Virus record (IMG/VR): IMGVR_UViG_3300009001_000021
Location: 1 to 41,578 of that record
Strand: one strand, 5' to 3'
Length of the DNA stretch: 41,578 nucleotides
Origin: a virus
Part shown: in pieces, positions 1 to 41,578 of the stretch
Layout of the letters: every line of letters starts with the position of its first letter
Position numbering within the stretch: position 1 is the stretch's first letter
Position numbers and translations under genes: made by a program
Notes under the pieces: model-generated
What the model was told of the DNA's origin: nothing
Databases searched by the model: none
What the model saw: only the letters and a program-made list of their open reading frames with translations

Positions 1-16
1 AAAAAACTTATATACT

Positions 17-45
17 AATATACAAACATTTTTTGACAATGTCAA
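17..45 (-). promoter_or_regulatory. sigma70-like promoter, leftward, with palindrome over the -35
   Basis: On the minus strand TTGACA (45-40), a 17-base spacer and TATATT (22-17) form a near-consensus sigma70 promoter that fires out of the window to the left. The architecture matches the two plus-strand promoters at 11637 and 11801. The -35 lies inside a near-perfect inverted repeat (33-45, TTGAC-AAT-GTCAA), which could be an operator. It lies directly after the stop codon of the gene at 56-463, so it separates that operon from the next gene. Confidence 0.6.
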
Positions 46-55
46 GTGTTTTTTT

Positions 56-463
56 TTATTTTTTCCAAGAAGTTGTATCTACGATTTGGTAGATTTTGGT
101 AGGGATTTTTTGTAATCCCATTTCGTTTGTCAGAAGTAATGTATTGTTGAACTCGTTCCAATCCACCATATAAGATTTGTCCAGAACTCCTCCGTTCTTT
201 TCTCTGATAACTTCGTTTAGTGCGTTGATTGTGTAGAGTGTGTTGGATTGTTTTTTTCTGTGTAAAGATATGGTATCAATAATGCTTTCTTCATAATCGT
301 ATTTGTATTCTATGTTGTATGTGCAGATTAACTGACCCAAGTCGTTTTCATTTTGAAACACATATACTTTTTCATACAAGACTTCATTACAAGTGATAAT
401 GATATCCAAGGTATCGTTTAATCTTGGTTTAGAAGTAAAGGTACATAGTAGTTGAGTTTTCAT
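56..463 (-). CDS. conserved phage hypothetical protein, 135 aa
   Basis: Function unknown. The protein starts MKTQLLCTFTSK and carries a central stretch (about residues 60-110) with HRKKQSNTLYTINALNE and NGGVLDKSYMVDW, and ends with a LQKIPTKIYQI segment. From memory this arrangement is widespread in marine T4-like phages as an unannotated gene beside replication or recombination genes; that is recall, not a search. No membrane segment, signal peptide or catalytic motif is visible. Its start codon overlaps the stop of the upstream gene (TAATG), with a weak AGAAG ribosome site, so it is probably translationally coupled to the 463-1797 gene. It is the last gene of the minus-strand operon; a new promoter follows at 17-45. 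Confidence 0.75.
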   Translation of the reverse strand: MKTQLLCTFTSKPRLNDTLDIIITCNEVLYEKVYVFQNENDLGQLICTYNIEYKYDYEESIIDTISLHRKKQSNTLYTINALNEVIREKNGGVLDKSYMVDWNEFNNTLLLTNEMGLQKIPTKIYQIVDTTSWKK

Positions 464-1797
464 TATCTTCTAAATGCTCCAAGTAAATCTGACCAATCTG
501 ATTTATTCAATTTATAATCTGATGTTGTGTCTGGAAACCCATTCATTTGTCCTTGTTTCCACCTGAACATAATGGTTATGGAACCTACAACACCAGTTTC
601 TTGTGTACCAACGTGTAGTATAAATGCATAACCACTTCCACTACCTCTGGTTTCATAGTCTGCAATAAATTCATCTTCTGATAATGTTTGATTATAAAGT
701 TTTTCACTCGGAATAAACCAAAATGTTTTACCACCTTTTGCTGCATAGAATAAACTTGTATTTCCAATACTCAATTGTCTTTTAAATAAGTTATGTAATC
801 CTCTTCTAATATCGTCATCATATTCATTTGAAAATTCTTTAAAAATATTATCAAAATGTTTATCTCTTAGATTGTTCCATTCCATACCATAATCTTCATA
901 TATTTTTCTACAAATATCTCTGAATTTTGTTTTATTGATTTCCATATCAAGAGCATTATTTAAAACTTTCAATTCATCTTTTGTTATGGTTTCTTTTTGG
1001 AACCCGTCCCAAGTTTCTTTTTTATGTTTAGAAAATATTTTTTTAGCTTCTTCTTTGTTATCACCTTTGATTTTGTTATTAAATGTTTTTTCAACTAAAT
1101 TTACCCAATCTTTACACATAGCATCCCAATGTTCAAGATAATTATCTAAGAAGTATTTAGAATTAACATTTGGTAAACCTAACGCTTGGAAAAATGTATT
1201 TACGGTAAGATTTTTTAATTGACCCTTTCCTTTTTTCAATGATACACCAACTTCGCCATAACCACTAAAATTAGCACCAATATCACCAGCACCAAATCTT
1301 GATGCATCGTTAGTTGGTCCAGTCCATAAAACTTTTTTACCCCTTCCAAGATTCTTTACAATGGAATTACCAAGTGCAATAGCGTCTGAAACTACGCTTT
1401 TATTTGGTATAACATCTTTCGTTAAAAATCTGGAATGTGGTAGTTTCATAACATCAGTAGGTGTAGCACCAGAACCTTTTACTGCAGTTATGGTTTTGTT
1501 ATCAAAAAACTTTTTTACATCTTCACCGGTTTTGAAAGGCCCCTTTTTACCAGCAACAACAATACCTGTTATTACTTCGTGGAAAAATGTAGTGGATGAT
1601 GTATCTCCTTTTACTTCATTGATAGTGGTCTTTTCTGTTAGGTTTTTTAATAACTCCATACGAGTATCAACTGACCAATTGTGTTCTTTTAAAATGTCCC
1701 ACAATTTCATTAAGTGTTGTTCGTTGGTTAAATCTGGAATTCCTGATGAAACTCTATAACTTAACTCATTGAGTATTTTTTTCCAATTATTTTTCAT
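463..1797 (-). CDS. unknown phage protein, possible PD-(D/E)XK-type nuclease, 444 aa
   Basis: I do not recognise this with certainty. Residues about 155-205 hold a WTGPTNDASRFGAGDI segment, then a strand ending VSLKKGKGQLKNLT. An acidic residue in GDI followed by S-L-K is compatible with the core of PD-(D/E)XK nucleases in which the usual Glu is replaced, but the match is by eye only. The middle (about 215-330) is charged and helical; the C-terminus has VGSITIMFRWKQGQ and may be a second beta domain. It overlaps the 62-aa gene upstream by 11 bases and the 135-aa gene downstream by one base, so the three are coupled. Being next to a DNA polymerase gene fits a nucleic-acid role. Alternatives include a virion-packaged enzyme or a structural protein. 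Confidence 0.7.
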   Translation of the reverse strand: MKNNWKKILNELSYRVSSGIPDLTNEQHLMKLWDILKEHNWSVDTRMELLKNLTEKTTINEVKGDTSSTTFFHEVITGIVVAGKKGPFKTGEDVKKFFDNKTITAVKGSGATPTDVMKLPHSRFLTKDVIPNKSVVSDAIALGNSIVKNLGRGKKVLWTGPTNDASRFGAGDIGANFSGYGEVGVSLKKGKGQLKNLTVNTFFQALGLPNVNSKYFLDNYLEHWDAMCKDWVNLVEKTFNNKIKGDNKEEAKKIFSKHKKETWDGFQKETITKDELKVLNNALDMEINKTKFRDICRKIYEDYGMEWNNLRDKHFDNIFKEFSNEYDDDIRRGLHNLFKRQLSIGNTSLFYAAKGGKTFWFIPSEKLYNQTLSEDEFIADYETRGSGSGYAFILHVGTQETGVVGSITIMFRWKQGQMNGFPDTTSDYKLNKSDWSDLLGAFRR

Positions 1798-1975
1798 ATA
1801 CGATTGTTATTCCGTCTTTTTCTAATGTTCCGTCTTGATGTAAAGTTTCCATATCTTGTTTTGACATACTGATTATCGTTGGTTTTTTGAAATCATATTT
1901 TTGGTTTACTGGATTTACCACGCCTTCTTTTTTATATCTTGTGGTAATCGTTGATAATTTCTTTAAATCGTTCAT
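1787..1975 (-). CDS. small hypothetical protein, 62 aa
   Basis: A short Lys-rich protein with no recognised domain. Its ATG overlaps the polymerase stop (ATGA, 1972-1975), and a GGAGA ribosome site lies about nine bases upstream inside the polymerase reading frame. Its end overlaps the next gene by 11 bases. The tight overlaps on both sides support it as a real coupled gene. The middle reads YDFKKPTIISMSKQDMETL and the end TLEKDGITIVYEK, which suggests a small beta-containing fold. Role unknown; it could be a polymerase accessory factor, but only position suggests that. Confidence 0.65.
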   Translation of the reverse strand: MNDLKKLSTITTRYKKEGVVNPVNQKYDFKKPTIISMSKQDMETLHQDGTLEKDGITIVYEK

Positions 1976-3225
1976 TTAAATTTCTCCGTTATATCGTCCA
2001 TTTCGTGATAGTTAACACCTCTGCTGGTTTTAACCGGATATTTTCCATCACTTTCAATTGTTTCCTTTACCATTTTTAAAAACTCTAATCCGTCTTTGGT
2101 ATCAAAGTCAAATAAAAATGAATCATAATTATACAATACCAACTTACTTTCGTATTGTTGTAATTTAGGTTGCAATTTACTTAAAATCTTGATATTGTTT
2201 TCTGTTTCCATTAATTGTATCATATAATTGAACAATTTATTTGGATTCATATCTTGTAGATTTTTTCTATATATTCTTCTATTATAAATATAAGATTCTA
2301 CAAAATCATTAGTTTTAAAGTCGTTCCAAAGTAATTTAATATAATCGTTTACTTTTGAGAAAAATGGGTTGTTTGATACCTCATCTGTGATTCCTCCGTA
2401 CAAATACTTAAATGAAAGTGCTTTTGCTTCATCATAAGGTAATCCATATAGTTCTGCCATATGTTCGTGGACTGATGTGTTTGGAAAATCATAACCGATA
2501 ATCTCTCCGATTAATCGTAAGTGATAAGCATCAAAGTCCATTTCTACCAGAACTCCATTGTTAAAACGACTGATGAATTGTTTTCTACTTCCGTCTGATT
2601 TGTTTAGAGCTGCGAAGTTTAATCCACCGAAACGATTACTTGGTCTTCCGGTTGAAGTAAATGGATTGTATTCTGAATATATGATTTTTTCATAAGTCTT
2701 TAATCCATTGCGTTCTATTTGGTATAGTTCTTCCAATATGGTTTGGTCGTGTTGTTCATATTGTTTATACAATTCTTTTGATATTGGTTGAAAGTATTCT
2801 GCGTGTTTCACCAATGGTATAACATCATTGATGTTTTGTTTATCATAATTGAGTCTATATTGATGATGGTGAGCGTTTGTTAAGTGTTGGTCCATATCAT
2901 ATGGCTTATTACTTTGTTGATACCACGACCAATTCATATCACGAACATCATTTGATATTACTAATGCGTTATGTCGATATTGTTTTAAATCATCTACATA
3001 AATGGTTTGATTGGTTGTGATTAAATCATATGTGTCACGAAACTTTTCCGTATGATGAACTGGAACAATATATTGTTCGAATTGAAAATCAACCCAATAA
3101 CAACTGATACGATTTTCTTGTGGATGCTTTTGAACATCTGAATACATTTGTAATAATACAAATGGTTTTGATTGTATGTGTTGTTTTAATTGGTTGAATA
3201 GAATATCTGTATTTACTATAACCAT
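1972..3225 (-). CDS. family-A DNA polymerase, short form, 417 aa
   Basis: DNA-dependent DNA polymerase, palm and fingers part. Visible landmarks: STGRPSNRF (about 191-199), equivalent to the conserved T-x-T-G-R-x-S region; motif A VEMDFDAYHLRLIGEI with D230; motif B EAKALSFKYLYGG (266-278); an NYMIQ segment (about 333-337) corresponding to the N-x-x-I-Q-G region; motif C YNYDSFLFDF with D368, where the usual HDE is YDS. The N-terminal 150 residues show no convincing 3'-5' exonuclease motifs, and the protein is much shorter than bacterial Pol I (about 930 aa). Proofreading may be absent or supplied by a separate gene, as in phage RM378. It follows the baseplate operon after 44 bases. No Shine-Dalgarno site precedes the ATG at 3225, so leaderless translation or a start at Met27 is possible. 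Confidence 0.85.
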   Translation of the reverse strand: MVIVNTDILFNQLKQHIQSKPFVLLQMYSDVQKHPQENRISCYWVDFQFEQYIVPVHHTEKFRDTYDLITTNQTIYVDDLKQYRHNALVISNDVRDMNWSWYQQSNKPYDMDQHLTNAHHHQYRLNYDKQNINDVIPLVKHAEYFQPISKELYKQYEQHDQTILEELYQIERNGLKTYEKIIYSEYNPFTSTGRPSNRFGGLNFAALNKSDGSRKQFISRFNNGVLVEMDFDAYHLRLIGEIIGYDFPNTSVHEHMAELYGLPYDEAKALSFKYLYGGITDEVSNNPFFSKVNDYIKLLWNDFKTNDFVESYIYNRRIYRKNLQDMNPNKLFNYMIQLMETENNIKILSKLQPKLQQYESKLVLYNYDSFLFDFDTKDGLEFLKMVKETIESDGKYPVKTSRGVNYHEMDDITEKFK

Positions 3226-3227
3226 TT

Positions 3228-3238
3228 ATTATAAGTAT
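3228..3238 (-). promoter_or_regulatory. possible promoter element just upstream of the polymerase gene
   Basis: The minus strand reads ATACTTATAAT directly before the ATG at 3225. It contains both the recurring ATA(T/C)TTAT motif (3238-3231) and a perfect TATAAT (3233-3228). A weak TTGATT lies about 15 bases further upstream. The element is too close to the start codon to give a normal leader, so either initiation is leaderless or further downstream, or this is chance in A+T-rich DNA. Confidence 0.3.
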
Positions 3239-3269
3239 TGATTTATATAATCAAAATGTAATTTATTTA

Positions 3270-6200
3270 CTAATAACCAAAAGCTCCACCTCTTTTTTCT
3301 AAAAGTTTTTTTGATTGTATTCTATCGTTACCAACTGACCAACCCTCTACTTCATCTACTGTTTGTTGACGACCAAATAGTTTAAATCTTTCATCCGGAT
3401 GTGTTGTTCTTCTATCATAACAACGTACATAGGTTATTTTCTTTTCAGTTGGTTTCTTTACGGGAATCCACCAAGTGTTTTGTAAACTTCCAAAGAATTG
3501 GTTTGTTGTATAGTAACCAGCACCTGCTCCAGCTGGAATATCTGTTTTAGTTAACCACTCAATGGTATCTTCACGAACCTCTGAATATTTTTTATTTACT
3601 TCACTTTTAGATTTTATATCTAATAGAGTTCCTTCTATTTCAGTTTTAATAGACTCTATTGAACCAAATTTGGATTCTATATTTCTAAGTAATACAGCCA
3701 AATCTGTTTTTTGTTTCTTATCATCATCATTTTTAATGGTATCATATTCTTGTCTTAGTTTTTCCAGTTCTGCAATACCAGTAGTAAAACTTTTCACTAA
3801 GTTATCAACTTTCTCTTGACCGATTGGTGATAAATTTCTGGAAACATCTTCTATGGATAAATCTGTAAATTCAAATAACTTCTTTATAGAGGCTTCATCT
3901 ATACTTAATTCTCTATCTGGATTAGCAGAAAAGTATGCTTCTCCGTTAAATTGCATATATGCTTCTATATCAGTACTCCAACCAGATGTTGATATTTTTT
4001 GGTCTACTTTTTTAATTACAAAGTAAGTGAATTCTCTATATGGTTTAGGTAGATAATCAATCTTAAATATATCTCCGACTTTTAAACCACCGATTCCATC
4101 TAATGTCATTGAAATAGATACCGGTATAGGAACTTGTCCTTTGATTGAAGATTTAACTCCTTTAAGTTTTGCGGTTTTTAATAAGTAAAGCATTGTTTTT
4201 TTAAAATATGAAGACATATTTGCTGAACCATTATATATACCAATACCTTTGTAGTGTTTTATAGTGTCTTCTTCTATTTTTTCTATTTGTTGTTTTAAGT
4301 CTTCTTTGATTAGGTCTACTTCGTTCCACTCGATACCATCTTCACCTAATGTTCTTGCCTTTCTATTTGAACCATAATCACCTTGATAAGATTTTCCAAC
4401 ACCATCATCTGAAGGATATTTTATGTCTTCTCCAATTGAACCCTGTAAATTTTTAAACTTTTTGTATAATTCAAGAGTTCCTTTTTGTGATTCCAATAGT
4501 TCAGGTTTACCTCTTTCTTGTAATATATTCCAAGCATCTATCGATACATCAGATAAAGTAGATGGTTTTTTCTTGTTAGTACCTTGTGATTTGAAACTAC
4601 CATATCTTGCTAATGTTGCAGCCTCTGCACTGATATCTAAACTTATGTCGAAGTCTTTTACAATAGAATCTTGTGATGATAATGAAAACTTAAAAACCTT
4701 TTTTATCTTGTCTAAATCTTTTTCTTTTGCAAATTTTATTTCAGAAAATTTAGTTTCATTTTTTAGTTCATCTGGATTCAATGTATCGACCAGACCAAGT
4801 TCTCCCACACCTATTTTTCCAATATCTGATGTTTGTTCTTGACCTAATACAAATCTCCAATAACCACCATACATTCCTGAAACATCTGACCAAAAACTTT
4901 GTATTGCCTGTCTAAGTGATGTTGTTGATTCAAAATGTTTTTGATACATTTCAATTGGGAAAACCATATTTCTTATAATACCAGAATCAGATTCAAAATT
5001 TTCTGGATTTTCTGTGTAATCATCTGTAAAAGTTTCAAAACCTTCTTCATCAGTTTCAAAAATATCTACATCTGGATTCACAATGGTAGTTTTGGTATCA
5101 AAGTCATTAAACTTATCATCAATCATTTCGAAAATTGTCTTTGTTACATCGAGTTTACGAAGCGTTTCTGGTTCATAACTATTGTATACTTTTTCCAACG
5201 CAGATTTTTTTTCAGAGTCGTCAAAATTACCAAATGGCTTCATTAAAAGTTCGTGGGTTTTACCTGGCAGAATTACTGAGTCTAATCCTAATGAATAAAG
5301 ATAATCATTTGACTTACAAAGGTTTTGCATACCACTTTCATCTACGCTTCTTACTTGTTGTATTACAAGGTCTCCACTTTTTAACTCGAAAAAACTATTC
5401 AGAATAATATCTTCGAACCAACCCCAAGACATAAGATATCTTGATTTAAGTTTTTCATTTTCTTCGAAGTTTCTTTGATTAAAATTAAAATACATTGCAC
5501 CATCTTTGAATTTGTAATCGATGACTGGTGTCTCTACCTCCCTTTTAATAAAAGATTCTATAAGCTCCTCACCGAAAGTTTCGTCTGCAGGATTTTGATA
5601 ATAAGTTTTACCTACAAATTTTTCTTCATCTGGTAAATATTTATCCAAAACTTTATCTAAGTTTTTAACTGCTGCTTTGAAAGATACTCCCGCTTTCAAT
5701 AAAGTTTGAACATTATTATAATTGTCAGTTGTAGATTCAATGACTGATTGTAATTCTGTTTCACCGAATCCCTCACTTTCCACACCAGTTTCTAATAATT
5801 GTTTTCCTATGGAGTTTAATTGTATAATATTTTGTATTTTGTTATCAGTTGGTCTATCAGATTCGTCACCTGGGTCAGAGCTCTCAGACAATGGATTAAT
5901 ACCCATAGAAATAACCTGTATATCACCACTATAACCACCAGAAGAATCTATTTTCCAATCAAACTTGTGAACTGTTCCGACTGCACAAAAGTAATTTTGT
6001 GGTGCAATTAAGTTTCTTTCTCTGGTTGAAACTTTAGACTTTGCTGGATTCAACAAGTCTTTAACATCTTCTACTGTTAATTGTGGTATTTTAGTTCCTT
6101 TTTCAAATTCTCTACCATAACCAAATTCCATTAATATAGTTGAACCTAACTTTAAAAATGCTGGTTCAAATACTTGGTCAAAGTAAACTGGGTCTGGACA

Positions 6201-6656
6201 ATTCCAATTCACAGTATATGAGTGTGTATAGAACTCTTTTTGATTTGCCGTTATACCGGTTATACCGGAGTGCCCACGAAATCTATTATTTTCACTTTCA
6301 TTATATCCTTGAATATAACTTGTCGTTCCGTTTTGGTCTTTACCATTATAACCCAATACACCTACATACTGATTTTGTTCATCTGTATTTAAGTAACTTG
6401 ACAAACTTATCATTTGGTGAATTATATCTGAATCAGTTTTTACATTTGGGACTGCAATACTTACACGAGCCCAAGGTGAACGAAAGTATTCTTGTTCTAT
6501 TGGATTATTATTATCTTGAATGTCAAAAGCATTACCCACTTCAAAGAAGGTTTCTTTATCTTTATTGGTTCCTTTTAACTTTAATTTATTGACCGCTTCA
6601 ATTCTTCGAAATAAAGCCTTTTGTACTCTTGCATTGATGTTTTCTGTTTTAATCAT
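3270..6656 (-). CDS. large baseplate hub-like structural protein, 1128 aa
   Basis: Probable baseplate or tail-hub protein. Residues about 55-175 hold a structural block (SPWARVSIAVPNV, then RGHSGITGITANQKEFYTHSY and NWNCPDPVYF, ending LMEFGYG) that I associate with large baseplate proteins of uncultured marine phages. Residues about 835-905 (VPIPVSISMTLDGIGGLKVG, then DIFKIDYLPKPYREFTYFV) look like a hub or LysM-like beta domain. A helical coiled-coil-like stretch follows (about 955-1040). No lysozyme motif was found. The start overlaps the upstream LysM-protein stop (TAATG), and the gene closes the tail operon before the polymerase. At 1128 aa it may combine functions that T4 spreads over several baseplate genes; that is inference from size and position. 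Confidence 0.7.
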   Translation of the reverse strand: MIKTENINARVQKALFRRIEAVNKLKLKGTNKDKETFFEVGNAFDIQDNNNPIEQEYFRSPWARVSIAVPNVKTDSDIIHQMISLSSYLNTDEQNQYVGVLGYNGKDQNGTTSYIQGYNESENNRFRGHSGITGITANQKEFYTHSYTVNWNCPDPVYFDQVFEPAFLKLGSTILMEFGYGREFEKGTKIPQLTVEDVKDLLNPAKSKVSTRERNLIAPQNYFCAVGTVHKFDWKIDSSGGYSGDIQVISMGINPLSESSDPGDESDRPTDNKIQNIIQLNSIGKQLLETGVESEGFGETELQSVIESTTDNYNNVQTLLKAGVSFKAAVKNLDKVLDKYLPDEEKFVGKTYYQNPADETFGEELIESFIKREVETPVIDYKFKDGAMYFNFNQRNFEENEKLKSRYLMSWGWFEDIILNSFFELKSGDLVIQQVRSVDESGMQNLCKSNDYLYSLGLDSVILPGKTHELLMKPFGNFDDSEKKSALEKVYNSYEPETLRKLDVTKTIFEMIDDKFNDFDTKTTIVNPDVDIFETDEEGFETFTDDYTENPENFESDSGIIRNMVFPIEMYQKHFESTTSLRQAIQSFWSDVSGMYGGYWRFVLGQEQTSDIGKIGVGELGLVDTLNPDELKNETKFSEIKFAKEKDLDKIKKVFKFSLSSQDSIVKDFDISLDISAEAATLARYGSFKSQGTNKKKPSTLSDVSIDAWNILQERGKPELLESQKGTLELYKKFKNLQGSIGEDIKYPSDDGVGKSYQGDYGSNRKARTLGEDGIEWNEVDLIKEDLKQQIEKIEEDTIKHYKGIGIYNGSANMSSYFKKTMLYLLKTAKLKGVKSSIKGQVPIPVSISMTLDGIGGLKVGDIFKIDYLPKPYREFTYFVIKKVDQKISTSGWSTDIEAYMQFNGEAYFSANPDRELSIDEASIKKLFEFTDLSIEDVSRNLSPIGQEKVDNLVKSFTTGIAELEKLRQEYDTIKNDDDKKQKTDLAVLLRNIESKFGSIESIKTEIEGTLLDIKSKSEVNKKYSEVREDTIEWLTKTDIPAGAGAGYYTTNQFFGSLQNTWWIPVKKPTEKKITYVRCYDRRTTHPDERFKLFGRQQTVDEVEGWSVGNDRIQSKKLLEKRGGAFGY

Positions 6657-6952
6657 TATCTGTTTAGATGTTCAAACTCTTGTAGTATAATGTTAACATT
6701 CTGTGGAATACGATATTCCTTTCCTGGTATCATATAAATTGAGTCTGATTGGTGGTTTGCTCTTGAAATTACCCACCATAAGTCTTTATCTCCGTATACT
6801 CTGTGTGCTACATTCATAAATGTTTCACCGAATATTCCTTTGATGAATATATCAGTATCACGAATAGGTATTGTTGGAAACTCTAATCTACTTAGATATC
6901 GTGTCCCATTTTCATCTTTTAATAATTTTGATATGTTGTGACGATTAGGCAT
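6656..6952 (-). CDS. LysM-like baseplate wedge protein (gp53 / P2 gpX type), 98 aa
   Basis: Small baseplate protein with a LysM-like fold. The middle reads GETFMNVAHRVYGDKDLWWV (about 38-57), then ISRANHQSDSIYMIPGKEYRIP, the typical pattern of phage LysM-like proteins: a helix, Y-G-x-x-x-L-W-W, then a P-G-x-x-x-R-I-P strand. T4 gp53 carries this fold in a longer protein; P2 gpX is a short version. Such proteins join hub and wedge in contractile-tail baseplates. An AGGA site precedes the ATG. It overlaps the upstream gene by eight bases and the downstream gene by one base, so it is firmly within the baseplate operon. Confidence 0.8.
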   Translation of the reverse strand: MPNRHNISKLLKDENGTRYLSRLEFPTIPIRDTDIFIKGIFGETFMNVAHRVYGDKDLWWVISRANHQSDSIYMIPGKEYRIPQNVNIILQEFEHLNR

Positions 6953-8183
6953 TTCTATTTTCCTGTCTTAGTCCTCTTCTTCTTGCTCTTCTTAACTTTC
7001 TAGCATCTCTTCTGGAAATTCCACTATCAATATCTTTTTGAAAACTCTCTCTTACTGACTTTCTTTGTTCTCTTGATAAGAATCTTTTTGTAAATGATAA
7101 AGGTTTTTCGTCATCTGATTCTTTGAATTTAAATAATTTTGATATATTGTCAAATTGTTTTGATTGCATAGTTGGATTTTCTTTTCCGATATATGTAAAC
7201 TCAAAAGCTAATGTACATAAATGTGGAACTTGCTTTCCTTCTTGTAGTTCCCAAGTAGCATTTTCTGGTATCGACATATTAACCGAAGTAAAGAATCCTG
7301 GTGTATCGTTGTATAAATCTCCTAATGTTAAATTAACGATAGGTGCAACTGGTCTTTCGTTAACACCAATATCTGTAAAGTCTTTATATTGTGGTAATAC
7401 TAAACCTTTTGCGTAATTTACTTTTTCCCATATGATTGGAATATCTTTTTCAGTTGTTGCAACAACATTGATTGTAAAACTTATACTTCTTGTGTATCCA
7501 CCGTAAACATAAACTTTGTCTGGTCTACCAATATATTGTGTTGGTGAAGATTCAGCTGATGAATTGTCCGTAATACCACCACTTAGTAGTGCTGGAAATA
7601 TAATCCACTTTCCATTTACAGCGTCTCTAATTCTAAATTTTATAAAATCTTCTGGTAAATCTGTTCCGGAATCCAATTTTTTGGTTAGTCCTAAATCACC
7701 ACCATAACTAACTTGTAGATTTACTTTCTTATCTTTTGAAAAAAATGTTACTGCCTTTTCACCTGAAATTGGTGGGACATCTTTACCGAAAATCTTTCCA
7801 ATATTATTAATTGTATCTCTAAATATAGTTCCAGCATCTTGTAAATGTCTTGGTGGTTTTAAAGATGTTAATTCTTGTGGTAAAGCCTTTGATAAGACTG
7901 GTGCTAATGGATTGTATGTTCTTGAGTTTTGAAAAATACCACTACGACCTCGTTTATCTTTTTCACCTGGTTCACTAATGATATAATTTCTATTTGGATT
8001 AGCTCTTTGTAATAATGCTTGTTTTGCAACGAATCTTGCACCTTGTGGTGTTCTTAAAAATCTTCCGAATTGTCTAACGTTTTGAGCACCCAGTTCAGCT
8101 TGTAAAGCCAACCCACCACGAAATATAAATTCACCTGATGTGTTTGCATTATTTACTAATTTGTCTGGATTAATTGTTATCAT
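6945..8183 (-). CDS. baseplate / tail-tube-initiator-like structural protein, 412 aa
   Basis: Probable baseplate protein built around a tail-tube-like beta barrel. Residues about 220-350 contain a VYVYGGYTRSISFTINVV strand pair, WEKVNYAKGLVLPQY, VNLTLGDLYNDTPGFFTSV and MSIPENATWE, ending with VPHLCTLAFEFTYIGKE. This pattern (R-S-I-S-F, a short helix with G-L-x-x-P-Q-Y, L-T-L-G-D, P-G-F-x-x-S) is typical of tube-fold proteins that cap or initiate the tube (role of T4 gp48/gp54). The N-terminal 130 residues are basic and glycine/arginine rich, and the C-terminus (about 365-412) is a highly basic helix (RRDARKLRRARRRG). It lies between the tape measure and the LysM-like protein. Assignment to one T4 gene is not possible by eye. 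Confidence 0.7.
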   Translation of the reverse strand: MITINPDKLVNNANTSGEFIFRGGLALQAELGAQNVRQFGRFLRTPQGARFVAKQALLQRANPNRNYIISEPGEKDKRGRSGIFQNSRTYNPLAPVLSKALPQELTSLKPPRHLQDAGTIFRDTINNIGKIFGKDVPPISGEKAVTFFSKDKKVNLQVSYGGDLGLTKKLDSGTDLPEDFIKFRIRDAVNGKWIIFPALLSGGITDNSSAESSPTQYIGRPDKVYVYGGYTRSISFTINVVATTEKDIPIIWEKVNYAKGLVLPQYKDFTDIGVNERPVAPIVNLTLGDLYNDTPGFFTSVNMSIPENATWELQEGKQVPHLCTLAFEFTYIGKENPTMQSKQFDNISKLFKFKESDDEKPLSFTKRFLSREQRKSVRESFQKDIDSGISRRDARKLRRARRRGLRQENRNA

Positions 8184-8191
8184 TTCATTCC

Positions 8192-9505
8192 TTATTGAAA
8201 TAAGTTAGGTGTTTGATTTGTATCAATACCACTTTCAAGTTTTTCTAATGTTGCTCTAGCATCGTCATTACCGGCTGCTAATAGTTTATTCGTTACATCT
8301 AATTTATCTTGTACGGTAGCTCTACCTTGTATTTGTTCTCCACGAGAAATTTGTTGTAATTCACGGACCGATATACCGATTGCTGCGGCCAACTTATCTC
8401 GTTCAATTACATTCATAGATTGTATATCACCTAATGAACCAATAACTGATTGAACCTCCGTGGTTAATCCTGCGATATCCCCGTCAAGTGCTAATTGTCT
8501 TGCTTTTTCTAAATTTAATTGTTTACCCGTTAGAACTTGTGCTTCAAATTGTGCGGTCAAACTTGATTCAAAATCTAATAGTTTGTCTGCTGCCCCTAAT
8601 ACTACGGATAAACTTGCTCCTACTTTTGCAGCTTCAATTGCCGCTTGAGCCATACCTTTTGCCCCGTCCATTGAGAATCTTGCAAAGGCTTCTGCATTTG
8701 AAGCTATATCACTCAATACTTTGCCAGTCGATACATTAGCAGACTTAGCCATACTGACAGCTGTTTTAGCCATATTAGTTGCAACATCAAATGAAGAACC
8801 TGTTAAGTCCATCATTACTTTGTTGAACTTAACGATTTCATTTCCTGCTACACCTGCATGTTGTGCAAATCGTTCGATGTTAACTGCATTCTTTACAGTC
8901 ATATTTTCTAAGGAACCGAACTCAGTACCGATTTGTTTTAGTGTAGATTGAATTTTACTTCCGTCCATACCGATAGCATTAAATGCTAGTTGAGAAGCTT
9001 TTAACGCTGGTAATAAGTCTTTTGCTTCTTTTCTTGAAACACCTAAATCTTCTGATAAATCAAATGAAGCTTTTCTAATTGCTCTAATTGCCAATAATAT
9101 ACCGGCAAATGCTGCAGCAATTCCTGCGGGTCCCATTAGAAATGTCGATACTGCTTTTAAACTACCACCACTTTTAATCGTATCTAAAAATACATTTTGG
9201 AATTGTTCACCTAAATCTTTTAATCCAAACGCATCAATTAACATTCCACCAATAAACGGTATACCTTTGATTGACTTTTCAATCGTGCTACCTACATCTT
9301 CAAGAGATTCTAATTGTTGCCCAATTGACTCAGCGTTTTTTTCATACAGTTTTGTTAATTCTTTTGACTTATCAATTTGTTTTTGAAGTGTTTCATTTAT
9401 AGCAGTTCCACCCTTTTCAATAAGTTTAGCTAAATCTGCCTGGTCTTTTAACTCTTTTGTAATCTCTTGCTGTAATCTTACATTATTTAAAGCTTTTTCT
9501 GCCAT
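8192..9505 (-). CDS. tail tape measure protein, 437 aa
   Basis: Sets tail length by spanning the tube lumen. The N-terminus (1-75) is a charged coiled coil. Residues about 120-147 are hydrophobic (FLMGPAGIAAAFAGILLAIR), the usual tape-measure membrane-type segment. The rest is Ala-rich helical sequence with repeated MAKTAVSMAKSA, GMAQAAIEAAKVG and ASLSVVLGAADKLL patterns typical of the TMP family. It sits downstream of the tail-chaperone pair and upstream of baseplate genes, as expected. At about 1.5 angstrom per residue it predicts a tail near 65 nm, shorter than T4 (gp29, 590 aa). An AGGAC site precedes the ATG. Confidence 0.85.
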   Translation of the reverse strand: MAEKALNNVRLQQEITKELKDQADLAKLIEKGGTAINETLQKQIDKSKELTKLYEKNAESIGQQLESLEDVGSTIEKSIKGIPFIGGMLIDAFGLKDLGEQFQNVFLDTIKSGGSLKAVSTFLMGPAGIAAAFAGILLAIRAIRKASFDLSEDLGVSRKEAKDLLPALKASQLAFNAIGMDGSKIQSTLKQIGTEFGSLENMTVKNAVNIERFAQHAGVAGNEIVKFNKVMMDLTGSSFDVATNMAKTAVSMAKSANVSTGKVLSDIASNAEAFARFSMDGAKGMAQAAIEAAKVGASLSVVLGAADKLLDFESSLTAQFEAQVLTGKQLNLEKARQLALDGDIAGLTTEVQSVIGSLGDIQSMNVIERDKLAAAIGISVRELQQISRGEQIQGRATVQDKLDVTNKLLAAGNDDARATLEKLESGIDTNQTPNLFQ

Positions 9506-9532
9506 ATTGTCCTGTTGTGATATTAATTAAGT

Positions 9533-9775
9533 TTAGTAACCGTACTTTTTTCTAAAATCTTTAACAAATTCAGGATTTGTTTTTTCTAAATTATTAAGTT
9601 TGATTTCGATATCTTTGGTTAGATTACGAATTGTATCAAAACTTTTTTTGTTTTCTGGGTCCTTTGAAAGTTTTTTGATAAACTTATCTGCCTTTCTCTG
9701 AACGACAGCTTTTGCCAAAGCTCCAATGAACTCTTTGACTAATTTTTTGTTTTCTTTGATATATTTTCTGTTCAT
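9533..9775 (-). CDS. small basic helical protein between tail chaperone and tape measure, 80 aa
   Basis: Unknown function. It is almost entirely helical and Lys-rich (EFIGALAKAVVQRKADKFIK, then a second amphipathic helix ending NPEFVKDFRKKYGY). No TM segment or catalytic motif. Position between the chaperone pair and the tape measure suggests a tail-assembly role, for instance a tape-measure partner. A weak AGGA site sits eight bases before the ATG, and an ATATTTAT motif lies 15 bases upstream. Confidence 0.65.
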   Translation of the reverse strand: MNRKYIKENKKLVKEFIGALAKAVVQRKADKFIKKLSKDPENKKSFDTIRNLTKDIEIKLNNLEKTNPEFVKDFRKKYGY

Positions 9776-9790
9776 AGTTTTTTCCTATCA

Positions 9791-9798
9791 ATAAATAT
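9791..9798 (-). promoter_or_regulatory. ATATTTAT motif, candidate late promoter element
   Basis: Minus-strand ATATTTAT followed by TG, in the 29-base gap upstream of the small gene starting at 9775. It belongs to a family of ATA(T/C)TTAT sites found in most gaps before structural genes in this window. The spacing to the start codon is short (15 bases). Confidence 0.35.
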
Positions 9799-9804
9799 CA
9801 AGTT

Positions 9805-10056
9805 TTAAGATTTTTGAAATGTTGGAGGCCCTGTTGGACTTTGATTTGATTGTGTTGATTTTTTGATTTGTTCTGCTTCTTTATTTTTAGCATCAATTAG
9901 TTTTTGAGCATAGAATCTTCTCAATGGAACTGGCATATTGTAAAGTTCGTTGTGATTAAACCCATTTCCATAATAGGCGATGTTGAAGAGTTCTTCGTGA
10001 ATAGCCGCCCTATTACTCGGCGGCTGGCCAAAAAAAGTCAATCCCGAGTGGGACAT
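9805..10056 (-). CDS. tail-assembly chaperone second frame (GT-like extension), 83 aa if independently started
   Basis: This reading frame overlaps the end of the upstream gp26-type gene by 44 bases, in the +1 frame. Its conserved part is HEELFNIAYYGNGFNHNELY and then MPVPLRRFYAQKLIDAKNKE, a helical pattern that I recall as the second tail-chaperone frame of many myoviruses. No Shine-Dalgarno site precedes the ATG at 10056, unlike most genes here. The overlap contains a run of seven T (10036-10030). Slippage by +1 or -2 there would fuse this frame to the upstream protein, giving about 325 aa (251 + 74) instead of 256. This resembles the G/GT arrangement upstream of tape-measure genes. Independent translation from 10056 cannot be excluded. 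Confidence 0.75.
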   Translation of the reverse strand: MSHSGLTFFGQPPSNRAAIHEELFNIAYYGNGFNHNELYNMPVPLRRFYAQKLIDAKNKEAEQIKKSTQSNQSPTGPPTFQKS

Positions 10057-10783
10057 CTAATGTATGTAGATTCCCTGATTGACTCGTATAGTCAAACTTC
10101 AACTCAATGTCTGGTGTGATATCATCTAAGTATTTTCTAAAAGCTCTTGTATCAAGTGCTAAGAATTCGTTATCAACAAAATTGTCTATTTCTTTTTGGT
10201 CTGTGTTTCCGTCAATAGATGTGATTTGATATTTTAATCTCGTGGTTAAACTATTTGAAACTCCTGTAAGTTTTTCAACTTTTTCATAGTCTTTCATTAT
10301 TTCATCTATTTGATTTTCATCTTTTTGTGTTAGTAATTTGAATCCAATAACTCTTTTTGAATTTGGTAATTCAAATTCAAAGTTGTTTCCATTTTCATAC
10401 AATGATTTATCAATTTCTTTGTTTTTCAACTTCGTTAAATCAACCGTATATTCTACTCGTTCACTGGTATCTGGGTCCGTTAGGATTATATCATAGTTTG
10501 CACCATATCCTAAAATACGAGTTCCTACCATTATAGCGTTCTTATCACCGATTAACATATCGTCTATTTTGACTTTCGGGTCTGCAATAACACTTTCAAG
10601 TAATCTGGTAATAACTACTCCTTGTTCTATTAGATTTGTGGAAGTTAAGATATCTTCCTCTTTTGCTGTCATATATTTGACATCGATTGTTCCGCTACGC
10701 ATAGGACTATCTTCAGGATATAATAATCCCTCTGATGGTAAAGATAGAACCTCAGTAGGAAACCCATACTGATTTTCAGCCAT
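10013..10783 (-). CDS. T4_baseplate-family (gp26-type) protein, probable tail-assembly chaperone, 256 aa
   Basis: The N-terminus LPSEGLLYPEDSPMRSGTID and then VKYMTAKEEDILTS (about 15-50), followed by KIDDMLIGDKNAIMVGTRIL (about 72-91), is the hallmark of the T4 baseplate-protein family (Pfam T4_baseplate; T4 gp26 relatives). Members act in baseplate-hub or tail-tube assembly. The gene comes after the tail tube and two-TM genes and before the tape measure, where tailed phages put their tail chaperones. AAGGAG precedes the ATG by nine bases. Its last 44 bases overlap the 9805-10056 frame and contain the T7 run, so a minority of product may be an extended fusion. The normal product ends DFFWPAAE. 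Confidence 0.85.
   Translation of the reverse strand: MAENQYGFPTEVLSLPSEGLLYPEDSPMRSGTIDVKYMTAKEEDILTSTNLIEQGVVITRLLESVIADPKVKIDDMLIGDKNAIMVGTRILGYGANYDIILTDPDTSERVEYTVDLTKLKNKEIDKSLYENGNNFEFELPNSKRVIGFKLLTQKDENQIDEIMKDYEKVEKLTGVSNSLTTRLKYQITSIDGNTDQKEIDNFVDNEFLALDTRAFRKYLDDITPDIELKFDYTSQSGNLHTLDVPLGIDFFWPAAE
10030..10036 (-). other. T7 run, candidate programmed frameshift site
   Basis: In the upstream frame the codons are GAC-TTT-TTT-TGG; in the downstream frame ACT-TTT-TTT-GGC. Moving between them needs a +1 (or -2) shift, and the homopolymer lets Phe-tRNA re-pair after either. The site lies six codons before the upstream stop. Tail-chaperone frameshifts are a known conserved feature of dsDNA phages: mostly -1, but +1 and -2 cases exist. 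A sequencing error in the homopolymer is the main alternative. Confidence 0.55.
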
Positions 10784-10820
10784 TTTGTTTTACTCCTTGA
10801 TTAATATGAATTAATAACTA

Positions 10821-11039
10821 TTATTTTTTACCCATAATTTTTTCAGCACCTGCGATACCAAAAGAACCAAGGGTTATGAATACAAATGAATTGTATACCA
10901 TATCATTTATAACTAAATCTTTTCCGACTATTCCTGTTGCTAAATCAACGATTGCGAATATTGTCATTACTGCAAATGCCGCAAATCCAATTATTGATTT
11001 TTCATTATAGTCGTTGTCGTCTTTAAAAATTGCCCACAT
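10821..11039 (-). CDS. two-TM membrane protein, holin-like, 72 aa
   Basis: Small protein with two hydrophobic segments, about 17-38 (IIGFAAFAVMTIFAIVDLAT) and about 48-66 (YNSFVFITLGSFGIAGAEKI), joined by a short loop with GKDLVINDM and ending in a basic GKK tail. Size and topology fit a small holin or another phage inner-membrane protein. No lysin gene is adjacent, so a holin role is only suggested. It lies 10 bases after the tail-tube stop, with a strong AGGAG site, inside the tail operon. Confidence 0.75.
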   Translation of the reverse strand: MWAIFKDDNDYNEKSIIGFAAFAVMTIFAIVDLATGIVGKDLVINDMVYNSFVFITLGSFGIAGAEKIMGKK

Positions 11040-11049
11040 AATTTTTCTC

Positions 11050-11535
11050 CTAAAACTCTAATATTGCGTAATCATATTGAAGTGTTAATGCAATATCAAC
11101 TTCTGTTGCTGTTTCCCAAGATAATTCATTAAAGTTTGCATCTGTGATGAATGCTCCTTTTAGAATCCATTGTTCAACGATTTCACCATTTGGTGATAGA
11201 AGTTTAAAAGTGATATCTTTTTTATATTCGGAAGCGTATCCGTCAACACCCGTTACCGATTCGTGGTGTAATCTAATCCACTCATTAACTGATTGTGCTC
11301 CTGATGGAACAATTGGGTCATATAGTGTGATGTTGATTGGTGCCCAAGTTGCTTTACCTTTGACATATCGTTTAACATTAATGTGGTCAAGAGTAACTGA
11401 TTCGAATGTTACCTGTGGTCTTGCCATCGTTTTGATAAGATAAGATGGAATACCATCTATTTCCATCACAAACCTATTCTTCATTTTAGGTTCAAATGGT
11501 GTAAAAAATATTTCGTTTGGGTCTAAAAATGCCAC
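11050..11535 (-). CDS. 19: tail tube protein (T4 gp19 family), 161 aa
   Basis: Forms the inner tube through which DNA passes. Conserved features: NRFVMEIDGIPSYLIKTMAR near the start, then LDHINVKRYVKGKATWAPI, ITLYDPIVPSGAQSVNEWIR, HHESVTGVDGYASEYKKD and KGAFITDANFNELSW, ending LQYDYAILEF. T4 gp19 is 163 aa, which matches. The frame is open to an ATG at 11649, but I place the start at the GTG at 11535. It has AGGAGA seven bases upstream, the encoded MAFLDPNEIFF start matches the family, and the extra 38 residues would cover the promoter region. An ATATTTAT motif lies 28 bases upstream. A divergent plus-strand promoter begins at 11637. Confidence 0.93.
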   Translation of the reverse strand: MAFLDPNEIFFTPFEPKMKNRFVMEIDGIPSYLIKTMARPQVTFESVTLDHINVKRYVKGKATWAPINITLYDPIVPSGAQSVNEWIRLHHESVTGVDGYASEYKKDITFKLLSPNGEIVEQWILKGAFITDANFNELSWETATEVDIALTLQYDYAILEF

Positions 11536-11563
11536 TTTATTTCTCCTATAATTTAACTCAGTA

Positions 11564-11571
11564 ATAAATAT
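11564..11571 (-). promoter_or_regulatory. ATATTTAT motif upstream of tail tube gene
   Basis: Minus-strand ATATTTATTA, 28 bases before the GTG start. No minus-strand gene lies upstream until the sheath stop at 12463, with a bidirectional terminator between. A promoter is therefore required here, and this is the best instance of the recurring ATA(T/C)TTAT family. Confidence 0.5.
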
Positions 11572-11636
11572 AACAAAATCAAAAAAAGTGTATGGTAAAT
11601 ATGATATAGTTTTAGAAGTTTTTTTGAAGTTTTTAC

Positions 11637-11665
11637 TTGACTTTGTCATTTTTTGTTTTTATATT
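11637..11665 (+). promoter_or_regulatory. sigma70-like promoter of the zinc-ribbon miniprotein
   Basis: TTGACT (11637-11642), 17-base spacer, TATATT (11660-11665). The ATG at 11671 begins five bases after the -10, so the transcript should start at or next to the start codon (leaderless). The sequence from the -10 through ATGATTGA is identical to that at 11824. Confidence 0.65.
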
Positions 11666-11670
11666 ATAGT

Positions 11671-11787
11671 ATGATTGATGAAATAATATGTGAAGAATGT
11701 GGTGTTGAAATAGACGGCTTTTTCCTTTGTGATGATTGTGAAGAAGAAGTTTACGAAAGAGATAACCACGAAGAAGACGAAGAATAA
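11671..11787 (+). CDS. zinc-ribbon miniprotein, 38 aa
   Basis: A 38-residue acidic protein beginning MIDEIICEECGVEIDGFF and continuing LCDDCEEEVYE. C7-x-x-C10 and C20-x-x-C23 make a compact four-cysteine zinc ribbon; the tail is very acidic (HEEDEE). It lies on the strand opposite to the structural genes. No Shine-Dalgarno site is present, and the promoter -10 ends five bases before the ATG, so leaderless translation is expected. Such small zinc-ribbon proteins are often phage-encoded regulators of host machinery, but no target can be read here. It is only 13 bases upstream of the next promoter. Confidence 0.6.
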   Translation: MIDEIICEECGVEIDGFFLCDDCEEEVYERDNHEEDEE

Positions 11788-11800
11788 TTTAAAAAAAAGC

Positions 11801-11829
11801 TTGACTTTTACAAAAAGAATTAGTATATT
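11801..11829 (+). promoter_or_regulatory. sigma70-like promoter of the 130-aa gene
   Basis: TTGACT (11801-11806), 17-base spacer, TATATT (11824-11829), followed by ATAGTATGATTGA exactly as at the first promoter. Here an AAAAGGA ribosome site lies downstream (11852-11858), so the conserved ATGATTGA at 11835 is probably the transcript 5' end rather than the start codon. Confidence 0.65.
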
Positions 11830-11864
11830 ATAGTATGATTGATAACAATATAAAAGGAAATGAA

Positions 11865-12257
11865 ATGGAAAATGAATTTACAACTGATGCCGTGTTAGGT
11901 ATTATGCCGAGAAATTACCAAGATACTTTTGTAGAAAGATGTTTTGGTTTTGACAATAGGACATTTACTATGAATGTCTATCAATATAACCACAATCCTA
12001 TGGAATTGTATGAAGCTAATCAAAATCAACCAAGATTAAATCTTGAAGATTATAATAATGATGATTATAATGAAGTAGCTCATTACAAAGGTATTCCTAT
12101 GGAATTTAGGTGGAATCCGGTTATTAGAGAAATGATGATGACTGGTAATTATAGAATTAGATATCGTGGTGGTAGTAAACCACAATATGGTTATCGTAGA
12201 AGTCAATACAATACGATAGCAGAATACGCTGATACATTTGCTATTTATCCAAAATAG
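11865..12257 (+). CDS. unknown plus-strand accessory protein, 130 aa
   Basis: No recognised domain. It is rich in Asn, Tyr, Glu and Arg: MNVYQYNHNPMELYEANQNQ, then LNLEDYNNDDYNEVAHYKG, a Met cluster (REMMMTG) and a basic Tyr-rich part (RYRGGSKPQYGYRRSQY), ending AEYADTFAIYPK. I choose the ATG at 11865 because AAAAGGA lies six bases upstream. An in-frame ATG at 11835 would add ten residues but lacks a ribosome site and sits at the predicted transcript start. The gene has its own promoter and ends before a strong terminator, so it is an autonomous cassette between tail tube and sheath genes. Confidence 0.7.
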   Translation: MENEFTTDAVLGIMPRNYQDTFVERCFGFDNRTFTMNVYQYNHNPMELYEANQNQPRLNLEDYNNDDYNEVAHYKGIPMEFRWNPVIREMMMTGNYRIRYRGGSKPQYGYRRSQYNTIAEYADTFAIYPK

Positions 12258-12416
12258 GTGTTAATATCGTAATCGTAAGAACCTATTGAGTTGTGGGTTT
12301 TCGGTGACTACAAATTTGGAACCGAGTGGGTTATGTAGTGTTTCACAAAATTAGAAACAACCCTTGTGAGTTAGGTGGTTAAACTCTCAAATTTTATTCT
12401 CTTCATTATCATAACA
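12258..12416 (+). other. structured 3' untranslated region or small RNA
   Basis: About 160 non-coding bases between the unknown gene and the terminator. On the plus strand several short hairpins are possible: TCGGT/ACCGA (near 12300-12325), GGGTT...GTTTC/GAAAC...AACCC (near 12328-12363), and GAGTT/AACTC (near 12369-12387). No open reading frame of note. It could be a long structured 3' end or a stable RNA ending at the terminator. Confidence 0.35.
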
Positions 12417-12445
12417 AAAAACCCCCGAGAGTATCGGGGGTTTTT
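12417..12445. terminator. bidirectional rho-independent terminator
   Basis: A 12-bp perfect stem (AAAAACCCCCGA pairing with TCGGGGGTTTTT) with loop GAGTA. The A-run on one side and T-run on the other make it work on both strands. It lies between convergent genes: the plus-strand cassette (stop at 12257) and the tail sheath (minus-strand stop at 12463). Confidence 0.95.
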
Positions 12446-12462
12446 CTTAATCAATATTCCTA

Positions 12463-14850
12463 TTATTCTGGGAATGTTGCTCCTGTTGGTTGAACTGCAA
12501 AGTCTAATACAATGAACTCAGCTGTTCTTGTAGGTTGGATAAAGATTTGACCAATTAATTGGTTTCTATCTACAACATCTGGTGTGTTGTTTGATTCATC
12601 CATTACTACTCTGAATGCTGTAAGTCCTGCGTTTGCTTGAACTTCTTCCATATATGGATTTACGAGATTTAAGAATCTTTGTCTTAAAGCCGCATTGTTC
12701 TGTTCAAATACCAAGAAGTTAGAAGTTGATGCGATGAACTTTCTTAAGTTAATCAACAATCTTCTTACATTGATTCTGTCTAACGCACTTGGTTTACCTT
12801 GAAGTGTTTTCTGACCAAACACTACTACACCTTGACCTGGGAAAGTTGCGATAGGATTAATACGATTTTCGTATAAATCATCTCTTTCCAAGTTGGTTAG
12901 TCTTGTTTGTGCTTCTAATACTTCTGTTAAACCACCACGATTCAATCCTGCTGGTGCGAACCACTCTTGTCCAATTCTATCATTGTTTGCATAAACACCT
13001 GGTAGAACTACTGAAGGTGGAACCCAAGTAGGTTTGTTTTTAACTTCGTCAAGAACTTTAATCCAAGGATAGTATGTTGCTATGTAATTACTATCTAATG
13101 TTTTCACATCATTGATAGCACCCTGTATTGTTCTTCCGTATCTTGAACCATCTAAGATAAAGAAACAATCTGCTCTACCTTCGACTTTATCAATTGCGTG
13201 ATTTGTTACACTTGGATGATATTCGTGAATAACACCTGGAAGTGCTAGTAAATTAATATCAAACTCATCTGGATTTGAGATTGCGTTAATAGCTCTTTTG
13301 TAAGCTAATGAACCAGTTGTATTGGCTCCACTTAAATCAAATCCTTGTGTGTTATTTTCAACAATGTTTGTTCCAATTTTTCTTTCTTTTGCTGGATTTG
13401 AACCATCAAAACCACCTTGGAAAGGAACTGCAAACTTTAATTGTCTGTAATCTGAACCACTTAATGATAATGGATTATTACCTGATGAGTATTGTGTACC
13501 CAAAGATGAAGCATCATCATTACCAACACAATCTTCTAAACTCATTGTTATGTTATTTCCTGCTAATGCTGCTGTTGGTAGTGGTGCTAGATATTGTTGT
13601 TGGTCAACATTATTAAAGTCAAATCCATAGTAAACATTTGAGTCAAATGTTCCTCTTGAATTTTTCTGTGCTGAATCACTATTTGTACCAATAAACGAAG
13701 CACTTGGGAACGACATTGCAACGGTACTACCGCTTGGTGTTGTTAGTGTTGTTTTGTGTGGTTGTAAGACTTTATCAAATCCCATAGGAACTAAGTCTTT
13801 TGAAATTCCTGTCAAGTTTCCATAATCTGAAATGTAAATATATTTAGATTGATTAGGGTAATCACCATTGTTGGTTAATTTTCCTTGTGAATCAATTGTA
13901 GTATATTTATCACCAATTACTCTTGGTAGGAAGTTTACTGAATCCTCATCAAAATTTAGATTTTGGAAGTTTTCTAAAACTGTTCCGTCATCATTTTGAC
14001 CTGGATTATTTACAATCACTTGTAAACTAAATGAACCATAATCTGAACCGGCAACATCTACTGGTCTTTTAATATCAGCAATACCAACTCTATATTTAGA
14101 GTTCATATTTGTTCCGTGTGATATGGTGTTAACTTTAAATAAGTCGGTTCTTGCTGAACCAACTAATTGTGATTGGATTGATGGTGTTGTAGCAACTGAG
14201 TAATCAAATGAGAAGACTTCGTCACTTCCACTATTGATATATACTCTATCACTTGATTCCATCTTGTTTTGTGTGTCTTGGAAATTTGAATACACGTATA
14301 CCGATTTACTAGCATTTTGTGCATCTTCACTAAATACTTTTGTAATGTAGTTAGCTGAACTTGAATCAAATGATAATGAAAAAGCTGTTGTACTTTCGTT
14401 ATTATCTACATCAAGATTCAATGTAAATGAAGATTTGGTTCCACCGTCATCAACTGAAGCACTTGTAGCTCCTGCTAATTCAGTGTTGTCTACATCGGTT
14501 GCTCCTCTTGAAGGTTTTAATGTAGCGACAGCAAAGTGTCCTTTTGAACCACTAATACTTAATGTTACGGTGTCGTTTGCGTATCCACCCAATCCTAAAA
14601 CACGAACTATTGTTAATGTTCCTGCGTTACGAAGATATTGCTTCGCAGCAAAAGGAACATAAAAGTCTTGGTTTTCTTTACCGAAGATTGTTTCAAATTC
14701 ACCGAAGTTTCTGATGATTGTTGGAACAAATGCTGGACCCATTTCTGTTGGTCCGATTAATGCTGCTCCAATTTCACCAATACCTTGTGGTAAAAATGAT
14801 AAATCTTTTTCTCGTGTAAATACACCAGGACTGACTATTCTCTCAGCCAT
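12463..14850 (-). CDS. 18: contractile tail sheath protein (T4 gp18 family), 795 aa
   Basis: Forms the contractile sheath around the tube. The N-terminus IVSPGVFTREKDLSFLPQGI, then GAALIGPTEMGPAF and FGEFETIFG (about 5-57), is the gp18 signature. The C-terminal quarter (about 640-795) holds LTNLERDDLYENRINPIATF, GVVVFGQKTL, RINVRRLLINLRKFI and the final IFIQPTRTAEFIVLDF, which is the conserved polymerisation domain. T4 gp18 has 659 residues; the extra length lies in the variable Ser/Thr/Asn-rich middle (about 100-450), likely surface-exposed insertions. AGGAGA precedes the ATG. The upstream gap contains an inverted repeat around an ATATTTAT motif. The sheath and tube genes are separated by the plus-strand cassette. 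Confidence 0.96.
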   Translation of the reverse strand: MAERIVSPGVFTREKDLSFLPQGIGEIGAALIGPTEMGPAFVPTIIRNFGEFETIFGKENQDFYVPFAAKQYLRNAGTLTIVRVLGLGGYANDTVTLSISGSKGHFAVATLKPSRGATDVDNTELAGATSASVDDGGTKSSFTLNLDVDNNESTTAFSLSFDSSSANYITKVFSEDAQNASKSVYVYSNFQDTQNKMESSDRVYINSGSDEVFSFDYSVATTPSIQSQLVGSARTDLFKVNTISHGTNMNSKYRVGIADIKRPVDVAGSDYGSFSLQVIVNNPGQNDDGTVLENFQNLNFDEDSVNFLPRVIGDKYTTIDSQGKLTNNGDYPNQSKYIYISDYGNLTGISKDLVPMGFDKVLQPHKTTLTTPSGSTVAMSFPSASFIGTNSDSAQKNSRGTFDSNVYYGFDFNNVDQQQYLAPLPTAALAGNNITMSLEDCVGNDDASSLGTQYSSGNNPLSLSGSDYRQLKFAVPFQGGFDGSNPAKERKIGTNIVENNTQGFDLSGANTTGSLAYKRAINAISNPDEFDINLLALPGVIHEYHPSVTNHAIDKVEGRADCFFILDGSRYGRTIQGAINDVKTLDSNYIATYYPWIKVLDEVKNKPTWVPPSVVLPGVYANNDRIGQEWFAPAGLNRGGLTEVLEAQTRLTNLERDDLYENRINPIATFPGQGVVVFGQKTLQGKPSALDRINVRRLLINLRKFIASTSNFLVFEQNNAALRQRFLNLVNPYMEEVQANAGLTAFRVVMDESNNTPDVVDRNQLIGQIFIQPTRTAEFIVLDFAVQPTGATFPE

Positions 14851-14880
14851 TATGTTTCTCCTAATTAGGTTATCTTTTTC

Positions 14881-14917
14881 GAGATTTTACTAAGTATAAA
14901 TATCAAATTAAAATCTC
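14881..14917 (-). promoter_or_regulatory. inverted repeat enclosing an ATATTTAT motif upstream of the sheath gene
   Basis: GAGATTTTA (14881-14889) and TAAAATCTC (14909-14917) are perfect 9-base inverted copies flanking 19 bases that contain the ATATTTAT motif (14903-14896). The motif ends 45 bases before the ATG. It could be a promoter with a flanking operator, or an RNA hairpin at the leader start. Confidence 0.45.
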
Positions 14918-14958
14918 AAAATATATTAAGGTAGAAAAAAATGTTACTTTATTTTCTA

Positions 14959-15309
14959 TTATGCTGATGCTGATTCGTCATTAGATGATTTAGAAGATTC
15001 TTCTAATTCAACATTTTCGACAGCTTCAACTGGTGTAAATACACCTGTTTGAATGTCTAAACTACCTTGACCATATTTTTCAGTCAATTCTTGAACTAAC
15101 TTGGTTTCTGATTCAAGAGCTTTATTATATTCGTCTTCTAAACGAGCTCTTTCTTCAGACATACTTGCTAGTCTTTGTTCAGTTTGCATTCTTGAAACTT
15201 CTAAAGCACCAAATGATAGAGTAAGATTATTGTAATTTACTCTTAAATCACTTAAAGATTTTAGTTCATCTTCAGTGAATTGTATTTGATTTGTTTCTAC
15301 TTCTGACAT
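14959..15309 (-). CDS. coiled-coil protein upstream of the sheath, 116 aa
   Basis: Unknown function. Residues about 12-82 form a long amphipathic helix with heptad character (LKSLSDLRVNYNNLTLSFGA, RMQTEQRLASMSEERARLED), followed by VQELTEKYGQGSLDIQTGVF and an acidic Ser-rich tail (ESSKSSNDESASA). I recall similar coiled-coil proteins with a K-Y-G-x-G-x-L-D element next to structural genes in marine phages. A scaffold, chaperone or minor virion role is plausible but not shown. AAGGAG precedes the ATG; an ATACTTAT motif lies 36 bases upstream. Confidence 0.75.
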   Translation of the reverse strand: MSEVETNQIQFTEDELKSLSDLRVNYNNLTLSFGALEVSRMQTEQRLASMSEERARLEDEYNKALESETKLVQELTEKYGQGSLDIQTGVFTPVEAVENVELEESSKSSNDESASA

Positions 15310-15345
15310 AGTTATAACTCCTTGTTTGTTACTATTCTATTGTTA

Positions 15346-15353
15346 ATAAGTAT
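15346..15353 (-). promoter_or_regulatory. ATACTTAT motif upstream of the coiled-coil gene
   Basis: Minus-strand ATACTTATTA in the 66-base gap between the methyltransferase stop and the ATG at 15309. C variant of the recurring motif. Confidence 0.35.
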
Positions 15354-15375
15354 AATGTAAAAGCCTGTTATTACA

Positions 15376-16053
15376 TTATTTTTTAATTTTTTTCAACACA
15401 TCATCATATAGTTTTCTATATTTTTCTGGTGTATCGTCTTCGGTTATTATCCATTCTGGTAGATAATAAATTTCGTGAGTTGGGTCTTTATATCCATTTT
15501 TTAAATTTTCTGGAACTCTAGCGTCTATTTCATAAAGTTTTATTTTATTTTTGTCCATATACACTCGTGTCCAAAGTGTTTCTGGTTTCCATAAATGATT
15601 AAAAAATGTTAATATTGTTCCGACTTTACAATATTTTAAAATATCGATAGGAAAGTCCATAATCATTGGGTCAACAACATGCGCGTCAAAAAATATTGCG
15701 TCAAATGTTTTATTTAGTTCAAGACATTTCCAGTCTCCTGAAATGATTTCTGTATTGGGTTTATCTTTTGACCACTCAACTGCTTTTTTATAAATCTCAT
15801 CATTTAATTCAATGATTGTGTGTGATTCGATATCTTGTTCTTGAATATAGTTTGCACTAATACCCATACCGAAACCAACTTCTAAAATGTGTCCACCATT
15901 ACGACAAGTTATCTCAGCGTGGGCTTTCATAACTGGGTCTTCCCAATCTCCCATTACATAATGTTCATCTTTCTCATCAAACAATATTTTATTATCGTAA
16001 TGATTTAACTTTTTTTCTTTCCATTCTTTGTCGTATTGATTAAGTTGATTCAC
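15376..16053 (-). CDS. SAM-dependent methyltransferase, guanidinoacetate/arginine-methyltransferase-like, 225 aa
   Basis: Class I Rossmann methyltransferase. Motif I is HILEVGFGMGIS (about 55-66), the post-I acidic strand is TIIELND (79-85), and motif post-II is FDAIFFDAH (117-125). The preceding MGDWEDPVMKAHAEI (34-48) and the order of these blocks closely resemble guanidinoacetate N-methyltransferase (MERWETPYM before VLEVGFGM, IIECND) and the related Rmt2 arginine methyltransferases; human GAMT is 236 aa. No DNA-methyltransferase DPPY or PC motif is present. The start is GTG at 16053, inside the end of the Hint gene (14-base overlap), with a weak GGTGGA site, so translation is probably coupled. 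The substrate is unknown: a virion protein side chain is as plausible as a small metabolite. Confidence 0.85.
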   Translation of the reverse strand: MNQLNQYDKEWKEKKLNHYDNKILFDEKDEHYVMGDWEDPVMKAHAEITCRNGGHILEVGFGMGISANYIQEQDIESHTIIELNDEIYKKAVEWSKDKPNTEIISGDWKCLELNKTFDAIFFDAHVVDPMIMDFPIDILKYCKVGTILTFFNHLWKPETLWTRVYMDKNKIKLYEIDARVPENLKNGYKDPTHEIYYLPEWIITEDDTPEKYRKLYDDVLKKIKK

Positions 16054-17155
16054 TATCCACCACTTTCATTTGTGTCATATCGATTTCAGAGTGTGCGAGT
16101 ATTCCATTGGCATAGAAGTTCCAATTTTTAGTAACAACAACATAGGTTCTATGATTACCTTCGTATTTTTCAATAGAATTAACTACATACTCACTATCAT
16201 CTATTGTTTTTAGTTTATCACCAAGTTTTAGTTCTCTTGTTTTAATTTCGTAATTATTAAATGATGTTTCAGGAAGTATAGATACCCACTCATTACTTTC
16301 AGTATAAATAGGGTGGTCATCAGTTACGATGATATCATCATTTAATTTGTATAGATTATCGTGATAAACTATTTCAATGGTTCCCGCTCTTAATTCTTCT
16401 ATTTCGTTAGTGTCGAAGTTATAAGTATAAACCATATCACCGACTTTTAAATCATCAACCATTTTAAGTCCATCCGGAGTGTTGATTGGAACTGATTCGT
16501 GAAAACAAAATCTTGAAACTCCCGCAAATAAATCCTTTGAATTATCAGTAGTTCCATTGTTTGTAAAGTAAAAATTGTATCTAGCACCACTATCTGATTT
16601 AGCCGGGTGTGGTATGGCTTGAAAGCTCATATATACTCTATTATTACCACTCAAATCTGATATATTGTCGTCAAAACTACTTGATGAATTAAAAATAGTT
16701 TGAAAACCACCTGCAGAATTAGCAGTTCCACCTGTTCCTGGATTTCCATTAATGGAAAGTGCAACTTTCATAGTTGTATCCATTGTTTCAGTTCCATCAT
16801 TTTCTTTACCACATCTGATTGGTCCGTTTGAACCTGTAATGTCGATTATGAATCCAGTTCCACTATTGTCAAATGTTTGAGTAGAACCTCCTGCTGAACC
16901 ATCTGCACTGACAAGTGTAGTTGGAGTATAAATCCAGTTTAATATAGTAGCAGCTGAATGATTATAAGAATAAAATTCTGACATTGCGTGCGGGGCCGAA
17001 CCATCTGGTCTGTCCGCTGATGGATTTGCCGTGTTGATAGTTGCATAAGTTCCGTCTGATAAATCTTCTAACGAAGTGTTTGCCGTTGTTGAAGTTCTAC
17101 CGAGTTCAGTATTGATTTCACTTATTTTAATTGTACCTGAACTTTGTAATGCCAT
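16040..17155 (-). CDS. virion-type protein with C-terminal Hint (intein/BIL-like) domain, 371 aa
   Basis: The N-terminus SSGTIKISEINTELGR (5-20) with later SEFYSY is a short motif typical of phage tail or fibre-associated proteins. Residues 70-215 are a Ser/Gly/Asn-rich beta domain. From Cys217 the sequence is a Hint domain: CFHESVPINTPDGLKMVDDL and KVGD (block A), VTDDHPIY with the T-x-x-H pattern at 278-281 (block B), and NWNFYANGILAH (344-355, block F). The usual terminal Asn after His is replaced by Ser356, so complete protein splicing is unlikely; cleavage before Cys217 remains possible. The stop overlaps the methyltransferase start by 14 bases. AGGAG precedes the ATG, and an ATACTTAT motif lies 24 bases upstream. 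Confidence 0.85.
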   Translation of the reverse strand: MALQSSGTIKISEINTELGRTSTTANTSLEDLSDGTYATINTANPSADRPDGSAPHAMSEFYSYNHSAATILNWIYTPTTLVSADGSAGGSTQTFDNSGTGFIIDITGSNGPIRCGKENDGTETMDTTMKVALSINGNPGTGGTANSAGGFQTIFNSSSSFDDNISDLSGNNRVYMSFQAIPHPAKSDSGARYNFYFTNNGTTDNSKDLFAGVSRFCFHESVPINTPDGLKMVDDLKVGDMVYTYNFDTNEIEELRAGTIEIVYHDNLYKLNDDIIVTDDHPIYTESNEWVSILPETSFNNYEIKTRELKLGDKLKTIDDSEYVVNSIEKYEGNHRTYVVVTKNWNFYANGILAHSEIDMTQMKVVDSEST

Positions 17156-17179
17156 TTAGTTCTCCTATTACTTATATGA

Positions 17180-17187
17180 ATAAGTAT
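17180..17187 (-). promoter_or_regulatory. ATACTTAT motif upstream of the Hint gene
   Basis: Minus-strand ATACTTATTC in the 46-base gap before the ATG at 17155. A short inverted repeat, AAGTA-TTTT-TACTT, overlaps its upstream side. Confidence 0.35.
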
Positions 17188-17201
17188 TTTTACTTAAAAT
17201 A

Positions 17202-17450
17202 TTACGCGTCGTTACTACCACTAATGGTTGTAATTTCTGCTAAAGTCACTACTAATTCAGCATGTGATGCTGAAGCTTGAGTTACCATAGCTGTGTAGGT
17301 GGTTTTTGCATCGTGTGCTCCGAGACTTTCTTGATAATCCAAGATTGTTCTTTCATTACCATCGATATCAGTCTGTGTTCTCGTGTGTTTAATATTTACT
17401 TGAGCATATCCACTTCCTGACACCGTTGCGTCTGCTACTATTCTACCCAT
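17202..17450 (-). CDS. small protein following the S74 fibre, 82 aa
   Basis: Unknown function. The sequence is beta-rich and Ala/Thr/Ser-rich (GRIVADATVSGSGYAQVNIK, later TTYTAMVTQASASHAELVVT), with no Cys or membrane segment. Its ATG lies inside the last codons of the giant fibre gene (eight-base overlap), and the ribosome site GAGGAG is part of the fibre reading frame, so the two are translationally coupled. A role in fibre assembly or a small virion protein is suggested by position only. Confidence 0.7.
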   Translation of the reverse strand: MGRIVADATVSGSGYAQVNIKHTRTQTDIDGNERTILDYQESLGAHDAKTTYTAMVTQASASHAELVVTLAEITTISGSNDA

Positions 17451-20400
17451 TTGATTTCTCCTCTAATTTGGTTATTTGTTGTTGTTGTTTTTCTATTGTT
17501 GTTTGTTGAGTTTCAACAATACCTTTTAATTCTTTGATTGATTCAATTAATAATGGAACCATTTTTTCATATTTTACTGTTAAATAATCTTCGCCAGATA
17601 TTGATTCTATTGTTCCGTCTTCATTTTTACGAGTATCAAATGGAGCTAATGTTACGGCTTCTGGTAAAATTTCTTGAACTTGTTGAGCCGATACACCGAC
17701 TTTTCTTTTTCCAGTAAGATTATCATAGTCCTCATTGTATCCAAGTTCTTTTGCTAATTCATTTGATTCATAAGTAAATCCTTCTAATGATTGAACTTTT
17801 TCAAGAGCACTTGTAATTGGTTCAAGTTTATGTTTTAGTCGTATATCTGAATAATATGCAACGACATCTGCCAACGACCTAATACTACCATCTACTAACA
17901 AGTCTGCATTACCTGAATTACTATGAATACCGAATGTTCCAGAAGCTCCACTCAACATTATATTTGCCTGATTAGCACTACCAGCAGTCCAAGAACCTTG
18001 GTCTAATTGCCATACATTTCCAGTTCCAAAATATATATTATTAAGAACATCTAAACCAGCTGAAGTAAGACGCATTCTTGTTGTTGCATCAATAATAAAA
18101 TTTTGAGCTGAAGCTTGTATTTGTATTTGGTCTGCACTATCTCCACTTCTTCTTAGGTATAAATCTGCATTGTATGAACTTACAACACCACCATTTACAT
18201 AAATCATTTGATTAAACCAGTGATTTGCTCTATCAGTAGTATAATGACAATGACTGGTGTTTTGTGGCCCTATGTGTAAATATCCACTATCAGTAGATAT
18301 TTTTACATAATTACCACTAGCAACGTGAAATTCTACGTGGTCATCATTAACAATAGTTTCTAAATAATCTGAAGCATCTGCTTTTTGATATTGTCTTACA
18401 TAGTTATCACCCATTTGCATTTTTAATATATCAGCTCCTGCTTGAGTATGCCAAAATCTTAATAGTGCAGTTCTATTAGCAGTACTTCCATCTGATAAAT
18501 ATGTTGAAATAGCTCCTGCTCTTGCTCCACCACCTTGGTCGTGTCCAAACTCTAATGTTGGCCCACTACCTGCTGCAGTTGCAGTATTCATAATGCTTAA
18601 TGTAGGATTAGATGTTTTACCAAATGTAACATTACCATCTCCACCTAAAATATGTCTTAATGCATTATCACTATAAAAATTATAATTATCAGCAGAATTA
18701 GCATCGGTATCAATGTAAAAATTCATACCCCAACCACCACCAGATAAATTCAAATTACCTGAATCTGTTTGTATAGTAGAAGCATACATTGTTCCAGTTA
18801 CTAAAGAGTTACCATCAACATCTAATCTATAGCTTGCACCTGGTACTGTTGTATCTGATTCTCCATATCCCAATCTTAAAGAATGTGCCAGTGTCATTTT
18901 ACCTAATGTCGTTATAAATGCAGCACCTTGTGCATTAGTGTGACTGCTATCTCCAAACCAAAAACCTCTATCGGCATCATTGTCCATTTGGAAAGTCATC
19001 GCATAATCACTTTGTGAACCACCAAAAGTAAACCCTGATTGCATACCTATCGCATAAGCAGAATTATTCCAAACTCTAATTTTATCTCTTGTGGAAGTAG
19101 TATTATGCCAAAATTGACCAGCACCATCTGCCATTTTAATTTTACCAGCTTGTACTAAAGTATTTGTAATGGTTTCATCAAGATTTGCAAATGCGGAAGC
19201 TTCAAAATCTATCGCCCAACCATCACTCCAATGGTCTATTGATGAACCAAAACCTACTGTTACATCTCTTACTGTAATTTGTGGATAAGACCAAGTGTCT
19301 GTAAGTTCTCCAATATACACAAGATGATTTGTACCGTCGTGTCCAAATCTTACAGCTCTTTCATAATTGGTATTGTTACTAATTTGAGTAGCACTAACAT
19401 TTACCCATTCGTTTCCACCACTACTTGGTGTTTGATATACATATCCTGAAATTTGATAAGATATTGATTCATTTGATACATAATCAAAAATATCCACCCA
19501 AAAAGTAACCATATCTGCATAAATTGCTGGAACTTTTATTTCAATAGCACCAGTATGAGTATTTGCAGATGTTCTATACTGACCACCGCCAGGATGTAAT
19601 ACATAACCACCTAAACTTGTATTACTGTTATATACTGATATTCCATTTCCAGCAGACAATTTAAGATTTCCGTCTGAATCTATTTTCATCTGTGTAGTAC
19701 CACTAATACCACCTGTAATAAAGTTTATAGGGTCTGTACCACCAGAATATAATTCTAATTCGTGTGATGCCGCTCCTATTTTTAATCCACCACTTCCATT
19801 GTCAAATATTCTTTGGTCGTTAGCAAATTGGATTCTTGTTGGTTGTGCAAATAATAAATAATTAGAGTTTAAAGTTATGTTTGTAGTATTTCCACTTCCA
19901 ACCTGAAATGTATGAGAACTTCCTCTATATATATTTTGGTTAGTTCCTCCACCAAGATGTAAATTTCCAGAACCATATATATGGTCTGTTTGAAAATATA
20001 ATGTACTACTATCGCCACTTGCTAATAATTCCATAACAGTGCCATTAGAAGTAGTGTTTTCAAATCTTGCTGCTATGTCTGTATTTCCAGTAGAAACATG
20101 CAACTTTCTTTGTGGTGATGTAGTGCCGATTCCGACATCGCCTCCAAAATGAGTATCTAAATATATCTGTAAATCATCAGTTCCTGGTCTTGACATAAGA
20201 ACTGCATCTGTTCTTGGTGCAGTAATTGTAGTTCCAGTATTATCATATCCAGCAGACATCCAAATGTAGTTATCATTACCAGAGTATAAACCTGTAAACA
20301 TTTTTGGGGAATTACTTCTTTTATAAACGGTTGCTGCCCAACCACTTGGGTCATCAATAATTAAACCATCATTCCAAGAACCGTTGTTAGCATTTGCTAT

Positions 20401-23400
20401 AGTTAAAGGGCCTGCTGGTGATGTAGTGCCGATACCGACAAAACCTGAATCATCTATTGTAAATCTATCATTAGTTCCAACTGAGCTATTTTCTGATATT
20501 AAAAGTTTATGCCCACTTGAATCTACACCAATACTAAATTGTCTTGCTGCAGCTGTTGTTGTAAAAGTTATTTGTGGGTCATCACTTCCAGCGTGTATAT
20601 CTACATAAGAACTACCACCAACATCTCTTTGGAATCTTCCAATATATTGTCCACCACCACCACCTTGTACTAAGAAAGCACCTTCACTCGCATCTTGGTT
20701 AATGTGTAGTTTAGCACTTGGGCCGGAAGTATTAATACCGACTCTATTGTTTGCTGCATCTGTAAGTAATAAATGAGCATCAGAAGTACCTTCGACTCTA
20801 AAATCAGCATCGTTTGCAGTTTCATTTACTACTAATCCATAATTCATAAATGAATTACCAGTAACATTTAAATTGCCTACAACACTTGCACCAGAAGTAT
20901 TTACATAAAATCTTTGAGTTCCACTTGTTGAATCAACTGTTGCACCAGTTCTGAAACTAAATGTATCTCCGGTGTTGTATAGTGCAATGGTAGAATCAGC
21001 TTCTCTAAATAATAATCTTGATGATATAGTGTTGTCTGCACCATCTTTATCGATTAAAATTCCATTAACTCCTGATGAAGATACATGCAAGGTAGTAGCG
21101 GGTGATGCAGTGCCGATTCCGACATTTTGAGAAGAATCAATTCTCATACTTTCAGCAGCAGATGTTCCTGTATGAAAAGCCAATGCCATACTATCATCAT
21201 ATTGAGTTTCAGTTAAAATCTTTATAACTGCTGCACCACTATAAGAATTTGTTTTATATCCTATTTCAGCTTGTGTTCTTGCACCATTAGTTGTATTAAC
21301 ACCTGTATTTGAAAATGTTAATCTTTGTCCTGATGTACTTCCACCTAAGTCTAACTTACTTGCGGGCGATGTGGTGCCGATTCCGACATTACCAGTAGTG
21401 TGAGCAATAGCTAATCTTACAGCATTACTTTGGCTTTGGTCTTCTACACCCCAAAAAGATGATGGAATATTTGAAATTGATGAACTTGCACCACCAACAC
21501 CTGCATTCCAATTATATGAAGTTCCTCTACTATATCTAATTGTAGCACCATAACTTGCGTCACCTTGAAGTCTTAAAGAAACACCATTTCCATCTGAGCC
21601 ATTTATGTGCATTAAATTTGTAGGTGTTGTAGTTCCTATGCCGACATTGCCTGATGAGTCTACTGTAACAAGTTCTCCTTCAGAATTTATATTTCCTGTA
21701 ATATGGAACTTATTGTCAGTTCCGATGTTTGTTCCATAAGAATAACTTCCATTAGTAAACCAAATACCTGAACGAGTTGATGCAGTTGAAGCATATAATT
21801 TAATTATAGTTTCTCCTGAATCTACAATGTTTAACTTTGATTCAGGTGATGTAGTGCCGATACCAACTCTCCCATTGGCTCCTTTTATTCTCATAACGTG
21901 ATTATTACTACCGTTATCATTGGCCATAAATGAAATATCTTGGTCAACTCCTGTATTTTGAATTACCAACAAACTCGTAGAAGTGTTTTGTAAATAAGAA
22001 TGTGTAGCGTGTATCATTCTTAAATCATTATTAGCACCTACGGATAAACTTTTATTATCTGCTTGAAGTCTTGTGTTTTGATGAAATAAAGTTTGTGTTG
22101 AACTACCATCTAATGTTATGTAAGGTGTATTTCCACCACTACCATCATCACATCTAAATATTAAATCTCCATCATCTGCATATTGGTCAATATAAAAATT
22201 ACCAGTAGAGTTTGTTAAGAAAGTATTAGTTCCATTGTGGAAGAACTGACCATCTCCAGCACCACCAACATCAACTGTTTTAGAATCAGGAACTCTTATA
22301 CCTAAATTAGCATAAAGTCTTGCTTCACTTCCGTCTAACGTTAGATAAGCTGTTGTTCCACCTGAACCATCATCTGATTTTAAGATAATATCTTTGTCAT
22401 CGGCCTGATTTTCAATTTCCATATCACCCGTGATGTTAACGAATTTAGCAGCTGTAGAACTATGATATAAAAGTATATTTCCTGATGCCCCGACTTTTAA
22501 TGCCTGATTCCAATTAGGTAAGTGTACATTACCGATTTCACTTGAATCTATTTTTAATGCCGTAATCGTTGAACCACCATCATTTACATTGAAATGTAAG
22601 TCTTGGTCTTGAGTTATTGTTCTGATATAGTTTACATTACCTGCGTGATAAAGTTGTAAATCTTTACCAGTTCCTATTGATAATCTCGTGTTATCAAACA
22701 CTTGGACATAATCTGTTCCACTTTCTTCAATTCTCAACATTAAAGTTCCACCAACATAATGGTCTACTACATCACTTTGTGATTCAGCTATATAAGTTCC
22801 ACTTCCATCAGTACCGGATTGGTCAAAAATAAGTTTTCCTGTCGGTGGTAATCTTAATTCACCGAATGAACCAGTTGATGAATTTGCGTTTAAAGAACCT
22901 GTAAATTGATGTGTGTCTGAAGTAGAATCACCAAATATTGTGGAACCACTTGAAAAACTTTGTGTCATATAAGTTACTGATGAACTTACGATATAATTTT
23001 GTGCCGTTAAATCTCCTTCAACAACTAAATTTCCTTGAATTTCTGTTCTTGTTGGTGGTGTTAATAATAGGTCTCCAGTACCACCGTCTAATGTTATGTA
23101 AGGTGTTATTCCACCGGAACCATCATCACTACTAACTATAATATCTCTATCATCAGCAGTATTTTGTATGTATAAATGTCCAGTAGAGTTTTGTAAATAA
23201 GTATCTGCTGTATTATGAAAGAATTGTGCGTCTCCACTACTACCAACTTGTAATTGAACATTGTCTTGCATACGAAGTTGTTTGTTTGCTCTCATTTGAC
23301 CTTCGTCACCACGAATCGATAAGTAAGTAGTTACTCCACCTGAACCATCGTCTGTTCTAAAGAAAATACTTTTGTCATCAATGGTGTTATCTATGTATAA

Positions 23401-23607
23401 ATCACCAGTTCCGTATTGTTGTATAAAACTATGACTTCCATTGTGAAACAATCTTAAATCATTATTTGTTCCAAAGTATGCAACTGCACTATCTGGAAAA
23501 TATATATCATCGTTAAATTGAGCAGGTTTATCAAATACTGTTCTTACTACACTTCCGTCTAATGTTAGATAAGCAGTTACTCCACCTGAACCATCATCAC
23601 TTCTTAA
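17443..23607 (-). CDS. giant tail fibre, C-terminal part with peptidase S74 chaperone domain (separated by frameshift)
   Basis: Receptor-binding fibre, continuing the frame broken at about 23607. It has six more copies of the fibre repeat (G-x-x-x-D-L-x-x-x-H-x-G followed by DDGSGG and LTLDGS) and seven V-G-I-G-T-x-S-P repeats (about 21870-20100). A beta-rich region follows. The C-terminal domain starts at Ser of SDIRLKHKL (codon near 17850) and runs 135 residues, with GVSAQQVQEILPEAV and a terminal Gln-rich coiled coil. The Ser and Lys of SD-x-R-L-K are the S74 autocleavage dyad, which releases the chaperone after the trimer folds. The frame is open from 23625, but no ATG or ribosome site lies near the break; the TTG at 23451 sits inside a repeat and is not a credible start. 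The whole gene would be about 2,896 aa. Confidence 0.85.
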   Translation of the reverse strand, partial: LRSDDGSGGVTAYLTLDGSVVRTVFDKPAQFNDDIYFPDSAVAYFGTNNDLRLFHNGSHSFIQQYGTGDLYIDNTIDDKSIFFRTDDGSGGVTTYLSIRGDEGQMRANKQLRMQDNVQLQVGSSGDAQFFHNTADTYLQNSTGHLYIQNTADDRDIIVSSDDGSGGITPYITLDGGTGDLLLTPPTRTEIQGNLVVEGDLTAQNYIVSSSVTYMTQSFSSGSTIFGDSTSDTHQFTGSLNANSSTGSFGELRLPPTGKLIFDQSGTDGSGTYIAESQSDVVDHYVGGTLMLRIEESGTDYVQVFDNTRLSIGTGKDLQLYHAGNVNYIRTITQDQDLHFNVNDGGSTITALKIDSSEIGNVHLPNWNQALKVGASGNILLYHSSTAAKFVNITGDMEIENQADDKDIILKSDDGSGGTTAYLTLDGSEARLYANLGIRVPDSKTVDVGGAGDGQFFHNGTNTFLTNSTGNFYIDQYADDGDLIFRCDDGSGGNTPYITLDGSSTQTLFHQNTRLQADNKSLSVGANNDLRMIHATHSYLQNTSTSLLVIQNTGVDQDISFMANDNGSNNHVMRIKGANGRVGIGTTSPESKLNIVDSGETIIKLYASTASTRSGIWFTNGSYSYGTNIGTDNKFHITGNINSEGELVTVDSSGNVGIGTTTPTNLMHINGSDGNGVSLRLQGDASYGATIRYSRGTSYNWNAGVGGASSSISNIPSSFWGVEDQSQSNAVRLAIAHTTGNVGIGTTSPASKLDLGGSTSGQRLTFSNTGVNTTNGARTQAEIGYKTNSYSGAAVIKILTETQYDDSMALAFHTGTSAAESMRIDSSQNVGIGTASPATTLHVSSSGVNGILIDKDGADNTISSRLLFREADSTIALYNTGDTFSFRTGATVDSTSGTQRFYVNTSGASVVGNLNVTGNSFMNYGLVVNETANDADFRVEGTSDAHLLLTDAANNRVGINTSGPSAKLHINQDASEGAFLVQGGGGGQYIGRFQRDVGGSSYVDIHAGSDDPQITFTTTAAARQFSIGVDSSGHKLLISENSSVGTNDRFTIDDSGFVGIGTTSPAGPLTIANANNGSWNDGLIIDDPSGWAATVYKRSNSPKMFTGLYSGNDNYIWMSAGYDNTGTTITAPRTDAVLMSRPGTDDLQIYLDTHFGGDVGIGTTSPQRKLHVSTGNTDIAARFENTTSNGTVMELLASGDSSTLYFQTDHIYGSGNLHLGGGTNQNIYRGSSHTFQVGSGNTTNITLNSNYLLFAQPTRIQFANDQRIFDNGSGGLKIGAASHELELYSGGTDPINFITGGISGTTQMKIDSDGNLKLSAGNGISVYNSNTSLGGYVLHPGGGQYRTSANTHTGAIEIKVPAIYADMVTFWVDIFDYVSNESISYQISGYVYQTPSSGGNEWVNVSATQISNNTNYERAVRFGHDGTNHLVYIGELTDTWSYPQITVRDVTVGFGSSIDHWSDGWAIDFEASAFANLDETITNTLVQAGKIKMADGAGQFWHNTTSTRDKIRVWNNSAYAIGMQSGFTFGGSQSDYAMTFQMDNDADRGFWFGDSSHTNAQGAAFITTLGKMTLAHSLRLGYGESDTTVPGASYRLDVDGNSLVTGTMYASTIQTDSGNLNLSGGGWGMNFYIDTDANSADNYNFYSDNALRHILGGDGNVTFGKTSNPTLSIMNTATAAGSGPTLEFGHDQGGGARAGAISTYLSDGSTANRTALLRFWHTQAGADILKMQMGDNYVRQYQKADASDYLETIVNDDHVEFHVASGNYVKISTDSGYLHIGPQNTSHCHYTTDRANHWFNQMIYVNGGVVSSYNADLYLRRSGDSADQIQIQASAQNFIIDATTRMRLTSAGLDVLNNIYFGTGNVWQLDQGSWTAGSANQANIMLSGASGTFGIHSNSGNADLLVDGSIRSLADVVAYYSDIRLKHKLEPITSALEKVQSLEGFTYESNELAKELGYNEDYDNLTGKRKVGVSAQQVQEILPEAVTLAPFDTRKNEDGTIESISGEDYLTVKYEKMVPLLIESIKELKGIVETQQTTIEKQQQQITKLEEKSNG

Positions 23608-26060
23608 TAATATCTTTATCGTCTGCTAATTGGTCAATGTATAAATCGTTAGTATTTTCTTTTAAAAAAGTATTTGTTCCGTTGTGGAATGCATTAAAAT
23701 CTCCACCAGTTCCAAGTTTTAAACTTATATCATCTTTAAGTAATAATCTACTATTGACATCATCTAATTGTATTTGTGCACTACTACCTACAAAAAGTGG
23801 TTTATAAGCATAAATAGAATTATTACTACCGTCTAATAATATGTAATTAGTTACTCCACCAGAACCATCATCTGATTGTAATGCAATATCTTTATCATTA
23901 TTATTGTTTCTTATGTATAAATCTCCAGTCCAATTTTCAACATAACTATCTGTTCCATCGTGAAGCAAGTTTAAATCTCCATCAGTACCAGCAGTTAATG
24001 CTACATTGTCGTTTGACCTAATTTGTTTACTTGCTACAGTATAACCTGCACTACCATCTAATGTTAGGTAAGCAGTTACTCCACCACTACCATCATCAGA
24101 TTGTAAAATAATATCTTTATCGTCTTGCTCACTTCTTATGTATAAATTTCCAGTTTTATTTCTCATCCAACTATCAGTTCCATCGTGATAAAAATATAAA
24201 TCTGTTGATGCACCTACACTTAAATTAATATTATCTGCTAACAATCTAAAATCTTTTTGAGAAGTAGTATATCCTAATCCACCATCTAATGTTATGTAAT
24301 CAGTAACACCACCACTACCATCATCATTTTTAAATATAATATCTTGGTCATCTGCTCGTTGTTGAAATATTAAGTGTCCTGTATAATTATCAGCACCAAA
24401 ACTATTTGTTCCATTGTGATAGATTTGTAAATCTTGACTTGTTCCTACTTCTAATCCACCCGCAGCACTATCATTAATTCTAATATCCCCATTGACAGTA
24501 AGAGTACTTCCATCAAAAGTAAGATTAGATTCTACATCAATGTTATCGGTTCCACCATAAGTTAATACTCCGTTTGCAGTAGAACCATCCATTGTGATAT
24601 CACTACTTCCTCCTCCACCACCAGAACCAACGGCTGCTAACGATGCTGAAGTAAATGTTCCACCACCTACAACGATTCCTGCAAAAGAACCTGTTCCGGC
24701 AACTTCTAATTCGTATGATGGCGATGATGTGCCGATTCCGACATTTCCATCATTATAATATAATTTATCTACATCTCTTTGCCATTGATAATCAGAACCC
24801 CACCCGTGTAATGTTCCGTCATCTGCTGACATATCCCAAAATTCTACAAAATATAAAATGTTATATGTACTAGCGTGATTATGATATGCTTTTAAATTAC
24901 TACCATCCACTACTGCAAGTGGGTGATTAGAACTACTACCAGCTCTTGAAACAAGGCGTAAATCCCAAGCTCCACCATCTTGGTCATAAGTTAAAATGTA
25001 TACAGCTCCAGTATCGGTACCGGTTCCTATGGTGTTTAAGGTAATTTTATATTGATAATTAACGTTTAAAGTTGTTCCTAATTCTGTACTTAAAGTTATG
25101 GCTTGTCCATTTGCAGTACCGGCTCCAGCTACACTCACAATACCTCTATTGTATTTTCTACCAGCAAATTCTATACTACCGTCTACGTGTAATTTTTCTC
25201 CTGGGCCCGAAGTTCCTATACCGACTCGTTGATTACTATCTAAAACTAAAAGATTAGCACCCGCACCGCTTTCAATTATAAAAGGGTCACCTGCACCAGT
25301 TTCAGTAATGTGAAAATTATTTGTAACACTTCTTGCTCTCCATATTGCACTTCCATCAGTATCTTGAAATGCTAACTCAGGTGCAGTTCCTGATAAGTGT
25401 AAAAGATAACTTGGCGATGATGTGCCGATACCAACTCTATGATTATCTCCAGTTATATTTAATACATATTGTAAAGTACCACTACTATCTTCTGTACCGA
25501 ATTGTAGTTTACTTCCGTGAGATTGATTTCTTATTAGTAAATTCCCAGTTTTATTTTCTATCCAAGTATGTGCAGAATCGTGAAATAGTTCTAAATCATT
25601 ACTTGCACCAATAGATAGTTTTTGATTATCATTTGCTAATTTAACTCTTGCGTTGTCACTTGCATCTATAACAATTGCATTTGTAGTAGAACCACCATCA
25701 TTAACTTTAATTTCTATATCTCCATCAGAAGTGGTATTCTGAATAATTATTTTTCCAGCACTACTTTCGTTATAAATGTAAGAATCAGAGCCATCGTGAT
25801 ATAAATTAAAATCATTAGCAGTTCCTAATCTAATTTTTTTACTATCTCCCATACGAAGATTATTACCGGGAAGTAATGTTCCAGCATCACTCATATCAAA
25901 TCTAGCAGCAGTAATCATACTACCACCATCATTTCCTCTAATGTATAAGTCCTGGTCTGATGTTGTACTATCTATATAGTTGTTAGAGCCGTCGTGATAA
26001 ATCTGTAAATCATTACCAGCTCCTAGCATTAACTTTTTACTATCTTGTGAGATTACGATA
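20100..26060 (-). repeat. degenerate fibre repeats crossing the frameshift
   Basis: Thirteen copies of G-x-x-x-D-L-x-x-[YF]-H-x-G and following D-D-x-D-I-x-x-x-S-D-D-G-S-G-G blocks, roughly 45-55 residues apart where tandem: seven before 23607 and six after. There are also ten V-G-I-[GN]-T-x-[STG]-x-P copies. They are coding, diverged at the DNA level, and show that both frames belong to one fibre. Confidence 0.8.
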
Positions 26061-26131
26061 TCACTGGATGCAGTGACTGCGTTAAGATGAGCGTTTGAAC
26101 CGCTCGATATGAGTTTTTTCCAACTTGGCAT
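23597..26131 (-). CDS. giant tail fibre, N-terminal part, truncated by frameshift at residue about 840
   Basis: The N-terminus MPSWKKLISSGSNAHLNAVT matches the MASWKKVIVSGSDAEL start of the fibre at 26443-27765, so it is probably the virion-anchoring segment of this fibre family. It contains seven repeats with YHDG or HNGT followed by LYI and DDKDI, plus three V-G-I-G-T-S-x-P repeats. The frame ends DDKDIIKK-stop, where every other repeat reads DDKDIILxSDDGSGG. Reading on in the +1 frame restores RSDDGSGGVTAYLTLDGS, so two bases appear to be missing near 23607. Strong AAGGAG upstream of the ATG. A 7-bp hairpin lies in the leader. Whether the break is biological or an assembly error cannot be decided here. 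Confidence 0.9.
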   Translation of the reverse strand: MPSWKKLISSGSNAHLNAVTASSDIVISQDSKKLMLGAGNDLQIYHDGSNNYIDSTTSDQDLYIRGNDGGSMITAARFDMSDAGTLLPGNNLRMGDSKKIRLGTANDFNLYHDGSDSYIYNESSAGKIIIQNTTSDGDIEIKVNDGGSTTNAIVIDASDNARVKLANDNQKLSIGASNDLELFHDSAHTWIENKTGNLLIRNQSHGSKLQFGTEDSSGTLQYVLNITGDNHRVGIGTSSPSYLLHLSGTAPELAFQDTDGSAIWRARSVTNNFHITETGAGDPFIIESGAGANLLVLDSNQRVGIGTSGPGEKLHVDGSIEFAGRKYNRGIVSVAGAGTANGQAITLSTELGTTLNVNYQYKITLNTIGTGTDTGAVYILTYDQDGGAWDLRLVSRAGSSSNHPLAVVDGSNLKAYHNHASTYNILYFVEFWDMSADDGTLHGWGSDYQWQRDVDKLYYNDGNVGIGTSSPSYELEVAGTGSFAGIVVGGGTFTSASLAAVGSGGGGGSSDITMDGSTANGVLTYGGTDNIDVESNLTFDGSTLTVNGDIRINDSAAGGLEVGTSQDLQIYHNGTNSFGADNYTGHLIFQQRADDQDIIFKNDDGSGGVTDYITLDGGLGYTTSQKDFRLLADNINLSVGASTDLYFYHDGTDSWMRNKTGNLYIRSEQDDKDIILQSDDGSGGVTAYLTLDGSAGYTVASKQIRSNDNVALTAGTDGDLNLLHDGTDSYVENWTGDLYIRNNNNDKDIALQSDDGSGGVTNYILLDGSNNSIYAYKPLFVGSSAQIQLDDVNSRLLLKDDISLKLGTGGDFNAFHNGTNTFLKENTNDLYIDQLADDKDIIKK
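23600..23615 (-). other. two-base frameshift site in the giant fibre gene
   Basis: The minus strand reads GATATTATTAAGAAGT. The parallel repeat near 22385 reads GAT-ATT-ATC-TTA-AAA for D-I-I-L-K. Insertion of two bases (for example AT) restores D-I-I-L-R-S and joins the two frames. The local AT/TA repeats make a dinucleotide slip likely. Confidence 0.8.
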
Positions 26132-26174
26132 TTAGTTCGTTCTCCTTATGGTTGGTTACCTGTTTGGCCCACTT

Positions 26175-26194
26175 CCTTGATTGCCACATCAAGG
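26175..26194 (-). promoter_or_regulatory. hairpin in the leader of the giant fibre gene
   Basis: CCTTGAT (26175-26181) and ATCAAGG (26188-26194) form a perfect 7-bp stem with a six-base loop. It is 44 bases upstream of the fibre ATG and just after the stop of the 71-aa gene. No T-run follows on the minus strand, so it is not an ordinary terminator there; it may protect or process the mRNA. Flanking GGCC sequences allow an alternative pairing. Confidence 0.4.
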
Positions 26195-26203
26195 CCAATA
26201 AAG

Positions 26204-26419
26204 TTATTTTTGTTTTTTGTAATTCTGTTGTAGTTTTTCCACTACTTGTACTGCTTCTATTAATCTTTTGCCAGGAATATTTCCTTCTTGTATCATATAT
26301 AAAAGAAATTCTATTTCCTGTTTACTAAATTTTATAGAAGGTGTTGGTTTAACAACACCTTCTTGTGTTTTAGTTGATAATCTTAGTTTATCTACTTTTT
26401 TATCTTTTACTAATCCCAT
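26204..26419 (-). CDS. small hypothetical protein, 71 aa
   Basis: Unknown function. A basic N-terminus (GLVKDKKVDKLRLSTKTQEG) leads to a helical domain FSKQEIEFLLYMIQEGNIPG and KRLIEAVQVVEKLQQNYKK. I recall similar small helical proteins near fibre genes in marine phages (pattern L-S-x-x-E-L-E-F-L-L). No TM segment. It lies between two fibre genes sharing the same N-terminal anchor, 23 bases after the first and 72 bases before the second. AAGG precedes the ATG. Confidence 0.65.
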   Translation of the reverse strand: MGLVKDKKVDKLRLSTKTQEGVVKPTPSIKFSKQEIEFLLYMIQEGNIPGKRLIEAVQVVEKLQQNYKKQK

Positions 26420-26442
26420 ATAAACCTTAATTTAATTTAATT

Positions 26443-27765
26443 TTACTCTACATAAATGTAAATTTCACCACCTTGAACTCTAATATTACCATTTTTCTGA
26501 TAATTAGAGTCGTCAGATGTCACTACTGATGCAGCGTATGCATCTGGTGTTGATGTTGAAGCATCTTGTGCTAATTTAGTTCCGATTTGGAAACCCCAAC
26601 GAGCTTCCGAGTCGTCCCAAACAAATGCACTACCACTATATCCAGCTTCTGTCTGAACAATTAAACCACCATCTCCTGATGCTGAACCACTATTGAATAG
26701 TGCGAATCTATCTTCAACTAATAAATTTGTTGAATTGATTGTTGTGGTTGTTCCTTGAACATCTAAATTACCCGCAATTGTTGCATTACCAGTTGTAGTT
26801 ATGGTTGCAAATGTAACATTTGCATTCGTTGCTACATCTTGTCCGATTGCAATGTCGTTTGCATTAACCGTTACACCTGTTCCTGCTCCGACTGCGAAAC
26901 TTCTGTTAGTAGAAATGTCTCCACCACCTGTTAAACCATTACCTGCGGTAAGAGTTACACTTGTGTGGTCGATGTGTTCGTTTGCAACGAAGTTTGTAGT
27001 TGAATCGTGGTCAACTTGTGCTGAACCACTAAATACACCAAGTTCATCAACAATAGCTGCTGCTGTGATAGAACCACCTAATGATACTGAATCACCTGCA
27101 ATTGTAATTGCTGAATTTGCTAATTTTCCATTAGCGATTGAACCTGCCAACATATCGTTTTCAACTGAACCATTAGCGATTGTTAATGCACCACCTGCTG
27201 CGATTGTTGCGTCCCCACTAACATTAGCAAAAACACTATCTTCTAAATTACTAAATGTAATTGATTTCTCTGTTCCGTTGTCCGATACTAAAAATTTGTC
27301 TTGTGTTTGATGTAGTGTTGCTGCACCATACGCACTTAATAGTTCAATATCCTGTGCAACACCCGTTAGATTGCTTCCGTCTCCACTGAATGAACCAGTG
27401 AAAGAACCTGTAATGTGTGAATCTGCTACTGCCGATGCGTTTGTTAAATTATCAACGGTTGCATTACCTGTGTTTAAAGTAGATGTTCCGTTATCTATGT
27501 TTCCGAAACCACTTGAAATTGAACCAGCATTTAGTGTTCCTACAGTAGTTACATTTGATAATGTATCTAATGCGGATTCAATAGTTGCTTCTGTTGTTGC
27601 ATCAAGGGCATCAATGTTGTTTAGTGATGTTGTGTCTCCACCTGAAAAAATACTGGTTGAACCTAAAGTAATGTCTCCACCTGATACGGTTAAGTCACCA
27701 CTTAAAGTTAATCCATTTAGTTCAGCATCGGAACCACTAACAATTACCTTTTTCCAACTTGCCAT
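26443..27765 (-). CDS. tail fibre-like protein without S74 domain, 440 aa
   Basis: Fibre protein starting MASWKKVIVSGSDAELNGLT, the same anchor as the giant fibre. The middle carries a block VDHDSTTNFVANEHIDHTSV and then LTAGNGLTGGGDISTNRSF, which is repeated in the fibre at 33266-41578. After that come IGQDVATNANVTF and GNLDVQGTTTTINSTNLLVE, also shared with that gene. The C-terminus (about 355-440: FALFNSGSASGDGGLIVQTE and GSAFVWDDSEARWGFQIG) is a beta domain ending GEIYIYVE. There is no S74 motif, so folding must use another mechanism. Strong AGGAG; an ATATTTAT motif lies 60 bases upstream. Confidence 0.85.
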   Translation of the reverse strand: MASWKKVIVSGSDAELNGLTLSGDLTVSGGDITLGSTSIFSGGDTTSLNNIDALDATTEATIESALDTLSNVTTVGTLNAGSISSGFGNIDNGTSTLNTGNATVDNLTNASAVADSHITGSFTGSFSGDGSNLTGVAQDIELLSAYGAATLHQTQDKFLVSDNGTEKSITFSNLEDSVFANVSGDATIAAGGALTIANGSVENDMLAGSIANGKLANSAITIAGDSVSLGGSITAAAIVDELGVFSGSAQVDHDSTTNFVANEHIDHTSVTLTAGNGLTGGGDISTNRSFAVGAGTGVTVNANDIAIGQDVATNANVTFATITTTGNATIAGNLDVQGTTTTINSTNLLVEDRFALFNSGSASGDGGLIVQTEAGYSGSAFVWDDSEARWGFQIGTKLAQDASTSTPDAYAASVVTSDDSNYQKNGNIRVQGGEIYIYVE

Positions 27766-27825
27766 TATTTTTCTCCTAAGATTATCTCATTTTAATTCTT
27801 TGTAATAAACATATTATTACTAATT

Positions 27826-27833
27826 ATAAATAT
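27826..27833 (-). promoter_or_regulatory. ATATTTAT motif upstream of the 440-aa fibre gene
   Basis: Minus-strand ATATTTATAA, 60 bases before the ATG at 27765, in an 82-base gap that is otherwise featureless A+T-rich DNA. Confidence 0.35.
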
Positions 27834-27847
27834 TAATTCAAAAAGTT

Positions 27848-28168
27848 TTATGAATCTAAACCTAAATAAAAATTACTACCACTATACATTAATCCACCTT
27901 CTTGTGCGGTTGGTGTTGTGGTTTGTTCGTTCAATACGATTGAACCTGTAAATCTACTTATGTCTGTTACGAAAAGATTTGTTACTTGGACTTCACCACC
28001 CTGTGAAACATTTAGATTTGAAAAAGAACCACTTAAATACGGAACTGTAGCACTACCGATATTATATAAATTTGCGGCATCCGGTATTAATGAACCACTT
28101 ACAACATCTATACTAGCTGTTGAAAATGTCAATAAATTTGCTAATTGTTTTGATTTTAAATTTGCCAT
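27848..28168 (-). CDS. short fibre-type structural protein, 106 aa
   Basis: Probably a small fibre or adaptor protein. It begins MANLKSKQLANLLTFSTASI, then LIPDAANLYNIGSATVPYLS and GSFSNLNVSQGGEVQVTNLF, short Ser/Asn/Gly-rich beta repeats of the type found in phage fibre shafts (N-L-Y-N-I-G-S is the common fibre motif). The end GGLMYSGSNFYLGLDS resembles the end of fibre-head segments. No S74 or catalytic motif. It follows the fibre-type gene 28190-29056 after 21 bases, with a GAGGAT ribosome site. Alternatively it is a remnant of a longer fibre. Confidence 0.75.
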   Translation of the reverse strand: MANLKSKQLANLLTFSTASIDVVSGSLIPDAANLYNIGSATVPYLSGSFSNLNVSQGGEVQVTNLFVTDISRFTGSIVLNEQTTTPTAQEGGLMYSGSNFYLGLDS

Positions 28169-28181
28169 AATATCCTCATTT

Positions 28182-28189
28182 ATAAATAT
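28182..28189 (-). promoter_or_regulatory. ATATTTAT motif upstream of the 106-aa gene
   Basis: Minus-strand ATATTTATAA directly after the stop of the upstream gene (28190), 13 bases before the ATG and abutting the ribosome site. Too close for a normal leader, so it may be a chance match. Confidence 0.25.
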
Positions 28190-29056
28190 CTAACTATTGA
28201 ATTTACCAAACGCAATTATCTCATCTTGTGATGATAATTCGTATCCAAGTGAGTTAGTATCTAATGATAGTTCTAAATTTGTTGAAATTTGTTGTATAGT
28301 AAGTGCGTCATTCTCTACCAACATACCATTTATAAAAAACATAAAGTCATCTTCACTTGTGGAAGAAAGAACCGATGGTGCTGATGCTGTTACCGCACTA
28401 AATCTTGAAGTAGAACTATTGACAAAACTACCCGTATGAACAAATGATTTCCTTAAATAAGATTTAACTGGTGAATTGTTTGAAAAATATGTATATGTAG
28501 CGTATTCAGTTATGATATCATTTTGACTTTTGTCAGATAAAGAATCATCATTTGAAATATTTTTAACCAATGGTCTGTATTGGTTTAAGTTGTAAGAACC
28601 AGAAACATCTAAACTACCTGTAAAAAAATGTTTATGTGAATCTAAATCTGAACCAAATATATTAGAACCTGTATTGTTTGATTGTGTTACACTTGTAATA
28701 CTTGAAGTAAATATGGTTGATGTTTGGGTTCCCGTATAAGTTAAATTACCTATTGATTGAACACTATCGGTAGTTTTTAAATTATTTTTAAATTGTAAAT
28801 CACCAACTATTTTACCATCACTGAAAACTAATGCGTCTGAACCTGTTCCTACGGTTAAACTATTACTACCGAGAACTACCTGATTAAACTGAACACTAGC
28901 ATTTGTTGATACATCCTGACCGATAGAAATGCGAACATTAGATTTATCGGTTCCGTCAAAATCTTTTTCTGTGAATCCCTTTCCATCAACGGATAAAGAT
29001 ACGCCTGTACCTGATTTTAAAGTAATTGGTTTTTTTGTTTTAAACGTAAGTGCCAT
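28190..29056 (-). CDS. fibre-type structural protein paralogous to the C-terminus of the next upstream gene, 288 aa
   Basis: A beta-rich fibre protein. The N-terminal part has SGTGVSLSVDGKGFTEKD and ISIGQDVSTNASVQFN. The middle has SSITSVTQSNNTGSNIFGSD then HFFTGSLDVSGSYNL, a common phage fibre motif also present in the giant fibre. The C-terminal 110 residues (ISNDDSLSDKSQNDIITEYA, FSAVTASAPSVLSSTSEDDF, MFFINGMLVENDALTIQQ, ending EIIAFGKFNS) align along their length with the C-terminus of the 29067-30767 protein. This gene therefore looks like a stand-alone copy of the fibre half of that fusion. AGGAG precedes the ATG; ten-base gap upstream. Confidence 0.8.
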   Translation of the reverse strand: MALTFKTKKPITLKSGTGVSLSVDGKGFTEKDFDGTDKSNVRISIGQDVSTNASVQFNQVVLGSNSLTVGTGSDALVFSDGKIVGDLQFKNNLKTTDSVQSIGNLTYTGTQTSTIFTSSITSVTQSNNTGSNIFGSDLDSHKHFFTGSLDVSGSYNLNQYRPLVKNISNDDSLSDKSQNDIITEYATYTYFSNNSPVKSYLRKSFVHTGSFVNSSTSRFSAVTASAPSVLSSTSEDDFMFFINGMLVENDALTIQQISTNLELSLDTNSLGYELSSQDEIIAFGKFNS

Positions 29057-29066
29057 TTAATTACTC

Positions 29067-30767
29067 CTATGAATCAAATTTACCAATTGCTAATATCTCG
29101 TCATCACTTTCTAAATCATAACCAATAGAGTCTGTGTTTACCTTTAATAAAAATGTGCCACCATCTGATTGTTGAATAGATACTGCGTCGTGTTCCATAT
29201 ATTGTCCATTGATAAAGAACACAAAGTCATTTTCACTTGTTGATGTTAAACTTGTTGGTGCAGATGCAGTAGTTGCACTGAAACTTGCAGTATTCGTACC
29301 AATAATACTATTTGATTTTTTATAAAAATTCTTTCTTAAATAGTCTGTTTCGTTAGTTGATATTCCAACTATATTAAAATTAGCTAATGCATATTCTGTT
29401 ACTAATGAGGTTTGACTAGCATTAGTAAAAGTTGGGTCATTTGAAATTCCAGTTATTTCATATCCATTTAAACTAAATGAACCTGTAATGTCTACTGAAC
29501 CCGTAAATTCTTGAGAATCGTCTAACGAATTTCCAAATTCATTTGAACCTTGTGAAAAGTCTATTGATTGTGTAGTTACTTCAGTAATAAATACCTGTGA
29601 TATTAAACTTCCAGTAACGTTTAAGTCTCCCACAACCGTCATACTACCGGTTATTGCAGTAGAACCTGTAATTTCTATTGTTCCGTCTGAACTACTAATG
29701 TTTCCATCATTGATATAAGTGGTTCCCTCTCCTATTTGAACTGAATTTGCTGTTAAAGTGTTGAATTGAACATTGTCTGTTGTTCCAACGGATTGACCAA
29801 TGGAAAACTCTTGTGTTAGATTGTCAGAACCATCAAAAGAAAATCCATTGTTAGATAAGGTTACACCAGTTCCTTGTTCAAACAACAATCCATTTGAAAT
29901 GTTAATTGAAAATATATCTTTTGTTTCTTCACCAAATTCTACTGCATTAGAACTCAATCCTACTCTTTTACCAGTATCGTCCACTAATGTAGTATCTGTA
30001 CTTTCTCTAACAATCAATTTTTTAGGTGATAAATATTTTTGAGTAGTGTTGTAGTTATTGTATGACTCTGGTAAAATATATCCATTTAGTGTCATACTAA
30101 ATGTAGTTTTGATTAATCGTTCTCCTTCAATTTCAGTAGCGTTTGTAAAACTATCAATTGAAGTTCTGAATTTCATTTTACCAGGTTCACCCCAATAAGA
30201 ACCATCAGAGTAATTTACCTTTTCAACAATTCTGTTCATCTGTTCAATATAAGATGTCCAAATAATAAACTCATATGTTAAAGTTACATAATCTGGTATT
30301 GCAACATTATAATATTCTCTACCTGGTGTTAAATTTTGTTGAACTGAAAATTTATCAAAACGATTTTGTTGTGAATATTTTTTCTGAAAAGAATAAAATA
30401 ATTTTGGGTCATTAGCATCTAATTTATCTACTGAAAAATTATCATTACGACTCATACTTGTTCTTTTGAAAGCAATCAACGGAACAATAATTTGTCTTTT
30501 TTTGTCTCGTAAATATCCTTGTTTAGAAACTTGAGTCCATCTTTCTGGTGAAGCATAAATACAAGGAACTTTAACCTTTTCTTCATTTACTTCTACATCG
30601 GGTTTAATTACTTCATTGAAGTAATACATAACTGCTGAATCCATATCCATAATACCTACGGATAAATTCTTTACATCGTCTTTAGCACCCGCTGAATTAC
30701 GACTAATCTTTTCTCCACGATTAAATATTTTTCTCTGACTTCTTGGTATTGGTTTACTTCTTGCCAT
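29067..30767 (-). CDS. gp15-like tail terminator fused to a fibre domain, 566 aa
   Basis: Residues 1 to about 265 are a paralogue of the whole upstream gene (shared NRGEKISRNS, DDVKNLSxGxMDMDSAxMYYF, GYLRDKKRQIIVPLI, WTSYIxQMN, YWGEPGKMxFR, LNGYILPE). Residues about 300-566 are a fibre domain matching the downstream 288-aa protein: SIGQSVGTTDNVQFN, FITEVTTQSIDFSQGSNEFG, FTGSVDITGSFSLNG, FFINGQYMEHDAVSIQQ and ending EILAIGKFDS. A hexameric tail terminator carrying fibre arms would place appendages at the neck, like T4 whiskers; this is inference. The start has no clear ribosome site and lies four bases after the upstream stop, so coupling is likely. Confidence 0.8.
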   Translation of the reverse strand: MARSKPIPRSQRKIFNRGEKISRNSAGAKDDVKNLSVGIMDMDSAVMYYFNEVIKPDVEVNEEKVKVPCIYASPERWTQVSKQGYLRDKKRQIIVPLIAFKRTSMSRNDNFSVDKLDANDPKLFYSFQKKYSQQNRFDKFSVQQNLTPGREYYNVAIPDYVTLTYEFIIWTSYIEQMNRIVEKVNYSDGSYWGEPGKMKFRTSIDSFTNATEIEGERLIKTTFSMTLNGYILPESYNNYNTTQKYLSPKKLIVRESTDTTLVDDTGKRVGLSSNAVEFGEETKDIFSINISNGLLFEQGTGVTLSNNGFSFDGSDNLTQEFSIGQSVGTTDNVQFNTLTANSVQIGEGTTYINDGNISSSDGTIEITGSTAITGSMTVVGDLNVTGSLISQVFITEVTTQSIDFSQGSNEFGNSLDDSQEFTGSVDITGSFSLNGYEITGISNDPTFTNASQTSLVTEYALANFNIVGISTNETDYLRKNFYKKSNSIIGTNTASFSATTASAPTSLTSTSENDFVFFINGQYMEHDAVSIQQSDGGTFLLKVNTDSIGYDLESDDEILAIGKFDS

Positions 30768-30771
30768 AATA

Positions 30772-31575
30772 TTACTTATTAATTATATCCTCTAATCTTT
30801 TACCAGTTTGCTCTCTGATAATAATTTTTTTAGGTGTGTAGTATTTTTGTGTTGTATTTTTATTATTAAAATGTTCTGGTAAAATATATCCATTCAACAC
30901 AACATTAAATTTTGTTTTAATTATTTTTTCACCATCAAGTTCTGTGGAATCCTCAAAACTACTTGTTTCACTTCTAAATCTCATTTTACCCGGTTCACCC
31001 CAGTATGCTCCGTCCGAATAATTAATTTTTTCTATAATTTTATTCATTTGGTCTATATATGAAGTCCAAACAACAAATTCGTATGTTAACTTAACATAAT
31101 CCGGCATAACAACATTATAAAACTCTTTTCCTGGATTTGTTTTTTGTAAAACATCAAACTTATCAAATCTGTTATGGTTTGTATTTTTTTTCTCAAATGA
31201 ATAAAATAAACTTGGATTATTTGCATCTAACTTGTCAATAGACATATTTGTATTTTTTTCCATAGATGTTCTTTGAAAAACAATCAAAGGAACTATAATC
31301 TGTCTTTTTTTATCTCTTAGATATCCGTGTTTAGATATTTGATTCCATTTTTCATTTGAACCATAAATACACGGGACATCAACTACTTCTTCATTAACCT
31401 TTACTTTTGGTTTAATCACATTATTGAAGTAGTACATAATAGCACTATCCATATCCATTAAACCAATGGATAAATTTTTTACATCATCTTTTACTGCAGG
31501 TGAATTACGACTTATTTTTTCTGCACGATTAAAAGATAATTTTTCGTTTCTTGGAACCGGTTTACCTCTTACCAT
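30772..31575 (-). CDS. 15: tail terminator / sheath-completion protein, T4 gp15-like, 267 aa
   Basis: Caps the finished tail and joins it to the neck. The layout matches the gp15 family: an N-terminal helix with SAIMYYFNNVIKPKVKVNEE, then VDVPCIYGSNEKW (T4: V-P-I-x-Y-x-S-x-E), YLRDKKRQIIVPLIVFQRTS, then MPDYVKLTYEFVVWTSYIDQ and MNKIIEKINY (T4: x-x-I-x-Y-E-L-S-I-F-T-R-Y-x-D-D-M) and a final KFNVVLNGYILPE (T4: F-E-V-N-G-W-M-Y-P). It follows the gp13- and gp14-like genes, the T4 order. Its start overlaps the upstream stop (TAATG). A duplicated copy with a fibre domain follows. Confidence 0.75.
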   Translation of the reverse strand: MVRGKPVPRNEKLSFNRAEKISRNSPAVKDDVKNLSIGLMDMDSAIMYYFNNVIKPKVKVNEEVVDVPCIYGSNEKWNQISKHGYLRDKKRQIIVPLIVFQRTSMEKNTNMSIDKLDANNPSLFYSFEKKNTNHNRFDKFDVLQKTNPGKEFYNVVMPDYVKLTYEFVVWTSYIDQMNKIIEKINYSDGAYWGEPGKMRFRSETSSFEDSTELDGEKIIKTKFNVVLNGYILPEHFNNKNTTQKYYTPKKIIIREQTGKRLEDIINK

Positions 31576-32060
31576 TAGAAACCTCTATATTCTTCTAAGT
31601 TTGTGGTTGGCATTCTTGTTAAATGAGCCTGTACCACTATTGAATGAGATTTTGTTGGGTCCCCACCTACTAATTGGTTTTCGTTATAGTTTTTAATTTC
31701 AAAATAACCTTCGTTCCATTTTAGAATATCACCGATATCTGGTCGTATATCTGATTCCACTAAGTATGCTCTTTGAAATGCAAATGATACATTTTGTCTG
31801 TTATCTGCACCAAACTCATCATAATTAAAGTCAAAGTCCTCAGCATTGACAATACACGGAAGTTTTACACCTTGTTTGTAAGTTTTACCTTGTGAAGCTT
31901 CACCATACATATTTGTTTCTGTATCATATACTGAAGTTCTGTAAAGAATTACAAACTGGTCTATAATCCCGCAATCGTCTTTATTTGGTTCACCTAAAAG
32001 TTCTCTATTAAACTTTTCTATGGTTGCCAAATCTTTTGTTCCATAATATCTTTGTGGCAT
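31575..32060 (-). CDS. neck protein, probable gp14-like, 161 aa
   Basis: Lies between gp13 and gp15 genes, where T4 encodes neck protein gp14. The sequence shows MPQRYYGTKDLATIEKFNRE, DQFVILYRTSVYDTETNMYG, VKLPCIVNAEDFDFNYDEFG, then SDIRPDIGDILKWNEGYFEI and NENQLVGGDPTKSHSIVVQA with HLTRMP. The DIGDILKWNEGYFEI element resembles the gp14 segment G-D-L-I-Y-F-P-x-x-x-S-L-F-E-I. At 161 residues it is shorter than T4 gp14 (256). The family assignment rests mainly on position. AGGATA overlaps the stop of the gp13 gene and serves as the ribosome site. Confidence 0.65.
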   Translation of the reverse strand: MPQRYYGTKDLATIEKFNRELLGEPNKDDCGIIDQFVILYRTSVYDTETNMYGEASQGKTYKQGVKLPCIVNAEDFDFNYDEFGADNRQNVSFAFQRAYLVESDIRPDIGDILKWNEGYFEIKNYNENQLVGGDPTKSHSIVVQAHLTRMPTTNLEEYRGF

Positions 32061-32064
32061 TTGT

Positions 32065-33213
32065 TTATCCTATATAGATTGGGTATGGCACCTTTTTCAA
32101 GGTTTCTTGTTGTGAGTCTTGTTCTTCTTTTTGAGCTTCCAACAATGCCTTACGACTGGTTTGTTCTAAATTTTCTCTCAATTGTTCTATTAATTGTTCT
32201 TTTTCTGCAGTCGCTTCTGCTCTTAAAGTATCTCCGTCAAGTGAAACCTCTGCATTTGGAATTGGAATACTACCATACTTGGAACGAATAATTCCTAATA
32301 ACTCTTTTGATAATGCTAAACAATATTTTCTAATCCATTGTTTACCAACATCGTTAATGTTACAATAAGTCATAAAATCATAATTAACATTTGAGTAATC
32401 TGATACTACTCCTAATGAACCACTATAACGAGTTTTCAATGGATTATCTCTATCATCTGTTTTTATGTAATCAATCCAAACTGAACCCGATTGAGTTGGA
32501 ACTGGGAATATTCTTAAATTATTATTTTGAATATCAAAAGAGTAAGCTGATTTTCTAATCTGGTCATTGAACTCAATAGCTTGAACTCTCAGTAAGTCTG
32601 CATATATTGGTTGTAATACAAAAGTGATTGCTGGTGAATAACTACCGAATCCAAATCCGTCCAACATATTGTATGTTCCGAATCCTGTTGACGCATAAGG
32701 GTCAAAGTATCTTGATACTGCCGGTCTTGCTTCGTAATGAACTCGTTTAACTTCTATAGCAGATTGTTCTGAATCTGCAATTAATTCATTTAAATCATAA
32801 GTTTGACTACCTGAATTTACAGCGATTGAAGTTCTTTTGTATTCTACGGTTCCACCTACTCCGGCTTCTGAACCATAGTCTTCTGCTATGAATATATTTT
32901 CAGAAAGTCCTGATTTAACTCGTTTGTGTGTAAAGTTTGAACTTGTAGATTGTCCTTTTAAATGTAATAAATTATCACGAATGTTAAATTGATTGACTTG
33001 TGCTGAGTATTCAGAAATACTTTCTTCAAAACAAGCATAAAATTGTTGGTCTTGAAGTTCAATATCTATGATTGGATATCCTAATCTTCTTGCACACCAA
33101 GTTGCTACTTGTGGTGCTTCATTTTGAAATTCTGTATCACTGTCGTATAGTCCGAATGGTGTTTTACCATAAACACTCGAACCACTACCTGGCCATATCG
33201 GTTCTTGAGCCAT
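32065..33213 (-). CDS. 13: neck protein gp13, head-completion, 382 aa
   Basis: Forms the neck that closes the filled head. Two blocks match T4 gp13 well: ARRLGYPIIDIELQDQQFYA (about 41-60; T4 [20 protein letters not shown]) and the C-terminal region KQWIRKYCLALSKELLGIIR with PIPNAEVSLDGDTLRAEATA and EKEQLIEQL (T4 [38 protein letters not shown]). The protein even ends YPIYIG, like T4's FGILVG. T4 gp13 has 309 residues; the extra length lies in the middle and in a Gln/Glu-rich helix before the C-terminus. Strong AGGAGA. An ATATTTAT motif lies 37 bases upstream. Confidence 0.9.
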   Translation of the reverse strand: MAQEPIWPGSGSSVYGKTPFGLYDSDTEFQNEAPQVATWCARRLGYPIIDIELQDQQFYACFEESISEYSAQVNQFNIRDNLLHLKGQSTSSNFTHKRVKSGLSENIFIAEDYGSEAGVGGTVEYKRTSIAVNSGSQTYDLNELIADSEQSAIEVKRVHYEARPAVSRYFDPYASTGFGTYNMLDGFGFGSYSPAITFVLQPIYADLLRVQAIEFNDQIRKSAYSFDIQNNNLRIFPVPTQSGSVWIDYIKTDDRDNPLKTRYSGSLGVVSDYSNVNYDFMTYCNINDVGKQWIRKYCLALSKELLGIIRSKYGSIPIPNAEVSLDGDTLRAEATAEKEQLIEQLRENLEQTSRKALLEAQKEEQDSQQETLKKVPYPIYIG

Positions 33214-33250
33214 TAAAATTCTCCTATTAATAGTCTATTTGTATACATTA

Positions 33251-33258
33251 ATAAATAT
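33251..33258 (-). promoter_or_regulatory. ATATTTAT motif upstream of the neck operon
   Basis: Minus-strand ATATTTATTA, 37 bases before the gp13 ATG and seven bases after the giant fibre stop. The surrounding bases (GTTATATTTATTA) are identical to those upstream of the tail tube at 11564. Confidence 0.45.
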
Positions 33259-33265
33259 AACAAAA

Positions 33266-36200
33266 TTAAGATTTATTCTTTAACTCGTTGATTTCTTTTT
33301 GTTGTTCTTCAACGATAGTTTTTAATTCTTTTACTGCTTCAATCAAAACAACTGATAATTTATCATAATCTACTGTTTTGTAAGTATTTCCGTCTAATAA
33401 TCCCATTTCTTTTTCTTTTACGATTTCAGGTATAACTTTTTCTACTTCTTGTGCGATTACGCCGATGTCGTGTTGACCTTTTCGTTTTCCTTTTGTCCAA
33501 TCAAATCTAACTCCTCGTAATTGAGATACTAAATCTAATGAATTATCAATCGTTATGATGTTTTGTTTTAATCTTTCATCAGAAGAAATTGATGCAAAAG
33601 CCACAACATCACCAGTAACTTCTAAGTCTTGATTGTTGTTTAATCTCATCTTTGGACTATGACTTGATAATGTTCCTGATACCGTTCCAACAGCAAAATC
33701 TATGTGTGCTTGATTACTTCCGGCATCACTTACATAAATTAATGCATTGTAACTAGCACCTGAGTTCATAAATCCAATACCTCTATCATTGCCGTTGTTG
33801 GTAGTTTGAATGGTAAACATCGCTCTTGAACCTGCGTCTTCAATGTGTAAAGTACTTGTTGGGTCAGTTTTTACACCAACGTTTCCACCAAAATTAGCAG
33901 TATTAGCACTTCTATCAAATACTAAATGATTAAAACTTCCATCCCAAAATGAAAAATCTTCACTTCCACCACCAGTTAATCCAAATCTCCAAAGTTCTGC
34001 ACCGCTTTCGTTTGCTAATTGTATTTGACTTCTACCACTTGATGAATTTCTTTCAATTTTTAAATATTGAGCATCACCATTCATTTTGATATCTAATATT
34101 CCATTTCCTTCAGGTGTTCCGTTGATACCAACTCTACCATCGTCATCAATCATAAATCTTTGAGTCATTGTAATAGCAGTATCGATAGTACCGAATTGAG
34201 CAGTAGCATTAAAGAACTTTAATTCATTGTCCATATATAATGCACCTCTTGTAAAGTTTCCATTATCTGCACTATTAATAAATGCTTCATCTGTTGTTGT
34301 GCTTGGTTTTACACCATATCCCCATACATTTGCACCTGCAGAATAAGACATACCCCAAGTATTTAAATAATCTTTATTAGCATCTCCATAACCAATAGCA
34401 TAAGCAATAGCACCATTAGTTTGTGAAGGATTAGATACTATACCTGGTGAAGTAGCATCTTCACATTGGACATATAGTCTTTCATAGGGAACTGTTGCTC
34501 CTATGCCGACATACCCATTTGTTCCATCTATGTATAATTTAGCTTGTGCTTTATATTCTGCTTGTCCACCACTTGCATCATATCCTACTTGCCAAGAAGC
34601 ATTATTAGCTTGATATGGATTTCCTACAAACCATTCTCCAGCAAAGTCTTCATCAGTATGAAATATACCATTACCTCTACCTTCATATCCTTGCATCCTT
34701 TGGTGTACAGTAAAAGAAGGTGCAGCACCATTATCTATGGCAACTAAATGTAATCCCGTAGCACTTCCTTGTGTATTAACTTTTATACCAGTACCAGAAG
34801 CATTATCTATTACTAAACTACCTCTACCATTTGGGTCTTCGTCATCAATATATAGAGCATAATCTCCTGCTCCTCTTGCTTCATCTGCATTAATGAATAA
34901 TCCGTGATTTGCATTACCAGATGTATCGATTTCAAATGTATGAGCAGTATCACCTCCGTTTGGCCCTACCTTGATACCTCCTGATGAGTTTATTCTCATT
35001 CTTTCAGAAGTATCAGTAGAAAAAGTCATAGCATCATTAGCATGTTCATATTGAATCATACCTCTCCAAGAGTCATTTGCACCTCTACCATCTGCAAAAG
35101 ATAAAACTCCTACACCAGATGTTCCGTCGGAATAAATCATTGCACCAGTGTAACCTGATACACTTGGTCCACCAATAATAACCTGATGTGCTGAGTTAGC
35201 GATAGCACCGGTTCCCGATTCTCCAAATTCTGCAATAGCTGCACTACCATTAGATGTTGTTGTATATTGTACTTGTAACTTACTTGTAGGATTGGTTTCT
35301 CCTATGCCGACATTACCTGTGGTATCTTTAATAACAAATCTTGTTGCTACACCACTTTCATCAATAATAAAATCTCCATTTAAAGCGTATAAATCATAAG
35401 TATTTGTAGTAGTGATTAACTTATTGTAAGCACCATAACCTGCTGCTGTTGATTCTGTTCTAAATACTGCACTACCATTAGCATAATTTCTTATACCACC
35501 ATTGACATCTAACTTGTGTGCAGGTGATACAACTCCTATACCGACATTGCCTGATGAGTCTATTCTCATTCTTTCTGTTAATGAAGGCGAACTATAACTT
35601 TCTACATTAGTATAAAATGCTAATCTTCCACCTGCTTCACTATCTTGACTTGCAGTACCATCTCCCACAACACCAATTCTTGCTTGTGGTGTAGACAATC
35701 TTGTATTACTATCCCAAATATGAAAATCTATATCAGCAGTAGAACTTGCACCTTGGTCGCCATTAGGGTCATCTGATTTAATAACTAAAACTGTATTTTG
35801 TGCAGCACCTGCATCATTAGATATTTCTAATTTAGCACCAGGTGATGTAGTGCCGATACCGACATTTTGAGAATCATCTATTCTCATAGCTTCAGAACCA
35901 CTTGTGGTGAATGCCATATAATTTGTAGAATGATTATATTCTATAATACCTTCATCTTGATTTTGTGGGTCTCCAAATTCAATTTTACCCGCATTATTAT
36001 TCGGAACAAGTAAAGTAAATCGTGCAGTTGTGTTGTTTTCAACCAATAATTGTGAATTACTTGTTGTGATACTTCCTGCACCAGCGTTTCTAACGTGTAG
36101 ATTTGCTTCTGGATTAGTTTCTCCTATGCCGACAAATCCTGATGAAGATATTTGCATTCTGATTGCATCACTTGTTCTGATGATGAAGTCTCCGTCATCT

Positions 36201-39200
36201 GCATTACCGATTTGAACTCTATTGGAATCGTCATTGTATAAATCAATAAAAGTATATGTACTATCAGTATTGAATCTTGCTGCAACATTTGATGATGTGG
36301 TTGCATCGACATGCAATGTATTTTGTGGAGCAGTATTTCCTATTCCGATACCGAGTCCATTAACTCTTACACTACCTGGTGCATAAATATTATTAGATGT
36401 TCTGCTAAATCTTATAACTTCAGTACCTGAAGCACTATTGTTATGTCTGTATAATCTAAAATCATTATTAGTAAGTCCATCATAAACCCATCTCATACCA
36501 TAAGCTAAACCATCATTTTCCACGAAGAAATGTTCAATAACACCATTATCATTCGTAGTATTGGTAACTCTTAATAAATGTCCTTCTATTTTTGGATTTG
36601 CAATATCACCACTTGAAAATACATTTAGTTCATTTTCTACTGATAATTTGTATCCAGGATTTGTGGTGCCGATTCCAACATCACCTGAAGAATTAATGGT
36701 AAGTGCATCTGAACCACCAACAGCACTTCCTGTTGCAATGTTAAAACTATTACCACTATCGTCTAATCCTACTGAAAAGTACTGATTACCTTGGTCTCTA
36801 AATGTAATTTGTGGGTCACCACTTACTGCGTGAATATATGTTTCGGCATAAGGTGATGATACTCCGACATCTCTAATGAATGATGCTATTTTTGCACCAT
36901 TACTACCACCAGTTACTTTAAAAGCAACTGCATTATCATCTTCGTTCAAGTGTAATAAGGTATCGGGTGAATTTGTGCCGATTCCAACATTTCCATCTTC
37001 TGCAATATTTAATGCTTGAATTTCACTAGCACTTGAATCATAATGTCCTAATGTTAGAACATTATCCACAACTGAACCAATAAATCCAGCATATTGTAAT
37101 GCACCTGCTGCTTCACTATTTGCATAATGTCTAAATAATAAAATTTTATCCTGACTTGTTTCTCCATTAATATAAACAGTTGTTGCCTCTGCTGATTCTG
37201 TATTGATGTCTAAATGTCCTAATGGCGATGTGGTGCCAATTCCGACTTTACCATCACTACCTCTTACAAACATATCATCATTAAGATTTATATCTACGTC
37301 TCCGCCGTCTCCAAGTTTTACATAATCTTGTGTGCCATCTTCATATAAGTCTAATAATGTTTCTCCACCTGCTGCCATTCTTACTCTATCTGTATCAAAT
37401 TTCAAATATGTGTTATCATCACCATTGTGATATAAGACAGCATTCATACCAATATCACCTTCAACATCGAGTTCATAAGTTGGTGAGTCGGTGCCGATAC
37501 CGACAAGACCTGATGAATTTATTCTCATTCTTTGAGTCAATGCACCACCAGTAGATGTATAAAAATCTAAATGACCGGCTCTACCAGCTTCACTACCATT
37601 TGTTAAATATGAAACAATTTTAGCGACCGGTGTAATTCCTGCTTGACTATGGCCAAATATTAAAGATGGCCCACTTCCGGCAGATGATAATGTATTTCTA
37701 ATTTCTAATGTAGGGTTGTTAGTACTTCCAACCATCACATCACCCGTGACATCTAACTTAATACTTGCACTTGGTTCAGTGCCAATTCCGACATTTTGAG
37801 AAGCATCTACTGCTACTGCAAAAGTCCCTGCTGTAGATATTCCTAATTTATTATCTGCAATTCTATATAATCCAGTATCACTATCATTTACTCTTAATGC
37901 AGGACTTGCTGCTGTTCCTGATAAACTTGATTGTAGTCCTGTGGAATCAATTCTTGCAATTTCAGTAGTATCTACGGATACACTACTTGTAACATTTCCT
38001 GCTAATTCAAATGCCATATATTCGCCACCTGAACTATCAGTATTTACTTCTATTCTACCTGAGTTACCATTTTGTTCAGGAATTTTACCAGTATGATTAA
38101 ATGTTACATTAGAGTTACCACCACCATCATTAATAGTTAAACCAATAGCACCACTACCTACTCCTGCTTCTATATGCGATGTTGCTTGGATTCTTGCATT
38201 CTCACCTATTGGTGTAACACCTACTCCTAATGAACTATTTTGTATAAATGTACCTGTTTCTAAGATTTTTAATCTATTTGCACTACCTATTTGAAATTGT
38301 TGTGATGTATCCTGATTAAATTCAGCAGTCTCTTTATCCATATCTAAAATAATACTTGCAGTATCTAAGTCATTGGCAGTAGTAGGTCTTGCTCTTACTT
38401 GAAAATCACCAGTACCATTATTTGTGTTGTCAATTAAAATATTGACATTGTTTACACCTGCTAAAGTAACTTGGTTTGTAACACTTGAATCTGAATCATC
38501 ATCAAGAGTTAATCTATTACTTCCATTACTACTATGCTTTAATACTCCACTAAGAGTTTGGTCACCAGTTACTGCTAATGTGCTTCCATCAAAAGTAAGA
38601 TTAGATTCTGCTTGAATTGCACTTGTTCCATTACCAGTTAATAATGTGTTTGATGTAAAAGTAGTTGCTCCGGTTCCACCTCGTGCTACTGATAAAGTTC
38701 CTGATGTTCCCGCAACAATCGGTAGACTTGTAGCATCGGATAAATCAAATGCTGGTGTCGTATCGGAACCACCCAACGAAACACTTACTCCACCATAATT
38801 AACTGATGAATTCGTAAGTGATGAATTACCAATGTTGGATAGAGTATTATTACTTGCGTTAATTGTTTTGTTGGTTAAGGTATCGGTTGAACTAATGGTT
38901 ACTAAATTGACTTCACTATCTTTTAATCCACCAATCCATCTATCTTCACTGATGTCCCATAATAATGAACCTGTTTCTGCGGTTGAGGCGTCATTTACAT
39001 AAAGTCCTCCATCTCCTGCGGCTGAACCAGCATTCAATGTTAAAATTCTATCTCCAAGACTAACTTCTGTTGAATCTATGGTAGTGGTTGTTCCTTGAAC
39101 ATCTAAATTACCAGCTACGGTTAGATTACCTTCTAAAATATCAACACCACCATCTTTATTGACTCTCATAATGTTATTATCGGATTCATCTCTAATGGTT

Positions 39201-41578
39201 AAATTACCTACATTTAATTCTATTATGTTTTGATTGGTTGTGTGATGAATTTGTAAATCATCTGAATTACCTAAACTTAAAATCTTACCATCACCTAATT
39301 GTAAACTTGTTCCGTCAATAGTGAAGTTTGCTTCTGCATTTTGTCCGTCAGTTCCGGTTGCGGTTAAAATTCTATTATTACTACCATTAGACATAAAGTC
39401 CGATACATCAACACTAAATTCTCCACTTGATAAATCTAAACCTGTTCCTGCTGTGAAACTACCTGATATATCGGATGCGATTTGTGCCGAACTTGATACA
39501 ATATTATCTCCTGTGGTTCTCAATACCGTAGCATCTACTGCTAATGTTCTGTTTGAGGCTATTGTTCCACCACCCGATAATCCGTCTCCAGCACTAATCG
39601 ATACTGAAGTATGGTCAATGTGTTCATTTGAAACGAAGTTTGTAGTAGCATCGTGGTCTACTTGTGTGGAACTACTGATTAAAGTATTGGATAATTCAGA
39701 TTCTGCAGTTGTCAATCTTGTGGATATACTCGCACTTGGTTGAGTAAATGAACCTGATATATCAGTAGAAATTTGTGCTGAACTCGAAACAACATTATCT
39801 CCGGTTGTTCTTAAAACGGTATTATCTACTTCAATATCATCAGCATTTGCAGTAATTCCGTCTCCACCAACTACATTTAAAGTTACTCCTCCTGATGAAC
39901 CTCCACCGGTTAATCCGTTTCCAGCAGTTACGGAAGTTATGTTTCCTGTTTCATTACTTGATATTCTACTTGCTAATGAAGAACTAACCTCTGTAAATGA
40001 ACCAGATATATCAGTAGCTATTTGTGCACTACCACTAAGAACATTGTCTCCTGTGGTTCTCAATACAGTATTGTCTACTGCAAAACTTCTATTTGTACTG
40101 ATATCTCCACCACCTGATAGTCCGTCTCCTGCGGTTAAAGTTACACTTGTGTGGTCGATGTGTTCATTTGCTACAAAACCAGATGTTGAATCGTGAACAA
40201 CATCAGAACTTGCTAATGTTATTGTTCTATTTGTTGTAATATTTCCACCACCGCTTAAAATTCCACCTGCTGATATTGAAACAGCACTATGGTCTATATG
40301 CTCGTTTGCTACAAAGTTTGTAGTAGTGTCGTGGTCTACTTGACCTGATGAACTTACCAGTGTATTAGATAATTCAGATTCTGCTGTTGTTAATCTTGTT
40401 GAAATACTCGCACTTGGTTCTACGAATGACCCCGATATGTCAGTAGATATTTGAGCACTACTACTGATTAAAGTATTTCCTAATTCACTTTCAGCTGCGG
40501 TTATACGAGTAGAAAAACTACCGCTATCGGTTTGTAAATTACTGATATCAGTTTCATTTGTAGTAACTCTTGAACTAAATGAACCACTATCTGTTTGTAA
40601 ATTATCAATATTAGTTTGTTCAGTAGACAAATCAGATTCTAAGGTTGTAACTCTTGTTGAAAAACTTGAACTTGGTTCAATAAATGAACCAGAAATATCT
40701 GTTGATATTTGTGCCGATGAACTTATTAAAGTGTTTCCTAATTCGGACTCGGCTGTTGTTAATCTTGTGGATATAGAAGAACTCGCTGCTGTAAATGAAC
40801 CACTAATATCTGTTGATATTTGTGCTGAACTCGTTACTACGTTATCACCCGTAGTTCTCAATACACTACTATCTACGGCAAAACTTCTATTTGTTGTAAT
40901 GTCTCCACCACCACTTAAACCATCTCCTGCTGTTAAAGTTACTCCACTATGGTCTATGTGTTCGTTTGCTACGAAGTTTGTAGTTGCGTCGTGGTCTACT
41001 TGTGTGGAACCACTAATGAGAGTATTACCAAGTTCAGTTTCTGCTGTAGTAATTCTTGTTGAAAAACTTGAGCTGGCAGCTGTGAAAGAACCACTAATAT
41101 CACTTGATATTTGAGCTGAACTTGATAATGCTCCGTTAAATGTTCCATAAAAATTTGGTGCTCTAAAATCTACACTTGATGTAATTGATGTATTTGAATG
41201 TCTATATCTTAAATTTGCAACATCCCCACCTAATCCGAAGTCTATACCGGCTTCGTCTAATTGAGCAGAAGTTGTACTACCGCTACCAATTGTAATGTTT
41301 TTATCTCCAATGTTTAGAGTTGCGGAATCAATAGATGTGGTTGTTCCTGATACATCTAAATTACCACCAATATTTACATTACCGGTTGTCGTTACACTTC
41401 CAAAGTTTACATTATCGGTTGTACCGACATCTTGCCCGATTGAAATCTCACCAGATGATATTGTTACACCTGTTCCTGCTGTGAAACTACCTGATATATC
41501 ATCTGCGATTTGTGCCGAACTACTAACTAAAGTGTTGGATAATTCTGTTTCAGCAGTTGTAATACGAGTTGAAAAACT
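33266..41578 (-). CDS. giant tail fibre with peptidase S74 domain, N-terminus beyond the window (partial)
   Basis: Receptor-binding fibre of at least 2,770 residues. I translated 40862-41578 by hand: the frame stays open to the window edge with matching repeats, so the gene is cut, and the TTG at 40861 is not a start. The N-terminal half has repeats of STRLTTAESEL and ISSSAQISTDISGSF, and four VDHD...NEHIDH blocks. An IGQDVGTTDNVNFG / NLDVQGTTTTIDST region follows. Then come about 13 V-G-I-G-T-x-x-P repeats, and the C-terminal SSDERLKQNI (near 33583) with GVIAQEVEKVIPEI, the S74 self-cleaving chaperone, and a coiled coil. The cleaved chaperone would be about 105 aa. Downstream lies the neck operon. 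Confidence 0.9.
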   Translation of the reverse strand, partial: SFSTRITTAETELSNTLVSSSAQIADDISGSFTAGTGVTISSGEISIGQDVGTTDNVNFGSVTTTGNVNIGGNLDVSGTTTSIDSATLNIGDKNITIGSGSTTSAQLDEAGIDFGLGGDVANLRYRHSNTSITSSVDFRAPNFYGTFNGALSSSAQISSDISGSFTAASSSFSTRITTAETELGNTLISGSTQVDHDATTNFVANEHIDHSGVTLTAGDGLSGGGDITTNRSFAVDSSVLRTTGDNVVTSSAQISTDISGSFTAASSSISTRLTTAESELGNTLISSSAQISTDISGSFIEPSSSFSTRVTTLESDLSTEQTNIDNLQTDSGSFSSRVTTNETDISNLQTDSGSFSTRITAAESELGNTLISSSAQISTDISGSFVEPSASISTRLTTAESELSNTLVSSSGQVDHDTTTNFVANEHIDHSAVSISAGGILSGGGNITTNRTITLASSDVVHDSTSGFVANEHIDHTSVTLTAGDGLSGGGDISTNRSFAVDNTVLRTTGDNVLSGSAQIATDISGSFTEVSSSLASRISSNETGNITSVTAGNGLTGGGSSGGVTLNVVGGDGITANADDIEVDNTVLRTTGDNVVSSSAQISTDISGSFTQPSASISTRLTTAESELSNTLISSSTQVDHDATTNFVSNEHIDHTSVSISAGDGLSGGGTIASNRTLAVDATVLRTTGDNIVSSSAQIASDISGSFTAGTGLDLSSGEFSVDVSDFMSNGSNNRILTATGTDGQNAEANFTIDGTSLQLGDGKILSLGNSDDLQIHHTTNQNIIELNVGNLTIRDESDNNIMRVNKDGGVDILEGNLTVAGNLDVQGTTTTIDSTEVSLGDRILTLNAGSAAGDGGLYVNDASTAETGSLLWDISEDRWIGGLKDSEVNLVTISSTDTLTNKTINASNNTLSNIGNSSLTNSSVNYGGVSVSLGGSDTTPAFDLSDATSLPIVAGTSGTLSVARGGTGATTFTSNTLLTGNGTSAIQAESNLTFDGSTLAVTGDQTLSGVLKHSSNGSNRLTLDDDSDSSVTNQVTLAGVNNVNILIDNTNNGTGDFQVRARPTTANDLDTASIILDMDKETAEFNQDTSQQFQIGSANRLKILETGTFIQNSSLGVGVTPIGENARIQATSHIEAGVGSGAIGLTINDGGGNSNVTFNHTGKIPEQNGNSGRIEVNTDSSGGEYMAFELAGNVTSSVSVDTTEIARIDSTGLQSSLSGTAASPALRVNDSDTGLYRIADNKLGISTAGTFAVAVDASQNVGIGTEPSASIKLDVTGDVMVGSTNNPTLEIRNTLSSAGSGPSLIFGHSQAGITPVAKIVSYLTNGSEAGRAGHLDFYTSTGGALTQRMRINSSGLVGIGTDSPTYELDVEGDIGMNAVLYHNGDDNTYLKFDTDRVRMAAGGETLLDLYEDGTQDYVKLGDGGDVDINLNDDMFVRGSDGKVGIGTTSPLGHLDINTESAEATTVYINGETSQDKILLFRHYANSEAAGALQYAGFIGSVVDNVLTLGHYDSSASEIQALNIAEDGNVGIGTNSPDTLLHLNEDDNAVAFKVTGGSNGAKIASFIRDVGVSSPYAETYIHAVSGDPQITFRDQGNQYFSVGLDDSGNSFNIATGSAVGGSDALTINSSGDVGIGTTNPGYKLSVENELNVFSSGDIANPKIEGHLLRVTNTTNDNGVIEHFFVENDGLAYGMRWVYDGLTNNDFRLYRHNNSASGTEVIRFSRTSNNIYAPGSVRVNGLGIGIGNTAPQNTLHVDATTSSNVAARFNTDSTYTFIDLYNDDSNRVQIGNADDGDFIIRTSDAIRMQISSSGFVGIGETNPEANLHVRNAGAGSITTSNSQLLVENNTTARFTLLVPNNNAGKIEFGDPQNQDEGIIEYNHSTNYMAFTTSGSEAMRIDDSQNVGIGTTSPGAKLEISNDAGAAQNTVLVIKSDDPNGDQGASSTADIDFHIWDSNTRLSTPQARIGVVGDGTASQDSEAGGRLAFYTNVESYSSPSLTERMRIDSSGNVGIGVVSPAHKLDVNGGIRNYANGSAVFRTESTAAGYGAYNKLITTTNTYDLYALNGDFIIDESGVATRFVIKDTTGNVGIGETNPTSKLQVQYTTTSNGSAAIAEFGESGTGAIANSAHQVIIGGPSVSGYTGAMIYSDGTSGVGVLSFADGRGANDSWRGMIQYEHANDAMTFSTDTSERMRINSSGGIKVGPNGGDTAHTFEIDTSGNANHGLFINADEARGAGDYALYIDDEDPNGRGSLVIDNASGTGIKVNTQGSATGLHLVAIDNGAAPSFTVHQRMQGYEGRGNGIFHTDEDFAGEWFVGNPYQANNASWQVGYDASGGQAEYKAQAKLYIDGTNGYVGIGATVPYERLYVQCEDATSPGIVSNPSQTNGAIAYAIGYGDANKDYLNTWGMSYSAGANVWGYGVKPSTTTDEAFINSADNGNFTRGALYMDNELKFFNATAQFGTIDTAITMTQRFMIDDDGRVGINGTPEGNGILDIKMNGDAQYLKIERNSSSGRSQIQLANESGAELWRFGLTGGGSEDFSFWDGSFNHLVFDRSANTANFGGNVGVKTDPTSTLHIEDAGSRAMFTIQTTNNGNDRGIGFMNSGASYNALIYVSDAGSNQAHIDFAVGTVSGTLSSHSPKMRLNNNQDLEVTGDVVAFASISSDERLKQNIITIDNSLDLVSQLRGVRFDWTKGKRKGQHDIGVIAQEVEKVIPEIVKEKEMGLLDGNTYKTVDYDKLSVVLIEAVKELKTIVEEQQKEINELKNKS
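39600..41578 (-). repeat. tandem modular blocks in the N-terminal part of the S74 fibre
   Basis: Repeated unit: VDHD-x-T-T-N-F-V-A-NEHIDH, then LSGGG, LRTTGDN, SSSAQISTDISGSF and TAESEL. NEHIDH copies lie near 40960, 40300, 40155 and 39620, with a fifth in the separate fibre gene near 26970. Short coding repeats such as these are probable recombination points between fibre genes. Confidence 0.75.

Follow-up and report, generated by a model that had tools for sequence, protein, structure and literature searches.

A tail assembly chaperone (TAC) gene of the T4 gp26/gp51 type probably gives rise to two proteins, TAC-N and TAC-NC, through programmed +1 ribosomal frameshifting in the window (the whole stretch of DNA analysed, a 41,578-base virus record from IMG/VR; Table 1). 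The gene is a member of the T4 gp26/gp51 family (PF12322), as the TAC-N ORF matches the Pfam profile T4_baseplate (gp26/gp51) over residues 29–234 (37 bits, cut-off 24.5, 3.8e-9) and also matches phrog_150 of PHROG with 44.5 bits. An AlphaFold2 model of the TAC-N part, built with 71 homologues, has a pLDDT of 91.9. Its matches in BFVD include the SP-15 hub protein, T4-like hub assembly proteins and gp26 of Aeromonas phage 25, and a search for a PDB fold match to the same model returned none.

The order of genes in the window is tail sheath, tail tube, TAC, a small ORF and the tape-measure-like gene, which is the position expected of a TAC pair, and the annotations of Microcystis phage Mel-JY01 and Flavobacterium phage immuto show a similar order. 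The product of the tape-measure-like gene is 33% identical to the immuto tape measure protein over 126 aa (E 4e-14). The first-pass annotation had considered a gp26-type protein an odd setting for a chaperone pair. This did not hold up, since the tail-tube gene lies on one side of it and the tape-measure-like gene on the other, and T4-like TAC genes have been reported before by Vladimirov, Gautam and Davidson 2022 (Virology 566:9), whose title, according to the citation in PMC12846349, names a mechanism other than frameshifting. The structural region of the window also contains two very large ORFs, at 17443-23451 and 33266-40861 (2002 and 2531 aa).

Table 1. Positions of the TAC gene, its putative frameshift elements and neighbouring tail genes in the window.
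Feature	Coordinates	Strand	Remarks
TAC-N ("G") ORF	10013..10783	minus	frame 0, 256 aa, PF12322 / phrog_150
Second ORF	10056..9805	minus	83 aa, +1 relative to the TAC-N ORF
+1-frame C-terminal extension (TAC-C / "T" domain)	9805..10029	minus	74 aa + stop, begins GGC CAG CCG; predicted to be reached by frameshift
ATG of second ORF	10054..10056	minus	not conserved, without ribosome-binding site; judged not the start
Slippery heptamer TTT TTT T	10030..10036	minus	frame 0 GAC TTT TTT TGG
Frame-0 stop TAA	10013..10015	minus	in hairpin loop
GGG (Gly) codon	10043..10045	minus	putative SD-like stimulator, 6 nt upstream of T run
Hairpin AGCCGCC-GAGTAATAG-GGCGGCT	10003..10025	minus	7 bp, 9-nt loop; putative stimulator
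Tail sheath gene (context)	12463..14850	minus	Phage_sheath_1 1.2e-14; phrog_23 1.3e-75
Tail tube gene (context)	11050..11649	minus	phrog_4542 tail tube 7.7e-31; Pfam gp19 slightly under cut-off
Small ORF, 80 aa	9533-9775		between TAC pair and tape-measure-like gene
Tape-measure-like gene (context)	8192..9505	minus	similar to the protein annotated as tape measure in Flavobacterium phage immuto

The TAC-N ORF and the second ORF share 44 bases, and the frame-0 codons up to the stop read CTC GGG ATT GAC TTT TTT TGG CCA GCC GCC GAG TAA. The overlap, its T7 run and the lack of a ribosome site for the second frame had already been described in the first-pass annotation with exact coordinates. Its claim that a +1 or a -2 slip would give a 325-aa fusion holds for the +1 step, taken after the second TTT; a -2 step would yield 326 aa, with one more Phe. 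A T run alone is not unusual, as TTTTTTTGG occurs once in the window against 1.6 occurrences expected. What exceeds chance is the presence of the T run, or of close variants, at the same codon position in all 178 loci that we compared, together with a conserved +1 domain.

The comparison drew on scans of IMG/VR: 178 loci (176 distinct) have a complete extension, and some 55 additional distinct loci bring the total to about 230 distinct loci. The +1 domain is retained in the 178 relatives at identities down to about 40%. Nearly all IMG/VR loci encode F-F/L-W in frame 0, followed by a +1 domain of 60–100 aa with the pattern Y/HGnGG...vYnMP..lR.fy, so that, as in a TAC pair, the overlapping second frame is conserved as a domain. 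Within the window clade, the extension has a pN/pS of 0.16 when read in the +1 frame, compared to 1.3 and 2.2 for the remaining frames, and the +1-frame domain is thus under selection. The +1 frame is also open past the frame-0 stop in the isolates Mel-JY01, immuto, RM378, GXN1, SP-15 and LIS04 and in the metagenomic LR756508; the domain is recognisably similar in all of these except RM378, where the similarity is less clear. LR756511 is the sole exception among the inspected phage relatives. In this jumbo phage (595-kb genome), the sequence past the PF12322 gene may encode an extension that has an ATG of its own and is read in the -1 frame (MDEQFFFLYHLHVGRKDFLQY...). At the loci compared, the -1 frame mostly runs into a stop in the space of a few dozen codons (frequently after about 10), and the lambda-type arrangement, in which a -1 slip heptamer precedes an extension open in that frame, was not found. 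A scan of genome contigs yielded just one contig, from a metagenome-assembled bacterium, and no homologue was found in the 80–130 kb stretch of P-SSM2. Chance and sequencing error are ruled out as explanations, since the site is kept across hundreds of contigs. All sequence checks proposed in the first pass turned out in support of its G/GT-like reading: overlap, T run and the +1 relation of the two frames are conserved, and the ATG of the second ORF is not.

The second domain could in principle be the product of an independent gene, an 83-aa protein started at the ATG of the second ORF or reached by coupled re-initiation. The window does contain this ATG, and a TTG start is assigned to the second frame of Mel-JY01 in GenBank; in two relatives (L180 and L185), the domain truly is encoded apart, by an ORF that begins at an ATG of its own. 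Across the family, the start is not conserved: the +1 frame lacks any ATG, GTG or TTG ahead of the frame-0 stop in 60/178 loci, and in 25/178 the +1 frame is closed by a stop no more than 6 nt from the first slip codon, leaving no room for a start upstream of the domain. These stops also mean that the frame must change at the slip site or in the next few codons. SD-like sequences precede 20/118 candidate +1-frame starts, compared to 67/108 frame-0 starts, and none was found before the ATG in the window. We therefore rejected a separate gene beginning at this ATG, and two independent genes are a very improbable arrangement here.

The few relatives in which the second domain is separate or split off have a decayed slip site as well. 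L180 and L185/L281 carry the C-terminal chaperone domain as an ATG-started ORF in another frame and could serve as natural controls that lack the frameshift; the slip site in L180 and L185 has decayed to TTC TTG TAT or TTC CTT TGG. In L301, a GIY-YIG-like ORF (MVGIYKIISPSNKIYIGQSVNIEKRW...) directly follows the TAC-N stop and the slip site now reads TTC TTC TGG, possibly as the result of a homing-endonuclease insertion that split the chaperone gene.

The slip site itself is tightly constrained. In the 178 loci it is TTT TTT TGG (134), TTT CTT TGG (27), TTC TTT TGG (7), TTT CTA TGG (3), CTT TTT TGG (3), TTT TTT TAC (2), TTT CTT TAC (1) or TTT TTT CAC (1), that is, always TTT, TTC or CTT followed by TTT, CTT or CTA before TGG, TAC or CAC. 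The cultured relatives Mel-JY01 and immuto have TTTTTTTGG and TTTCTTTGG, respectively. The T run is held at seven. A codon ending in T never precedes TTT TTT in 134 distinct loci, where codon usage predicts 59 such cases; Asp at this position is encoded by GAC in 32/32 cases (Asp codons elsewhere end in T in 74%) and Asn by AAC in 12/12. A run of eight T was found in one of about 230 distinct loci (L304, outside the 134-locus count), and no homologue has a run of six that would join both ORFs in one frame. A T before the T7 run would create the -1 heptamer U UUU UUU; that such a T is avoided suggests slippage by the ribosome, in a direction under selection.

The same data bear on transcriptional slippage, in which RNA polymerase would drop one U or add two at the T7 run and the mRNA would be read straight through. 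The T7 run of the window is a homopolymer, which speaks for such slippage, but 41 of the 178 sites lack a full T7 run (TTTCTTT, TTCTTTT, TTTCTAT, CTTTTTT) and one more reads TTT TTT C. Moreover, a run fixed at exactly seven is short for slippage, and the hairpin, being downstream of the run, is still untranscribed while the polymerase is on it. Broken homopolymers, fixed run length and downstream hairpin together largely rule out this mechanism, to which we assign very little probability, and programmed frameshifting as such is very likely on the comparative evidence.

The variants also point to the direction of the slip. Re-pairing of the P-site tRNA one base forward would be possible in every observed variant, at the first or second codon (e.g., UUU to UUU or UUC). 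Re-pairing from CUU to UUU is the step used in RF2. An A-site stop codon of the RF2 or PSA type was not found: the A-site codon is TGG, rarely TAC or CAC, and the frame-0 stop follows 5–8 codons beyond the first slip codon. That UGG is neither a stop nor an obviously rare codon, unlike the situation in RF2 or PSA, is a counterpoint to the +1 assignment. According to PMC10885494, UUU is one of the P-site codons most prone to a +1 slip. Upstream of the run, the Gly codon at the position marked in Table 1 is GGG in 93/129 loci, compared to 219/2395 (9%) elsewhere in the gene, and may be an SD-like helper. In three Gram-positive phages (L005, L007 and L008), the overlap also contains NCC CGA (CCC CGA, GCC CGA, ACC CGA) a few codons past TTT, a putative alternative +1-prone site.

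A second candidate stimulator lies downstream. In the window clade, the T7 run is followed by GGCC and then by the hairpin, at a spacing of 4–5 nt (4 in the window). The folding energy of the 45-nt stretch is -15.8 kcal/mol (z -2.0). The six core pairs are formed in 31/31 distinct clade sequences, and two pairs vary with compensation, one being C-G in 22, G-C in 8 and G-U in 1 sequence and another C-G in 27 and U-A in 4 (n=31); the compensatory double changes occupy 13 cells across these two pairs, where cells count sequences and not independent events. The covariation score is 0.190, compared to 0.062 for shuffled alignments (0/500) and at most 0.036 when the pairing is slid. The hairpin is present in 40/40 distinct window-clade loci and in about 0% of control windows. 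A DNA search with the 33-nt element returned 111 stretches, and all of the newly fetched loci that were checked (77/77) proved to be the chaperone gene; a search for an Rfam family returned none. A different GC hairpin, also with compensated variation, is located 4–6 nt past the T7 run in seven other loci (L229, L258, L259, L268, L339, L341 and L354), two more loci have a five-pair hairpin farther on, and the remaining loci have none. A general hairpin requirement is thus ruled out, as hairpins are limited to the window clade and one other small group. The absence of the hairpin from most sister clades is a counterpoint to the proposed +1 mechanism.

Hairpins so placed occur more typically with backward (-1/-2) slips, so a -2 shift fits nearly as well in the window itself. 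In such a shift, tRNA-Phe on the second UUU in the P site would slip back two bases, as in phage Mu, to give the 326-aa product. The U7 run of the window permits this step, backward slips are usually assisted by a hairpin such as the one 4–5 nt downstream, and -2 frameshifting is known for the Mu chaperone (PMC5009743). The sister sites, which occupy the same codon of the same gene, argue against it: TTC TTT TGG (7 loci) and the GXN1 site would leave the middle base of the codon mispaired, and TTT CTA the wobble base, whereas +1 re-pairing is open to every observed site. Thus, of the two directions proposed in the first pass, +1 is better supported across the family and the window alone fits either. 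We regard +1 as quite likely the direction taken, on the strength of these comparisons, and -2 as unlikely. The two predict different junction peptides, GIDFFGQPPSNR (+1) and GIDFFFGQPPSNR (-2), which are 147 Da apart.

The occurrence, efficiency and direction of slippage and the chaperone function of the products are parts of the +1 mechanism that we infer for this phage. Most ribosomes would terminate at the frame-0 TAA and release TAC-N (256 aa). On a minority, at GAC UUU UUU UGG, the peptidyl-tRNA-Phe would re-pair one base forward, from UUU to UUU; GGC would then enter the A site, and reading in the +1 frame would yield TAC-NC (325 aa). The slip would be tuned by the GC hairpin 4–5 nt downstream in the window clade, and possibly by the upstream GGG. 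By analogy with lambda, TAC-N would coat the tape measure protein, and the C-terminal domain of TAC-NC would recruit tail-tube subunits.

T4 gp26 and gp51 both match PF12322, and comparison with phrog_150 suggests how the two parts of the fused protein relate to them. The phrog_150 match ends at position 235 for gp26, 280 for gp51 and 282 for the fused window protein, which aligns with the profile end to end. Shuffling the extension lowers the phrog_150 score of the window clade from 52 to 41.4 bits (a loss of 10.6), and the match then ends at 235. In other clades the extension adds just 0–1.5 bits, so that a clear gp51-type score is confined to the window clade. A weak placement of the extension on the gp51 C-terminus was obtained with hhalign. 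An HMM of gp51 only gave no useful score against the extension; the proposed homology therefore rests on phrog_150, and we consider a common origin of the +1 domain and the gp51 C-terminus likely but not firm.

Taken together, these comparisons suggest a tentative picture, to which we give slightly less than even chances, of a large group of uncultured T4-type myoviruses that use a +1 slip on a strict seven-U site, recruited a 3′ hairpin of the backward type in at least two lineages and have a two-gene chaperone in other branches. If true, this would be a hairpin-assisted forward frameshift, which is unusual in bacteria. The range of slip sites and hairpins that occurs in nature, decayed cases included, could serve the study of the mechanism and evolution of forward frameshifting in bacteria. 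The annotation of many environmental viruses would also be corrected, as the C-terminal domain is now missed or called a separate hypothetical gene.

Tail-chaperone frameshifting itself is already known. In the open-access literature searched, we found no description of a +1 TTT TTT TGG site, a strict T7 run or a covarying hairpin in PF12322 chaperones. Lambda G/GT, P2, HK97 and others likewise encode a short and a frameshifted longer protein between the tail-tube and tape-measure genes. The lambda-type shift is -1, whereas the window combines a probable +1 shift with another Pfam family (PF12322) and, in one clade, a covarying 3′ hairpin. G-T frameshifting has been reviewed as widespread except in T4, with shifts of -1, -2 (Mu) or +1 (very likely HSTV-2), and in Mu and the halovirus HSTV-2 the C-terminal domain of the TAC is likewise in the +1 frame (PMC5009743). 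The TAC genes of Vandenendeviridae/Andersonviridae, also myoviruses, likewise combine a poly-T slip motif, placed where TAC-N ends, with an open extension, but use GTTTTT, a -1 shift and another motif phase (PMC12846349). Bacillus phage 0305phi8-36 has equivalents of G and GT, but as two genes without a frameshift (PMC2147016). T4 belongs to the same PF12322 / phrog_150 family, the end of gp26 corresponding roughly to the end of TAC-N and gp51 being longer; it differs in having two separate genes and no +1 extension past gp26. The T4-like tail assembly chaperones described by Vladimirov and colleagues are reportedly gp26 and gp51, and their abstract is said to state that several T4-like groups have retained frameshifting and that T4 relies on separate genes. 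Our comparison would support the view that gp26 and gp51 of T4, long listed as an exception, are the two-gene form of lambda G/GT.
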